DNA from: Pilasporangium apinafurcum
Taxonomy: Eukaryota > Oomycota > Peronosporomycetes > Pythiales > Pythiaceae
Length of the DNA: 64,000 nucleotides
Reading direction: 5' to 3'
Assembly (NCBI GenBank): GCA_001600495.1
Contig: BCKE01000026.1
Span: 385,627 to 449,626, forward strand
In this document: positions 1 through 64,000 of the stretch, in pieces
Position numbering within the stretch: the stretch's first letter is position 1
Layout: each line of letters begins with the position of its first letter
Notes under the pieces: model-generated
What the model saw: the letters and a program-made list of their open reading frames with translations, nothing else
What the model was told of the DNA's origin: nothing
Database searches by the model: none
Program-made: the position numbers and the translations under genes

Positions 1-2
1 AG

Positions 3-2246
3 CCTCTCATTGATCCCATCATTCTTGCGAACTGCGGTCACACGTTTTGCAGAGTGTGCATCACCAATTGGATTCAACGAGGCAACAATAGCTGTCCTAA
101 CCGCTGTAGTGGAATAGTTGATGAAAGCTCTTTCGCGACTCCAATGCCATTCTTTATCGACAACCTCAATTCCCTCAAGGTATACTGTCCAGTAAACAAG
201 TGCAAGATAGAAAGAAGACATTTTCAGGCGCATGTTTTGAATTGTCCAAGATATTGCCTTAGAGAATGCGGACAGAAGATTGCGAAGGTAGACGATGAAG
301 CGCACATCACAACTTGCGGTGGTGTAGAAGTGAAGTGTCCACGATGCACATGGGTCGGCAGAAGAGAATATCTTGCTCGTCATACGAAGAGTTGCAATAG
401 TCTACTCGAATACGAGAAACAGCGAAAAACCGAGCTGGAGAAAGAAATTGCGGATAAACTCACTGATCTAGAAGCAAGAGAAGCTATTATCAAGGAAAAA
501 GAGGAACGATTGAAAGAAGAGTTGGTATATGTTGCTGATCGTATCACACTCAATGTTGCAGGAGAGCGATTTTATACCACGAAAAAGACCCTTCTGTCTT
601 GTCCTGACTCACTTTTTTCTCTCCTTGGACAAGAGAACTTCGAGCCAGATGAGAATGAAGAGTATTTCCTAGATCGTGACCCAGAAACGTTTCGAGTTAT
701 TCTAAAGTACCTTCGTTCTGGTGGTCAATTACAATCATTGGAAGAATGTGCACGACTACATAGAGTGACGAGAGAGGAAATCATCATTGAGGCGAAGTAC
801 TATATGATAGAAGACATCCTCAAAGACCTTGGCGTTGCTCATCAAAGTACTACAAAAAAACAACAAAAGACTGTGCAAATAGGGGTGAGGCAACGAGCCC
901 TTGTTTCACAGCAACAATTTTATGATATCCTGAGCCGTCATCCTAAGGGCATTACAGGTCAGTATCAGAAATTGGTGCTTAGCAACTGCGCATTGACTGG
1001 GTTATATATCCCTAGTGGGGATTACAGCTACTCGCAATTCCAAAACTCTGATCTTTCCAACTCCGTCTTCACTGGAGCTTCCAACTTCAACAATGTGAAT
1101 CTAGCTGACAGCAATCTGTCTTACATCGATCTTTCGCATGTAGTTCTCACTGAAGCCAACCTCAGTGGTAGCAATCTCAACGGTGCCAAACTGCCAGACA
1201 ATCTGTCAAATGTGAACTTATCCAACGTTGATCTCTCCAANNNNNNNNNNNNNNNNNNNNNNNNNNNNNNNNNNNNNNNNNNNNNNNNNNNNNNNNNNNN
1301 NNNNNNNNNNNNNNNNNNNNNNNNNNNNNNNNNNNNNNNNNNNNNNNNNNNNNNNNNNNNNNNNNNNNNNNNNNNNNNNNNNNNNNNNNNNNNNNNNNNN
1401 NNNNNNNNNNNNNNNNNNNNNNNNNNNNNNNNNNNNNNNNNNNNNNNNNNNNNNNNNNNNNNNNNNNNNNNNNNNNNNNNNNNNNNNNNNNNNNNNNNNN
1501 NNNNNNNNNNNNNNNNNNNNNNNNNNNNNNNNNNNNNNNNNNNNNNNNNNNNNNNNNNNNNNNNNNNNNNNNNNNNNNNNNNNNNNNNNNNNNNNNNNNN
1601 NNNNNNNNNNNNNNNNNNNNNNNNNNNNNNNNNNNNNNNNNNNNNNNNNNNNNNNNNNNNNNNNNNNNNNNNNNNNNNNNNNNNNNNNNNNNNNNNNNNN
1701 NNNNNNNNNNNNNNNNNNNNNNNNNNNNNNNNNNNNNNNNNNNNNNNNNNNNNNNNNNNNNNNNNNNNNNNNNNNNNNNNNNNNNNNNNNNNNNNNNNNN
1801 NNNNNNNNNNNNNNNNNNNNNNNNNNNNNNNNNNNNNNNNNNNNNNNNNNNNNNNNNNNNNNNNNNNNNNNNNNNNNNNNNNNNNNNNNNNNNNNNNNNN
1901 NNNNNNNNNNNNNNNNNNNNNNNNNNNNNNNNNNNNNNNNNNNNNNNNNNNNNNNNNNNNNNNNNNNNNNNNNNNNNNNNNNNNNNNNNNNNNNNNNNNN
2001 NNNNNNNNNNNNNNNNNNNNNNNNNNNNNNNNNNNNNNNNNNNNNNNNNNNNNNNNNNNNNNNNNNNNNNNNNNNNNNNNNNNNNNNNNNNNNNNNNNNN
2101 NNNNNNNNNNNNNNNNNNNNNNNNNNNNNNNNNNNNNNNNCAGTGGCAGCAACCTCAGTGGCGCCAACCTCAGTGGCAGCAATCTCAACGGTGCCAAACT
2201 GCCAGACAATCTGTCAAATGTGAACTTATCCAACGCTCGCTGGTAG
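3..2246 (+). CDS. RING/TRAF-type zinc finger, BTB (KCTD-type) and pentapeptide-repeat protein, 5' partial
   Basis: The frame is open to the window edge. Its first residues already look like a RING finger (CGHTFCRVCITNW, then CPNRC), so the true start lies upstream. A TRAF-type zinc-finger region follows (Cys/His pairs around bases 230-400), then a charged coiled coil (about 400-530). Next is a T1/KCTD-type BTB domain (about 540-830; motifs ITLNVAG and FLDRDPETF), then pentapeptide repeats of the A(N/D)LSx type from about 970 to the stop. BTB-KCTD proteins commonly act as adaptors for cullin-3 ubiquitin ligases and RING fingers bind E2 enzymes, so a ubiquitylation role is inferred. A 900-base N run interrupts the repeats; the frame is kept only because 900 is divisible by 3. 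Repeat number and integrity are therefore unknown. A decayed paralogue lies near 8.2-8.7 kb. Confidence 0.8.
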   Translation, partial: PLIDPIILANCGHTFCRVCITNWIQRGNNSCPNRCSGIVDESSFATPMPFFIDNLNSLKVYCPVNKCKIERRHFQAHVLNCPRYCLRECGQKIAKVDDEAHITTCGGVEVKCPRCTWVGRREYLARHTKSCNSLLEYEKQRKTELEKEIADKLTDLEAREAIIKEKEERLKEELVYVADRITLNVAGERFYTTKKTLLSCPDSLFSLLGQENFEPDENEEYFLDRDPETFRVILKYLRSGGQLQSLEECARLHRVTREEIIIEAKYYMIEDILKDLGVAHQSTTKKQQKTVQIGVRQRALVSQQQFYDILSRHPKGITGQYQKLVLSNCALTGLYIPSGDYSYSQFQNSDLSNSVFTGASNFNNVNLADSNLSYIDLSHVVLTEANLSGSNLNGAKLPDNLSNVNLSNVDLSXXXXXXXXXXXXXXXXXXXXXXXXXXXXXXXXXXXXXXXXXXXXXXXXXXXXXXXXXXXXXXXXXXXXXXXXXXXXXXXXXXXXXXXXXXXXXXXXXXXXXXXXXXXXXXXXXXXXXXXXXXXXXXXXXXXXXXXXXXXXXXXXXXXXXXXXXXXXXXXXXXXXXXXXXXXXXXXXXXXXXXXXXXXXXXXXXXXXXXXXXXXXXXXXXXXXXXXXXXXXXXXXXXXXXXXXXXXXXXXXXXXXXXXXXXXXXXXXXXXXXXXXXXXXXXXXXXXXXXXXXXXXXXXXXXXXXXXXXXXXXSGSNLSGANLSGSNLNGAKLPDNLSNVNLSNARW
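1155..2235 (+). repeat. 73-bp direct repeat flanking the gap
   Basis: Bases 1155-1227 and 2163-2235 are the same 73 bp with one difference that I see (ggtagc versus ggcagc). They encode the same pentapeptide block (GSNLNGAKLPDNLSNVNLSN). Shorter 15-bp units (gccaacctcagtggc type) precede the second copy at 2141-2175. The repeats are in frame with the coding sequence. Confidence 0.9.
1241..2140. other. assembly gap (900 N) inside pentapeptide repeats
   Basis: This is an unbroken run of N within the repeat part of the first gene. Tandem repeats on both sides explain why the assembly failed here. The round length of 900 suggests an estimated rather than measured gap. Confidence 0.99.
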
Positions 2247-2731
2247 AAACAGTGACACTTCCTTTGATACTTTATTGAGAAATATCTTTTCATCGTACTT
2301 GGCATTCAATTGATAATTCTCTATCTCAGCTAATAAGGCACTTGGATATTGGGCTGGATCGGGTGAGTTTCCAGAGATCTCATAGGTTTTTAACCAATGT
2401 GAATTTATAAATAAAGTTTGATCCTGATTTGCTAGAGTGGCTTCTAAGTTGGCTCGCGCATGCTTCTCATGGATTCACAAACTATATTGTTGTCATCAAT
2501 ACTGAGCCATGAGATCTCCTTTATAAGATCTTGCAGAGTTCAGGAGTCTCTGTCATCACTAGCCGTGATCTATCAGAACCAGCGCAAGATCTGGCAATGA
2601 AGGGTAACTACATTATTCTGATGAACTATGATATTATGATTCCCAAGAGTCCTATCGTAGCTGTCTTCAGCTGCACGGAAATTCCTACAAGATATATGAA
2701 GTATATCAATCGCAAGTTGACAACACTGTAG
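2226..2731. other. intergenic stretch with two unexplained open frames
   Basis: Between the first gene and the AAA gene I find no recognisable gene. On the minus strand, bases 2474-2226 are open for 82 codons without an ATG, with ordinary-looking composition (for example TLANQDQTLFINSHWLKTY). This frame overlaps the end of the first gene. On the plus strand, 2531-2731 is open for 66 codons (for example GNYIILMNYDIMIPKSPIVA). Either could be a remnant of a decayed gene or chance. I recognise no family. Confidence 0.25.
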
Positions 2732-2873
2732 TGCCTACAAGACTATCTCAAAGCTAGATCAAGCGAGCTTGAGTCACCTCCGAAGAGCTTCCGCAGACCT
2801 ATTCCAAGCCTTCAGAAGTATGCAAAAAAACGCTCGTAGAAGTGAAAAAGGTCCGTTTTTTCTGTCTTCATTC

Positions 2874-5800
2874 CTAGGTGAAACTGTAGTAGTGACTCCC
2901 ACCTGCACATTGATACCTATTGCCCCCGATATTAATCCATGAATAGCCTGCCTCACATTGCCCCATTGTTCTCAGCTGTTGTTGTCGACGCTCCTCTTCT
3001 GCAGCCTTCCGCCTCATTTCTTCAGCTTGTCTCTGTAGTTCCTCCATTTTCTTTCTCGTTTCTTCTGCTTCACGTTGACGTTTCTCTTTGAGTAGACGTT
3101 CAATTTCACGTTGCTCTGCTGCCAATCGATCTTCATGCTCTTTTAATTTCTTCGCCTCTTCTTCAGCTATCTGTTTCCAATACTGCAAGTTTTCCCAAAC
3201 GGCATCACTTATCCCAGGGTCTCTTCCCGCAGGACCCTCACAGGACTCTGGAGGAAGCTCCTCTTCGGTAAGTTCCTCGATGTGGACGGTGTGCTGCTCG
3301 GTCGATTGAGTGACAAGTGGTACTGGTGCCATCAAAAGGTCTTGCCCCAGTTCTTCTCCAGACTCGTCGGATAATGTATTGAGGCTCGACACAGCCATCA
3401 ATTTGTCAGCTTCTAACCTCGCTTGGAGAAACTCACTCAAGCATTTCACTACGAGGGTCATGGACATCTGTATAACCACTCCAATCTCAATAGGCTTCTG
3501 TGTAGTCGTGTACTCATCGATAACACTGTCGATAACTTTCCTTGCCAAAAGCTCAACATCCCTTGCGTTACCCCAATTATCTATCTTTATCAGCTTGAAG
3601 AAGTAATCCTCCAGTGTGCTACGGTTAATGTCTCGAATTTCATATCCCTTTGACTTCAGCCGCTTACAAAGGACGTCCACACATTCATTTGGAGTAAGAT
3701 CGTGAAAGGGTAACACAACAGAAAATCTGCTTGGAAGTCCAGGGTTGATTCGCACAAGGCTCTCTAGCTCACGTGGATAGCCCGCTAAAATTACAACCAG
3801 CTTCCTCTTGAATGTATCCTCTGTCATCATCTGACAGATTTCATTGAGCGTTTCTCTACCAAATTGGCTTTCTCCCAAACGATAAGCTTCATCAATAAAA
3901 AGGACAGAACCCAATGACTTCTTAAAGAGCTCCCGGGTATCCTTTGCGCTGTTACCCACATAGCGGCTCACGAGATCAGACGCAGATGCTTCTACGATTT
4001 CATTCGAGGATAGTAATCCCAGGTTGTAAAAGAAATCTCCCATACGCCTTGCCACGGTAGTTTTGCCAGTACCTGGGGATCCCTGGAAGCGAAAAGCCAT
4101 GTCAACGTTCTCAAATTTGTCAGCCCCACCTTTTTTAGCATTAAATGCAACGCTATTCTGATACTTCTGCAACTGCGTCACGATCGTCTCACATCCAGTC
4201 AAATCCGCAAACAGCTCTCGCACATCAAATTCGGAGGACCCGGGAGCGGTCCATTGAGGATCAAAGTCTTCTGGAAGGAGCTCTCGATTAGAAACACGGT
4301 CTATTGATGAGTGATGTTGCAGTCTCGCTTGCCGCTTGAGTTCCGCACGGGATAAGAGATTATTTACCGACCCACCATTGCGAAAATTAGGACGCCGTTT
4401 CTCCTTCTCTAGTACTTCGATTGCTGCGAACTGAGCGTCCAGCGCGCATATCATATTCATCTCTGACACCTTCAGGTTAAGAATCTGCCAGAGCTCATCT
4501 TTTGAGTAGTCGGCGAAGTGGAAAGCATCATCAGGGTTGAATCGACCTTTGAGTCCCGGATTTGACTTATCCACTAGCTCACGCATCTGATCCTCATAGC
4601 CCAGCATCAGCACACATCTATCATCTCCTGGCAAGTTTTGGACCTCAGCTACGATTGTACTGATTACTTCTTCACAGTAAGGGTTCTTTGGGTTTTCACC
4701 GGGATAGAGACCATATGCCTCATCAATCACAAGTACTTTGCCTTTTGTAGCTGCGAGGATGCGGTTGGTATTCTTGAGTGACTCTCCTACTGCAGACCCG
4801 ATAAAGTCGCTTGGATTCTTGAGAACTACCTCTCCGTTCGTAAGCAAACCCAACTCCTTCAGGACTTTGCCATAAAGTCCAGCCACAGTCGTCTTCCCCG
4901 TGCCTGGATTGCCCAGAAAGAGTCTGTTCAATGTCACGAACCGCGGATCCTGTCCCAGAAGTTCACGTTCGTAATTGTCATCGACAACCTGAAAAAGTGC
5001 GCGGACAGTTTCCTTCACTTGATCCAACCCTATCATGTTCTGAAGCTTCTTCCAAGCACTACTTGTTTTTAAGACATTCTCTGGTCGTGGGCCAAGGATA
5101 TCCTCTTGCGAAAACAATAGGACGTCCACGTTTGGTACTTTCTCTCTTCTCTCTCGAGACACTCTGGCCGCTTGTCGCTCGCGAATACGTTGCCACTCGT
5201 TTTGGATAGCACCAGCATTACCAAAGCCTCGAGTGCCTCGTCCACGGCCAACTCTCTTCGTTATTGTCCACAACGAGCACTTCGGTTGACCTCTGTCAGT
5301 TCCACCCTGAATATTCGGTTTCGTGTTGCCTGTGAATGTTTTATCCACGACAGCAACAAGGATATCGAAGAGCTCTTCGTCCTTGTAGTCGGCGAAGTTG
5401 AAGACGTACGGAAATCGTCTGGGGAAGCCTTCATTAAACGCAATAAGCTTTTCGATTTCGTCTTGATATCCAGCAAAGGCAACAACAAGCTTTCCGACGC
5501 GATTTTCCATCTCCGTTAGCAAGTAGTTAAGAATTCTTCGTCCATTGAGTTCTCTGTCAGGATCGAGTTGGTAAGCTTCATCTACAAAGAGAACGCCACC
5601 TCCCTTCTGCTCAATACCGTCTAACAGCTTCTTGAGACCGTCAACTCCTTCGTGAACAAGTTTTGAGCCACTGGTCTCCACAAATTCATTCCCCTTCAGT
5701 ACATGGAGATCGACGAGAAATTTTCCATAATGACGAGCGACAGTGGTTTTACCTGTTCCTGGATTGCCACACAGCAGTACACCATAGCGTTTGTCATCCA

Positions 5801-7754
5801 TACGTGCACATTGCTCAATGGCAGTCTGCATGGTGAAATAGATGTCCAAGAACTTCTCTTTCACCGAATCGAGGCCCGTCATGTTCATGAGGCCATCAAG
5901 ACCACTATTTTGTACTGAGGAGTCACGCTTCACTGATTCCCATTGTTCTTTAGGCGTCTCCAACATGTTGCGGATACTTGGTGGCTTCATATTCGTGGCA
6001 TGGCTCACAGCACAAGGTAAATAGAATTCTGTATTGTCCCGGACCATAAACATTAGATCTTTGTTGAAAGGTGCTTCCCGCTGGCAGAGTAGCTGAAGTC
6101 CACAAGTGAAGGATAATAATCTATCATCGTCAGAGATACTGTCGCTCGAAAGCAAACAGCAGACTAAGTGGAGGATAAAACAGTGGCCATCATAGTCAGC
6201 AACTCCACTTTTCTTGAGGTCAGTAGCATGTCTTTGCAGAAGTGGGCTACTTGTGCAAGACGTGTCTTTCAAGAGCCATGCACACAAGAGAAGCAATAAT
6301 TCCGCGTCAGCTTTGAGTTTTTTATCCGTCGATCCACATAAGCTTTTGAAAAAAGGGTAGGCTCCACTTTTGTCATTAGGAAGCATGGAGAGTCCATTTT
6401 TCAGTTCCACTGGAATCGAACTTTGGAGTAACTGTATTTTCGCTGGAGGTTTCTTCCAAAAGAGCCGAAATATGTTTGTCCAGCTGTCGCCATCGTCATC
6501 TGCTACGAGATTTACTAGCTGGCCTAGCTCAACATTGCCGTTCTGCAGTGTGGATACTATCTGTCGCTGGTTTTTTGAAGCTCTACGACGGAGCTCTTCG
6601 CATTTCTGTTGGTATATTCGTTCTTCTTCTTGCTGCTGTTGCTTCAGATTCTCTTGTTCAAGAAAATCCCACACGGATGGCAATGCTGCCAGACTAATTC
6701 GTAAATCCTCAGCGTATTTCTTTGTATTACCCATTCCAGTGTCTTGCAAACGCAAAAGTAGTGCATGAACCCCAGCATCCCATACTAACTGCTTAATGCT
6801 GTGATCGTCGCCTTCACAAAGATTTAACAGTGTTCCAACAGCATACTCTTGCGCCAAAGGCGATCCAGAACTCAAGACATCAATTAGAGGCTTCACACCG
6901 AGTTCATTCGCTATCGCAAGCTTCATCAATTCGTTTTCGTGAGCGATGTTCATGAGTGCTCCAGCAGCAGTTTCGACTTCGCCTGATGTCCCATCTTGAA
7001 GACGATCAAGGAGTAAAGATATGCCATTTCCTTCGGAAATTTTCACTCTATTTGCGCTGTTAAGGGAGAGTCTCCCTAGAGCGAGTGCTCCTTGTAACAT
7101 GACGCTAGTAGAGCCATACTCTAAAGCTGTCAGCAGAGGTTTGATGCCGCCAGCTTCTCCAACGAGGAAGCTGTAATGTGTGTCTGTTGCCAAGTTGGCT
7201 AAAATCCCAGACATGGCCTCTCTCATCTCTAAATACAACATAGCCTGGAGAACTTCAGGGATTCCTCCTGAATCCACAATCGCCTTGCAACAGTAGTCCT
7301 CAAATGACAGATTCCACAAAGCAACAGCTGCCTCGGGGCTTCCTTTAGAAAGAGCGAACAAGAGCCATGGGACTCCACCACTGGCCGCCATCTTGTTCCG
7401 GTTTGATTGGTGGAAAGAAAGCTCCTTCAAGGCTCCAACAGCAGCTACAGAGTAGTCGTCCGTGTTTGCTGACTGTGAAACCGATAGGAGACTGACAAGC
7501 AGCGGAATCCCATCAGCAGCGGCTACAGCTTCACTGAAAAGAGGATCACCGAGAGCTCTAACCCCGATGTCTCTTGCAGCTTTCTCTCTAACCTCTCTGG
7601 TTCCCGTTCGAAGAACATTGACAAGATGAAGGGCGTCTGATGGTGGAGCACTTGGTAGCCCAGGTCGTTGAGGCATTATGGGTGAATATGGTGGTTGCAC
7701 ATGGGGTCCATTTGTCGAAAAAGGCTCAAGCGGCTCAGTATTACTTCTAACCAT
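2874..7754 (-). CDS. armadillo-repeat protein with three CbxX/CfxQ-type AAA+ ATPase domains
   Basis: The product is 1626 residues counted from the first ATG at 7754. ARM-like repeats fill roughly residues 40-360. Three AAA+ modules of the CbxX/CfxQ (SpoVK-like) family follow. Their Walker A motifs GNPGTGKTT, GNPGTGKTT and GSPGTGKTT lie near residues 660, 945 and 1225. The Walker B motifs are LFVDEAYQL, LVIDEAYGL and LFIDEAYRL, and arginine-finger regions read GFPRRF, GLKGRF and GLPSRF. All three modules look competent. The C-terminus has a Glu/Arg-rich coiled coil (about 1530-1600) and then a short Cys/Gly/His tail (CEAGYSW, then CAGGSHYY). Bacterial relatives are ring-forming chaperone or remodelling ATPases such as the Rubisco activase CbbX. 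The substrate here is unknown; ARM repeats usually bind proteins. The frame is uninterrupted and no intron is needed. Confidence 0.85.
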   Translation of the reverse strand: MVRSNTEPLEPFSTNGPHVQPPYSPIMPQRPGLPSAPPSDALHLVNVLRTGTREVREKAARDIGVRALGDPLFSEAVAAADGIPLLVSLLSVSQSANTDDYSVAAVGALKELSFHQSNRNKMAASGGVPWLLFALSKGSPEAAVALWNLSFEDYCCKAIVDSGGIPEVLQAMLYLEMREAMSGILANLATDTHYSFLVGEAGGIKPLLTALEYGSTSVMLQGALALGRLSLNSANRVKISEGNGISLLLDRLQDGTSGEVETAAGALMNIAHENELMKLAIANELGVKPLIDVLSSGSPLAQEYAVGTLLNLCEGDDHSIKQLVWDAGVHALLLRLQDTGMGNTKKYAEDLRISLAALPSVWDFLEQENLKQQQQEEERIYQQKCEELRRRASKNQRQIVSTLQNGNVELGQLVNLVADDDGDSWTNIFRLFWKKPPAKIQLLQSSIPVELKNGLSMLPNDKSGAYPFFKSLCGSTDKKLKADAELLLLLCAWLLKDTSCTSSPLLQRHATDLKKSGVADYDGHCFILHLVCCLLSSDSISDDDRLLSFTCGLQLLCQREAPFNKDLMFMVRDNTEFYLPCAVSHATNMKPPSIRNMLETPKEQWESVKRDSSVQNSGLDGLMNMTGLDSVKEKFLDIYFTMQTAIEQCARMDDKRYGVLLCGNPGTGKTTVARHYGKFLVDLHVLKGNEFVETSGSKLVHEGVDGLKKLLDGIEQKGGGVLFVDEAYQLDPDRELNGRRILNYLLTEMENRVGKLVVAFAGYQDEIEKLIAFNEGFPRRFPYVFNFADYKDEELFDILVAVVDKTFTGNTKPNIQGGTDRGQPKCSLWTITKRVGRGRGTRGFGNAGAIQNEWQRIRERQAARVSRERREKVPNVDVLLFSQEDILGPRPENVLKTSSAWKKLQNMIGLDQVKETVRALFQVVDDNYERELLGQDPRFVTLNRLFLGNPGTGKTTVAGLYGKVLKELGLLTNGEVVLKNPSDFIGSAVGESLKNTNRILAATKGKVLVIDEAYGLYPGENPKNPYCEEVISTIVAEVQNLPGDDRCVLMLGYEDQMRELVDKSNPGLKGRFNPDDAFHFADYSKDELWQILNLKVSEMNMICALDAQFAAIEVLEKEKRRPNFRNGGSVNNLLSRAELKRQARLQHHSSIDRVSNRELLPEDFDPQWTAPGSSEFDVRELFADLTGCETIVTQLQKYQNSVAFNAKKGGADKFENVDMAFRFQGSPGTGKTTVARRMGDFFYNLGLLSSNEIVEASASDLVSRYVGNSAKDTRELFKKSLGSVLFIDEAYRLGESQFGRETLNEICQMMTEDTFKRKLVVILAGYPRELESLVRINPGLPSRFSVVLPFHDLTPNECVDVLCKRLKSKGYEIRDINRSTLEDYFFKLIKIDNWGNARDVELLARKVIDSVIDEYTTTQKPIEIGVVIQMSMTLVVKCLSEFLQARLEADKLMAVSSLNTLSDESGEELGQDLLMAPVPLVTQSTEQHTVHIEELTEEELPPESCEGPAGRDPGISDAVWENLQYWKQIAEEEAKKLKEHEDRLAAEQREIERLLKEKRQREAEETRKKMEELQRQAEEMRRKAAEEERRQQQLRTMGQCEAGYSWINIGGNRYQCAGGSHYYSFT

Positions 7755-8151
7755 CGTTGTCGTGAGCAGGGTCCATGAGCCCTTCAGGCGGTTCCTACGC
7801 AAAATTAAATTCCACTTTGCTCAAATTCTCGAAATAGAAACGCTAATAATTGGAAGTAGTGTGCGCTGGTGCAGTGATAGCGTAGAACAATAGTGGTTTC
7901 AGTAGTTTCAGATTTCGGCCATGCTTGAAAATATGTAGGTTAGTGTAAGGTCCTATTATTGATGATTGTACTGCATTATTAGAGTCACAACACACAAACA
8001 GCATTTAACCGTTTGGTTTCTCCTGTATGAAAGCCTTATTCTTAGGACGACGTTAGTTTCCAACGACAGCTTTGTGATCTTTTACGTTGGGGCTGTGGAG
8101 GAAATGGTGACATTTATTTTTTTTCGTAGCACTAGTTCCTTCAGCTGTAGG

Positions 8152-8725
8152 GACATCAGCCAATGCAGCAGCAAGTCATCAAGAAGAACTAGAACAGTTC
8201 GACTGCGTGGATCCAATCGCTCGCATTGCATCAGATTACGTTTGCTATCTATCGCGTGCCACTTCTTAACGCCGTCCTTCGTGTTGATTGTGGACATGTA
8301 TTCTGCAAGCCATCCATAACGTTCCCGCCTAACATCCACAAGGAATATCCAATATGTAGAGATCCGGCGGATCTTGGCTCATTTGTATCTCCGCCAGCAT
8401 ACTTAAGAGACAAATTGGAGACACTCGTAGTGTACTGTCCCCTGAGCAAGTAAGTCGAACGCCAACATCTCAAGGATCGTATCCCAAAGTGTCCGCGTCC
8501 TTGCCCTTGTGGCTATAGTGAGCGTGTGGCACAAGTCGACGACGAAGCCCATATTGTTGCATGTGATGGAATTATTGGAAGCTGTCCGTGGGTAGAGTTA
8601 TTCTGCAGCTGGTCGGCAGGAGAAATCGGCTCGAGACTCACGTTCAAGACTGTAGAAAGAGATTATTGGAGATGATTCTGGAGAAGCTCATTATGACTGT
8701 CAATGATCTAAAGAAATCCAGAAAG
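8152..8725 (+). pseudogene. decayed paralogue of the RING/TRAF-finger gene at the window start
   Basis: Broken frames match the 5' half of the first gene in order. A RING remnant (PLLNAVLRVDCGHVFCKPSIT, compare PLIDPIILANCGHTFCRVCIT) is followed by VYCPLSK, then a stop codon (taa, about 8452) where the intact gene has Cys. The frame then continues VERQHLKDRIPKCPRPC and VAQVDDEAHIVAC, matching IERRHFQAHVLNCPRYC and IAKVDDEAHITTC. There is a frameshift before the RING remnant (near 8255) and another after about 8600. I see no BTB or pentapeptide part downstream. I am confident this is a relic and not a spliced gene, because the stop replaces a conserved cysteine with no splice sites around it. 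Confidence 0.75.
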
Positions 8726-9793
8726 AGAAGTGGGCAGTATTGAATACGAAAAACAAGAAACAAAAGCAAAAAAAGGTTTCAAGCCATTGCTCTAATCACC
8801 CCTCAACTAAAAATTATCTGAAACTCGTAAGAAATCGAACCCCGTGAAAGAATCCCAGAAAAACTCGAATTAAGTGATCGTGTGTATCATTGAAAACGTG
8901 ACGTAACAAACCATGTTGTTCCTGAGACGATAAAAATAATTTTATCCACCACGCTGCAAGATTATGTCATAATCGAAAACCTCAGAACGTTTGACGCTGA
9001 AACTGCTAGATGCAGCTGCAGCTTGGGGTCGTGATGGGTACGAAAATGAATGTCTACAGCTCAGAAAAGTGAGTGGTGGTGACTGAGCACGTGCATGACG
9101 TCAACATCATCTTATTTGTACTCAAGGTGTTGGCGTATATTACGACAAATTAATATGGCAATAAGGTTTAATTCTTATCCATGCTGAAGTAAAAGGTCTA
9201 CTTTGACATACCAATATTCCTTGATTCGTACTGCTTTAGCTCACTGGAGATACGAAAAAGTAGTGGGGGAGCTTGGTCTTGTTGAAGTCATCATACTTGC
9301 TGTTGGTTTTTATTAAACAACTAACGCCAAACGTGATCAACATTCATACAAAAGAGAGGAGATGGTCAGCTCAAGGATCATTGCACAAAGAATATTCGTG
9401 GAGTATTGTAATGGCTGCGCATGTAAATAGCCAATTTTGTCGCCGTCACCCAACAATATTAGCTAGGTCTAGAATGTCTTGAAGGGTATTAAGAGATACT
9501 TTAAAAGAAGGAATGCCTGTTTGTAGATAGAAACGTTGATTTTGCTGAGGTTAAATGGCATGTTCGGCATTCTGTCACGATCGTCGTCACGTAATCAGCT
9601 CTATTTTGTCAGCGTAATACAAACTGCCGCAATGGGAAGTGGATCGTGCAGCGAGTCTTCATAAGTCTCTTCATGAGTCTCCTCATAATCATTTCCCTGG
9701 TATATGATTGCGACAAACGCGGCTTTTCTTTTTTGTCCATCACCATCTGTGATATTATTGGTTAAAATTCTTCCTAAATGTGCGTAATCACGC
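8726..9793. other. gene-free stretch
   Basis: I see no supported gene here. The first part may be further decayed 3' sequence of the pseudogene. The last 100-250 bp form the promoter region of membrane-protein gene A. Confidence 0.5.
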
Positions 9794-9805
9794 TCTGATT
9801 GGTGG
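9794..9805 (+). promoter_or_regulatory. CCAAT-box-like motif shared by the three membrane-protein genes
   Basis: TCTGATTGGTGG lies about 90 bp upstream of the ATG of gene A. The same string is found upstream of gene B (15103-15114), and TCTGATTGGTG lies upstream of gene C (rc of 23792-23802). The core ATTGG is the inverted CCAAT box bound by NF-Y-type factors. Function is inferred from conservation among the paralogues only. Confidence 0.5.
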
Positions 9806-9890
9806 AGAAAATATAAGAACCCTTCTGACTTCATTTTTCCCTTCTCTTCCGCAATTATGAGCCAATTTCAACACTTTTGCTTGACCACCA

Positions 9891-12800
9891 ATGGATAACG
9901 AGGACGATGATACTCGTCGCACAGTGTATTTATCAACCATAGCGCGCGGGGCTAACGGCGACGATCTTCACTCACATACAAATGCGATGGACGAGGGAGA
10001 CAGACATACATCACCACAGGCCGTCACGCCGAAATCTGCGATTGATGAGACCAACACAAATGCATATGATATCCCTTTGCCACCTGTATCCAATGACAAC
10101 TTCAGTATCACAAGCAATCCGAGCGTGAGCAGCTACGAAAGCGATACGCGGCGGCGCAGCCACCATGCCATCGCCGCAACGTATTTCGGTCCACCGTCTA
10201 CGTTGACCAACGTCTTCACCGACAACGATAGTCGCAGCAGCGGCGAGGAAACCGACTCTTCCGACGATCAACAGGATACATCCATTTCCCGACAACGGAG
10301 ATCAAAACGACGTCGTGCCATGTCGGAGCAGGCAACGGCGTTGGCAGCTGCGTTGTCCCTTCCAATGGATGGCCATGCGTGTGATGGAGCACATCTACGC
10401 AAGGACGAAACGGAAGAGGAACGTGCTCAGCGGAAGGAAAACTGTGCAATCTTTAAAGATCTAGTGCACAGAGCCAATACGCGGCAGCCAGTGAAATTCT
10501 CAACTTTCCGGCGGCAATCCTCATCTGCGGTGCATGGGGCCAACACCACTAAACCATTGACGGCAGTGGAGCGAAAGTTGAACACGGAACTGATGGAGGC
10601 ATACATTGCCTATGCGCGCTCCATCAACCACGAACCGCAGATTGATCTCTCAGATGAGCGGTTCCTGAGTTCAGATGAAGAGAGTGACACAGATTTAGAG
10701 GATGCAGAGATGCATGCACGACGACGGTCTTACACCATCCAGGAGCGACCTGTACTGCCTGAACCGACGCATGCTTGGACAGAATTTATCGGCACAAGAT
10801 ATAGCAAACGCCGTGGGTGCGTGCAGTTTTGGACATGGCTATTTATGGGGGTGGTGGTTGCGATCATCATGATCGTTTGGCTTTCAACAGTTCACCTCAG
10901 CGAGGTTTTGCACTTAGGTGCGTTTGATAAAAAGAATGTGATTGTTACGGACGACTTCACGTATTTGTACCTGCGTGACGAAGTATCATTCGATATTAAA
11001 TATGAGATTGAAGCGCTCGTCGACGATTCGATTAACGTCAACCAGACGTACTTCCAGGTTCTACTTCTGAGCGAAGACGACTTTGAAGACTACGTGGAAG
11101 GGGACGACTTTGACTACGTTGCAGCCGGTAGTACGTTGCGTACCACTTATGCGAGTCTCCCGCTGGGTCGTATTGAAAATAACGACGAGATGTATTTCGT
11201 TATCCAACCATGCTATTTGGCGAGAAATCCGACAGCCGATTACTGTCAAACCAGGCGGCTGCCCACACCCGTGAGCTCGCATCAAAAGATCTACAAATTG
11301 CGATCACCAACGGAAGCCAACAAAAATACAGGCTTGCAGTTCAAACATATTTATGTGAACCCTATGCCAGACCAATGCAGTAACTCAGGATGGAAAGGCA
11401 GTAGCTACATGCTCCTTTTTGTGCCGTATATCCTATTGATGCTATTTGGACTCCGCTTCTTCCAGATGTGCTTCCGATGTGAAAGCTTCAGAGATAATCT
11501 CGAACGCAAGTACAAGAAGGAAACCGAAATCCCAGAAGATGAAGTGGANTACTGGCAACCAATGCCATGGGATCGAAAGGTACCCAAGACACGTCTCTTA
11601 GGTCCATGTTGCTGGAAGAAGTTTCGTCATCCATTTGAACCGTTTTATACATGGTGGCGTCATGAGAACTATTTCACTTGGATCTTCTTTCCATATCGAA
11701 ATGAGCGACTTTCAAGAGGAGAGCGTGCCATCATTGTAGCATGCTCACTCTATGTGACATTCTATGTGCTCTTCATTATCGTCATGATTCATGATAGCAT
11801 GAATGGTTTCTCAGTATTTGCTGGTGTGGTTCTCTACTATCTTCTCGTCATGATCTTGCCATCTGCTGGTAAGGCTATTTTCAAAGAGATCTTCAAGCTC
11901 ATCTTTCGACAAAGACGCAAGTATTTTCGTCTGAAGGCAGCAGGTGGTGATACTGAGAGCTTTTCGACTGGATTAGCATTCTTTGCACAGATTCTGGTTG
12001 GTGTATGCATCACACTTACTCAGTTACCGATGTTTTACATCTGGTTGTATCGAAGTTGCACATTTCTGAAGCAATTCATGTACTTTGGTTTGCTTGCTGC
12101 ATTTACACGTCTCTCGATTCTCGGATTGATGCAAGATTATGCTTGGTATCTTGTGATTTCTGCATGGGGTTGGAAAGATCTGTGTCCTTATTGCACAGAG
12201 CGATTGGCACATTGTGACTGTTTCAATGATGAGATGCTTGTATTGGCAGTAGAGAAAGTGGGTCCGAAGTGGGACTTGATTTTGGTGATGGATGGACTTC
12301 TTGCTAAGCATCGTAACTATCCACCGCAGTTTGAACAATATACCTCAGCTCAGCTACAAGAGCGCTGGCAAATTTTGGTGGAACGAGCAGAGAAGCACAT
12401 GGAGAAGATGGAAAAACTGGAGGCATACCGTGAGAAAAAACGCCAAGACCGGCTTCGAAGAGAACGCCAGCGAAGGAGTTTTATCAATGCTATTTCCTTC
12501 CGCAGTTTCATTGAGCATTCTCCCTCTAATCAGAATGACAAGCGAGGCGATAACTCTACGGAAGCTGTGATCGATTCGACTGACGCTGACGAGTCTAGTG
12601 GCCGGGATAGCTCGAGTACGGAAGGTCTCCATGTGTGCTCTCTTCGAGAGAAAAAAATTTTAGCCATCAACAGTAAAATCGAACTGGACAAGTTTGAGAA
12701 GCACTACGACGCGACGTTTGTCGAGGTATTCCACTCAATCGGTCGTGCACTGTCGAAGCGAAGACGTCATGTCCATAAGAAAGACAGGAAGAAGAAAAAA

Positions 12801-13445
12801 CGCCAACAGCAGCAGCAATATGGTGCATTGGGTCGTGAGGCTGAGGAGACGAAAGAAGAGCATGATGATAATGATCAGGACGTGGAGGCTCAGCGCAGCA
12901 ATCCCTTCGGCAGCTCTAGCAGCGGCAGCGATGGAGAGACGATGTGGATCTATGACACGCCGGAGCAACGACTGGCTCGACGTGAAGAGGAAAATCTACG
13001 TCGTAAGCAGACGTTCCGCGTGCTAAAGAATTACGCCATTGAGGTAGTCGACTCAGAACCAGAGGCACAGAATCGGAATTTCCCAATGACTCCATCGGCG
13101 ACAAATTCGAGAAAACTCCCGCTGTTGAGACGCCAGCGATCTGTCCCGAAGGATGATGAGATTGTGATTGTTGTACATGACGATCGCTTCGTTAGGACCA
13201 GTAGAAATAGTCGATCTGGACGCAAATCTATTGAAGATAGTGACGATAGCGAGGAAGATAATGATGAAGTTGGGGAGCTCGTCGATGACTACGACTCAAC
13301 TTCTGAATATTCGCTCTCGAGCGTTCCGGCGCCACCCACAAGTAGAACGTACGCAGTTGTGGAAAAACCGCCGTCGCTGTTGCATAGAGTCTCTCAGTCC
13401 GCCGCAGCTTTTACTCAATGGGCCAGGGAGAGAGCGAACTTGTAA
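9891..13445 (+). CDS. large polytopic membrane protein, paralogue A (unknown family)
   Basis: The product is 1184 residues. The N-terminal third is polar and probably disordered, with a conserved block TEEERAQRKENCAIFKDL near residue 178. A first hydrophobic helix (about 312-335, VVVAIIMIVWL) leads into a roughly 170-residue loop with conserved cysteines (VIQPCYLARNPTADYC). Further helices lie near 505-530, 612-633, 640-660, 695-720 and 731-755, giving about six in all. Between helices 2 and 3 is a very conserved WQPMPWDRKVPKTR segment. After the last helix comes a CPYCTERLAHCDC cluster (about 764), which could bind metal. The C-terminal third is charged and contains poly-Gln/Lys tracts. I recognise no named family. 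The layout vaguely recalls polycystin-like membrane modules, but I would not assign it. Base 11549 is N, making residue 553 ambiguous (D in copy C). No introns. Confidence 0.85.
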   Translation: MDNEDDDTRRTVYLSTIARGANGDDLHSHTNAMDEGDRHTSPQAVTPKSAIDETNTNAYDIPLPPVSNDNFSITSNPSVSSYESDTRRRSHHAIAATYFGPPSTLTNVFTDNDSRSSGEETDSSDDQQDTSISRQRRSKRRRAMSEQATALAAALSLPMDGHACDGAHLRKDETEEERAQRKENCAIFKDLVHRANTRQPVKFSTFRRQSSSAVHGANTTKPLTAVERKLNTELMEAYIAYARSINHEPQIDLSDERFLSSDEESDTDLEDAEMHARRRSYTIQERPVLPEPTHAWTEFIGTRYSKRRGCVQFWTWLFMGVVVAIIMIVWLSTVHLSEVLHLGAFDKKNVIVTDDFTYLYLRDEVSFDIKYEIEALVDDSINVNQTYFQVLLLSEDDFEDYVEGDDFDYVAAGSTLRTTYASLPLGRIENNDEMYFVIQPCYLARNPTADYCQTRRLPTPVSSHQKIYKLRSPTEANKNTGLQFKHIYVNPMPDQCSNSGWKGSSYMLLFVPYILLMLFGLRFFQMCFRCESFRDNLERKYKKETEIPEDEVXYWQPMPWDRKVPKTRLLGPCCWKKFRHPFEPFYTWWRHENYFTWIFFPYRNERLSRGERAIIVACSLYVTFYVLFIIVMIHDSMNGFSVFAGVVLYYLLVMILPSAGKAIFKEIFKLIFRQRRKYFRLKAAGGDTESFSTGLAFFAQILVGVCITLTQLPMFYIWLYRSCTFLKQFMYFGLLAAFTRLSILGLMQDYAWYLVISAWGWKDLCPYCTERLAHCDCFNDEMLVLAVEKVGPKWDLILVMDGLLAKHRNYPPQFEQYTSAQLQERWQILVERAEKHMEKMEKLEAYREKKRQDRLRRERQRRSFINAISFRSFIEHSPSNQNDKRGDNSTEAVIDSTDADESSGRDSSSTEGLHVCSLREKKILAINSKIELDKFEKHYDATFVEVFHSIGRALSKRRRHVHKKDRKKKKRQQQQQYGALGREAEETKEEHDDNDQDVEAQRSNPFGSSSSGSDGETMWIYDTPEQRLARREEENLRRKQTFRVLKNYAIEVVDSEPEAQNRNFPMTPSATNSRKLPLLRRQRSVPKDDEIVIVVHDDRFVRTSRNSRSGRKSIEDSDDSEEDNDEVGELVDDYDSTSEYSLSSVPAPPTSRTYAVVEKPPSLLHRVSQSAAAFTQWARERANL
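11431..12325 (+). repeat. 895-bp near-identical tract shared with gene C (inverted)
   Basis: Bases 11431-12325 of gene A match the reverse complement of 21450-22344 in gene C almost perfectly. The differences I found are the ambiguous base at 11549 and one substitution at 11558 (a here, g in gene C). Identity stops abruptly at both ends and the flanking coding sequence is clearly diverged. The tract encodes the membrane core and the Cys cluster. Recent gene conversion is the simplest reading; an assembly artefact is possible. Confidence 0.9.
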
Positions 13446-13633
13446 TATATGAAAATATAATTTGCAGACCGAACGTTTCACACATTTTAAACTTTTTTCC
13501 CCAGGTGTAGTAGAGAAAGTAGAGTTGTAGTCTATGAAGTAGACACTGTTTTACAGTGTTTCTACTGGGCTTCTCAATAGGGAAACATGTTAAATTCAAG
13601 TATTTACCACCTCACGTCTATCGAGTGTCGCTT

Positions 13634-13880
13634 CAACGAAGAAATTGGCGGTAAGGATCTTTATGGTGTGTGACACTGCGAAAATAATGAATGCCATCGC
13701 ACATTTTGGGATCGTGACATCAACACCGCAATCAACATTATTAGGCTATTCATCGACGAAGTGAAGGAAAAGAGGAGACTTAAGGCCTTCACGAGGGGTA
13801 AAGGATGAAGTGGCACTCGAAGTCAAAATTGAGGTGATAAACAACCTCGCTGCTATGATTCCGGGAACGGATAAGTGTAA
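13634..13880 (+). mobile_element. Fanzor/TnpB-type transposon relic, 3' end only
   Basis: The open frame here reads CHCENNECHRTFWDRDINTAINIIRLF and ends KGKG-stop at about 13808 (quoted in overlapping pieces: CHCENNECHRTFWDRD, then WDRDINTAINIIRLF). This is the terminal RuvC segment of the Fanzor/TnpB family, in which WxRDxNAAxNI carries the last catalytic Asp. It is a close copy (roughly 80-85% by eye) of the reverse complement of 61540-61790. The similarity runs past the stop codon for about 60 bp (gaggtgataa, then ctgctatgattc). No upstream part of the gene is present. Confidence 0.7.
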
Positions 13881-15102
13881 CTATTTTCCCATTTGTGCCA
13901 CGCATGGTACAATGATGTGGGGGATAAAGGTTAAACTTGGCACCGGCAAATAGATGATTTGAATCATAAGCATTTTAATGTCGATTATCAGAATAAGAGC
14001 TAACTATATGAACGCGCTTGAGAGATTGCTAGGTCCTCCCGCTGTCTACGCATACTCTTCCTACAATCTATTCTGCTCGTTGTAGCTCGAGTGATCTTGA
14101 AAGTCCATGTAGAAGACACATGGCAAGCGTAAGAATGTTTTTTTACTCCAAGTAGCATTCTCGCAGTTAACTGCTGTACAAGTGCAGGGTGTATTGGCAA
14201 ATCAAATGTTCATTTAGCGGACATTTACGAGCACATATAGAGGACAAAAGATATCGACGACAGCGAACTAGAATCTAGCGGAGGGAGATTGTTCGAGTCG
14301 AGTATCGACTAATTGGACTCATACTACATACTAACAACAACATTCATACATATATATATATATATGATATCTCGTGGTGATTTTTGATCGATAGAGAATT
14401 GCAAGTTGTCATGTGTGTATGCGTTTTAGGCGCTTTTTGTTACGTAAAGATTTGACCAGTGACATGTGTCACTGTGGTAAATGTGCTGACTGCACTTCGA
14501 AAGAAAGTTGCTTTGGCACACATCACACTGGTGTCTCATGAATTCGACTTGAAAGAGAGATGCATTTGAGTTTTTGGGTGGGTCATCTATCAAATCAGTT
14601 TAATCGATGGTCACATCATTTGCTTTTCTACACTTGGACCAGTCGATTAACTTTCCATTCTGATTGGACTTTGTTTATGAAATTTTAACGTTAAACAGCA
14701 CGCATGCGACAAGAATGCTTACGTTTGGATGGGCGTGATAAACTTTACTCCTTCTGTTCTTACCAGATCAACAACAGTCTCAGAGGATCGAAACTCATGA
14801 CGTTTTTTTTAATCAAGAGCGATACAGCCCTTACTCCTCGACTAATGACTACTAACTGAATGATTTAAGGTATAGTAAGAGAAAACACACACATAGAATC
14901 ATTAAAATGGCTGATCAAGAGCATTGTTCTTAGATAACACACATGTGCTGGAGATAGATCGACCACCCCATAGTCTCCATCTCACTTTGTCCAAGGGAGG
15001 CTGAGACCAGTCATCATTCGTAGCATCAACCTTTTCACAAAGCATCATCACCCTCATGTGAAAGATCGGTGTTTACGGTCGTGAAACGACACATCATCTC
15101 TG
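13881..15102. other. gene-free stretch between relic and gene B
   Basis: No gene found. It contains a short TA microsatellite at about 14350-14365 and AT-rich sequence. Short open frames here have no recognisable content. Confidence 0.5.
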
Positions 15103-15114
15103 TCTGATTGGTGG
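15103..15114 (+). promoter_or_regulatory. CCAAT-box-like motif upstream of gene B
   Basis: This is the same TCTGATTGGTGG as upstream of gene A, about 155-165 bp before the ATG of gene B. Confidence 0.45.
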
Positions 15115-15269
15115 AAATTTGCGCATGTCCTTCTCGTCAACCCACCGAACGGATGACGCTGATCGTTCCATCCTTTAATTCTCACAAACCGCTTCCTGCA
15201 GAGATATGTACTTTAATGTCAGTTGATCTGTCTGTTCATCCAGCCAGTATTTAATTTGCCAAGGGGCAG

Positions 15270-18200
15270 ATGGAAGGAATGGAAGAAAAACCACGCAGCG
15301 TAGAAGGAGAAAATGCTGTGGCTGGTGACGGACGAGCGGTGCAGCGTAGCCGCTCGCTGGAGGAAAAACCGTCCGCTCCAGCGATGGTGACTCGGCAGGC
15401 ACATGCCGTTAGTGTAGACAGTTATACACCGCCCCGCATACACGCAAGCTCAACTTCAACTCCCACCGTCCAAGAATCACCAGCAGAAGCGGAGAATCTG
15501 GATGATTTGGATGATGACGAGCTGCAGGAACGTCAGCGGCGCCTTTCACAGCAGGCAATGGCGGCGGCTCTGCATCTGCCATCCACGGCGGGCGAACCGT
15601 CATCCACGGTATGCGAGAAGTTGGCGCCACTGGACGAGACCGAAGAAGAGCGACAGCAGCGGGAAGAGAACTGCACTGTATTTAAAGATTTAATAGAGAA
15701 AGCCAATAACAAGCAGACGGTTTCCTTTGCGGCATTCCGTCATCGTCCGTCGTCCAAGAAACGCAAAGGTTATGCCGAGACCCAACTCGACCGTCAAATC
15801 AACATGGAGCTACTGCAGGCGTATCTTGTATATGCGCGATCGGTAGGACATGAACCGGATATCGACATCTCGGGAGAGAGAGGCAAGTTTCTCTGTGATG
15901 GTGATGAAGAAGATCTGCAGGAAGAACGACCGTCGTTCATCCAAGAGCGGCAGGCCCTAGACGAACACCAACATTGGTGGACAAAGTATTTAGGTACACG
16001 CTACAGCAAGCGCCGCGGTTGTGTGCAGTTCTGGACGTGGTTCTTCATTGGTGTCATTGTGTTGCTGATCATGTCGATCTGGATCGCTACTATTCACTTG
16101 GATGAAGTCATGCATTTGGGTGCCTTTGATGAGCATGATGTGATCGTCACCGACGACTTCACGTATCTTTACTTGCGTGACGACGTCTCTTTCGAGATTG
16201 ACTACAAAGTGGAATCCACGATCAATGAAAACACGGACGTTAACAAGACTTCCTTCCAGGTGATGCTGATGGGTAGAAGCGACTTTGAAGATTACAAGAA
16301 CGGCAATGACTTTGAATACGTGGCCAAAGCCTCAACACTGCGCACAACCTACGCAGATTTGCCTCGCACGCGCATCGAGAACGACGATCCCATGTACTTT
16401 GTCATCCAGCCGTGCTACATCGCCAGGAATCCAACGTTTGACTACTGTCAAACCAAAAAGTTGCCAACTCCGGTGAGTGCACATCAGAAGATCTACAAAC
16501 TCAGACACCCAACATATCCTACGAGTATGAATGGCATCAACTTCACAAGCATTTATGTCAACCCAAGACCAGACAAATGCTCCGACTCTGGCTGGAAAGG
16601 TGGTGGCTACGTGCTTTTGTTTGTTCCCTATATCGTGCTCATGCTCTTCGGTCTTCGCATCCTCCAGATGTGCTTCCGATGTGAAAGCTTCAGAGATAAT
16701 CTTGAACGCAAATACAAGAAGGAAATTGAGATCCCAGAGAACGAAGTGGATTACTGGCAACCAATGCCATGGGATCGAAAGGTACCCAAGACACGTCTCT
16801 GTGGTCCGTGCTGTTGGAAGAAGTTTCGTCGTCCATTTGAACCATTTTATACATGGTGGCGTCATGAGAACTATTTCACTTGGATCTTCTTTCCTTACCG
16901 GAATGAACGACTGTCTAGGGGAGAGCGCGCTATCATTATCGCATGTTCTCTCTATGTGACATTCTATGTACTATTCATTATCGTCCTGGTCCGGGATGAC
17001 GCGCAAGACAACATCTCTGTCTTTACAGGCGTGATTCTGTTTTACTTCCTTGTTATGATCTTGCCATCCGCTGGTAAGGCCATTTTTAAAGAAATCTTCA
17101 AGCTCATCTTCCGACAACGACGCAAGTTCTATCGTCTCAAGGCTGCGGGTGGAGATACTGAGAGTTTTTCCACTGGGTTAGCGTTTTCTGCACAATTATT
17201 GGTGGCTGTGTGCATCACACTGACGCAGTTGCCCATGATATACATCTGGCTTCACCGAAGCTGCACATTCCTTCGAACGTTCATTTACTTTGGTGTGTTG
17301 GCTGCAATCACGCGTCTCTCTATTCTGGGCTTGGTGCTAGATTTTGCCTGGTACCTCATCCTCAAGACGTGGGGCTGGAAAGACTTGTGTCCATACTGTA
17401 CTGAGCGACTCGTGCACTGCAACTGTTTTAATGATGAAATGCTTGTGATGGCTGTGGAGCGTGTTGGACCCAAGTGGGAGTTGATCCAAATGATGGATCG
17501 ACTACTATCGAAGCATCGCAATCACCCGATGCAATTTGATCAGTACACTCCAGAGCAATTGCGTGAGCGATGGGATATCATTGTCGACCGTGCGCATAAG
17601 CACATGGGAAAAATGGAGAAACTCGAGGCATATCGTGAAAAGAAGCGATTGGATCGGATTCGAAACCGAAGCCAACGACGCAGCTTTGTCGATGCCATCA
17701 CCTTTCGACGGAGTTTTGTGGAGGATGACACTATTAAAGACAACAAGGGTGAGCGTTTAGACTCTGATGGCGACGATGTTACCGAACGTGAAAGCAGCAG
17801 CAGCGATGAACCGCCGATGTGCTCACTCCGTGAAAAGAAAATCTTGAAAGTTAATGAGAAGATCGAGTTGGACAAGTTTGAACGCCACTACGACTCAAGC
17901 ATCGTCGATGTTTTCCACTCGATGCGTCGAGCGATATCGAGACGCCGACGTCACTTACGTAGAAAGAAGAGACAAGAGGCTGCTGATCGTGAAGGAAGTG
18001 GCGACATTGAAGACGATGATAACGAGGAACGCGAACGCCAGGACACTTTTGGCAGCAGTATGAGCAGCGGCAGTGGTGATGGCGAGACAATGTGGGTCTA
18101 CGACACGCCCGAAGAGCGGCTGCAGCGACGTGAGATGGAAGAATACCAACGTAACCGGACGTTCCAAGTGTTGAAAGATTATGATATTGAGACAGTGGAT

Positions 18201-18575
18201 CCAGAGCCTAATGCTCCAGGCCGATTCATTTTGTTCAGTCCAAAGTCCAAAAAAGATTCCAAGAAGGTGCCGCTGCTTCGCCAGTTTTCACGACAACGCA
18301 CGATGCCAAGAGATGATGAGATCGTGATTGTAGTGAAAGACGACACTCCGAAAGAGGAAACCTCGCCAGCAAGATCGCACACTGTTCATGAAGAAGCAGA
18401 TGAGTATGATGGCTATGAATCCTCGACATCCGTGGTGTCGCGGTCGACAGTGGGAGCTGCTATAGCTCCAAATAGTAAGACCTACGCGGTGATGGAGAAG
18501 CCAAGGACCCTGATGCGCAAGATGTCGTCGTCTGCAAACACGTTTGCGTCCTGGGCCTTCAAGTACGATACGTAG
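15270..18575 (+). CDS. large polytopic membrane protein, paralogue B (unknown family)
   Basis: The product is 1101 residues and shares the architecture of paralogues A and C. It has a disordered N-terminus with the TEEERQQREENCTVFKDL block, a first helix near residue 260, and a cysteine-containing loop (VIQPCYIARNPTFDYC). About five more helices, the WQPMPWDRKVPKTR segment, a CPYCTERLVHCNC cluster and a charged C-terminal tail follow. It lies in tandem 1.8 kb downstream of A. Its DNA is diverged from A overall, but stretches around 16670-16890 match A almost base for base, suggesting an older or smaller conversion tract. The ATG at 15270 is the first in frame. The function is unknown; a membrane transporter, channel or receptor would fit the topology, but nothing in the sequence decides between them. 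Confidence 0.85.
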   Translation: MEGMEEKPRSVEGENAVAGDGRAVQRSRSLEEKPSAPAMVTRQAHAVSVDSYTPPRIHASSTSTPTVQESPAEAENLDDLDDDELQERQRRLSQQAMAAALHLPSTAGEPSSTVCEKLAPLDETEEERQQREENCTVFKDLIEKANNKQTVSFAAFRHRPSSKKRKGYAETQLDRQINMELLQAYLVYARSVGHEPDIDISGERGKFLCDGDEEDLQEERPSFIQERQALDEHQHWWTKYLGTRYSKRRGCVQFWTWFFIGVIVLLIMSIWIATIHLDEVMHLGAFDEHDVIVTDDFTYLYLRDDVSFEIDYKVESTINENTDVNKTSFQVMLMGRSDFEDYKNGNDFEYVAKASTLRTTYADLPRTRIENDDPMYFVIQPCYIARNPTFDYCQTKKLPTPVSAHQKIYKLRHPTYPTSMNGINFTSIYVNPRPDKCSDSGWKGGGYVLLFVPYIVLMLFGLRILQMCFRCESFRDNLERKYKKEIEIPENEVDYWQPMPWDRKVPKTRLCGPCCWKKFRRPFEPFYTWWRHENYFTWIFFPYRNERLSRGERAIIIACSLYVTFYVLFIIVLVRDDAQDNISVFTGVILFYFLVMILPSAGKAIFKEIFKLIFRQRRKFYRLKAAGGDTESFSTGLAFSAQLLVAVCITLTQLPMIYIWLHRSCTFLRTFIYFGVLAAITRLSILGLVLDFAWYLILKTWGWKDLCPYCTERLVHCNCFNDEMLVMAVERVGPKWELIQMMDRLLSKHRNHPMQFDQYTPEQLRERWDIIVDRAHKHMGKMEKLEAYREKKRLDRIRNRSQRRSFVDAITFRRSFVEDDTIKDNKGERLDSDGDDVTERESSSSDEPPMCSLREKKILKVNEKIELDKFERHYDSSIVDVFHSMRRAISRRRRHLRRKKRQEAADREGSGDIEDDDNEERERQDTFGSSMSSGSGDGETMWVYDTPEERLQRREMEEYQRNRTFQVLKDYDIETVDPEPNAPGRFILFSPKSKKDSKKVPLLRQFSRQRTMPRDDEIVIVVKDDTPKEETSPARSHTVHEEADEYDGYESSTSVVSRSTVGAAIAPNSKTYAVMEKPRTLMRKMSSSANTFASWAFKYDT

Positions 18576-19327
18576 ACGACATAAACATAATTATGATTCA
18601 TATGCATACTAGACTGTAACAGTATGTAATGAACAGACACATTTACAAAAATACGTTGCTGCTTTCTTTGCTGTGTTGCACATATTCCTTCACTCTCTAT
18701 TGAGTCTTTCAATTGAAAGAATCGTTTTTGATCCGTTCTACTGACCTCATGGCCACAGTTCAACAAGTCTAACGAATGCTATCGCCAATGCTTTCTTGGT
18801 AACAAGAAATGTCAATGATGTATTCTCATCAGCATCCTAAGATGTGTGAGCTGAAGAGATGCTGATTCTAGTGTCTTTTTGTGCGTGCAGGTATCTGCTT
18901 GGAATTCCATGGAAAACCGAGGACTATGCCCTTTGTTGCACCTGGATAATTGCGCTACTGTTTGCCATCGCTGGACAAGGTGACTATCAAAATGTAGTAG
19001 AACTTTACGCCGATTATCACCTCCTTCCATCATCCTGTAACAAGTCCAATTCCAAAGCATAATATGACCAGACGCATTCAATTTGTTTTTTGTTGTTCCT
19101 GCAAGATCATGCAGAAAACACCAACTCCATGTTTGCTTTTCGTTAATAATTCCACCTAGTAGAAGGTGTTTGTAGCTCCCTCTACTAAGTATTACACGTC
19201 AGAGAAACACACACAGAGTCTGTTGTGGTCTTCTTTCATGATCGTTCTTGTGCTCGCCGTGGAGAAACGTGCTGCCTTGCTTCAGCTTTGCGGCCAAGAC
19301 GCAATGCATTACGATGCGGTAATGCAT
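18576..19327. other. intergenic stretch
   Basis: This lies between convergent genes (B on plus, Ubl-eL41 on minus). I see no supported gene; small open frames around 18812-19081 on both strands have no recognisable content. Confidence 0.5.
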
Positions 19328-19624
19328 TTATCTGGCACGCTGGCGCATTTTTCGGCGCTTGCGACGTAGACGACGCATGCGCTTCTTGCGCCACTTGGCA
19401 CGCATGCCACCATTGACGGAGAGCAGCATCTTGAGCGTGTCAGCTTCTTCGATGCCGTAATCCGCCAAGGAGCCGGATTCAAGTTGCTTGCCGGCGCACA
19501 CCAAGCGGAAGCCCGAGATGAATTCATGGTCTTCCACAAGCTGCTTCACCGAGGCAACCGAGGCGTCCGACGCCACGGAGAGGGTGAGTGGAGCCCCCGT
19601 GAGGGTATCGACGAAAATCTGCAT
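19328..19624 (-). CDS. ubiquitin-like domain fused to ribosomal protein eL41
   Basis: The product is 98 residues. Residues 1-73 form a ubiquitin-like domain starting MQIFVDTLTG. It keeps AGKQLE (the ubiquitin Lys48 region) and ends LLSVNGG. Directly after the Gly-Gly comes a 25-residue, almost wholly Arg/Lys peptide (MRAKWRKKRMRRL, then RKRRKMRQRAR) that matches eukaryotic eL41, normally made as a free 25-residue protein. Ubiquitin fusions to eL40 and eS31, and FUBI fusion to eS30, are established; processing at Gly-Gly frees the ribosomal protein. By analogy, cleavage here would release eL41 beginning with its usual Met. The domain is not ubiquitin: the Ile44 position is Val and the two Arg of the RLRGG tail are Ser and Asn, so conjugation is doubtful. 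Neither part needs a frameshift or intron. This appears to be a genuine fusion gene. Confidence 0.9.
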   Translation of the reverse strand: MQIFVDTLTGAPLTLSVASDASVASVKQLVEDHEFISGFRLVCAGKQLESGSLADYGIEEADTLKMLLSVNGGMRAKWRKKRMRRLRRKRRKMRQRAR

Positions 19625-20338
19625 GGTTTCCCCCCTGGATGCTCAGATGCTATATAGAATATATACAGTAAGACACGATAAGTCCAACCGTCCGTTCCAT
19701 CTTCATCAATCACGATGCTTAGACGTACCCGAAACGATGTTCCTAGCAGAGCAGTCAGCAGAAAGTGAGCTCTCCGCCGCCAGCGTCCATAGGATTGATA
19801 GGCGCCAAAACCTTTTCAGAGCAAACCATTTCATAAAAAATAGCCCATAAACATAAGTACAATTTTAACTATAAAAATTATATTAGTGAAAATCAGCATA
19901 TTAAAATTTATATATGGATAGCACATTTTGTTCTTTCCTGTAAACATTCTATGGGCGGTCCTTGCAATACTGACCAACCAATATAGAATTATCCATACTG
20001 CCCAATATCCAAGGGCAGGTCGAAAATATAGTGATCGCAACATTAAATTAGGAAAATTTTCCTAATTTCGAGGTAGCTGATCAAAAAATCACATCGCGCA
20101 CATCTTCAACTTTGGCAGATCATTGAAAAATGCCAACACTTGCAGGCTGATCATTTGTGTCTTATTTCTTCTACTCATGGACACTTCACGTCATTAACTT
20201 ACACAACGCGGGAATCTGCGCTGTATTTCATACCTATTCCTTTCTTGAAGAACCAACAGACGTGTCTGATATTTGAGAACGATGGAATGTACTCGCCCAG
20301 GTGTAGTGTTGGAGCTAAACAATTTCAGATCTTTGTGC
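19625..20338. other. AT-rich intergenic stretch
   Basis: This holds the promoter side of the Ubl-eL41 gene and the 3' flank of gene C. Bases 19831-20045 are strongly AT-rich. The open frame there is low-complexity and I reject it as coding. Confidence 0.5.
20045..20068. repeat. 24-bp perfect palindrome
   Basis: AAATTAGGAAAA is followed immediately by its exact reverse complement TTTTCCTAATTT. It lies in AT-rich intergenic DNA and might be a protein-binding site, a hairpin or a transposon remnant. Confidence 0.8.
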
Positions 20339-23300
20339 TTACACATCATACTTTAACGACCACGCCAAGTTACTGGCAGATGCTGACATCTTCCGCAAAA
20401 GAGTCTTTGGACGTTGTACCACTGCGTAGGCCTTGGTAGTAGGTGGAGCAGTTGCATCAGTGTCCATTATGGCAACACGATCTCGTTGCTCGCTCTCACC
20501 ATGCCCGTCCTCATCGTCGCTTTCAGAAATTGCGGTGATGTCTTTGCCAGTGTAATCGTTTACCACAATCACAACATCGTCTTTGGTTGCAACAGAATCC
20601 TGACGCGTCAGTAACGGCGTCTTCTTCGAGTTCTGGCGCAGGAGTATCCTCGATGTTTGGCGGGAAAGGAAAGAGGGTTTCTTGGAAAGCGGTTGTGATG
20701 CGCCTAATGCATTATTTGCACGATTGTCGGCAGTTTCTGTCAATGGCACATATTGGATGTTTCCATCGGCATCCTCAGTAGCTTCGACACTTTCAATGTC
20801 GTAGTCGTCTAGCACTTGAAACGTGCGTTTGCGCTGCAAATTTTCGAGCTTTCGTCGTTCTAGTCGCTGCTCCGGAGTGTCGTAGATCCACATCGTTTCG
20901 CCCGCCTCGGTACTGTCGATCTTGATGTCAATTGGTCTATGTGTTGGCTCATCTGTAGCATTCTTCTTCTTATGACGACGTCGAATTGATAAAGCTCTCC
21001 CCACAGACTGAACTACCTCGACGATTGTGGAGTCATAGTGTTTTTCAAATTTGTCCAGCATAATCTTGCTATTAATCGCCAGAATCTTCATTTCGCGCAA
21101 CGAACATATTGTAGGACCATTAGTAGAGCTACTCTCTCGATCGGTTTCATCCATTTCATCAATACCATCTGCTGCATCTTTGATAGCTTGGTCATTTTGA
21201 TTACCTGCACCCGTATAATCCGCATCTACTTGTGTTTCTTTCTCCTGCTTGCCTTTTCCATTAGCAGGCGACTCAGTATGGCTAAGAAATGAAATAAAAC
21301 TGCGGTGATTTTGCCTGTAGAGTTGCTCTTGTCGCTTTTTTTCTCGACAAGCTTTCAACTTTTCCATCTTCTCCATGTGCTTCTCTGCTCGTTCCACAAG
21401 TATCTGCCACCTCTCATGCAGTTGCTCCGCTGTGTAGTGCTCGAACTGTGGTGGATAGTTACGATGCTTAGCAAGAAGTCCATCCATCACCAAAATCAAG
21501 TCCCACTTCGGACCCACTTTCTCTACTGCCAATACAAGCATCTCATCATTGAAACAGTCACAATGTGCCAATCGCTCTGTGCAATAAGGACACAGATCTT
21601 TCCAACCCCATGCAGAAATCACAAGATACCAAGCATAATCTTGCATCAATCCGAGAATCGAGAGACGTGTAAATGCAGCAAGCAAACCAAAGTACATGAA
21701 TTGCTTCAGAAATGTGCAACTTCGATACAACCAGATGTAAAACATCGGTAACTGAGTAAGTGTGATGCATACACCAACCAGAATCTGTGCAAAGAATGCT
21801 AATCCAGTCGAAAAGCTCTCAGTATCACCACCTGCTGCCTTCAGACGAAAATACTTGCGTCTTTGTCGAAAGATGAGCTTGAAGATCTCTTTGAAAATAG
21901 CCTTACCAGCAGATGGCAAGATCATGACGAGAAGATAGTAGAGAACCACACCAGCAAATACTGAGAAACCATTCATGCTATCATGAATCATGACGATAAT
22001 GAAGAGCACATAGAATGTCACATAGAGTGAGCATGCTACAATGATGGCACGCTCTCCTCTTGAAAGTCGCTCATTTCGATATGGAAAGAAGATCCAAGTG
22101 AAATAGTTCTCATGACGCCACCATGTATAAAACGGTTCAAATGGATGACGAAACTTCTTCCAGCAACATGGACCTAAGAGACGTGTCTTGGGTACCTTTC
22201 GATCCCATGGCATTGGCTGCCAGTAATCCACTTCATCTTCTGGGATTTCGGTTTCCTTCTTGTACTTGCGTTCGAGATTATCTCTGAAGCTTTCACATCG
22301 GAAGCACATCTGGAAGAAGCGGAGTCCAAATAGCATCAATAGGAGATAAGGAAGAAAGATGATCATGTAACCACCACCTCTCCATCCTGAGTCACTGCAT
22401 TGGTTTGGCATTGGATTCACGCTAATGTACCTAAAAGAGAATCCCGTGGAACGTGTAGTGGTCGTAGGGTGGCCCAGCTGATAAATCTTTTGACTTGACC
22501 GAACAGGTGTAGGCAACTGTCGTGTCTGACAGTAGTCGGCTGTCGGATTTCTCGCTAAATAGCACGGTTGGATAACGAAATACATCTCGTCGTCATTGTT
22601 GATATGAACACGCGGCAGTTTTGCATAAGTGGTACGCAACGTACTACCGGCTGCAACGTAGTCAAAGTCGTCCCCTTCCACGTAGTCTTCAAAGTTGTCT
22701 TCGCTTAGAAGCAGGACTTGGAACTGGGTCCGATTGCCATTTATAGAATTGTCACTCAGCGCTTCAATTTCGTACGTGATGTCAAACGAAACTTCGTCAC
22801 GCAGGTGCAGAAATGTGAAGTCGTCTGTCACTACTACGTCATCTTTCACAAATGCGTCTAAATGCATTACCTCATTTAGATGAACAGTAGCAAGTGAGAC
22901 AGCCATCACTACTGCGACGATCAATCCGATGATTAGCCACGCCCAAAATTGCACACACCCACGCCGTCTGCTGTATCTTGTCCCAATAAATTCTGTCCAC
23001 GTGTGGTTCAGCTCCTCCAGCATGGGTCTGTCCTTGATGATGGACATCAGACCTGTTGTAGCATCTGGAGTTCTCACATGCGAATCCTCAAACGTCTCGT
23101 CTGTCGTATCAAACAACGGCTCGTGACCAAGGGATTTAGTGTATGCGATATACGCTTCCATCAGCTCCGTGTTGATCGATTGATCCATATCTGTGCGCAC
23201 AGACTCTTCCTGTGGCCTCTGCATCTGCTTAGGCATCTTGTGGCGAAATATCGCAAAGGGCACTGGCTGATTGGTTTTTGCTCTGTGGACAAGATCTTCA

Positions 23301-23725
23301 AATACTAAGCGATTCTCCATCTGTCGCTGTCGCTCGCCTGCAGATTCGCCTTTTTCCAATGGTTGATTATTGTATGTCCATCGACCATCTCGATCGTCCG
23401 CATTCAGACCGAGTACAGCAGCTAATTGTGCCAGTCGTTTTGTTCGCTTCTCTTCTTCATCTTCGCTATCAGATCTGCGACCAAACAGCCGCTCTGTAAA
23501 ACTCGCTCGACGCGTGCGCGATTGATGCGTAAGACGGAGTTCCTCCGGCAGTATCTCCGTCAACTCTAGCTGTTCATACAACTGCTGGTGTTCTTGCTGT
23601 AACGGGGAGGACGCTCTTCGGCGTCGACTACCGCCGGTTTCATCCTCGATACTGGTGGAGTGCGTATTTAAGCTGTAGACCTCGTAAGCATCCGTATGCT
23701 CCACCGCAGTCGCTTTCTTCTTCAT
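20339..23725 (-). CDS. large polytopic membrane protein, paralogue C (unknown family)
   Basis: The product is 1128 residues from the ATG at 23725; the frame stays open upstream to about 23797 without an ATG. It has the same plan as paralogues A and B: a polar N-terminus with the SAGERQRQMENRLVFEDL block, a first helix (about residue 270), a cysteine-containing loop, five more helices and a CPYCTERLAHCDC cluster. The C-terminal tail is charged. It lies on the opposite strand from A and B. Its membrane core (21450-22344) is nearly identical in DNA to that of A, while the N- and C-terminal thirds are clearly diverged. That pattern is expected from gene conversion between inverted copies. Product function is unknown. 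Confidence 0.85.
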   Translation of the reverse strand: MKKKATAVEHTDAYEVYSLNTHSTSIEDETGGSRRRRASSPLQQEHQQLYEQLELTEILPEELRLTHQSRTRRASFTERLFGRRSDSEDEEEKRTKRLAQLAAVLGLNADDRDGRWTYNNQPLEKGESAGERQRQMENRLVFEDLVHRAKTNQPVPFAIFRHKMPKQMQRPQEESVRTDMDQSINTELMEAYIAYTKSLGHEPLFDTTDETFEDSHVRTPDATTGLMSIIKDRPMLEELNHTWTEFIGTRYSRRRGCVQFWAWLIIGLIVAVVMAVSLATVHLNEVMHLDAFVKDDVVVTDDFTFLHLRDEVSFDITYEIEALSDNSINGNRTQFQVLLLSEDNFEDYVEGDDFDYVAAGSTLRTTYAKLPRVHINNDDEMYFVIQPCYLARNPTADYCQTRQLPTPVRSSQKIYQLGHPTTTTRSTGFSFRYISVNPMPNQCSDSGWRGGGYMIIFLPYLLLMLFGLRFFQMCFRCESFRDNLERKYKKETEIPEDEVDYWQPMPWDRKVPKTRLLGPCCWKKFRHPFEPFYTWWRHENYFTWIFFPYRNERLSRGERAIIVACSLYVTFYVLFIIVMIHDSMNGFSVFAGVVLYYLLVMILPSAGKAIFKEIFKLIFRQRRKYFRLKAAGGDTESFSTGLAFFAQILVGVCITLTQLPMFYIWLYRSCTFLKQFMYFGLLAAFTRLSILGLMQDYAWYLVISAWGWKDLCPYCTERLAHCDCFNDEMLVLAVEKVGPKWDLILVMDGLLAKHRNYPPQFEHYTAEQLHERWQILVERAEKHMEKMEKLKACREKKRQEQLYRQNHRSFISFLSHTESPANGKGKQEKETQVDADYTGAGNQNDQAIKDAADGIDEMDETDRESSSTNGPTICSLREMKILAINSKIMLDKFEKHYDSTIVEVVQSVGRALSIRRRHKKKNATDEPTHRPIDIKIDSTEAGETMWIYDTPEQRLERRKLENLQRKRTFQVLDDYDIESVEATEDADGNIQYVPLTETADNRANNALGASQPLSKKPSFLSRQTSRILLRQNSKKTPLLTRQDSVATKDDVVIVVNDYTGKDITAISESDDEDGHGESEQRDRVAIMDTDATAPPTTKAYAVVQRPKTLLRKMSASASNLAWSLKYDV

Positions 23726-23791
23726 CTTGCGCTGCCGGTTTCGATATGCAGTGCAGGTACCGCAAGTAAAGTTGTCGAGCGTTTGCAAGTT

Positions 23792-23832
23792 CACCAATCA
23801 GACGACCGCATCAGTTCTATTTTCCAATCAGA
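23792..23832 (-). promoter_or_regulatory. two CCAAT-box-like motifs upstream of gene C
   Basis: Read on the minus strand, TCTGATTGGTG (23792-23802) and TCTGATTGG (23824-23832) lie about 70 and 100 bp before the ATG of gene C. They match the motif upstream of A and B. Confidence 0.45.
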
Positions 23833-24490
23833 CTACAAGACGATGTTAAGTGTGGTAGTCATGATTACTCTTTTTTTGTTCGTGTTTCTTGTGATGACCA
23901 CACCAGCAGGCAACAATCAACAATTCTGCCAATGATGGCAAATGACTGTCATCAACCTTCACCCATGTCTATCTCCGAAGCAGCGTCTGGTCAAGGAGAA
24001 TTTGCTCAGCATCATAAGTGGGGGATTTCAATATGACGGTAGTAATACGATCCGAGCATGCTGCATGCTGTTAGCCATGGATTAGCACTGATTATTCCAC
24101 ATATGACATCAAAACTTCAAGGAAGGTGATAGTCAGTTTTCGCTTGTCACAAAAAAATCCAAGCAGATCAAGAATCATCATAAACTATGCATTCCGAACC
24201 ATTGCATATGGCTGTTTTTGGCAACGACATGAACGACTATGATGATGCATTGTGGACCTACCTCGCACATTGGTGATTATTCGCTGATAGCCGATCACAT
24301 AGCTTTTGATGGACGTTGTTGCAGATCAACAGATGATGGTTGCATAAAACGTATATGCAAGTGAACTTAACGAATTTGTGTACTCGACTTGTCTTTAATT
24401 AACAGTAGGTTGTGAATATATCTCCTCTTCTGGTAGTCTTATTAAGTTTCTGATGCCTGTATCCGTAATGCACCTCTCTTCACAGGTGTG
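23833..24490. other. intergenic stretch
   Basis: No gene or clear element found between gene C (transcribed leftward) and the 3' end of the unknown two-exon gene. Confidence 0.5.
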
Positions 24491-25364
24491 CTATGCAACT
24501 GTATCCATATGGCTATCGTCTTGCTCATTGTCATCCTGTAATTTCTCCCTCTTGCTCTTGCTTTCGAAGCGCTGATCCAGTTTCGCTTCCAGCAGCGCTT
24601 CGGGTGTCAGATTGAGGGCTTCAAGCTCTTGCTGCCTCTGCTTGGCCTTGGCATTCAACGCCGCGATCCGCCGTTGTTCGCGCGTGCTTAGATCTTGTCG
24701 CACGATATGCTTCATTCGTTGGAAAATTTCAATTGCCGTACGGCTCTTCATGTACTGAAGAGGGTTCTTCTGTGAGGAATACAATTCGCCCAGTACATTC
24801 CGCCCTACATAGTACAGAAGAACCTTTTAAACCTCCTCTTTGTTTATCTATGCAAGCTAGTTCATCGCACTGCTTACGCAACGGCACGGGGAACCCATGC
24901 GCATCCCATCGCGCTTCCAGAGGATCCTCTTGTACGCGTGCAATTTGTAAATGAGCAGGAGCTTCATGTGATGTCGTCCTAAGCGTATTTATCAACAGGA
25001 CCTGCCGCTGAAGTCGTATCCTGGTGGGCTCACTAGTTACAGAGGCAAGTAATCGTTGCATATCCACAATGGACTGCTCCATGTACTCATATCGTCTATA
25101 TAACTTTCCCAAACTGCATTGGTTGGCAGCATTCATGGCACTCTCGAGAGGATGCATCCATTGCTGCGTTCGATAAGTCTCCAAAAGGAATGACGGAGTG
25201 AGCGAAGCATGATCATCACCACATGTGAATATTTTGTCGATAGTGATGCACACGTAGAACAAGGTGCACTGCACAAGATTTGCTTCGCTTTCATCCATGA
25301 GAGTAAACGGCTCAGGATTGTCCTTTGACCATTTCTTAAGATACTTGCTTGCACGAAAAGACAC
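24491..25364 (-). CDS. unknown protein, two exons, 5' end uncertain
   Basis: Two overlapping frames join into one product if a 46-bp intron (24770-24815, GTACTATG...CTCACAG) is removed, with exons 25364-24816 and 24769-24491. That gives about 275 residues ending DDSHMDTVA. The first part is mixed alpha-helical in look (for example LYRRYEYMEQSIVDMQRLLA). The last 80 residues are charged and coiled-coil-like (QRRIAALNAKAKQRQQELEA). No family is recognised. The frame stays open upstream of 25364 to a TGA near 25412 without an ATG, so the start may be at an internal Met (MDESEANL) or in an upstream exon. A transposon relic occupies the DNA immediately upstream and may have disturbed the 5' end. 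Confidence 0.55.
24763..24824. repeat. 11-bp inverted repeat at the borders of the 46-bp intron
   Basis: GGTTCTTCTGT (24763-24773) and its exact reverse complement ACAGAAGAACC (24814-24824) span both splice junctions of the proposed intron. In RNA they would pair and bring the splice sites together. They could also be the ends of a small inserted element. Confidence 0.6.
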
Positions 25365-25439
25365 ACTGCTATGATAGTCGTCTAGAGCGAGTGGCGACGG
25401 TTTCTCTGATTCTCAGCTCTACAACTTAAACAAAGCCTG

Positions 25440-26030
25440 AAGATTTAAAACAACCAGGGGCCAGGCCTTTAGTTGTTGGTGTTGACCCTTATATTGCCAT
25501 ATAGTACCAGGGCCATGAAGCATAAAGCCGAAGACTACAAGCTAGCTGCTGTCAGGCACTTCCTGGAGGTGTCTCATTCACGTGAAGCGACCTGTAGAGC
25601 CCTGCATTGCTCTCGGAGGTCTCTAAGTCAGTGGATTGACAGGTATCAGCAATCCGTCGAAAGTAAAAATTTAACATAGAGATATAGTCGGGTGGAGTTC
25701 GGGGACAGGCCCCCGACCCCAACCTACCGTACTACAAAACGGTCAAGACCAGCCTTGCTTCTGTCCTCAAGACACCGGAGAAGCAGCCGATGATCAGTCA
25801 GGCAGCGGCGACGGTCAACCGCATCGTCACTCGATCGCTCCTGTTCTTCAGGCTGCGAAATCGAGATATCAACTCTTCAATCAACATAGCTCGCCTCAAA
25901 AGGCAGGCTCTGGAGGGAAGAAAGCGACCAGAGTATCTGAGTCGCCAGACACAACTGCCACCGGCAGACAGTGCTGTTACGTCGACAGTATAGAATCGTA
26001 ACACACTGGAGTGAGATACCCGAGCGTTGT
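25440..26030 (+). mobile_element. decayed transposon: HTH fragment plus Fanzor/TnpB-type terminal segment
   Basis: Bases 25515-25679 encode a 54-residue helix-turn-helix fragment (KAEDYKLAAVRHFLEVSHS, then CRALHCSRRSLSQWIDRY). It resembles the DNA-binding head found on IS630/mariner-like and some Fanzor proteins. About 110 bp later, 25790-25993 reads RNRDINSSINIARLKRQALE, the terminal RuvC segment of Fanzor/TnpB-type nucleases, ending at a stop. The whole central nuclease body is missing. Either one HTH-Fanzor gene has lost its middle, or two elements lie side by side. The spacer is GC-rich with GTCGGG/CCCGAC-type pairing. Confidence 0.55.
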
Positions 26031-26092
26031 TTTTTTAGGACGCCCCTCGACGTTTGAAAACTGCAACGGTGCAAACCAAGCCTGATGATACA

Positions 26093-27517
26093 ATGCTCCA
26101 TCGTTCACCACGACAATCAAATAATTCCGCTATCACATACTTACCGCTTGCTTCGGTAAAGAAGAAATCATTATCCCCTGCAACATCTGCGGCGGTAGCA
26201 TTAGAAACCGCACCAGCACATGCAAATTATGAGCAAGATACTCGAATCCACAAAAAGCTGAATCGAGTGCGGCAAACTCGAGTCACGGCATTCTTTCAAA
26301 AGAAAGCAGCACAGCGTGCCATCTTCGTACCTTCATTTGCTTCATCAACAGCTAGCGTTGCTACCATCAGCCACAAACTGACAAGATTGCTATCGATCTT
26401 CTCAAGAAGTAACAGAGCATCATGGAAGCAGAAACTAGTAGCATTCCGAAGTGGAGGTGATAGATCTATTACCAAAGGCTTCATAGGTGCGATTCGAAAC
26501 GCATACAAGCACATTCGTAGTCCCACAGCCGCAGAATTGCTTGCCCAGGAGCTGCTCCAGCAAGAAAAGCGAAAGCAACAGAGGCTTCTCATTCACTTAC
26601 TCCAAGCGTTGACTGTGCAGGGAAGGAATCTCGTTCGAATACGAACAAAATGCAATCGGAGAGAGGCGGTGAAAGCTGTCGCAATTAAATTGGTCGAGAG
26701 CGTGCTAGAGGTGGAAATACAGCGTCACTTACGAAAGATTCAGGAAGACAGAATCCAAGAGAGGCATAATACCCGTGCAAAGGTAATACAACACGCTTGG
26801 AAGAGCTATCAACTGCGAAGAAAGCGTCAGTTCGAGTCCAAGGAGAGATTGTTGGCATTACTGGCTGTCATGACAATACGACTCGAAGACCAGACGAATC
26901 AACGACAACAGATGCGCGATATTGTTCAGAGTGTCACTGTTGCCAGTGTTGAACAGATCTTCTCCATTGTTCAAAAACGACTGGCGGTGCGTTTAATTCA
27001 GCGGGTTTGGCGTGGCTATCGGGCGAGATTTCGCGTGAGCAAGCTTCGATCTTGGAGGAAACATAAGACACTAAGGGAACGACAGAAAAAGCGAATTCTC
27101 CGCGCGCAGGCTGCGCTGCTCTGCCCCACCTCGGAAGAAGTGAATCGCCGCCAAATTCTGCAGACACGCGTTCAATCACGCAAATCGCCTACCCCCTTGC
27201 TGCTTCCACCAGGCTACAATCCCATGCATTATCCCTTGACACATGAGCGAAGAACTCTGCTGGAGCCGTTGCCGACACAATCTGCCCCACGGATCTCTAC
27301 CATGACAAGAGCTAAAGTACAGCGTGTGCCTTTCACGAAATTCGAAAAGATTTGTGCACAGAACGCGCGTGTGAACACGCAGAATTTGTGGGTGGCCATT
27401 CCCGTCGCTTTTGATATCACTGATGACTCAAAAATGAAGAAGAACAAGTTTTTACAGGCACAATACGATTGGGTGCCTGCCACTCTGCTGCAACATCAGC
27501 GTCAACATCCGTCATAG
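26093..27517 (+). CDS. IQ-motif (calmodulin-binding) protein
   Basis: The product is 474 residues from the ATG at 26093; the frame is open further upstream without an ATG. It is very basic and helical. Two IQ motifs are visible: KVIQHAWKSYQLRRKRQ near residue 230 and RLIQRVWRGYRARFRVSKL near residue 298. IQ motifs bind calmodulin or related EF-hand light chains. No motor or enzymatic domain accompanies them, so a structural or scaffold role, for example in the cytoskeleton or flagellar apparatus, is only inferred. It is a single exon. A mobile-element relic abuts its 5' side, leaving only about 60 bp between the relic and the ATG. Confidence 0.7.
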   Translation: MLHRSPRQSNNSAITYLPLASVKKKSLSPATSAAVALETAPAHANYEQDTRIHKKLNRVRQTRVTAFFQKKAAQRAIFVPSFASSTASVATISHKLTRLLSIFSRSNRASWKQKLVAFRSGGDRSITKGFIGAIRNAYKHIRSPTAAELLAQELLQQEKRKQQRLLIHLLQALTVQGRNLVRIRTKCNRREAVKAVAIKLVESVLEVEIQRHLRKIQEDRIQERHNTRAKVIQHAWKSYQLRRKRQFESKERLLALLAVMTIRLEDQTNQRQQMRDIVQSVTVASVEQIFSIVQKRLAVRLIQRVWRGYRARFRVSKLRSWRKHKTLRERQKKRILRAQAALLCPTSEEVNRRQILQTRVQSRKSPTPLLLPPGYNPMHYPLTHERRTLLEPLPTQSAPRISTMTRAKVQRVPFTKFEKICAQNARVNTQNLWVAIPVAFDITDDSKMKKNKFLQAQYDWVPATLLQHQRQHPS

Positions 27518-27803
27518 ATCAATGAGGAACAGAGCATCAGGAAACGACGATAACGTGATAGATGAATGTACCCATTCCCAGTGTGGCCCTCCAGGATCCG
27601 AACTTAACAGTCTGTTATGTACGAACTTAGTGCTCGTCAGTTCCCACAGCCATTGGTTGTGAAGTCCTACCTCTATTATTATATATCCTCCCAATACTTC
27701 TCATTATTAAAGTAATATATGTTAGAGGTATAGGAGGCATTGGCTCGCATAGCACTTCCATACGTTACCAAGTCGTCAAGAATCAAAGTTCACACACGTG
27801 ACG

Positions 27804-29131
27804 ATGTCGCTGACGCTCTCGCTGCCCACACCCCCCGCGTCGTTCGCTAAAGACTCTGAGGTTGTCGTCGGTCTCGGCGGCTACTTCGCCCAAAAGCGCT
27901 TCGAGCCGTTCGGCCGCGCCTACAACCGCCGCGTCAAGAACGCCGCACGTGGCCGCTCCGCTAGTTGCGAATCACTCGACGATGCTGAAATAGCGCGCGA
28001 CACGCTCCGCAAACAGGAGGCTGCAATCCTTAAGAAATACCGTAAGAGTATCCGTGGCAAGAACTTCCTGGACCTTACAATGTACCAGCAGCTGGGTCTG
28101 TCGGACATTGGCTTTGATGTGACTGAAGAGCAGATCAAGAAGGCGTACCACCGCGTGCTCATCGAACACCATCCAGATAAAACGGGCAAAACTGAGAATG
28201 ACCCCAACTACTTGGCGGTGCAAAAGGCATTTACCACGCTTATGGACCCTCAGAAGAAACGTGCTTACGATTCGCAATGCGACTTCGACGAATGGATCCC
28301 TACGGGCACGGAAAAGATTAAGGAGAATGATGGTACAGGCAAGTCATTTTACGATTTATATGGGCCAGTGTTTGAAGCCAACGCGCGGTTCTCGGAGAAG
28401 ACACCCGTGCCGAAGCTTGGGGATGACAATACCGACATTGAGACGGTCTACGAATTCTATGATTTCTGGCATAAATTTGACTCGTGGCGTGACTTCACAC
28501 ACGACGCGGAACATGACGTGGACAGCGCCGAACACCGTGACCACAAGCGATGGATGGCCAAGAAGAACGAAGCAGTCGCCAAGAAGAAGAAGAAGAAAGA
28601 GTACGCTCGTCTGGCCAATCTGGTTGACCGCGCCTTGGCTGTAGATCCTCGTATTCGCCGCGTGAAACAGGCCGAGAAGGATAAGAAGGAGCGTGAAAAG
28701 CGTGAAAAGGAAGAGGCCATTCAACGTGCGTTGGATGAAGAAAAGCGTGCGGCTGAAGAAGCCGAACGTACCCAACGCGAGAAGGAAGAAGCCGAGAAGG
28801 AAGAGCGCAAGAACGCTAAGATGGCCAAAGAGAAGCAGAAAAAGCTGTTCCGTAAGGTAAAGAAGGCGTTCCGTGAGCTGATGACTGCAGCTGAAGAACA
28901 AAATTTGGAAGGCGCCATTGATATCATCAAGACTGAATCGATCTGTGAATCGGTGGAAATGGAGGAGTTGCAGAGGTAAGCTTGTTGTTTTGTGGAGTGT
29001 GTGAGTGGATGCCAGCTAATATGCTTTTTTTTATGTGACTTTGTAGCCTTGTGAATGCCATGGGAGGCAGCGTCGATTCTCTCAATCCCAATGGTTTGAA
29101 TGATGTCGCCGCAGTGCTGGCCAAGATCTAG
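27804..29131 (+). CDS. ZUO1: zuotin/DNAJC2-type J-domain cochaperone
   Basis: Exons 27804-28975 and 29047-29131 give 418 residues; the 71-bp intron has GTAAGC...TTGTAG ends. A J domain lies near residues 92-165 with the HPD motif (EHHPDKTGK, about residue 120) that stimulates Hsp70 ATPase. Before it is the zuotin-typical FLDLTMYQQLGL segment. A highly charged Lys/Glu helix (about 270-355) matches the ribosome- and rRNA-binding part of zuotin. The length equals fungal zuotin and lacks the SANT domains of animal MPP11. Zuotin works with an Hsp70-like partner as the ribosome-associated complex, helping nascent chains fold in the cytosol. The ATG at 27804 is the first in frame and the second exon supplies the last 28 residues. 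Confidence 0.88.
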
Positions 29132-29575
29132 AGAGAGTCAAGAAGATATGTATGGACTCAAGTACACGTACACTCACATAGAGATGCATAGTGGACAAAC
29201 TTAAAAACCAATCTTAAAGCAAAAATGCACCTCGTACGCTCTTTGCATTATCTTCGATGATTTTTATCCTCATGTTCTTGGTATCTACGTCTAAGAGACT
29301 CCCACGAATGAATCCATGCACATGTCAGTAAGACACGTTTGTCCAGAGTAGAATCGTAGTCAACATGAAGCCAATTCTCCCTCAGCAACAATTCCAAAAT
29401 AGTAACATTAGTGATCTGATTACGACAGCGTCTCTCTAATCAGTGCCGTTTTTCTTGGGAGCATCGCAGTGTTGCGCGAAGGTTGGCTGAGTGTAACATC
29501 TGCTGACGTGCTCTCCATCCATTTCTCCGCTTCGCTTGATCATTTTGACACAAAGAGCTTTTGAAGAGAAGCAAA
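29132..29575. other. intergenic stretch, promoter side of LTV1
   Basis: There are about 440 bp between zuotin and LTV1, both on plus. I see no further gene. Confidence 0.5.
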
Positions 29576-31393
29576 ATGGTATGTAGAGAACGACAATTAT
29601 GCCGCTGCAGCAGCCGATAGCGACTATGAAGCTCTTATTGACTGTGTTGATATTATTTGAATGTGAAATCGCTTACAGGGTAAGAAGAAACCGTTTATCA
29701 ACAAGAAAAATGCGCAGCACTTCCATGTAGTGCACCGTAGTCAGCGCGACCCGAAAGCCAATGATCCCGAGGCGTCCAAATACGTCCTGCTTTCCTCCAC
29801 TGTACGTGCTCAATTTGCGATTGTCTCCCAATGTATAATGCATAAAAGCAACGGATGGTTTGATGGATTTCTAATAAGAATTTCTATCGTTGCAATTCAT
29901 CTGGGTTGTTGTAGCAACAAGTAGAATTTCGATCAGATGGCGAGGAATCCGATGACGACGACTTCAGTGACGATGACATGCCTGATCTCGTGGATTCGCC
30001 TCGTGCAGGTGCGTCTACGCAACCAAGGGTGCTACAGAAAGCGCAGAGCAAACAAAAAAGCAAAGCCTTTTTCCCCACGCGCAAAGTGCGCTTTGGCAAC
30101 GTCGAGGCTGAAGATTTGGTGGATGAACATGGAATGGTGCGCGATGGTTACGATTATTCGCAACATATGAAGGAAATGGGACAAGGCAAGTTCTACTCGG
30201 CTGATGGGCAGTTCCAGAGCCAAAGTGTGTTGGCAAAGCGCGTTGAACTACCAGAAGATGTGCTCCCGAGTGTAGAAGAACAGGACCGACTGCTAGACGC
30301 AATTACGCTAACGACGGAGGTTATGGACTCGGATCTTCGCGAAGCTCTGGTAAATGACGAAGCGTTTGAAGAATTAGACGACGATTTCGTGCTGCAAGCC
30401 GCCAATGGGAATGAGGATGACGCGAACGACGGGTTTGATTACGATGCGCACATTGCGAAGCTTATGGAAGCTGCGAGTGGTGTGCCCAAATTCCGTGGGA
30501 ACCTGTCGGATGATGAAGAAAAAGATGAGTATGATAGTGAATATAGTGATGAGGAAGAAGAACTAGACGACGCAGACAAAGAAGAAGAACAGCGCGCATT
30601 GGATGCACTCTTTGAGAAAACACTGGCGGAGGAATACGATGACGACCAGCTTGGCGAATTAGAGGATGACGATCCAGAGACACGAGGCGAGTTGTTGCTG
30701 GAAGGCGAACTTTTGAACGCCATTGTGGATGATTTTGTGCAGGTACGACAGGAGATAATGGATGATGAAGGGAAACTGGGCAACCCACTACGCACTGGAA
30801 ACAGATTGAAACAGATATTGGAAGAGTGTGAAGCTGAGCGGGCATTGGATGAAGAAAATGAAGAAGAGGATCCCGTGGTGGAGGAAGATCCCGAAGTGGA
30901 ACGCGAATTACAACGCATGTTTGAACGGAATGCGTACTTGGCCTCTCGTGAGCAAGAGCAATGGGACTGTGAGACAATTGTCAGCACGTACTCGAACTTG
31001 GACAACCATCCGACCGTATTGCGAGAAGAGCCATTGAATAAGCGCAAGAAAAAGAAAAAAAGCGCTGCATCAGACAGCAGCAGTGACACCTCGTCGGTAT
31101 CGAATAACAAATCGCAAATCTTGCTCTCACGCAAAACAGGGATGCCATTGGGTGTGTTTGAAGTCCCGAAGAAGGTACACGAGACGAGTCAGACAGCGGT
31201 GTCGGTCATGCACATTCAGCCGAAGAAGAAGGATGAGACAAAGGAGGAGAAAAAATTGCGCAAAGAAGCTGTACGTTTGCTCAAGAGCCAGCGGCGGCAA
31301 GAGAAGAAACAATGGAAAACAGCGTTTAAAGAAGAAGAGCAGCGCCAGTCAACGCAAACTGTCGGAGGCAAAGTGTCGGTTTTTAAGTACTAA
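29576..31393 (+). CDS. LTV1: LTV1, 40S ribosomal subunit assembly factor
   Basis: The exons are 29576-29578, 29679-29801 and 29915-31393, giving 534 residues. The first exon is the ATG alone. After a 100-bp intron (GTATGT...TTACAG), exon 2 reads GKKKPFINKKNAQHFHVVHR and SQRDPKANDPEASKYVLL, the conserved LTV1 start. A 113-bp intron (GTACGT...TTGTAG) follows. Exon 3 begins QQVEFRSDGEE and contains the signature LPEDVLPSVEEQDRLL and FEELDDDFV. The middle is acidic and the C-terminus basic (RKEAVRLLKSQRRQEKKQW). LTV1 is a non-ribosomal factor of late pre-40S particles, needed for assembly of the small-subunit head and export. The splice joins are consistent in frame throughout. Confidence 0.92.
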
Positions 31394-31777
31394 TGAAGAG
31401 ATCCAACATCCGTATGTATTACTGAATGTAGAAGCAAAATGGGTTGAAGTGTTGTGAGCTGCTTTTTCACATGCACAGGAGCTGGGCTGACCAGACGCTT
31501 CGCAGCATCTGCAACATTGAAGTTGGGTGCTCGTTGATGAGGAAAAAAAACTCCTGATCTGAATTACTTACTCCTTTAAACTGCAAACTAATGCGAATTT
31601 TGTTCTGTGCCTACAAGGCGCACTGGCTGCCCTTCCTATTTCCTACTGTACATCCTAACTACTTCCTGCCTAATGCGTTCTTTACTTACTCCTTAATCCT
31701 TCCCTACATACACAAAATTCATCTTGATCACTGATAAAAAAACCTTGGAACAGCATAAATAAGATCGCCCCTGCTCC
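31394..31777. other. convergent 3' region
   Basis: There are about 385 bp between the LTV1 and HSF gene ends. It is AT-rich and holds no gene. Confidence 0.6.
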
Positions 31778-33025
31778 TTAAAAGCACAGATCGAGCCAGG
31801 GCATCATATCTTCTTCATCATTTAATGGAGACAATGGCACGTCCCATGCACCAGGCTCGACGTTGGCGAGATCCAAGAGCAGTTCGTCTTCAAAAGACCC
31901 ATCATCTTGAGTGGGCATGTGTCCAGAGACAGATGAACGTGCTGCTGAGGCATCTTCTTCAACCTTGCCATCCCACTTCAGACAGTCCCGAGAAACCATA
32001 GCATACTTGGCATTCACAGGTAGCAAAGTGGAACTGTATCTGTCTTCGCCTTGGCTTTTCATATCTCCCATCGTCGCATTGATACTGCAGTCATCAGTCA
32101 AAAAATCTTGAATGTCCAAATCAAGTGGCGTTTGCATCATGCCGACTGAAGACTTTCCCATCATCATATTGCTTGGTCCATTACCGTCATAGTACAGCTC
32201 ATTCTTCAACTGAATCGATGACGACAGTGGATATGATAGCTGGTCATTTTCCTTTGCTAAATCCCATCGCTTGTCCATGACCTTGTCATCAGACGATGAT
32301 GGAATCATAGAACCGCCCAGATCCACGACTGGTGGTGACATTTGTGGTGCCATGCCAGGTTTCAACGCTGGCGACATGTTTTCCAAAGTGAGGGGTTTGG
32401 ACATGGGCGAGTAGCACATCATGCCATTGGCCATCTGTTGTTGTGTGTTCACAGCAATGACGCCCAAATTCACATGGGTTGATTCCTGTGAATGCTGTGG
32501 CTTGTTGTTGGGATTTGCCAAGGGGTCAAACCATGGGTCTTTTGCCTTTCCTGCTCCGCGTCGTTTGATATGCACCAACAGATCTGGTCGTCCCTTTCGG
32601 AAGTATGAATGCTGGTAAATAGTCAGCTGACCTTCTTGAACGCGGTAAAAGCTGTAGAAATTCAATTGACGAATCAAACTGGAGAAGCGTCGGTGACGAA
32701 AGTACTTGGGTAGGCAGTGTTCAGCCATCATCTTGGGATCTACGATGCAAAACGCTGTGCCACCTAATAAAAAGAAAAACACAATCCACATCAGTTTTCT
32801 AGTTTGATACTACAAAATGGCGTTGCGTGACGACATACCTCGAATCCAAGACACGATCGTCGACGGTTCCGAGTCGACCATGCGATAGAGTTTGCTAACA
32901 AATGATCCGGAACTGCAGCAGTCGCGTGGAAGTGACGTCTTGTCATTGCTAAAGTGTTGCATGCTCTGTGCGCGTGGTCGGCGAGTGCCTGCCGCCGCCA
33001 GGGCTAGAACATTCGTATCCTTCAT
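31778..33025 (-). CDS. heat-shock factor (HSF) type transcription factor
   Basis: Exons 33025-32839 and 32763-31778 give 390 residues; the 75-bp intron has GTATGT...TATTAG ends. The intron splits the HSF DNA-binding domain. Exon 1 ends FVSKLYRMVDSEPSTIVSWI-RG and exon 2 continues GTAFCIVDPKMMAEHCLPKY and FSSLIRQLNFYSFYRV, the recognition-helix region (about residues 45-145). The rest is Met/Ser/Asp-rich without an obvious long heptad repeat, unlike classical trimerising HSF1. The C-terminus ends in an acidic, hydrophobic segment (EDMMPWLDLCF), typical of activation domains. HSF proteins bind nGAAn repeats. A near-consensus site lies about 90 bp upstream. Stramenopiles carry many HSF paralogues, so I give no subtype. 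Confidence 0.9.
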
Positions 33026-33114
33026 TTCCTCTCTCGTGTGCTTCTTGTGTTGTGAGCGGTCTATTCCTGTCAGCCGCACTGTGCGCTATCTGTCTTTTTC
33101 CTAAATGACCAAAA

Positions 33115-33129
33115 AGAAAGTTCAAGAGG
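33115..33129. promoter_or_regulatory. possible heat-shock element
   Basis: The sequence aGAAagTTCaaGAGg forms three alternating 5-bp units, the third imperfect (GAG for GAA). It is about 90 bp upstream of the HSF start codon, so the factor may regulate its own gene. It is short enough to occur by chance. Confidence 0.35.
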
Positions 33130-35980
33130 ATGGGGGGTGGCCTCAAAAATTGGGGACCCACGACTGTAATTTACCACCCACTATTGTAAATTACGATCTG
33201 TGTATTTTCGAAGGGAGGTTTTTTGTTGGTTTCTGGTACGTACTCTGTGCTCATCTTCAAATTGGCAAGGTTTGGGACGGATGGCATAATCGCATCGAAC
33301 CCTTCCAAACATCGATGTTGAGGTTTTTCATAAGCATGACTCCCGACTCGAAGATACGAAGATGGTTTTTTGTGCAAGAAGCTGCGAAGGGGGCGTGTGG
33401 ACAAACGATTGGTCGATTGGCAGCCAATGAGATTTCGAATGCGTGGATACCGTAAACTACGTGGCCACAGGGCGGCTGACTTTTGGGATGGAGGTAGATG
33501 GACCATCACTCTAAATTATTGTGTTGTATCAGGTTGTTGGTGTTGCACTTCTCATTCACCAACACTCTGGACAGATCCCAGCTGCGAGGAGAGGGGTTGA
33601 AAACTGGACCCATTTTACATGCTTCAAAGTTTTGTTTCGACTTGCTTTGATGACATCATTTGCAAAGATTTCAAAACCCCGAAAGCCTAAAAAAAATAGA
33701 TCTTCCACCCTCCATACCGGGCAGGTGACCAGCAGATCGTCCAAGGCATCAAAGGTGGGAGAGAGTCCCTCTCCTCCTTTGCTTTGCTGCCTCATGTGAT
33801 GCTTTTTTTGAAAAAAAATGCACTAGTAGATGAGCAAGTGGAATGAATGGATCGTCGTGGCTATCCGCTGCTGGGTTAGATCGCTCTATGCACAAAGGGA
33901 CACGGCAGCCAACAAGGTATGAGCAGATGCCTTGTCCAAAGGTGGTGCAGTGAAGGATACTGGGAGGCAGCTCGTAGATGGGATTCGATATCAACCACAT
34001 GAATTTTTTTTTCCATGCGAGAGCGTCAACATTGTAAACTTGAAGGATTGCGAACGACCTGAATCTTGAAAGTGAAGGACCTATTTTGTGACAATGCTGT
34101 CTTTGTCCTACGATGTCACGCAACAACTAGCATTCTTGGACAAACACCGAGTATGTGTGTGTGTGTTGTATGCGAAAGGGGAGGGAGCGTGCCAACCTGG
34201 GCGACATAGAACCCAGAAATACCGGTTTTCTTACAACCCTAATCTACCGTTGGACTGAATGATGTTGGCATGTTGCCGTAACAAAAACAAGACGCAAGTG
34301 TAGGTTCGAGCGATAAGTGGGTTAACTTGCCTAAAATTGGCCGACACTGGTAATCAGCTGTGTGTGACACATGCGACGTAAAGAGGATGGGTGGGGTGGA
34401 CCACACTATGAACAATTTGGAACGTTTGCAAGTTGCATTTTTCTGTATCCAGTAAAAATCCTTTGTGAAACGTCTACACACTTGTCTCACCTCTCCCGCT
34501 CTCTCTCCCGCAATCCTGCTTGATGAGCGTCAACAAGCATGGATGGATGGGTACGAGTGCTCTAGTTGTGTGGATGCTGTGTCTCCAACTAACTCACTCA
34601 TTCCATTTACTCTACTTCTTCCCAGTTTTCTTGTTTTTCTCTGCGCTCTCTGAACGGAACAATATTGCCGTTTGAGTTGCACTTTGGTATCCATCGAAAT
34701 TCCTCGCAGAGCTTCAACTCTGTTCGGTGATGTTCGTTTCGATTGTATATTGTTCGGAAATGATCAAGTCGACATCAAAAGAGTCTCTTCTAAGTTTATC
34801 CATCAAAGTTAGAGTGGTTCTGTTTATTCTTCTCTCGTGTTCCAGCGATATATTTTGTGCATGGTGGTACAACACATCGCGCCTTGACGCATTGATACAC
34901 AAACATGATGGTTCTTTATTTTTTTGCTTCCTTGGGTGTTTGCGAAATGTTACCAATCACAGGCGTGTAGAACTACATTGAAGCATTTGTTTTCACGGAA
35001 GAACCAACATCCATTACTCTAGAACTTGTAAACGTTCGATTATTGTTCGTAGTCGGAATGTGCTTGAAAGAGTGCAAATGTGGACTATTCCTTGCTCGCA
35101 ACAAACTATAGAAGAAACGGAAGTTTTCTGCTGAAGCGAGTGCAAAGAACCATAGAGATGAAAAAGAAAAAGAATTGTTAATATCAGCACTGTTGTCTCT
35201 ACCGCAAGACGAACCATCGCTTTCTGTACTTGTAATTAGATTGTGATGGGAAGGGTGTGTGTGCAGACACTAATAACATTATAGCACGATACCTACGTGC
35301 ATCTTCATTCATTTTCAATCCAAGTCCAGTCGACATATCAGTGTGGGTGGACCTTCACTTGATGCCGCATCCTCACCCGACGCTTCCGCTCAACTCGACC
35401 AAACTTAGCCGCTGGTGCTACTTCAACATGAAGCCACAATCACTTTACCGACTTTTTTTTTCTGGATTTTAGTAGCTGCTTTTTCAAATCGTATGCAACC
35501 TACATGCACATGGTACCAAATATAACCTGCCAAAGCATGGACGGACAATCTTGTTTAATGGCTACCCCGCTGGACAGTTGTGGCTGACGAAAATTACATC
35601 ATGAAAATTTTTAGAATAATTTACCAGCCACAGTTGTGCGAAAAAACAACCCATGATAAAAAAATTCCGGAAACGATACAAGCCTAAATGGCCAGTTTGT
35701 TGACCGAAGATGGCATGAATGATAACTGAACCCCAACAGGTTGCATGTTGAATGTTTAACATACATGCGCACGTAGCCATCGATCTTTTATTTTATTTTT
35801 AGCTAAAGATTTTAGCGACATGAGATCAAGCCAACAGTGGCACCATCAAATTTTCTAGGTGCCTTATATCGGTACAGAACGGTTTGCACAAAACCGGTTT
35901 TAGTACAGTTCTATTGCAGTATACTGAGGAGTGTTGGTCGGTATACCATTCGTGTCCGATCCGACAATACGAGGGTAAAA
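33130..35980. other. 2.85-kb gene-free region between divergent HSF and HDAC genes
   Basis: No supported gene on either strand; open frames are short and without recognisable content. Seen: a near-repeat of TGTAATTTAC / TGTAAATTAC at about 33165-33194 and a GT-rich run at about 34155-34170. In a window this compact the length is unusual. It may hold long regulatory regions, untranslated exons or a degraded element. Confidence 0.5.
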
Positions 35981-38533
35981 ATGGCGGGAAGTGACAACGC
36001 ACCCGCGCAGGAGAAAGCGGAACAACCGTACGGCTACGAGGAAAACTCCGAGAGTGATGATGACGCGGAGGAGGAGAGTATGTTCTTTCTTCATGATGTC
36101 GTTGAGCAAGGTGCCTTTGAGCGTCTCTGTGAGCTGTTGCCGCCAAAGAAAGCAAACGTCCACGAAGAGGACGAAGAGAACCAGTTTCCCGTAATGAATG
36201 TCATGGCTGTGGAGACACTTCTGCTGGAGAAAGATGACATGAATTGCTTACCAATCCATATTGCACTCATCTACCAGCGCATCGAATGCGCGCGGCATCT
36301 ATTGCGGTACTCAGAAGCACTCACGAGTGCGATGCTGAGACTGAAGTGCGGCGATTTTCATGTCCCCTTCGTGCATTTGCTGCTACGTGTAGGGGCAATT
36401 AACTCGGAGTTTACAACTACTATGATTAAAGAGATTTATGGAGCGGAGCCCGACAGTCTTGCAGAGCTATTTGGTGAGGACTTCAAGGCGTTGCTGTTGG
36501 AGAAGATTAGTAGTGACGCTAAAGATGAAGAAGGCAACTCGGTCTTCCATTTGTGCGCCATGTACGATCTGGACGAGTGTATGAACGTGCTCCTTGCGTT
36601 TCACAAACGTGAACATCAGGAACATGCCCAGAAGGATGGAGACAACGAAACGTTATCGCCGAAACACCTTCAGCAGCTTTTAGAGAAGTCCAATCGAGTC
36701 GGATTTCGACCACTTCATGTTGCCATGAAATTCCACAGTTTTAATGTCGCAAGGAAGCTAGTAGAAGAGTACAGAGTGCGTGTGAATTGCACTACTTCAC
36801 TACATGAAACACCGTTGCACGTGGCTGCGCAGTTCAACTTTGCAAAAGGTGTGGAACTGCTCCTTCGAAACGACGCCAATACGGCCTTGCATGATATTCA
36901 CGGAATAAGTGCTGCTCAGGTTGCAAAGCGGTGCAAGTTTGACGCGATTGAGCGACTGTTTATGGAAGGTCAGGATATCAAGACTGAGAGCAAAAGTAAG
37001 GGAAAGAACACCTCGTTCCAGACGCGATTCTTCTTCCATCCAGACTCATTTCGCCATTTGCCGATGGCATATCATCGTCGTGGAGGTCCTGAACCGCCTC
37101 CCGAAAATCCTGAACGAATCGATACACTGGTAGACCCACTTTTCGGTATCTTGCGCTCGAAAGAGTTCCAAAAGGATCATGTCACATGGGATTACGAAAT
37201 TGAACCCGCAGATATCGCAGATATACTGCGTGTTCATGAATACAACTATGTCGAGAAAATTCGAAAAAGCTGTCGAACACTTGCAAAATTGGTAGAGGAT
37301 TCAACGCCAGACAGATTTGGTGCAGAAGAAGACGACGAAGCAGATAAAGAAGAGACTAATCGCACGTTCGTCCTGGATCCAGACACGGCGCTCTCCCTGC
37401 GATCATACGAAGCTGCAGTTCGAGCTGCTGGTGCAGTCTGCAAAGCAGTTGACCAAGTTGTGAAGGGCGATTGCACCAATGCGTTTTGCATTGTGCGTCC
37501 ACCTGGTCACCATGCTGGTCCGGTGGGCAAGGTGGTGTGTGCCAATGATCCGGAGGGCAGTCATGGATTTTGCCTCTTCAACAACGTTGCTGTCGGTGCA
37601 GCCTACGCTCGAAGTCATTACAAGCATCACGGGATTCACAAGATTGCCATCTTAGATTTTGATGTTCACCATGGCAACGGAACTGAAGAAATTATCCGAC
37701 AACTGGTTCCATCGACGGCGGAGTTGACGTATCAAACTCCTTATGGAGAAGGGAAACAGATTGTTAATCAGTACAAGCCGTGGAGGAATGACAATGACGC
37801 TGATAATGTATTCTTCTGCTCCGTCCATGGCTATGGCCACAAGGATCCTGAACGAGAACATCATCACTCACAAGCAGCGTGGTTCTATCCTGGATCTGGT
37901 TGTACAGAAATTAAGAAATCGCCTTTGATTTGGAACGTTGGATTGGAGTTTTGTCGCGCTGGCGCCTCCGCATCTCGCCTCAAGTGGCGCAGCGCATTTC
38001 GAGATCAAATTCTCCCACAACTGCGCGACTTTTCTCCGGATTTGATTTTTTTGTCGGCTGGTTTTGATGCTCACAAGAAGGAGAATGTGAACTGGGGGTA
38101 TGTATCCTTGCTAGAGCAGGATTACGAATGGCTGGTCCATCACATTAAGCAAGTTGCCAACACCTGCTGTAATGGGCGTCTCATTTCCGTCCTCGAAGGA
38201 GGCTATAATTTTCATGGACGGATGGTGTCACCCTTTGCGCGAAGTGTAGCTGCTCATGCACGAGCTTTGATTCATCCGTCTCAAGAGCAATGGGATGACG
38301 ACCTCATCGCCAAAAAAGCGGCCCATGAGCAAGCTCTTCTGGCAAATTACCTCAATCCTGTAGCTACTGGTAGTAATAGTATCAGCAAGAAACGATTGGT
38401 AAATACTACCGGAGGGAACGACGATGATTCAAGCAGTCAAGTTCCCATGGCACGTGCACGAAGCAAACGCGCTCGGAAAGAAGTGGATTACATTGCATTG
38501 GCAGAGGAGTTGGCGAAAGAGGAACAGAAGTAG
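35981..38533 (+). CDS. ankyrin-repeat histone deacetylase (class II-like)
   Basis: The product is 850 residues from the ATG at 35981. The frame is open upstream to 35837 but without an ATG, and those residues look non-coding. The N-terminal half has ankyrin-type repeats (about residues 185-335; HLCAMYDLDECMNVLL, RPLHVAMKFHSFNVA, TPLHVAAQFNFAKGVELLL). A full class II-like HDAC domain follows (about 380-790). It has PPGHHAG near 508 (catalytic His pair), LDFDVHHGNGT near 558 (zinc Asp and His), SAGFDAH near 692 (zinc Asp) and LEGGY near 738. All key residues are present, so it should be active on acetyl-lysine. The C-terminus has a basic patch (ARSKRARKEVD) that may be a nuclear signal. The fusion suggests that partner binding by ankyrins recruits the deacetylase. 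Confidence 0.92.
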   Translation: MAGSDNAPAQEKAEQPYGYEENSESDDDAEEESMFFLHDVVEQGAFERLCELLPPKKANVHEEDEENQFPVMNVMAVETLLLEKDDMNCLPIHIALIYQRIECARHLLRYSEALTSAMLRLKCGDFHVPFVHLLLRVGAINSEFTTTMIKEIYGAEPDSLAELFGEDFKALLLEKISSDAKDEEGNSVFHLCAMYDLDECMNVLLAFHKREHQEHAQKDGDNETLSPKHLQQLLEKSNRVGFRPLHVAMKFHSFNVARKLVEEYRVRVNCTTSLHETPLHVAAQFNFAKGVELLLRNDANTALHDIHGISAAQVAKRCKFDAIERLFMEGQDIKTESKSKGKNTSFQTRFFFHPDSFRHLPMAYHRRGGPEPPPENPERIDTLVDPLFGILRSKEFQKDHVTWDYEIEPADIADILRVHEYNYVEKIRKSCRTLAKLVEDSTPDRFGAEEDDEADKEETNRTFVLDPDTALSLRSYEAAVRAAGAVCKAVDQVVKGDCTNAFCIVRPPGHHAGPVGKVVCANDPEGSHGFCLFNNVAVGAAYARSHYKHHGIHKIAILDFDVHHGNGTEEIIRQLVPSTAELTYQTPYGEGKQIVNQYKPWRNDNDADNVFFCSVHGYGHKDPEREHHHSQAAWFYPGSGCTEIKKSPLIWNVGLEFCRAGASASRLKWRSAFRDQILPQLRDFSPDLIFLSAGFDAHKKENVNWGYVSLLEQDYEWLVHHIKQVANTCCNGRLISVLEGGYNFHGRMVSPFARSVAAHARALIHPSQEQWDDDLIAKKAAHEQALLANYLNPVATGSNSISKKRLVNTTGGNDDDSSSQVPMARARSKRARKEVDYIALAEELAKEEQK

Positions 38534-38981
38534 ACGATGAAGTTCCCGTACATCCAACTCTGTAGAAACATAGTCTTAGTTAGCTGGTCATGATAACATC
38601 ATTGTTGTCCATAAGACAATCAAGGCAAACTGGTTAGGCAGTTGATGCACCCATCTGTAAATGCATGAGGTTCGAAATCTGACAAGAATTGACGCTGACA
38701 ATCTCTAACACCACCCTCTGAATACGGACGTATATGAATTATTGAACCCTTGCTTTTTGTATTTTGTCGCTTAAATGCATCATGAAAGACCCTATTTTAA
38801 GGCAAATTTATTATGCCAATGTCCTTAAAGCCAAGTGTCTGATACATTCAGACAAAGAACTATTCGCCATCTGGACAATGGGCTCCAATACAATAGGACA
38901 ACCGCTCCTTCCGCCTGTGTGTGTTACAGACAACAATCACTTTCCCAACTTCCCTGCTTGGGAGTATTTGATCCGCGAACA
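38534..38981. other. intergenic stretch
   Basis: There are about 450 bp between the HDAC and the secreted-protein gene, both on plus. The upstream in-frame extension of the next gene (38835-38981) lacks an ATG and is judged non-coding. Confidence 0.5.
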
Positions 38982-40367
38982 ATGAGTCCTAGGTCCTTTC
39001 GTTGTATCTCCAGACTGGGGCTTCTTTTGCTTTCACTGACGTCTATATCTGATGATGCACTCGTGTCTGCTACTCCCCTGGCCACTGCGAAGGTCGTCTC
39101 GGCTTGTTCCGCCACTCTCATGGACGCCAACGCACCAGTCATTGCGCCGCTGCAGGAGATAATTGGTACGACGGCCGTGACGGAGCTGTTGTCGTTGCTC
39201 AACTCGCCCATCGGAGAGATTGTGATCTCGAGCGAGGGTAGCTCCTGTTTGGCCAACATGGACGGCGAAGAGCTGGGCAACACGTTACTAGAAGATATGA
39301 CCGCACCCGAGTGCGCAGCGATACTGGAGGTTACAGAGATTCCGTTTGTGCAATATCTGCTAGGCAACCTCACGGGCATTGCGTTTAATGGCACGTCCAG
39401 TGGTAGTGATGACGATAATGTTGTCATTAGCAGTAGCAGCAGTGGTAGTGGATTGGACCTCCCAACTTTCTTGGATATTGTGTCATCGATCGACAGTGAC
39501 CAAATGGACGAATTCTGCGATGTCTACGTGGCCGACATTGTGCCGTGCCTAACGACTATCGTGCTCCCGTCGCTTACGCCCATCCGCGCCAAGCACTCAA
39601 GTGGCTGCTGTGATGACTGGGAAGCTGCGGTCGTCGCAGATTATGGCTACACCGTCACGGGGCAACTCACCAAGATCGCCCAACTTGTGGGCGACGTGCT
39701 CTGTGCCCATCAGACACCGTCATTCTTAGGTAACGGTACACAGCGCTGTGGCTACACCTTTGTGGCGAACGCACTCGCATCGGATGACATCGTAACAATG
39801 GCTACGACGCTGTTAGCAGATGCACAAGTGCCGAAAGACCAAATGTGTCTTTTCGCCGAAGGTCAAAGCTACGTCGACATCAACAACAACTCTATCGCGA
39901 CCTCTTCTTCCCCATCAATCAGTGGCTGCGTGCTCACACTTGACCGGCTCGCCACATGGATCACGGGTCTTCCAGTGGCACAGACTACGTCTCCGTTCGA
40001 CTGGGCCAAGTTGTTTGATGAAGACACGTGCTTAGCCGGCACGGAGCTCTATCCGATCATTGCAAAGCTCACTTCAGAAGAAATTGCGGCTGATGTCGGC
40101 GCATTTATCAACGCGTCCTGTGTGCATCTTCCCACTACCTACGCCGATGCCTGTACGTTTTCCCGACCGGTGTCGCTCTTGGACTGGGAATCGCAACCGC
40201 TGCCCGTGGCGGAAGACCCGAGCGCCGCGTCGGATGAAGGAACCACAACATCCGTGGAAATTTCCACCACGTCTGCACCCATCGGAGAAAACGCCAGTGC
40301 TGTAACACCAGTCTCGACATTCGTCAGCGGTGTGCTCATGGCGCTGGTTGTGGCCATGTGTTTGTAG
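38982..40367 (+). CDS. secreted Cys-rich protein with probable GPI anchor
   Basis: The product is 461 residues from the ATG at 38982. The N-terminus is a signal peptide (basic MSPRSFRCISR, then LGLLLLSLTSIS). The mature part is rich in Cys, Ser, Thr and Asp and has N-glycosylation sites (NLT, NGT, NNS, NAS). It contains loosely repeated Cys-bearing segments, for example CCDDWEAAVVADYGY and QRCGYTFVANAL. A Ser/Thr/Pro-rich stalk precedes a hydrophobic C-terminal tail (FVSGVLMALVVAMCL), as in GPI-anchored proteins. It resembles cell-surface Cys-rich proteins of oomycetes in general character. I see no clear elicitin six-Cys pattern and no RXLR motif after the signal peptide. A wall or surface role is inferred. 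Confidence 0.7.
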   Translation: MSPRSFRCISRLGLLLLSLTSISDDALVSATPLATAKVVSACSATLMDANAPVIAPLQEIIGTTAVTELLSLLNSPIGEIVISSEGSSCLANMDGEELGNTLLEDMTAPECAAILEVTEIPFVQYLLGNLTGIAFNGTSSGSDDDNVVISSSSSGSGLDLPTFLDIVSSIDSDQMDEFCDVYVADIVPCLTTIVLPSLTPIRAKHSSGCCDDWEAAVVADYGYTVTGQLTKIAQLVGDVLCAHQTPSFLGNGTQRCGYTFVANALASDDIVTMATTLLADAQVPKDQMCLFAEGQSYVDINNNSIATSSSPSISGCVLTLDRLATWITGLPVAQTTSPFDWAKLFDEDTCLAGTELYPIIAKLTSEEIAADVGAFINASCVHLPTTYADACTFSRPVSLLDWESQPLPVAEDPSAASDEGTTTSVEISTTSAPIGENASAVTPVSTFVSGVLMALVVAMCL

Positions 40368-40568
40368 TTACCAAGTCAGTTGGAGAAGTTGATCAAGTTT
40401 TCCTGAAGATATAAAGATCCGCATGAATTTATTGGGTAGGTTGCATAAAGAAAACAAAATGCTAATCTCTTCTTTCTTCTTCATCTTCATGTTTTCCAAA
40501 GTACAAGACACAGACAGACACAATTTACTTGCTTTGTGTAATTGTATATCAACACCTCATCCGTTTCC

Positions 40569-43500
40569 TTACACGAACAAGCCAGTGTTGGAGTGCGGTC
40601 CACTACTGTTGCCGTTCCTGACGGACGCACCGGGTGATTCACCGAAATCTGAAGAGCGTGAATCTTCTCGTGAGTATCGACCCCGGTGCTCAGCGTCCGT
40701 AAGGGCTGAACCAACAGATCCCACCGTGTGAGTTGTCATATACGACTCAGCCATGGATGTTTGTGGATCATAACTAAACGCAAATCCACTACTCGACACC
40801 CGCTTCTCCCGTTCATTCGTCGCAGAGCCATGTGAGGGGACACGCTATATAAAAGACCAAAAAATGAAAGAGTTAGCAAATGGCTGGATACGTATAATAA
40901 GAAACTAAGCCGAGCATACCTCTTGTGGAGCTTTCCTCTGCGTGGGTGATGAACTGGTAAAATACGCTGTGCTATCCTCTTGTAGCATTCCAACTTCCAT
41001 GTCCATATGCGAGGATTGGCCAGATTGAGAACGAACGTTGAGCACGTATTGCTCCTGGACGATCTGCCATGGCTCGGGATAAAATCGGCGCTGAATTGCT
41101 GTCCATGTAAAGTGCCGTACTAAAGACACTACGATGCAAATGGGGATAACCATCCAGTACGTTTCTTGCAACAGTGTATTCTGGAAACTGCCAAAATCTG
41201 TGGGGAAGAACGACACCCAATAACTCGGGATTATGATCGAGACGGGAAGATACGAGATTACACCAACAAACCAACAGACACCACCAATGAATGTCCACGA
41301 CATTTGCAGCAACGCAAGCTTCAAGTTGGCGACAAACACCACCAAAGTAAAGGTCATCAACCCATACTGAACCATTGGAGCACTCCCTACGTTCGAGAGA
41401 TTTTCGTTGAAGGCATACACCGCAAATATAAAAATGACCGCTGATTCATATATCGCGCTGCAAATCCACTTAAAAAACGTCCAGTTATTAAACAATTCCA
41501 TGCGCGGCCCAACAAGGTAGAGCTCTGGGAAATTCTTTGATGTACTCCACGGCACATCGTAATCCAGGACACCGAGTACAATAATCGGGAGCGATGTGTA
41601 GGCAATATTGTAAAGCTGGAAGGCAAATTCACTGTAGAATTTCTGGGCAGACGAACCCGTGTTGAACATGTAAAAGTATTGCGCCAGCACCATCACAATA
41701 TTCTTGTAAAACATGTAACCGACAAGGATGGACATGCGTTTGTAGTTCAATCGTCCATGATGCAAGAGTAGCTTTTCTAGAAATGAAAACTGACCGATGG
41801 CGTAATCACTCGAATTGACGGCTTGCATGCCTTCTTGGCCACTGATGCCAACACCCACGTGCGCTCGCTGGATCATCGCAACGTCGTTCGCACCATCACC
41901 AATTGCAAGTGTGCGCACCTTTGTATCTGCCGCCCGAACTAAACTGACAACTTCCGCTTTTTGACTCGGAGATACACGACAGCAGACCACTGCATCGCAC
42001 TTCATAGCCAGTCTTAAAAACTCATCACGACAACGATCATCCAGCAGCGTTACTTCCAAGCACTCTCCATCGATGACAACTGCTTTACGTGATGCAGAGA
42101 AACCTGTCTGTTGATTGGCTTCCACTAGATGAGACAACAAGATGTCCTTTGTTGGGAAAAGCTCACAATTCAGAATGACTTGTTTCATGTCGTTGTCCAT
42201 TAATTGGCAAGCGTATGAGATGTTGATCGCTGTTTCCTGTTTATCACCAGTAAGCATCCAAACTTTCATGCCTGCTCGCATGAGATTCGCAATCGTCTGT
42301 GGTACATGATTCTGCAGTTTGTCTTCAATGGCTGTGGCACCAAGCAAGATCAAGTCTTTCTCAATTTCTGTCATCAGACTATCGATGCGATTCGTCTGTC
42401 CATTCTTACGCTTTTCAATTTCTTCCAAGGAAGCATTAGCTTCTTTAAACTGTTGACTCCATGCGAGGTATTCTTTTTCATCAACTTGACGCCGAGCGAT
42501 TGTCAACGTCCGTAACCCATCATCACCAAAAGTCTCCAAATGGCGCATGGTTTCCTTCATAATTTCAGGATCGTTTTTCGTCTTCGACAACAATGGATAA
42601 ATCATATTGTCAGCTCCCTTCGTCAGAATCCAATACTCTCCATTTGGATACTGCACCACCACCGACATACGTTTACGATCACTCGTAAATTCCAGAACAT
42701 CCAAAATCTTAAATTCCAGCAACTCCGAATCGGCTGCTTTGTTACTCATCAAGCTTTTGTGTCGAACTCGGACTCGAGCTACACCAAGACCACGGGATTC
42801 GAAACTAAAACCGAAGAATTTCGCGCCAGACACAAGTGCCTGTTCGTCTGGGGATGACGCGGAGAAACGCACCTCAGAGGTTCCCTCGACCGCTTCTGGA
42901 ATCACTGTCTGACACAAACTCAGATGCAAAAAGAAATCTGCTTCTGAACAGCCACGTGCATCATTTCTTTCCAACGCGTTAATAAGTCGAGCATCTTCGA
43001 AGTTGACATATGGAATTTTTTCGCGTCTTGTTCCAGGTGCAGCAGGCGGTTCTTCACTAACGGTGATACCTTTTCGTCGCAACGCTGCACGACCAATTTC
43101 AGTGGTACCCGTACCATAGGAAATACCATTAATCGAGCACTTGCGAAATTCCATGACGTTGCATGTAAGAGTACCCGTTTTGTCACTGAATACATAGGAA
43201 ATCTGACCGAGCTCTTCGTTCAACCCCATCGAACGCACAATCATACGAACATCCGATTCCTCGTAGTACATTTCGATATCCCAGGTCATGAAAATGGCTT
43301 GGATAAACATGACCATGGAAATAGTCACATAAAGCGACACGGGAATCATCTGATACATGAGTAAGAAGTAATAACCAAACCCGACAAACCACTGGCTCGT
43401 GTAGCCGGGATACCACTGCAGATACAAGCTGTCCGTCTTATTATTGTGCAGCCAGATTATTTGTGTCGTAGTTGCAATGACACAGAAAAAGCAAAGCAGC

Positions 43501-44654
43501 AGGAAGAGCCAAATGATCATTTTGTTGACGGTTTCGTTGATGGAGCTCCATTTCGGTCGTGGAGCTGCAGCACTTTGCATAATCTTCGTGTCCGGTCCCG
43601 TGTTCACTACCAGTCCGTAAATCCAATCGGTGTTTCGTAACTGGCAGCCTCGAAGTAAGATATTCTTAATGGATATGGGTAGCTGTTCTACGTATGGTCC
43701 AGCTTGGTTGGCAGGATTTTTGGACGTATTTTGATGCCCATTTCCAGTGCCTGCTGGAACACTAACAGTTAATGTCCCATCGAATCGCCCAATGACTTTA
43801 TTGGGGTTTTCGCAACGCAAAAAACCTGTTAAACTTGTCACCAGCTCCGGAGTTCCTGCAGTCAGCGTTGAGTCACACGCATGACGCAACTTCAAGTTGG
43901 TTTCGCCGTCCAAACTCTTGGTTTCCACGTAACAAATGCCACTGGCTTCGTTTGGGTCGGTTTCGTTTACAGCTAGAATGAGTAAGTCTGCCGGTGCCGT
44001 TTCACGATTCCGTAGCTTGACGATTGTGCCAACAGTTAAATCGGACCATTGGATGATCGACACGGATGAATCTGTGGGTGACTGTTTCAAATGCGTGCTC
44101 GTTCCTGTGTAGGTGGAGGTGATAATCTGACACTGCGCGGAATTCGCTTCGTGATCAGCTTTATGTCTACGTCTATCTTCAATAATAGCGAGCACACCGT
44201 CCACTGCTAAAATAAACAAAAGCACCGGCAGATTCGTCGGCAAACCGCCAGTATTACTAATTGACGGAACCATTTGCAGCACCGAAACCAATAAGAAATA
44301 TGCATTGGCAAGTTTCTGGAATGACTCAATGAGAAAGAGCGGCAGAAAGTTCCAGGTCGTGTACTTGGACGTGATGACGACATTCGAACAAAACTCTTCG
44401 ATGGCGACTTGTGGTGCGTTCGGCAACGTTTGCGGTAGCGGCACAACGCGGTAGTCGGTCGTGGTTGAAGATATATCGGATCCAGCGGATGCCATGGGGA
44501 CCTCTTCCTCAGGCGCGATAAGGAGCGCAGTGGAGGCACCAGACGCCGGTTGTGTGCTACCAGTTGAGAGAGTGGTGGTGGTGGTGGTGTTGCTGGGGTG
44601 AGCGCGCGAAGTCTGCAGATGATGGTACGCTCCTTCGCTTCTATCCTCTTCCAT
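40569..44654 (-). CDS. P4-type ATPase (phospholipid flippase)
   Basis: Exons 44654-40920 and 40844-40569 give 1336 residues; the 75-bp intron has GTATGC...TATATAG ends. The conserved motifs are present: P(V)SLY in the fourth membrane helix (about residue 435), DKTGTLT with the phosphorylated Asp (about 493), TGDKQETA (about 805) and GDGANDVAMIQ (about 918). About ten membrane helices fit the family. P4-ATPases move phospholipids from the outer to the cytosolic leaflet of the plasma membrane, Golgi or endosomes, usually with a CDC50 partner (not in this window). The N-terminus is polar with a Thr run. The second exon adds a Ser-rich tail of 91 residues (FAFSYDPQTSMAES), a probable regulatory region. 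Without the splice, the frame would end within the intron. Confidence 0.93.
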
Positions 44655-45069
44655 TCCCTAACGTCCGCTCGCTGTTAATCGAGATGGAGGGACGGAAGTT
44701 TATGCGTTTCTTCCTTTTCCTTCCTTCTTGCGTTGTCAAAATTCAGCGCGGACGATCGATGCGGAAGTGCACGCTGCCCGGCTTCTGTTTTTCCAGTGTC
44801 GTTTTGTGCAGAGAAAAACGAGGTTTTACTAAAAACACCTCACGCGGGTAAGTACTGTTTCTACTTGTTAAAATATATGATGGATACCTAGAAAAGGTCA
44901 TAGAATATTAAAAACATGCGGTAATAAATCCAATATATATTTAAACAGAATGAATGAGATTAAATATGTATACTTATTTGAATAAATATAATTTATTTTG
45001 CATGTGTCTCACGAACTGCAGATAAATGTTGGAAATTGCGCGTAACTGTGCATTGGTACCCACAATCGT
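44655..45069. other. upstream region of the flippase gene
   Basis: AT-rich in its second half (44860-45000). No gene seen. Confidence 0.5.
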
Positions 45070-45400
45070 GATTTTTCGCTAGAAACCTCAAGGATCACAT
45101 GAGATACGAAAGTACCTCAGAGTGGATCTCTTTTCTGTTCTTTAGGTCTGACTTGGCTAACAAAAGGTAAGACTAGACAACCGCGGAGTAGCCATCTCCG
45201 ATACCTGGACTTGATGAATAAGTGTTCATTCTTGAGAAAGATATTTCTAGCAGCGTTGGCATTTCTATCAAGGACGAGCTTGCAGTGGAGGACAGTCAAA
45301 GATTTTTTTATGCTTCATTGCATGGCTGATTCTTCCACAGTGAGAACAAGTTTTTGTTGTGTAATGTTCCTTACAGTCGACTTTGGATAGTTGTCAGCAA
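45070..45400 (-). mobile_element. Fanzor/TnpB-family relic with zinc ribbon (copy 1, inverted)
   Basis: On the minus strand the frame reads EHYTTKTCSHCGRISHAMKH, then, after one inserted base near 45290, CPHCKLVLDRNANAARNI and FLKNEHLF. It ends WLLRGCLV. The CxxC...CxxC zinc ribbon followed by DRNxNAAxNI is the classical TnpB/Fanzor C-terminus (TSKTCxxCG ... C..C....DRDxNAAxNI). The single-base frameshift and missing upstream body mark it as dead. The 3' flank (45075-45110, strand-reversed) is shared with two other copies. Confidence 0.8.
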
Positions 45401-45427
45401 TGCACTAACCTCTATTCCCCATTTCTC

Positions 45428-45779
45428 CTATCTCTACGATACACTGGCATATTTTTTAAAGTGAAGCAAATCCCTATCGCTAGAAGCAGAAACTTGATTT
45501 CGATTCTCCGCAATGAGTGGCATTCTTCTTTTCAAGACTGGATGTGAGGTGATCGAGTGCGTGGAAAATCAAAGTGATTGTCCAGAAAGCGTGGTTCGGT
45601 AGTATCAATGCAAAAGGAAGGCAAAGATCACACTAAAAGCATCTTTCTCAAGAATGAACACTTATTTATCGAGTCCAGGTATCGGAGATGGCTACTCCGT
45701 GGTTGTCTAGTCCCCAAAAACAAAACAGAGATTCCTCCTTGGGTTACTTTCGTATCTCATATAATCTCTTCGAGATGAT
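45428..45779 (+). mobile_element. Fanzor/TnpB-family relic (copy 2)
   Basis: This lies in opposite orientation to copy 1 and just beside it. It shares with the 50.4-kb copy the upstream stretch (tctctacgatacact, agaagcagaaacttg, gaaaatcaaagtgattgtcc). It shares with both other copies the end KSIFLKNEHLF...WLLRGCLV and the 3' flank (actttcgtatctcata). The zinc ribbon and the DRDxNAA core are deleted at about 45630. Confidence 0.75.
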
Positions 45780-45785
45780 TACGCT

Positions 45786-46633
45786 TTCCCATTTAAAAAA
45801 TCCACTTGGTGTTGTAACGAAGGAGCACAATCTCTCAAATTTACTAAATCTTGCGCTGAAGTGTACCACTGTCTCCAGTTGAAGATGAGATTGATTGATA
45901 GCATCCAACCGCTGCTGCTACTTCAAATGCAGATTTATTATTCCGCCAAAAGTATGATAGACAACATGAAGTTCCTGTTACTATTATCAGATGATTTAGT
46001 TGGTCACCACTGCATGATGGTGACGAATGGCAATGCTAGGACGCTTTTTGGCGTAGGCATGGCCGTGCAGAATGGGAGCGCTACTACTAGAGTCCCTTGC
46101 TTTCTAGCTCGTATGAGTACAATCGGCGCAAGTACCAGCAGTTTTGAGTGATGAAAGACTTTTGCGACGTGGCCTTCGACCTTTGTGCAAAATTCAATGT
46201 TGGGTTTCTCCATAAACTCACGGACATGGCCCACGATGACTGGTGGTACTGCATAAAGCCGCAAAGCTTGTTGTGCATGTACCGAATGGACAGTCGCGTT
46301 TACAGAACGTATCTGAAGCGAAATTGCGAGCGCTGACTGCGTCCTTGGCAGTATGTGAGGGAACTGGATCACGAGCGGTGGCTCACTGTCATCACTCTTA
46401 ATGTGAATGATGTGGCTATTGATGGCGATTGCATGGAGACAGCTTGATGCATACAACCTCTTTGTGAACGAATGGGATGACGGGGAATGATGAATACCAA
46501 CTGTTGCTATGGGATGAGACTCGGTCAGCACAAAACGTGGATGGCAGGAGAGCGCGTATTTATCCGATAATTAGGTTATTTTGTGCATGTGGTGGGTATT
46601 TCGTGTCAAGTTTTGCATGTGTGTGTGTGTGTG
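45786..46633. other. unassigned stretch with broken open frames
   Basis: Both strands have frames of 60-175 codons (for example 46004-46531 on minus), but none has recognisable content. The plus strand also reads coding-like but interrupted (KFNVGFLHKLTDMAHDDWWY). It may be decayed transposon body next to the relics. A GT microsatellite at about 46615-46640 lies at the 3' end of the EF-hand gene. Confidence 0.35.
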
Positions 46634-47219
46634 TTATGTGTGTGATTGGTGATCGAAAGCTGGCGATTTGAGAATGGAAACGCGTTGAGGTGATGTGAGT
46701 GACGCTCGTTGCTTGAGTGCCAGTGTAAATTCTTTAAAGGAGAGATCGTGGCCGACGATGTCTCGCATCCATTCACGCAGCATACGCTCTTCCTTCTTAG
46801 AGATCTGCACATCCGTCCATGGTTCACACTCAGACATCTGTCCATCTTTTACACTTCTACATTCACATACGTACGTGGAAGTCCATGCGATAGAAGCCGG
46901 CGATCAGCTCGTCAACAGTGACAGTCTTATCGTGGTCGTGGTCCATTGCCACAAATACATCGTGCGCTCGAAAGCCGTGAGCCTTAATGTATTTGTCCAG
47001 TCGCTCAAAGAACGGCGGTGGGTATCCGTCTTGTGTAGTTGGGCTGGAAAGCCACAATGATAATCCCGCCTATGGACAAATAATGAGTGTTGCATTTGGC
47101 TAAGTAGAGAAAAATGAAGGACATCTACTCACAGGTTTCCGTTGCAGCTGAGACTTTCGGAGCACGAGTGTTTCAGAAGGTGGCTCATACGTTATAGCCA
47201 TTTTCTCAGACGATTCCAT
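46634..47219 (-). CDS. small EF-hand protein, three exons
   Basis: Exons 47219-47133, 47069-46875 and 46804-46634 give 150 residues. The introns of 63 bp (GTGAGT...CCATAG) and 70 bp (GTACGT...GTGCAG) are both in phase 0. The start reads MESSEKMAITYEPPSETLVL. Exon 2 carries one canonical EF-hand: helix HDVFVAM, loop DHDHDKTVTVDE (Ca ligands at 1, 3, 5, 7, 9 and 12), helix LIAGFYRM. Exon 3 holds a degenerate second hand (GHDLSFKEFTLAL). One good calcium site suggests a sensor or a subunit of a larger complex. An alternative acceptor for the second intron (giving a 37-bp intron and 11 more residues) is also in frame but too short to be likely. Confidence 0.7.
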
Positions 47220-47565
47220 GCCAACATTTCTCGAGGTATTCTAATACACCAGAAAAGATTATAGAAAAATGTTTCAATGGTGAAGGGAGGAAGTGAATTT
47301 GCGTTTCGTACGTGTCGATGGTCTCCCCAACAGCAGTAGCAACAATATGCGATCGATTCCCACATGAATAAGCAAGTGACTATGTTCACTCACCCGGAAC
47401 GCGGCGACTGTTTATCGCTTTCTTTACTCGACTGCGACTCTTCACAAAAAAAATTACATGATATATGGAAAGTTCATCATTGTGAATGCAGATGTATTTA
47501 AACGTTCGTGTTATACAATCAAAGAAACAGCCAATTCTTTTCACCTTACAAGTCAATCAGAGAGT
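47220..47565. other. intergenic stretch
   Basis: There are about 345 bp between the EF-hand gene start and the 3' end of the MFS gene. Nothing recognised. Confidence 0.5.
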
Positions 47566-49041
47566 TTATACCGCATTAGTAGTAGGTGTGGAAGCCACAA
47601 CGAAGCCTTCCTTATCGCCCTGGATGTCGTCATACACTTCGACGTTCTTTCCTTTTGGTTCGTAGCCAAAGAGAAGCACCACAACTGAAATAAACACCAA
47701 GACACCACCGAAGATCCACAAAATGGCCTGAAGTGATAGACCCCAGCTACCAACCATCTCATTGCACAAGTACGGGCCGCTAAAGGCACCGATACGAGAA
47801 AAGCCTGACGGATAGGCCGAACCCATACCACGGATGGCAGTCGGGTAGTTTTCTGGCGTGTAAGCATAGACACAGCCCCAGGCTCCGAGCAAAAAGAACG
47901 AGAGGAATGATCCAGAGATCATAACATCGTACTTTTCAGCAGGAACATACGCAAGTGCGATAGCCGAGATGAAGGAGGCCATGAGAAACGCCACCAACGT
48001 CTGCTTGCGGCCGAAAATCTCCACCAAGTAGGCTGCTGTGAGATACCCAGGAAGTTGGAAGGCAGTGATGACCAAAATGCTTCCCCATGAGCCATTGATG
48101 TTGTATCCCGTGGCCGCAATGAGAGTGGGCAAGTGGATGAAGATAGCGTAGTAGGACATGGAAATCCCGAACCAGAGCGTCCACAATACGATTGTACGCA
48201 CTTGGAACGGATGCTGGAAGAGCAGCGCAATACGCTTAATGTGCGAATCAGGGAGCTGTGGCGCATTCGACTGAAATGGTTCGGCCGTCTCTAATCCAAT
48301 CTTTTCATCATATGGTTCCAGTCCATGAGCACGTTCAATGGATTCCACAATGGCGACAGCTTCTTCATATCGTCCAACACTGGCCAACCACTTGGGGGAC
48401 TCTGGAATAGTGAAGCGAATAACGGCAGCCCAGACGACAGGAATGCAGCACAAGTAGAACGTTTCACGCCAGCCGATTTTGGGGGCAACACCATACGCCA
48501 TCGCCACAGCGACCATGCAGCCAATGGCCCAAAACGACTCCAACAGCACGATGATCTTGCCGCGCGTCTTCTTTGGTGAGAGCTCTTGCACCAATGTGGA
48601 TGCTACAGGCAGTTCACCACCCAGACCAATACCCGAGATGATACGGGCGATCGTAATGGACGTCACGTTCCAACTGGCACCACAGAGCGCCAAGCCGACC
48701 AAAAAAATCACCAGCGTGGCCATGAACATCGGGCGACGACCATACTTGTCTGCGAGTGAGCCAAACGGGAATGAACCGATAAAAGATCCAACAAATACCG
48801 CACCACCGAGGAAGGACGCTTGGTGGATACTCTGCGAAATGTCATTGGAGATGAGCTTTCCGCAGTAGATGAAGATAAACGTCTCCATGGAATCGAGCGC
48901 CCAGCCAACACCAGTCAGCAGGATGAGCTTGATATAGTACCACGAGAGTCCAAGGACGATACCATTCGTACGTTCACCAATGGCGTCGATCCGTTGCGTG
49001 ATGCGGTGCACCGCTTCAATATTGTCCGCCGGTGGTGCCAT
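47566..49041 (-). CDS. MFS transporter (SV2/organic ion and sugar-porter-like)
   Basis: The product is 491 residues from the ATG at 49041, the usual length for a 12-helix major facilitator. The loop 2-3 signature is GSLADKYGRRPMF, and the matching sites RIISGIGLGGELP and PESPKWLASVGRYEEA are present. The C-terminal half repeats the pattern (AAYLVEIFGRKQTL) and includes the late helices AILWIFGGVLVFISVVVLLF. These features point to the group containing SV2, organic ion and aromatic-acid/H+ symporters. The substrate cannot be read from the sequence. It should be a secondary transporter of the plasma or organelle membrane. It is a single exon. Confidence 0.88.
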   Translation of the reverse strand: MAPPADNIEAVHRITQRIDAIGERTNGIVLGLSWYYIKLILLTGVGWALDSMETFIFIYCGKLISNDISQSIHQASFLGGAVFVGSFIGSFPFGSLADKYGRRPMFMATLVIFLVGLALCGASWNVTSITIARIISGIGLGGELPVASTLVQELSPKKTRGKIIVLLESFWAIGCMVAVAMAYGVAPKIGWRETFYLCCIPVVWAAVIRFTIPESPKWLASVGRYEEAVAIVESIERAHGLEPYDEKIGLETAEPFQSNAPQLPDSHIKRIALLFQHPFQVRTIVLWTLWFGISMSYYAIFIHLPTLIAATGYNINGSWGSILVITAFQLPGYLTAAYLVEIFGRKQTLVAFLMASFISAIALAYVPAEKYDVMISGSFLSFFLLGAWGCVYAYTPENYPTAIRGMGSAYPSGFSRIGAFSGPYLCNEMVGSWGLSLQAILWIFGGVLVFISVVVLLFGYEPKGKNVEVYDDIQGDKEGFVVASTPTTNAV

Positions 49042-49513
49042 GCTCAGAATATCCGCTTGGCGACTTTATGTACTTGGAGGACGATGTCAACCTCTGATGG
49101 CGTTATGAGGCTTGGTAAGCAAGTGCTTGCGAGACCGGAGGTTGGAAAATGAATGAAAGATTGGGAGGGAATGGCTGAGGCGTGTGCCTTCACGTACAGA
49201 GGGAGGAGTCCCGCCTTTCTTTTTGCCCTGTCTGACTGCCATTAACAACACCCCTATACATGCGAGAGAGGGCGCGATCCACAAGAACGTAGATAAGACA
49301 TAGCGATTAGGTCCCGCATCTGAATGTTTTTGTACTTGCTCTCTCTTAACTGATTAATTTCTATTTACACCTAATACTCGATATTTATAAAACAATCTCC
49401 AGTTATTTTTCGAAAAGATGATATTTATATATGATAATCGATATGTTTTTACTTTTGGAGATGGATGCCGCATGTGATCAGTTGTAACAATCCCTGCTCT
49501 TAAGTGGTAGTCG
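49042..49513. other. upstream region of the MFS gene
   Basis: AT-rich around 49380-49450. No gene found. Confidence 0.5.
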
Positions 49514-49950
49514 CCGACTTTTCGCACGCGCCCATCATCCCCCGCCGATTTAAAACGTTTGATTGGGCAATTTTCGAGTTCTGAAGACGTGCGTCAATGC
49601 ACATCTCCTCGTTCGGCGGCCGCTGCTCGTGAAAGGTTTCAAATGTTGAGTGAAATGGCCTTGCGTCACGACCATATTGTGGACGACGGCACGATTATTG
49701 ATGAGAACAAAGGTATGATTTTACCTCCCGAAACGTCACAGACAGTTTCACACTCACCTATTATTACGAAAATTTCCCTATGATTGATGGCTTTATGGCA
49801 GAACGAGACAACAAAAAGCAACTTTCCTGGCAACACACCAATGCAAATTTCAGTTTTTCTTCCACGAAATGTGTCGACAGGACACAACATTCTACAGAAA
49901 CTTACCACGTCATGGATACACACCATGTGATGTACTTTGTTGTTTAGTTT
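49514..49950 (+). pseudogene. possible two-exon gene fragment of unknown family
   Basis: From a stop at about 49510 the frame is open (RPSSPADLKRLIGQFSSSED, then ARERFQMLSEMALRHDHIV) to 49712. A GTATGA...TGGCAG intron (49713-49801, 89 bp) would join it in frame to ERDNKKQLSWQHTNANFSFS, which runs to a stop near 49948. There is no ATG, so the 5' end is missing or in an unseen exon. I recognise no family. It may be a broken gene or an isolated exon pair. Confidence 0.3.
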
Positions 49951-50359
49951 GAATTATTTTGAGCATGCAAAATCATGGACCTGTACCTGATATGAGTTTA
50001 CCCACTCTAGACAACTGATTGAAACGTCGCGGGAATTGAAGACCTCAACAGCAGCTGCTCTTTCCCGTTATTGCTACTTGTAGATTTCTAAAAATCAATC
50101 TATGGAGTGAAAGCGCGCGACTGTTTGTCGAAATCCCTCTCCTCGCGTGAGGTAAAGAACCAGATGACAGTAGTTGTCTCTTCCACACTGCTGTAAATAC
50201 TTAATATTGATTTGACTATGTAATGGAGCAAGGACCAGCGATTTGTTCAATGAAAACATGAAGCATCACTTTTGACTCTAACTGTGCGGTACCGGACTTG
50301 AAGCTGGTCCATCGCTTCGTATGCACCTGATGACCATCCAAGTATTGGAGATATATCTT

Positions 50360-50903
50360 CATCTCTGTCTCTACGATACACTTTGACGTACGTTTTTTTA
50401 AAGTGAACAGATCCCCATCGATAGAAGCAGAAACTTGTTTCGAACTCTCCGCAATGAACTCTTTTCAGTGCTATCCTTCTTTTTAAAAACGGATGCGAAG
50501 CGATGACAGTGCATGTCTGAGGAGATCGAGTGTGCGGAAAATCAAAGTGATTGTCCAGAAAGTGTGGCGTGATAGTATCGGTGCGAAAGGAACCCAAAGA
50601 TCATACATATGACTGTGAGAAACACTATGCAACAAAGACTTGTTCTCATTGTGGGGAACCAACCACGCGATGAAGCACCAGAAAGTCTTGGAATGTCCTC
50701 ACTGCAAGTTTATCCTTGATAGAGATCCCAATGCTGCTAGGAGGATCTTTCTCAAGAATGAGCACCTACTCGTCTGGACTCGATGAATCCAGATGTCAGA
50801 GATACCTACTTCGCGGTTGTCTAGTCTAAGCTAGCTTTTGCTGCACAAACAAAAACAGCGATTCTCCATGAGGTATTTTCGTATCTCACATGATCTTTTG
50901 AGG
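50360..50903 (+). mobile_element. Fanzor/TnpB-family relic (copy 3) abutting the VPS13 3' end
   Basis: The broken frames read EKHYATKTCSHCGEPT (zinc-ribbon half), then in another frame KVLECPHCKFILDRDPNAAR and RIFLKNEHLL. The CxxC...CxxC pattern and DRDxNAA keep the family core, with the RuvC Asp in place. The upstream 200 bp match copy 2. The 3' flank (attttcgtatctcacatgat, then cttttgaggtt) matches copies 1 and 2 and ends at the VPS13 stop codon. A frameshift between the zinc-ribbon halves marks it as inactive. Confidence 0.8.
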
Positions 50904-53900
50904 TTACGACATACTACCAAATAAATCGTAGCGTTCCTCCGTCCGCTTTCCTTCCCTATCCTCCTCTTTTTTTTTCGTTTTCTGTTCGCCAAACAAATCA
51001 TATGCTGCACTGATCCGCTCACCAGAACGACGGAAGCGCATCACGAGCGGTCGTGGACTGTTACGCACGAGATCTCGGAACTGCGTTGTATTGAGCACCT
51101 TCATGCCGTTGACCGCGAGGATGATGTCGCCCTTTGCGATGCGGCCAGTTGCCAAGGCGGCCCCCGACTCACCCGAGTCCAGACGCGTACACTCGCGGAC
51201 GATCACCAGCGATCCGCTCTGTTTGGCGATGATTCCTAGTGCTGCACTGGTGAACGCCACTTCGTATTCGTCGTCCACAACTTCTGATGTAGCAGCTGCA
51301 TTGCTGCTGCTTCTACCAAACAAGGCATAGGTAGACGGATCCTCTTCGTCGCGGAGACTGCTCGTGCGGCTGCTGAAGCTTGTGGATCTACCGGCAGTGA
51401 GACTGTGAGTACTGCTGCTATTCGTAACGGAAGAGGCGTGGAGATCATCGCCCACGATGACAACATGTCTCGCCCACCAATTTTGTGTCTCTTGATGCGT
51501 AAACGTGGCCGTGTAGCCCAAATTCGCCTTCAGCCGCGCAGTCTTACGCGTCACGTACACGTTGCAGGCGTTTGACTGTACGCTAAAGTACACGTCGCCC
51601 GACGTTAGCAGCGTCGGCGTATACCCCCACGCAAACACCACGAGCGACCGATCGGATCGCCACTCGCTACTGCCGCTTCGCGTGTCTAACACACTGGCAG
51701 CGTGGGTGCGGCCGAGTGGCAGCACACGGATCTCGGCACCATCCAACAGCTTGGCGTTCAGCACAAGAGTATGCCGCGAATTGTTGAGAATCCCCAGTAC
51801 GACACACCCACGTGCTTCCAACCCCGTGTGGTTCGAGTCCCAGTCAAACACCAAGTGACGCACTTGCTCCACGAACTGCGTACTCGACCGACACTGTTGC
51901 AGCAGCTGTGAGTGCTTTTGCACGATCTGGTTGTTGGTCAAACTCTCGTAGCGGAACGTCTGGCCGCTCGTGCTCGCCGCCAGCGTCGGATCTGTTTTCC
52001 CTATGATCGTCGACACGAGTGATGTCACACCGCCTGTCACCATGCTCGTCACGAGCGAGGTAACTTGGATCGAGTCGATCAGACCAAGCGCTTGGCTCTT
52101 TACCGATTTGACGTAAAAGTTCGAAAGCGACTCGATAAGCACCTCCTGCGTCGCCATGGCGTGCGAAAGCTTGTAGGCATCTAGTGTCAAACATGCGTTT
52201 TCAATCTTCAATTTCAGATTTGAAAGCCAAAAGCCCGCGTTCGGGTCGTTCTTCACATCGCCCTTCTCGCGGCTGAAACTTACGACTGCTCGCACGGGCG
52301 CGATATCGCAGCTCTCGATGTACATCTTCTGGCCTGTGAGTGATGCCATTGAAGCATCATCCTCTTCCGAGTTTGTCACAAAATACTCGAGAATGTGCGC
52401 ATTTGCCTCGCGATCTTCAAGAATCGAACTTGCGGCCTCTGAGAACGACGAGTACGATCGGTTCTGGAAGTGCGCGACCGTTTCCTTCACTAGTCCATTT
52501 AGTCGGTCCACAAATCGCATTGATGTCGTGATCTTCACGTCCTGCATCTCCACACGCAGTTTCTCTACCCAACGGTACTTAGCGTGTGGCTTCTCACTGT
52601 AGAAAACCTCGAGAAAATACTTTTCACTGGTTCCAAACGGATCAGAGCGTCGACGCTCTACCGAAGACAGCACAAGTGGATACTTGGAGCTGGGTAGTAA
52701 ATCTTCAACCTTGAGTCCTGTCACATTCAGTTTGGCCGATGTACCGTGCGATGCCACATTGGTTTCAAAGCTGACACGAGAGATTGTGAGTCGTGCAATC
52801 TTCTCGCCAGCGTTGATATTCTCCTGAGAAGTCCCAAAGAGATTTCGAAAGGATGACGTCTTCGTTTTTGAAATTGCTTCCGTCCCAGTCGATGTGGTTT
52901 TGTCGGCAATAGTAACGGTGATGCCAGCAATTTGCGAATGAAAGGAGAATGTTTCCCACCCGACGTGCCCCGCTGAGGTCATTATGCTTCCACTTGAACT
53001 GAGCGGTGAACCCCCAATGATCGCACACGAGTCTTCCACCGCGATCTCAGTGATAACAACTACGATCGATGCCTGTGAAATACTTCCGCGTTTAATAGAA
53101 ATTTGTAGGCAAAGGCTGTCTTTTGCTGAGCTGCTCTGTTGCTGATGCAACGGTGGAATAATGAGGTCGGTGGTGGTCAGATGGTCAATGGAGAAGGCAT
53201 CGCTCCAGCTGTAATCCAGATCTGCAAGGACCGATGCTTGCAGATGGGAGCGCGCGCCTGTAACCCAATAGAGCGCGTAGGTATCACCCTTGGCGAGAAT
53301 GTGATGCGCGGCATTCCCGGCATTGGATCTACTTGCTCCTCCACTGCTATTGCGACGTTTCGAGTCTTCAAACAATAGCACTGTATATGAAGTTCGGTTC
53401 AAAATCAAATACCGAGGGATAACGCTCACAAGCGTTGTAATAGATCCGAAATGCCGCGTTGAAATGTCAGCCGAGACACCAAACTCATATAGCATGTTCG
53501 CTCCATGGTCGGCATGCTGATCCGATCGAAGTGTCAAACATTCGTCCTGCCAGCTCAGCTTTCTTGGATCGGCCGTGAACCGAGTTGACCACGGACAAGA
53601 CTGCATGCGAATGCGCACAGTTGGAGACGAAGCTAATCCTCCATTGGAGTCTCCTGAACTGGAATATGCGCTGATCTGCGCATTACCAACCAGTGCTCTG
53701 GCAGCATATGGCGGCATATAAGCTTCACTGTCCGACTCATTCCCGTAAATCAGTTCCAAGCCAGTTCGATTGATAAACCATATTTCTGCATACAAATACA
53801 CGTGCATCGATTTGGCAGCGTGTTCAATCACCTGAACGAGGAGCTTGCAAGGACGGCCATCGTACCGTTCCACCATCACCGCAAAAAGCTCTCCACTTTT

Positions 53901-56900
53901 GGAGTTGGGATGCACAAGTTGCATCCACTTGCTCACCATACAACCTTCGACTGTGAGAGTAAACTGTGGACGTTGCTGCAGATCACTCCACCAGATCCCT
54001 GCTTTGCCTCCGACGGACAGTTTACCTCCTCTACCGCCCTCTGCTGTATATCGACTGCCACCCATAGATGAATCTTTGATGCAGTACTTAACCTCTACAG
54101 GCAATTTGTTCACTAATACGATTGGTTCAGAGAAAGATACGACGCGCAGCGATTGCTCCATAGAGATGGCTACGCAGAACATGGCGCAGCGCACGTCAGT
54201 CACACCATTTGAAGAAGCTTCGACCTTCAACTCCGTTCCCGACCGAGTCTGTACAGGAATTGGTGCACTCCATGAAAATGAAGTGTTGGTTGGACGTGCA
54301 CGAAGCTCCGTTCCCTGGGATAACAACACAGGGATCGCCGATTCTCGGAAAGGCTGCAGCACGCCGATCTCGACTGGAGTGGTCCACGTTGGGTCATTCA
54401 CCAGTAGCTGAATGGGCATTGATAGCTTGTTAACCAATTTGATTTGCGAGGAAAATGAGAGCAGGATTCGGCCATCAACCAGTTTCGAGTAACAGTTGAG
54501 AGTAAACGAAGTCAAACTTCCGGAAACATCAACCAACGGAAATGCTCGCGACCCAAGTTGCTCAAATATGATGCCTTGCACTGCCTGGAAGGACGAGTCA
54601 GCCAACTGAATACACAGACGCATGTTCCCTTCCCGGTCTTCAGAGGCATACTTGCGTACAACTCCGGAGCCGCGACCAACAGTATGAATATAATGCAGAT
54701 CAGCAATGTCACTATGACGCAAGATCTGTGGATGCGAGTTGGATTGGCCATTTGTCAACCAGAAACTCAAGTCTAGCCCAGTTTCGTTGCTGATCACACA
54801 CGGTGCATGCTTCTTTTTCTCATTTGCCTCCTGATTCTCTCGAGCGGTCGTATTATTTATCGGAGATTGGATGGGAGAATCCATTATGGGACCATTGGCT
54901 CGACGCTTCCAGGCTCCACCAGCAGAAGCTGCGACTTCAAACAATCCATGGGTGAAGAGGAGATCGAGTGGCTGATTTGCTGTGAGCATGATATGTAATT
55001 CATTTCCTCCAGCGGATGATTCTGTTCTTCCTTGTCTTGGCGAGATCACATCGTTGTAGATAGACCCTTGGACTGATAGGTCCAAGTTCCATTCTGCATT
55101 CATTGGGTGCCAATTACGTGTATCTGGATTATAATAGGACATAATAGTCGCAAATCCGCCGCCTCCAGAGATGGTGGTTGCCGGAGGTGGAAAGGGAGTC
55201 CCATGTGCTGGCACTGGTGCATGCGTGATATTCATAAAAAAGTTACATCGTTGCATGTGGAACTGCGCGAGGCCCATATCACAGCCATCACAGTCATTGA
55301 TTATCGTCACACGCATTGAACTGACGTCGCACGTGAAGTACCGATGAACTTCAATTCCTTCCTTCGTTCCAGTCAACGAATGTTCAAACATTTTTGGGGA
55401 CAGTACACCTGCCGTATTGCTTTTGGATACTGTAGCCAATTCCGTCTTCTCGCGTTTCTGCATGGCTTCGTAGTGTGCAAAATTGTTGTTGAATGATTCT
55501 AATGTTGCCCACGCAACACACACATCATCATATGAGACGAAAACATCGATCGGCGTGAATTTTAGTACCACAATCTGTTGCTGTTGCCCAGCGTCAGGAA
55601 AGAGATCGCTGATTTCTACACGGAGATCACACGGTTCCAAGATTTGCAGCATGGTGGCCGGCTTCACTCCCTTGTTTTCAGTATTTGCGCTACTGGTCGC
55701 AACACAACAACCTTGACGGTTTGCATTTTTCACAACAACTTCAATACTTTGGGCATCTACAACCAGGCTGCTTTGAACATCGAGGCCAGAGGATTGTGTT
55801 CCGCCAGCTCGCATGCTCTGGTCCTCAGGCTTCCATGTATATTCCACAGTAAAATCTGCACCACAGGAAAGTTGAGGTCCGAGGAGGTCGTAAATATCCT
55901 GGGGCACAGCAATTGCCACATTTGTCGCCAATAGCTTAATCGTCATCGCGTACTCTGGACCGTGTGCCTCCATCAGCATTTCGGAAATGCTTTGTCTTCG
56001 TTTCATTTGAGGTTTCATCGATGCACTAGTGCTATCTGAGTTAGAAGCATCGGGGATAGGTAATGTGGGAGAGTTTGGACCATTGTTGCGAGTCTTCGGC
56101 TTCGTAGGAAGCATGACAAAGTCTATTAGGCGCAACAGTGTCTCTGGTATCACTAGGCCACTCACATCGGACACGTTTAGGTCTAGCTGACAGTGAAATA
56201 TTGCTTCATCCCACGAATAGACAGCCTCTGCAGGTTGCCTGCACACCAAAAGAGCCCCGGCTTGCTTCACAGCTTCACTTTCATCTTCCCCAATATTATA
56301 GTTTCCCGCTATATCACGTACGGAGAATGCGGCTACTCGGACGGCAACATTTGGTGGCGACTTGTACATCCGATTCAGCGAAGCAGAGAATCCGCTGGTT
56401 TTAATTTCTACAAACGCACTTCGACTGGATCTCCCAACGTCACCAAATGCCTGATTTACGATCCTTTCAGTTTCTTCTGATGCAGTGCTTGGTAGAGATT
56501 GTACACTAGCATTCTTCTCTTCGTATAGTTGACAACATAAATCTTTCATGGCAAATGTCAATTGCATCGTCACAGCATCCAAGTCTGTTCTGGAATAAGA
56601 ATAGTTCACAGTAGGTCGCAGCGATGGTGCATTACTTGAATGAACACCAGTGGCTGTATCAACATTGCTTGATTCCATCGTTGAAAGTTCCTCCGCGCCA
56701 AAATTCTCGAATACTAGCGCTACAAATGCCAAATAATGGGCTCTCAAGATCCGTAGCTGCACTGATTGCATGACAAACTCAATTGTAAACCTAGGCAAAT
56801 ACGTCAAATTATCAAGCTGAAGAGTACTGGAGACGATGTCTTCAACATTGACGACTAGATCAATTGGGTTTGCCAGTACACTCTGATAGGTAGCATTCAT

Positions 56901-59900
56901 TGCCGCAGCTGTCTCCTTTGCCACTAACCCTGACAGTTTGGATGATTCAGTCGTGCAAAAAATGTCGACATTTTTAAGTGTCACCTGTTTGTAATCAGCT
57001 TTAATAATTAAGCAATTCGAGTTCGACAATGCGTTCTGACCAACGCTCTCGCCATCATAAGTAATCTTCTTTGTTCTGTCCTCCAGCCGACCCATTCCAC
57101 AATATTGAACAACACTTGACGGAAAGTGGACAAGCTGAAGCGCTTCTGCTGTGATCTTGATGTGACTGGCCTCCTCCATTCGTAATGGAAGTATTAATGT
57201 TGGACTACGAACCGCGATTTGAAAAATCACACTCGATTCTTCTTCGCTCAGTAGCAACTGAGTTGCGTTCAAAATGGTCTGGCTTAGGATTGCTCCCAGT
57301 ATTCCTTCAAACAAATAGTCCACGAGCTCCAAGACCTGTTGATGGTAATACACCACCCGAACGGGTTGAAAATCCAACTTCAATTTGCTTTTTTCGCAGA
57401 TAATGGGATCCCATGAGTACGTAAAAGACAATAGTGGTTCTTGTATAGTGCTAGAACTCCTATGCCGTAAAGCTGGGTTGTCTGACGATGCAGTCAACTC
57501 ATCAAGTCCCATCAAAGGAGCATAGATGGCATGTTTGGACATGCTCAAATCTGTCGCAATCAAGTTGCCTAGGCAGCCTGTAATCTCATATGCTGACACC
57601 CATTCGCCCGTTTTTGAATCACGCTTTTCATGTGCTGCATACTCTACTGATGCATTTCTCATTGCTACTTGCACGAGTTGTCGATTCAGCTGGTCTTTAT
57701 TAAAGGTAACGCTGAACTGGACAAGCGAAGCACGAACTAACACCGATGGCAAGCTCAAAGTTTTTGAGTTCTCTGCCTCCACCAACTCCTTCGGCTCGAT
57801 TCTTCCATCCTGTTGGTTTGTTAAGACCACTGCAGTGTTGATATCTGCAGCAGTGTCTGGATGAGTGTCAACAGTGTAATGTTGTAAAGCCCCTGCATAA
57901 GACGATAATATCCGATACAGTAAAGCAATCGAGGACGGATTCCATTGTACGTCCAGCACATTGAAGTTCGCATCGACCACCATATTAGTCGCTTCCCGTT
58001 CTAATGTCAAGCTATGGACGCGTGCAGATTCTGGATATACCGTCATATCCACGGATACCAGGTGTGTATCATCCGAAGACCCAGTAGAGACGAGCTGATA
58101 AAACTTCAATGAAGGTCCATAAAGCTTATCTTCCATTTGCAACGTCTGGAGCCGTGCTTGGAAGATATACTGTGATGAAAACATGGAACCTTTGAAGGAT
58201 GTGTGCGATATCCGAATCAGGAAAGCATCCTTAATTGCCGATTCTCGGATATTAAGAACTAGTTCACCCAGCGAGAGCTGCACCATTAAAAAGTACTTTT
58301 CTGGTTTCACGCCTGTTGATTCCAAAGCGCTGGAGCCCTTTGACGACGAGACGACAACAACAGCCGATGGCGATGTTTTGTCTGCTGAAGCAGTGAATAG
58401 TTCTTCTGAACTGCTAGCACCTGCAGCCATTAACTTTGTCGTTGCAAAAATGGATGAATGAATACGCCCAAGGGTAATTAACTGATCTTCTGCCAGCGTA
58501 ATCGATATCTGTGGCACCACAGCACGTACTTCAATATTTGGACTGGATGGAGCTCCAGTGGGATCTATGTTTTCGCGGATTTTCGCAGTTCCGATACCAG
58601 AGGACGTGCGAATTGAGTCAATAAAAAAGTCAAGTGACAGCTTTTGAACGATTTCTGCTAGACCTGACAACCCGGCATCATTCCAATCGAGACTTTCCTG
58701 TGCACCAAGCAACACCTGTATGTCCTTCATCTCCAACCTCCAGTACAGTCGATCTGGACCCGCATCCATAGCTGTCCTATTTGAAGCCGTAGAGTCATTA
58801 CGGAAACAAAGTTGTCCCAAGTCGACCACGACAACAGCTCCACGAGGCTCTGCTATGTTCTCTGGAAGAACTATGACAGGTGCGCTCACATCCACCAAGA
58901 CATCATACTGCAGTTTGCGAATATGGCTCTGAATTGCATTCTTGTACACCTCATCATCGTCTTCAGCGAACATCCAATCGGACACAGATGATGTGGCAAA
59001 GCTCCACACCCTATCGAGTTGTTGTTCCGGCATCATACTCATGAAGAATCCGTGCAGAAATACCACGAAAGAAGGATCCACCATCAATCGAATCGGCATG
59101 GCACTTACTCTAATCGTAAGAGTTTCATGCTCACCACTACCACCATGAGCTTTCTCTATAGCCTCGGTCACTTGTTTCTTTTTGATACTGGCATCGAAGG
59201 TTACACACGGTAACGTTGGACTCGCAAGCTTTGCGGCCGAAGAGATCACGCAAAACGCGTGAAACGGTGTGTCTTTTGCTTTACCATTCAGAATTTCGAA
59301 ATGTTGTAAGCGAAATTTAACGTCCCATTCTTCTTGAGGTTGGATATTTACTGCAAGAGATCCATTCACGCTGGCGATCAAAAATGGTTGTAATTGATGT
59401 GTTTGATGGAGTGCCAACGATCCCGATTTCAGCTGCAACTTGATGGAAAAGAGATTGCAACCGGCTGGAACTGCATCCGCTTTCTCCTTTACCACCACAT
59501 CATCATATGCTTTTTTCAAACTTGCTTTCCCTTCCTCAGTCAGGACATCATCCGCAGTATTGCTCGTCGTGGTTGAGGATCCTCCTCCAAAGAGATAACT
59601 GTACCACGAACTGCCACTCGCAGCTTGGGCCGCCGCCGCTTTGCTGTCCTCTAATTTCTTTTGTTTAATTTCTTTGTCCTCACTAAAATCCCGGATTGCA
59701 ATGATCACATCAATGGGATATATGGTTTCATATTTTTTCATAAATTTGCCATGTTTTGATGCATGATCAAAAGAAGAACCCTGTCGCAAGGATAGGCGAA
59801 ATGCTTCCATGTATTGATTTCGTTCGAGCGCGGCTTTCTGAACGTTTGACCATCGCAAGCGCAACCAATCTTTCTTTCGTCCGCGTTCCTTTGCTTTCAC

Positions 59901-61059
59901 CTTCCCTGTCAGGAATAGCAAACGCGTGGCGTAGTCCCACCATACGCGAGGCCGAGCAGTTGCGTCGTGAAATGGACGGCAGCGACCGCTGAAGAAGTGT
60001 GTTTCAATGGCACGTCGACCTGCGAATGCCTTGTTGAGAAAGAGCATATCTTCATATTGCTCACGTGAGAGTCCACAGGCGATGGAGCTAATCTTTGCCT
60101 GGATAGTATACTTGGCTACAATGGAGTAATCCATACTCTCATTCTTCGTCATCTGTACCGCCAAGGAGCATGGACGTAAAACCCACAGCCGCTTCTGATC
60201 ACGACACTCTCCTTTGTCTTTTCCTTCTTCGGAAAAATCATTGAGAGTACGCACCATTTCACCCATGGCTTGATTAATATCAGACTGATTCTGAATCAGA
60301 GCGGTAGCAACATCCTTTGGCAATCGGTCCCAATACGCGCACAACTTCGTCACCTTCGCGGCCTTAAAAATAAACGCCTCTTTCTTGGCAGTTCGATCCA
60401 TGAACACAGCATTCCCTTCAGCATCGGTGGTATGGAAGGTGAAACTCTGCATCATCACGCCACACGCGAAGGGATTGGCCGAATTGGAAAGACTGTCCTC
60501 ATAACGAATGTGAAGGTCACGAAGTGTGACTTGCATGTTGTCCACAATGCGCATGGTCAATCGCGAGAGGAACGTACTTTCGTCTTCACCTCCTGAGTCG
60601 CGATTGGTTTTGTCAGCGAACCGCTGGTGTTGCCGCATAAGCTCCTGACGTTCCAGACGATTTTGCTTCGACTGTTTTCGCTCCTCAGGCGATGGCAGCT
60701 TTGTGTTAGGCACCACAAGTGCATAAATTCCCTCGATTGTGATCTGCACGCTGGCGCTGCCCAGTTGATTCCACGGTACGACAACGTGGATGCGCGCAAT
60801 GCTACCACGCACAACCGTGACTGGTAGCTCCAGCTCTGCGAGCGCGTGAGGTTTGAGCGAAAGGTTTTGTAATACCATCTCGCCGCTCCAAAGCCCCACT
60901 TGCAGCGAATCGCTGCTCAACCCATCGACATATTTCCCTAGTTGCGCTTCCAAGATCTTTATGTCGAAGAGAAACGCACATATACATGAATACGAATAAA
61001 AGAGAGTTTACATAGAGAAAGAAAGAATGACGTACGGAGGAAAGGATCGCCTTCGCCAT
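50904..61059 (-). CDS. VPS13: VPS13-family bridge-like lipid-transfer protein with C-terminal PDZ-like domain
   Basis: Exons 61059-61036 and 60956-50904 give 3358 residues; the 79-bp intron has GTACGT...ATAAAG ends. The first exon encodes only MAKAILSS. The next residues, ILEAQLGKYVDGLSSD and LQVGLWSGEMVLQNL, are the chorein start that takes up lipid from membranes, and the N-terminal region continues with VTLRDLHIRYED. The VPS13 adaptor-binding (SHR-BD) repeats fall roughly at residues 2080-2560 (VLVNKLPVEVKY, WFINRTGLELIYG). The C-terminal VPS13 region follows (GGVTSLVSTIIGKTDP, about 2980). VPS13 proteins form long hydrophobic grooves that carry phospholipid between organelles at contact sites. 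Unusually, a PDZ-like module (ESGAALATGRIAKGDIILAV, about 3240-3330) ends the protein, followed by a charged tail with YDLFG repeated twice. Confidence 0.9.
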
Positions 61060-61539
61060 GGCTGCAGCGTCAAATCAGCACGAGCGAGAACAAGAAAGAA
61101 CGCGATTCTATTTTCCAATCGCACAAGCGCCTTCCTGGTTCGCCTACAGATTTGTTCAACTTCGTACTGTAGTGGAGTGACGAAAGTCGTACCGCGCCGA
61201 TCCTTTATATTAATATACATAAATAATGTGTACATACATAATTTCGACATCCACGAGAATAGTTTTAGGGAAAATTGCAAAAAATGATATAAATTGTTTT
61301 AAACACTTAGCTTAGCTTTTAGGGTGAAGAAAAAAACATGTAAAAAAAATAGTTGAAAAGAGAAAAATATACTAATGCAAACTAAAAATGAAACAAAAGC
61401 TAAAATATTGAAATATTTTTTGAATATTACTAACAAGTAAAAATGTGCATTATCGTAAGTTACGTGCAACGATATGTAATGTCAGTTGTGCCAAGTTGGT
61501 TGTTTTATCTCTCCTGTGCAGAGGTGGTGTGGGTTCAAT
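61060..61539. other. AT-rich upstream region of VPS13
   Basis: Bases 61200-61440 are strongly AT-rich with A runs. No gene seen. Confidence 0.5.
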
Positions 61540-62580
61540 TTCCATATTTGCAAGGCTACACTCAGCCGTTTCCAGAATCATAGCAGTGAGGTCGATTATC
61601 ACCTCAGTTTTGTCTTCGAGCGCCACTTCATCCTTTACCCTTCGTGAACACCTCGAGTCTCCTCTTTTTCTTCACTTTGTCGATGAATAGTCTCAAAATG
61701 TTGATTGTGGCATTGATGTCACGGTCCCACAATGTGCGATGGCATTCACTATCTTTGCAGTGTCGCACACCATAAAGACCGTCACTGACAATTTTTCCGT
61801 CAAGGACGAACCCCTTCATCTTCTTGTGACAAGCACAATACGGCACCTGAAACCAATTTTCTTCTCTAGGGTCGTTGTGGGGACAGCAATGTTGCCTTTA
61901 GCTGAGCTTGTGAAACTTGCATCTCCATACGCGAGCATCTGGCCGAATAAGCTATACTGAGTCTGGGTGCTTGCACGGACCAGCAGTAAAACAGCACTTT
62001 CGATTATCTTGCCTTGGTGCTTTTCAAAATAGTCACTGTTGTGAAGACGTATCTGCAAGCGCATCCACTTACACAACCAGGAATAGAACGTCAATCGGTT
62101 GCTGACTTGGAAATTCTGCCTTACTTGTTGAGCGATCATAACCAACATCTGACTCATATAGGGTTTCTTCTCTGTCGGTTCATAAACTGAAGAGTGCTGG
62201 GCCATGTAAATATTCTGACTGGTCTCCAAGTCAGAATGAACCTTTCCGCTGCCGGCCAAGTTGGCTATTGCAGATGTGCATCGATTAAAGAAGTTATTAT
62301 CCAATGGAGGAAGTTCTTCGCCAGCTTCCAATAATCGCAGAACATGGACGGATGCCAGCATAGATGCCTCACATGCTATTCTTGAACAAAGTCGCACAGC
62401 TTCATCAATCTTTTCCGCCATTTGTTTATCTTTGCAAAACTTTCGCCACCCAGTCTTCGCAGTGGTGTATACGCTTTGCTTTTGTCGAACTTTTCGTTCC
62501 GCAAAATCCGGGCGGGCTCTCCGCTTTTTTAGTGATGTTCTCTTCAATACCGTCGCTCATTGATGCCATTTTATCACAAC
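61540..62580 (-). mobile_element. internally deleted Fanzor-type nuclease transposon
   Basis: On the minus strand a 243-codon frame (62547-61816) begins near an ATG. It carries an N-terminal Fanzor-like region: LASVHVLRLLEAGEELPPLD, then NNFFNRCTSAI, followed by a helical body. It runs quickly to LAYGDASFTSSAKGNIAVP, a motif that in the family lies just before the zinc ribbon. The frame then breaks near 61840, and another frame gives CACHKKMKGF, HCKDSECHRTLWDRD and INATINILRLF, ending KGKG-stop at 61628. The central part with the first RuvC motif is missing, so it cannot cut DNA. Its 3' end recurs at 13.6 kb. Confidence 0.75.
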
Positions 62581-62989
62581 GTTCAAAAACAAGGACGCCT
62601 CGTAGTTGGTTTGATTTTTTTCGGTGCCTTTGATTATGCTATTTCTCAAAGCTGCAGTTCTTTCTATCTTGGCAAATGGTGTTGAAGCAACACTCAATGG
62701 ATGGCTGCTAGGACGTGAGATGATAAATACTTGAATTCAATACGCTTCCCTATTGAGAAGCCAGAAACGATTCATTCAAGAAATGCCATCGAAATGAGAA
62801 ACTCTCAAACTCCTGGAAAGTACCTTGTGGTGTATACTTGATTTTTCTAACTCCATATATCTTAACCTTTTTTCTCCACCCAAGGTGTATAATTTCATTT
62901 TTCTGGAAACACGATTGATCGTCAACATGGCCTTTCAAGATGGTTGTGCATGCAGCAACAGCCACCAAGGAGTCTCTCCATCCAATGAA
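62581..62989. other. intergenic stretch
   Basis: No supported gene. A 72-codon minus frame (62968-62750; for example WRKKVKIYGVRKIKYTPQGT) has plausible composition but no recognisable family. Confidence 0.4.
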
Positions 62990-62990
62990 T

Positions 62991-63265
62991 CCTAAGTTGC
63001 CAAAGAAGTCGGTTGCTCATTGGCACAGTTATTGGTGGCATGGTGTACTGCCAACATGAACATGTCGATCGCGATCCTCGGTGCGATCAGCGGCACTCAA
63101 TTGGATGAAAACCTCAAGGTTCTGGAATTTGTGGACAGGATCACACCGGAGATCAAAGAAAAGATTGACGCTATCGTTCAATTCCAGCCGGTAGCTGAGA
63201 TTCCAATGGAGTCATTCCTGACACACATCTGCGAGCAGTGGATCTACATTGGTCCAAGGATTTAA
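62991..63265 (+). pseudogene. aldo-keto reductase (voltage-gated K-channel beta-like), 3' fragment
   Basis: The frame reads AKEVGCSLAQLLVAWCTANM and NMSIAILGAISGTQLDENLK, then VLEFVDRITPEIKEKIDAIV, with a stop at 63263-63265. This is the C-terminal end of the aldo-keto reductase family that includes Kv-beta subunits. It includes the (S)xxILGAxxxxQLxEN segment that contacts NADPH. I cannot find the catalytic Asp/Tyr/Lys/His part upstream within 400 bp, so this is either a 5'-truncated copy or a last exon after a long intron. Truncation seems likelier given the short introns elsewhere. Confidence 0.6.
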
Positions 63266-64000
63266 ACGCAGGCACAGTTTAGCTCATGGAAGCCAAACAA
63301 AAAGACAATATAATGAGAAATCGCAGTTTTTACTTGAGTACCCACATGGATTGAGACGCATGTCTGGATCATAACATGTACTTATGTCCATTCGTATTAT
63401 TGTAAATGTGTTTGATTTTCCTTGTTGGTTGGTTTACTTCGTAGAATGTTTGCGGTTTGTTTGTTCTTAATTCCACTTAAGTGAGGGTGGCATGCATTGT
63501 GACTTTGTTCGTGTCTTTTCGAAGGAGAAGCGAGATCATCACGTACCATGTGGCTTAGTTATATTGGAGTGTGGACATGAATGCAAGTTGTTGACATCTA
63601 TGCTTAAGGGAGGTACTACTATTTTCTTGCTATATGGGTTTCGTCTGAGCCAAAAGAGGTGTTTATTGCTTCTAATCTTGATGATATCTGTGTCTGATGC
63701 ACATCTCTACTTAGAACCGCATAGAAAACGATCGTCGCAAGCATAATGCAAGAAGGTAGGTTCCAGAAGCGCATATTTGGTCAGAACACTATTAATGGTT
63801 CAAAAAAAGATAGAGACCTCTTGTAATAGGTCTCCATTACATATCAGACCCGGCGGGTCTGAAAACGAGATAAACCCGAACGGGTTGATAAAGTACGATC
63901 TCCTGCTGTGTGTAGAGATGCGAACTTCTGCTAGATGCGGTTGTTTATTGTTTACGGTTATCCCGTAAATAAATCATGTTTTAAGACATGGAAGAAATAG
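63266..64000. other. right-end stretch with no recognised gene
   Basis: Short frames only. The one notable structure is the cluster of three inverted repeats listed separately. Confidence 0.5.
63813..63886. repeat. cluster of three hairpin-forming inverted repeats
   Basis: GAGACCT...AGGTCTC (63813-63834, 8-nt loop), TCAGACCCG-G-CGGGTCTGA (63844-63862, 9-bp arms) and AACCCG-AA-CGGGTT (63873-63886) lie within 74 bp. The arms resemble each other (GACC/ACCCG). It might be the end of a transposon, a structured RNA or a terminator-like element. Confidence 0.6.

Follow-up and report, generated by a model that had tools for sequence, protein, structure and literature searches.

A divergent ubiquitin-like domain fused to ribosomal protein eL41 in the oomycete Pilasporangium apinafurcum

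The window analysed here, a stretch of 64,000 nucleotides from contig BCKE01000026.1 of P. apinafurcum, carries on its minus strand a short gene that encodes a ubiquitin-like domain (Ubl) joined to ribosomal protein eL41. Features of the gene are summarized in Table 1. Its frame is unbroken over 98 codons, with an in-frame stop 21 bases upstream of the ATG, and the eL41 part opens with its customary Met directly after Gly72-Gly73, without a linker. Pfam recognizes both halves: ubiquitin (PF00240) at residues 3-69 (E 5.4e-9; 36.1 bits against a cut-off of 25.4) and Ribosomal_L41 (PF05162) at residues 74-96 (E 3.9e-8; 33.5 bits against 22.3). The initial annotation, which left the strand unstated, had described a single uninterrupted frame in which a 73-residue Ubl ending in Gly-Gly is followed by a 25-residue eL41, and translation and the two Pfam matches confirm it. 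With Gly72-Gly73 abutting Met74 of a ribosomal protein, the gene has the layout of the processed ubiquitin-ribosomal protein fusions.

Table 1. Features of the Ubl-eL41 gene and its upstream region, in window coordinates
Feature	Coordinates	Strand	Basis
Complete Ubl-eL41 precursor ORF, 98 aa	19328..19624	minus	Translation; Pfam on both halves; codon and GC3 bias
Start ATG and stop TAA of the precursor ORF	19624-19622 (ATG); 19330-19328 (TAA)	minus	Translation
Ubiquitin-like domain, residues 1-73, SVNGG end	19406..19624	minus	PF00240; ubiquitin identity; modelled fold; Foldseek
Gly72-Gly73/Met74 junction, predicted cleavage site	19403..19411	minus	Sequence; cleavage inferred
eL41 (eS32 in some PDB entries), residues 74-98, MRAKWRKKRMRRLRRKRRKMRQRAR	19331..19405	minus	PF05162; eL41 chains of solved ribosomes
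Candidate 5' leader intron, GTACGT ... CATCCAG, 94 nt	19635..19728	minus	Motif scan; inferred

Both parts of the gene carry a coding signal. The G+C content is 58.9% in the Ubl part and 61.3% in the eL41 part, while the 300 bases on either side have 39% and 43%. At third codon positions (GC3) it reaches 75% and 64%, respectively, compared with 50.5% for ten long ORFs of the window pooled (range 46-64%); only the Ubl value exceeds that range, the eL41 value lying at its top. Under a codon model trained on ten long ORFs of the same window, the Ubl scores +24.5 bits and the short eL41 part +5.3 bits, and the two other frames of the same strand score -18 and -23 bits across the ORF as a whole. In antisense, the three frames give +13, -0.4 and -58 bits, and the positive score of the first counts against the explanation that we favour below. 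The possibility that a sequencing error joins two frames, named at the outset as a way in which the reading could fail, is unlikely because both halves show coding signal in one and the same frame. The N positions of the window (1241-2140 and a single base at 11549, the nearest) lie at least 7.7 kb from the fusion ORF.

The gene lies between two paralogous ORFs (15270-18575, plus strand, and 20339-23797, minus strand) that converge on it; they encode 1101 and 1152 amino acids with 58% identity, appear by eye to include hydrophobic segments, and give no hit in Pfam at E 0.001. A zuotin-like DnaJ protein is encoded at 27798-28979 (plus), followed at 29978-31393 (plus) by a weak match to LTV (low temperature viability; E 4.6e-4, below the Pfam cut-off), and there are therefore further, possibly ribosome-linked genes near the eL41 gene. 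Elsewhere in the window, an ORF at 35837-38533 (plus) combines ankyrin repeats and then a histone deacetylase domain in one frame, and armadillo-type repeats and several AAA ATPase modules share a 1642-residue ORF at 2874-7802 (minus). The run of 900 Ns at 1241-2140 is an assembly gap, and the ORFs that cross it (54-2246, 1121-2305 and 1228-2223) are unreliable as given. Rfam, at gathering cut-offs, and ARAGORN returned no matches in the window.

Upstream of the gene, a motif scan found a candidate leader intron with a GTACGT donor at 19728; an alternative acceptor (TAG) ending at 19650 would give an intron of 79 bases. Splicing out the candidate intron would take away two ATGs that lie upstream of the start, at -82 and -76. 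Since GTACGT is found 31 times in the 64 kb when both strands are counted, the match may be due to chance. In Phytophthora infestans, 62% of the ribosomal protein genes are reported to have introns toward the 5' end, most often no more than 10 bases from the start codon (PMC4696810), a parallel that is suggestive only. Ribosomal protein promoters of P. infestans are described as carrying CCAAT boxes in 83 cases out of 85 (PMC4696810); within the 576 bases upstream of the fusion gene CCAAT is found in reverse orientation only, at -358 and -382. The consensus of the oomycete core-promoter motif, allowing up to two mismatches, is present 20 times in the window where 19.75 are expected.

The 25-residue tail matches eL41 almost completely, as had been proposed: its best match in the PDB, the L41-like chain 9vth_Lo, is identical at 23 of 24 aligned residues. 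A PDB search with the tail retrieved 27 distinct sequences at E values up to 10, 24 of them at 0.01 or below, and all 27 are named L41, eL41 or eS32 (one also 'unknown wheat germ 60S protein'). Ten of the 27, with lengths of 33-41 residues, have 8 to 16 extra residues before the matching part, and the N-terminus of eL41 therefore tolerates a short extension. The peptide has a charge of +17 and, besides its PF05162 match, the form expected of eL41, a basic helix of 25 residues (residues 73-97 in the model described below). It is thus a small, all-helical basic peptide nearly identical in sequence to other eukaryotic eL41; those are most often annotated alone at 25 residues or carry the short extension just described, whereas here eL41 is fused to a Ubl.

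Published structures place eL41 beside h44 in the small subunit, where it makes bridge eB14 (PMC5693986). In an archaeal 30S subunit, eL41 has an extension at its N-terminus that lies buried in a cavity formed by h27, h44 and h45, contacts P-site elements, and leads into a helix equivalent to the 25-residue form of eukaryotes, the stand-alone 25 residues being the commonest annotation (PMC7005279). Residues 1-14 of Babesia eL41, which are missing from human eL41, fit the density (PMC12642447). One study describes eL41 as present in mature 40S and not in pre-40S, and its incorporation is said to occur in late cytoplasmic pre-60S maturation (PMC10175282). It has been proposed for archaea that eL41 is overlooked owing to its small size (PMC7005279), and the protein lacks annotation in Babesia divergens (PMC12642447).

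The N-terminal half belongs to the ubiquitin superfamily of beta-grasp domains by its PF00240 match and by a model predicted from the single sequence. The best of five AlphaFold2 models has a mean pLDDT of 79.7 and a pTM of 0.56, the other four having mean pLDDT values of 61.2 to 48.4; it shows the beta-grasp order of elements and a separate C-terminal helix at 73-97. In Foldseek, the best 50 of 1461 matches are all ubiquitin itself, its linked forms, its variants or complexes containing it, with a best E value of 9.2e-8 among the matches listed and a TM-score of 0.85 normalised to ubiquitin 1ubq. By global alignment the Ubl is identical to ubiquitin at 35 of 73 positions (48%), to NEDD8 at 26 of 73 and to FUBI at 23 of 71. 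It keeps ubiquitin's Phe4, Leu8, Lys27, Arg42, Gly47, Lys48 and Gln49, with Ile44 replaced by Val and Val70 by Leu. It has neither the RLRGG tail nor the seven lysines of canonical ubiquitin: Lys6, 11, 29, 33 and 63 are absent, leaving only K27 and K48, and the tail reads SVNGG, with R72 changed to S and R74 to N. The alignment agrees with the initial annotation in that both C-terminal arginines are replaced. The domain is acidic, with 4 K+R and 10 D+E (net about -6), compared with 3 and 11 in FUBI and 11 and 11 in ubiquitin.

The initial annotation had suggested a FUBI-like chaperone or solubiliser; the term FUBI-like can hold only as an analogy and not by sequence, although the domain, like FUBI, is acidic with few basic residues. 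Across 156 species, Fubi is reported to conserve strictly a Phe4 patch, Val40, Pro47 and an RXLGG tail (PMC10611586). Three of these four features are absent from the Ubl, and FUBI identity was rejected: the tail is SVNGG, ubiquitin's Arg42 and Gln49 stand where Val40 and Pro47 would be, and the one shared feature, Phe4, does not discriminate since ubiquitin has it also. FUBI is furthermore encoded in the eS30 gene, whereas the partner here is eL41, and Fubi's two-residue N-terminal gap is absent. What the gene shares with FUBI-eS30 (FAU) is a divergent N-terminal Ubl with few basic residues and a Gly-Gly end, placed before a small ribosomal protein. By its sequence the Ubl is therefore a derived form of ubiquitin, to which it is closer than to FUBI, and no orthologue of the latter; the FUBI-like charge make-up would be convergence. 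Processing of FUBI-eS30 itself is reported to depend on USP36 (PMC8354635).

That the gene is a further ubiquitin-like/ribosomal protein fusion, as first suggested, stands; the kind, however, is already in print. Martin-Villanueva et al. 2021 mention a few ubiquitin-eL41 fusions from Pfam (PMC8122580), and eL41 is among the ubiquitin fusion partners listed in PMC11354881. The former cases likewise have ubiquitin joined to eL41, their species and domain order being given in Table S2 of that paper; the survey set a threshold of 80% identity to yeast ubiquitin across no less than 80% of its length, which the present Ubl would fail at 48% identity. Novelty is limited, a few ubiquitin-eL41 fusions being known. 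Among the titles and abstract openings of the literature matches listed, none names a fusion of eL41 to a divergent Ubl. The Phytophthora survey of ribosomal protein genes refers to L41 orthologues in P. infestans, and its abstract, sections 11 and 12 and passages make no mention of an L41 fusion (PMC4696810). Like Ub-eL40 and Ub-eS31, the gene encodes a ribosomal protein as an N-terminal ubiquitin fusion to be released after Gly-Gly (a release that is predicted here), but those two carry canonical ubiquitin and are a main cellular source of it in yeast (PMC8122580), whereas the present Ubl is without the tail arginines and most of the lysines.

Relatives were sought in prokaryotic, plasmid and viral collections, where misses say little about eukaryotes. 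Protein scans gave 29 pattern matches in viral contigs and 134 in genome contigs of the prokaryotic collections, with no confirmed relative in either. A degenerate DNA pattern for eL41 (AKWRKKRMR plus the first two bases of a further Arg codon) had no match in the viral and genome contigs, distant blastn of the fusion locus had none among the plasmids, and a search of viral contigs baited with the two flanking paralogues gave 52 pattern matches and no confirmed one. With tblastn the plasmids yielded one record, a bacterial ubiquitin family protein matched by query residues 1-72 only. It is encoded on plasmid pRUMAL01 of Ruminococcus albus 7 (L001:1923-2663), an unexpected place, and is 46.7% identical over those residues.

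We consider it probable that the locus is an intact eL41 gene whose product is made as a precursor with a ubiquitin-derived carrier domain that a deubiquitinase removes. The precursor would be translated as a single chain in which the Ubl folds first; the enzyme that then cuts after Gly73, most likely a USP- or UCH-type deubiquitinase, would release eL41 with its ordinary starting Met, able to enter the ribosome. In the archaeal structure eL41 has its N-terminal end directed into a cavity of the rRNA near the P site, so that cleavage at Gly73/Met74 is the expected maturation step and probably an obligatory one: a short peptide fits this cavity, whereas an uncleaved folded domain of 73 residues should not. 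Release by a deubiquitinase, as the initial annotation proposed, is by this structural argument the likeliest processing. A Gly-Gly/Met junction is also what polyubiquitin offers to deubiquitinases. A deubiquitinase-binding surface on the Ubl is plausible from its sequence because Phe4, Leu8, Arg42, Gly47 and Gln49 are kept and Ile44 and Val70 are replaced by Val and Leu; against this, the replacement of both arginines in the tail may weaken many deubiquitinases.

Once released, the Ubl would most likely be a short-lived partner in the folding, solubility and expression of the +17 peptide, not a conjugated modifier. A protecting partner for such a free peptide is plausible, and the domain may act as a chaperone that E1 presumably does not recognize any longer. 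For yeast eL40 and eS31, ubiquitin is described as having a minor but positive cis-chaperone role and, if it is not removed, as obstructing assembly (PMC8122580).

The released Ubl could instead be a functional modifier or signal, conjugated to targets by a dedicated E1-like enzyme, in which case the fusion would tie its supply to ribosome synthesis. The domain has retained the Gly-Gly end and, in the model, the ubiquitin-like fold. Replacement of Arg72 by Ser and of Arg74 by Asn disfavours the E1 routes of ubiquitin and NEDD8, and with both arginines gone we regard a conjugated role as unlikely, even though FUBI, with its RXLGG tail, has been discussed as a possible modifier (PMC8122580 among the sources).

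We find it similarly improbable that the fusion is a secondary or decaying copy, with working eL41 supplied by a stand-alone gene elsewhere or by initiation at Met74. Met74 does have a G at -3 (GGTGGCATGC). The precursor's own ATG, however, has an A at -3 (AAACCATGC), three ATGs (one in frame) lie between it and Met74, and the frame is intact with coding bias in both halves. Six-frame phmmer and an ungapped scan of the window recovered the known copy and gave no further convincing match to either half; the next-best phmmer matches had E values of 0.45 for eL41 and 2.5 for the Ubl. For an oomycete host, moreover, ribosomal proteins of P. infestans are reported as single-gene save six, and L41 is outside those six (PMC4696810).

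It is very unlikely that the Ubl stays on eL41, tethered at the subunit interface in the manner of the uncut Ub-like-eS31 fusion of Giardia (PMC8122580) and of the short eL41 extensions of archaea and apicomplexans (PMC7005279, PMC12642447) and of ten PDB sequences, since the archaeal extension is a short peptide within the cavity, and the Giardia fusion has an extra Ala between the glycines (PMC8122580) that are intact here.

We put it at just short of even odds that a copy of a ubiquitin gene became a dedicated, non-conjugating carrier of eL41 independently of FUBI, losing the arginines for E1 recognition and most lysines, turning acidic and keeping Gly-Gly, so that a FUBI-type Ubl arose by convergence on a late-joining peptide. 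The reason for the pairing of ubiquitin with certain ribosomal proteins is presented as an unsettled question (PMC8122580). The gene adds a rarely seen partner, eL41, to the ubiquitin-ribosomal protein fusions. A divergent Ubl that has the cleavage signal without the features for conjugation would separate the carrier role from that of ubiquitin supply and, should the fusion recur across a lineage, would add to FUBI another case of independent origin. The gene also suggests how eL41 could hide under an annotation that names nothing but a ubiquitin-like protein.
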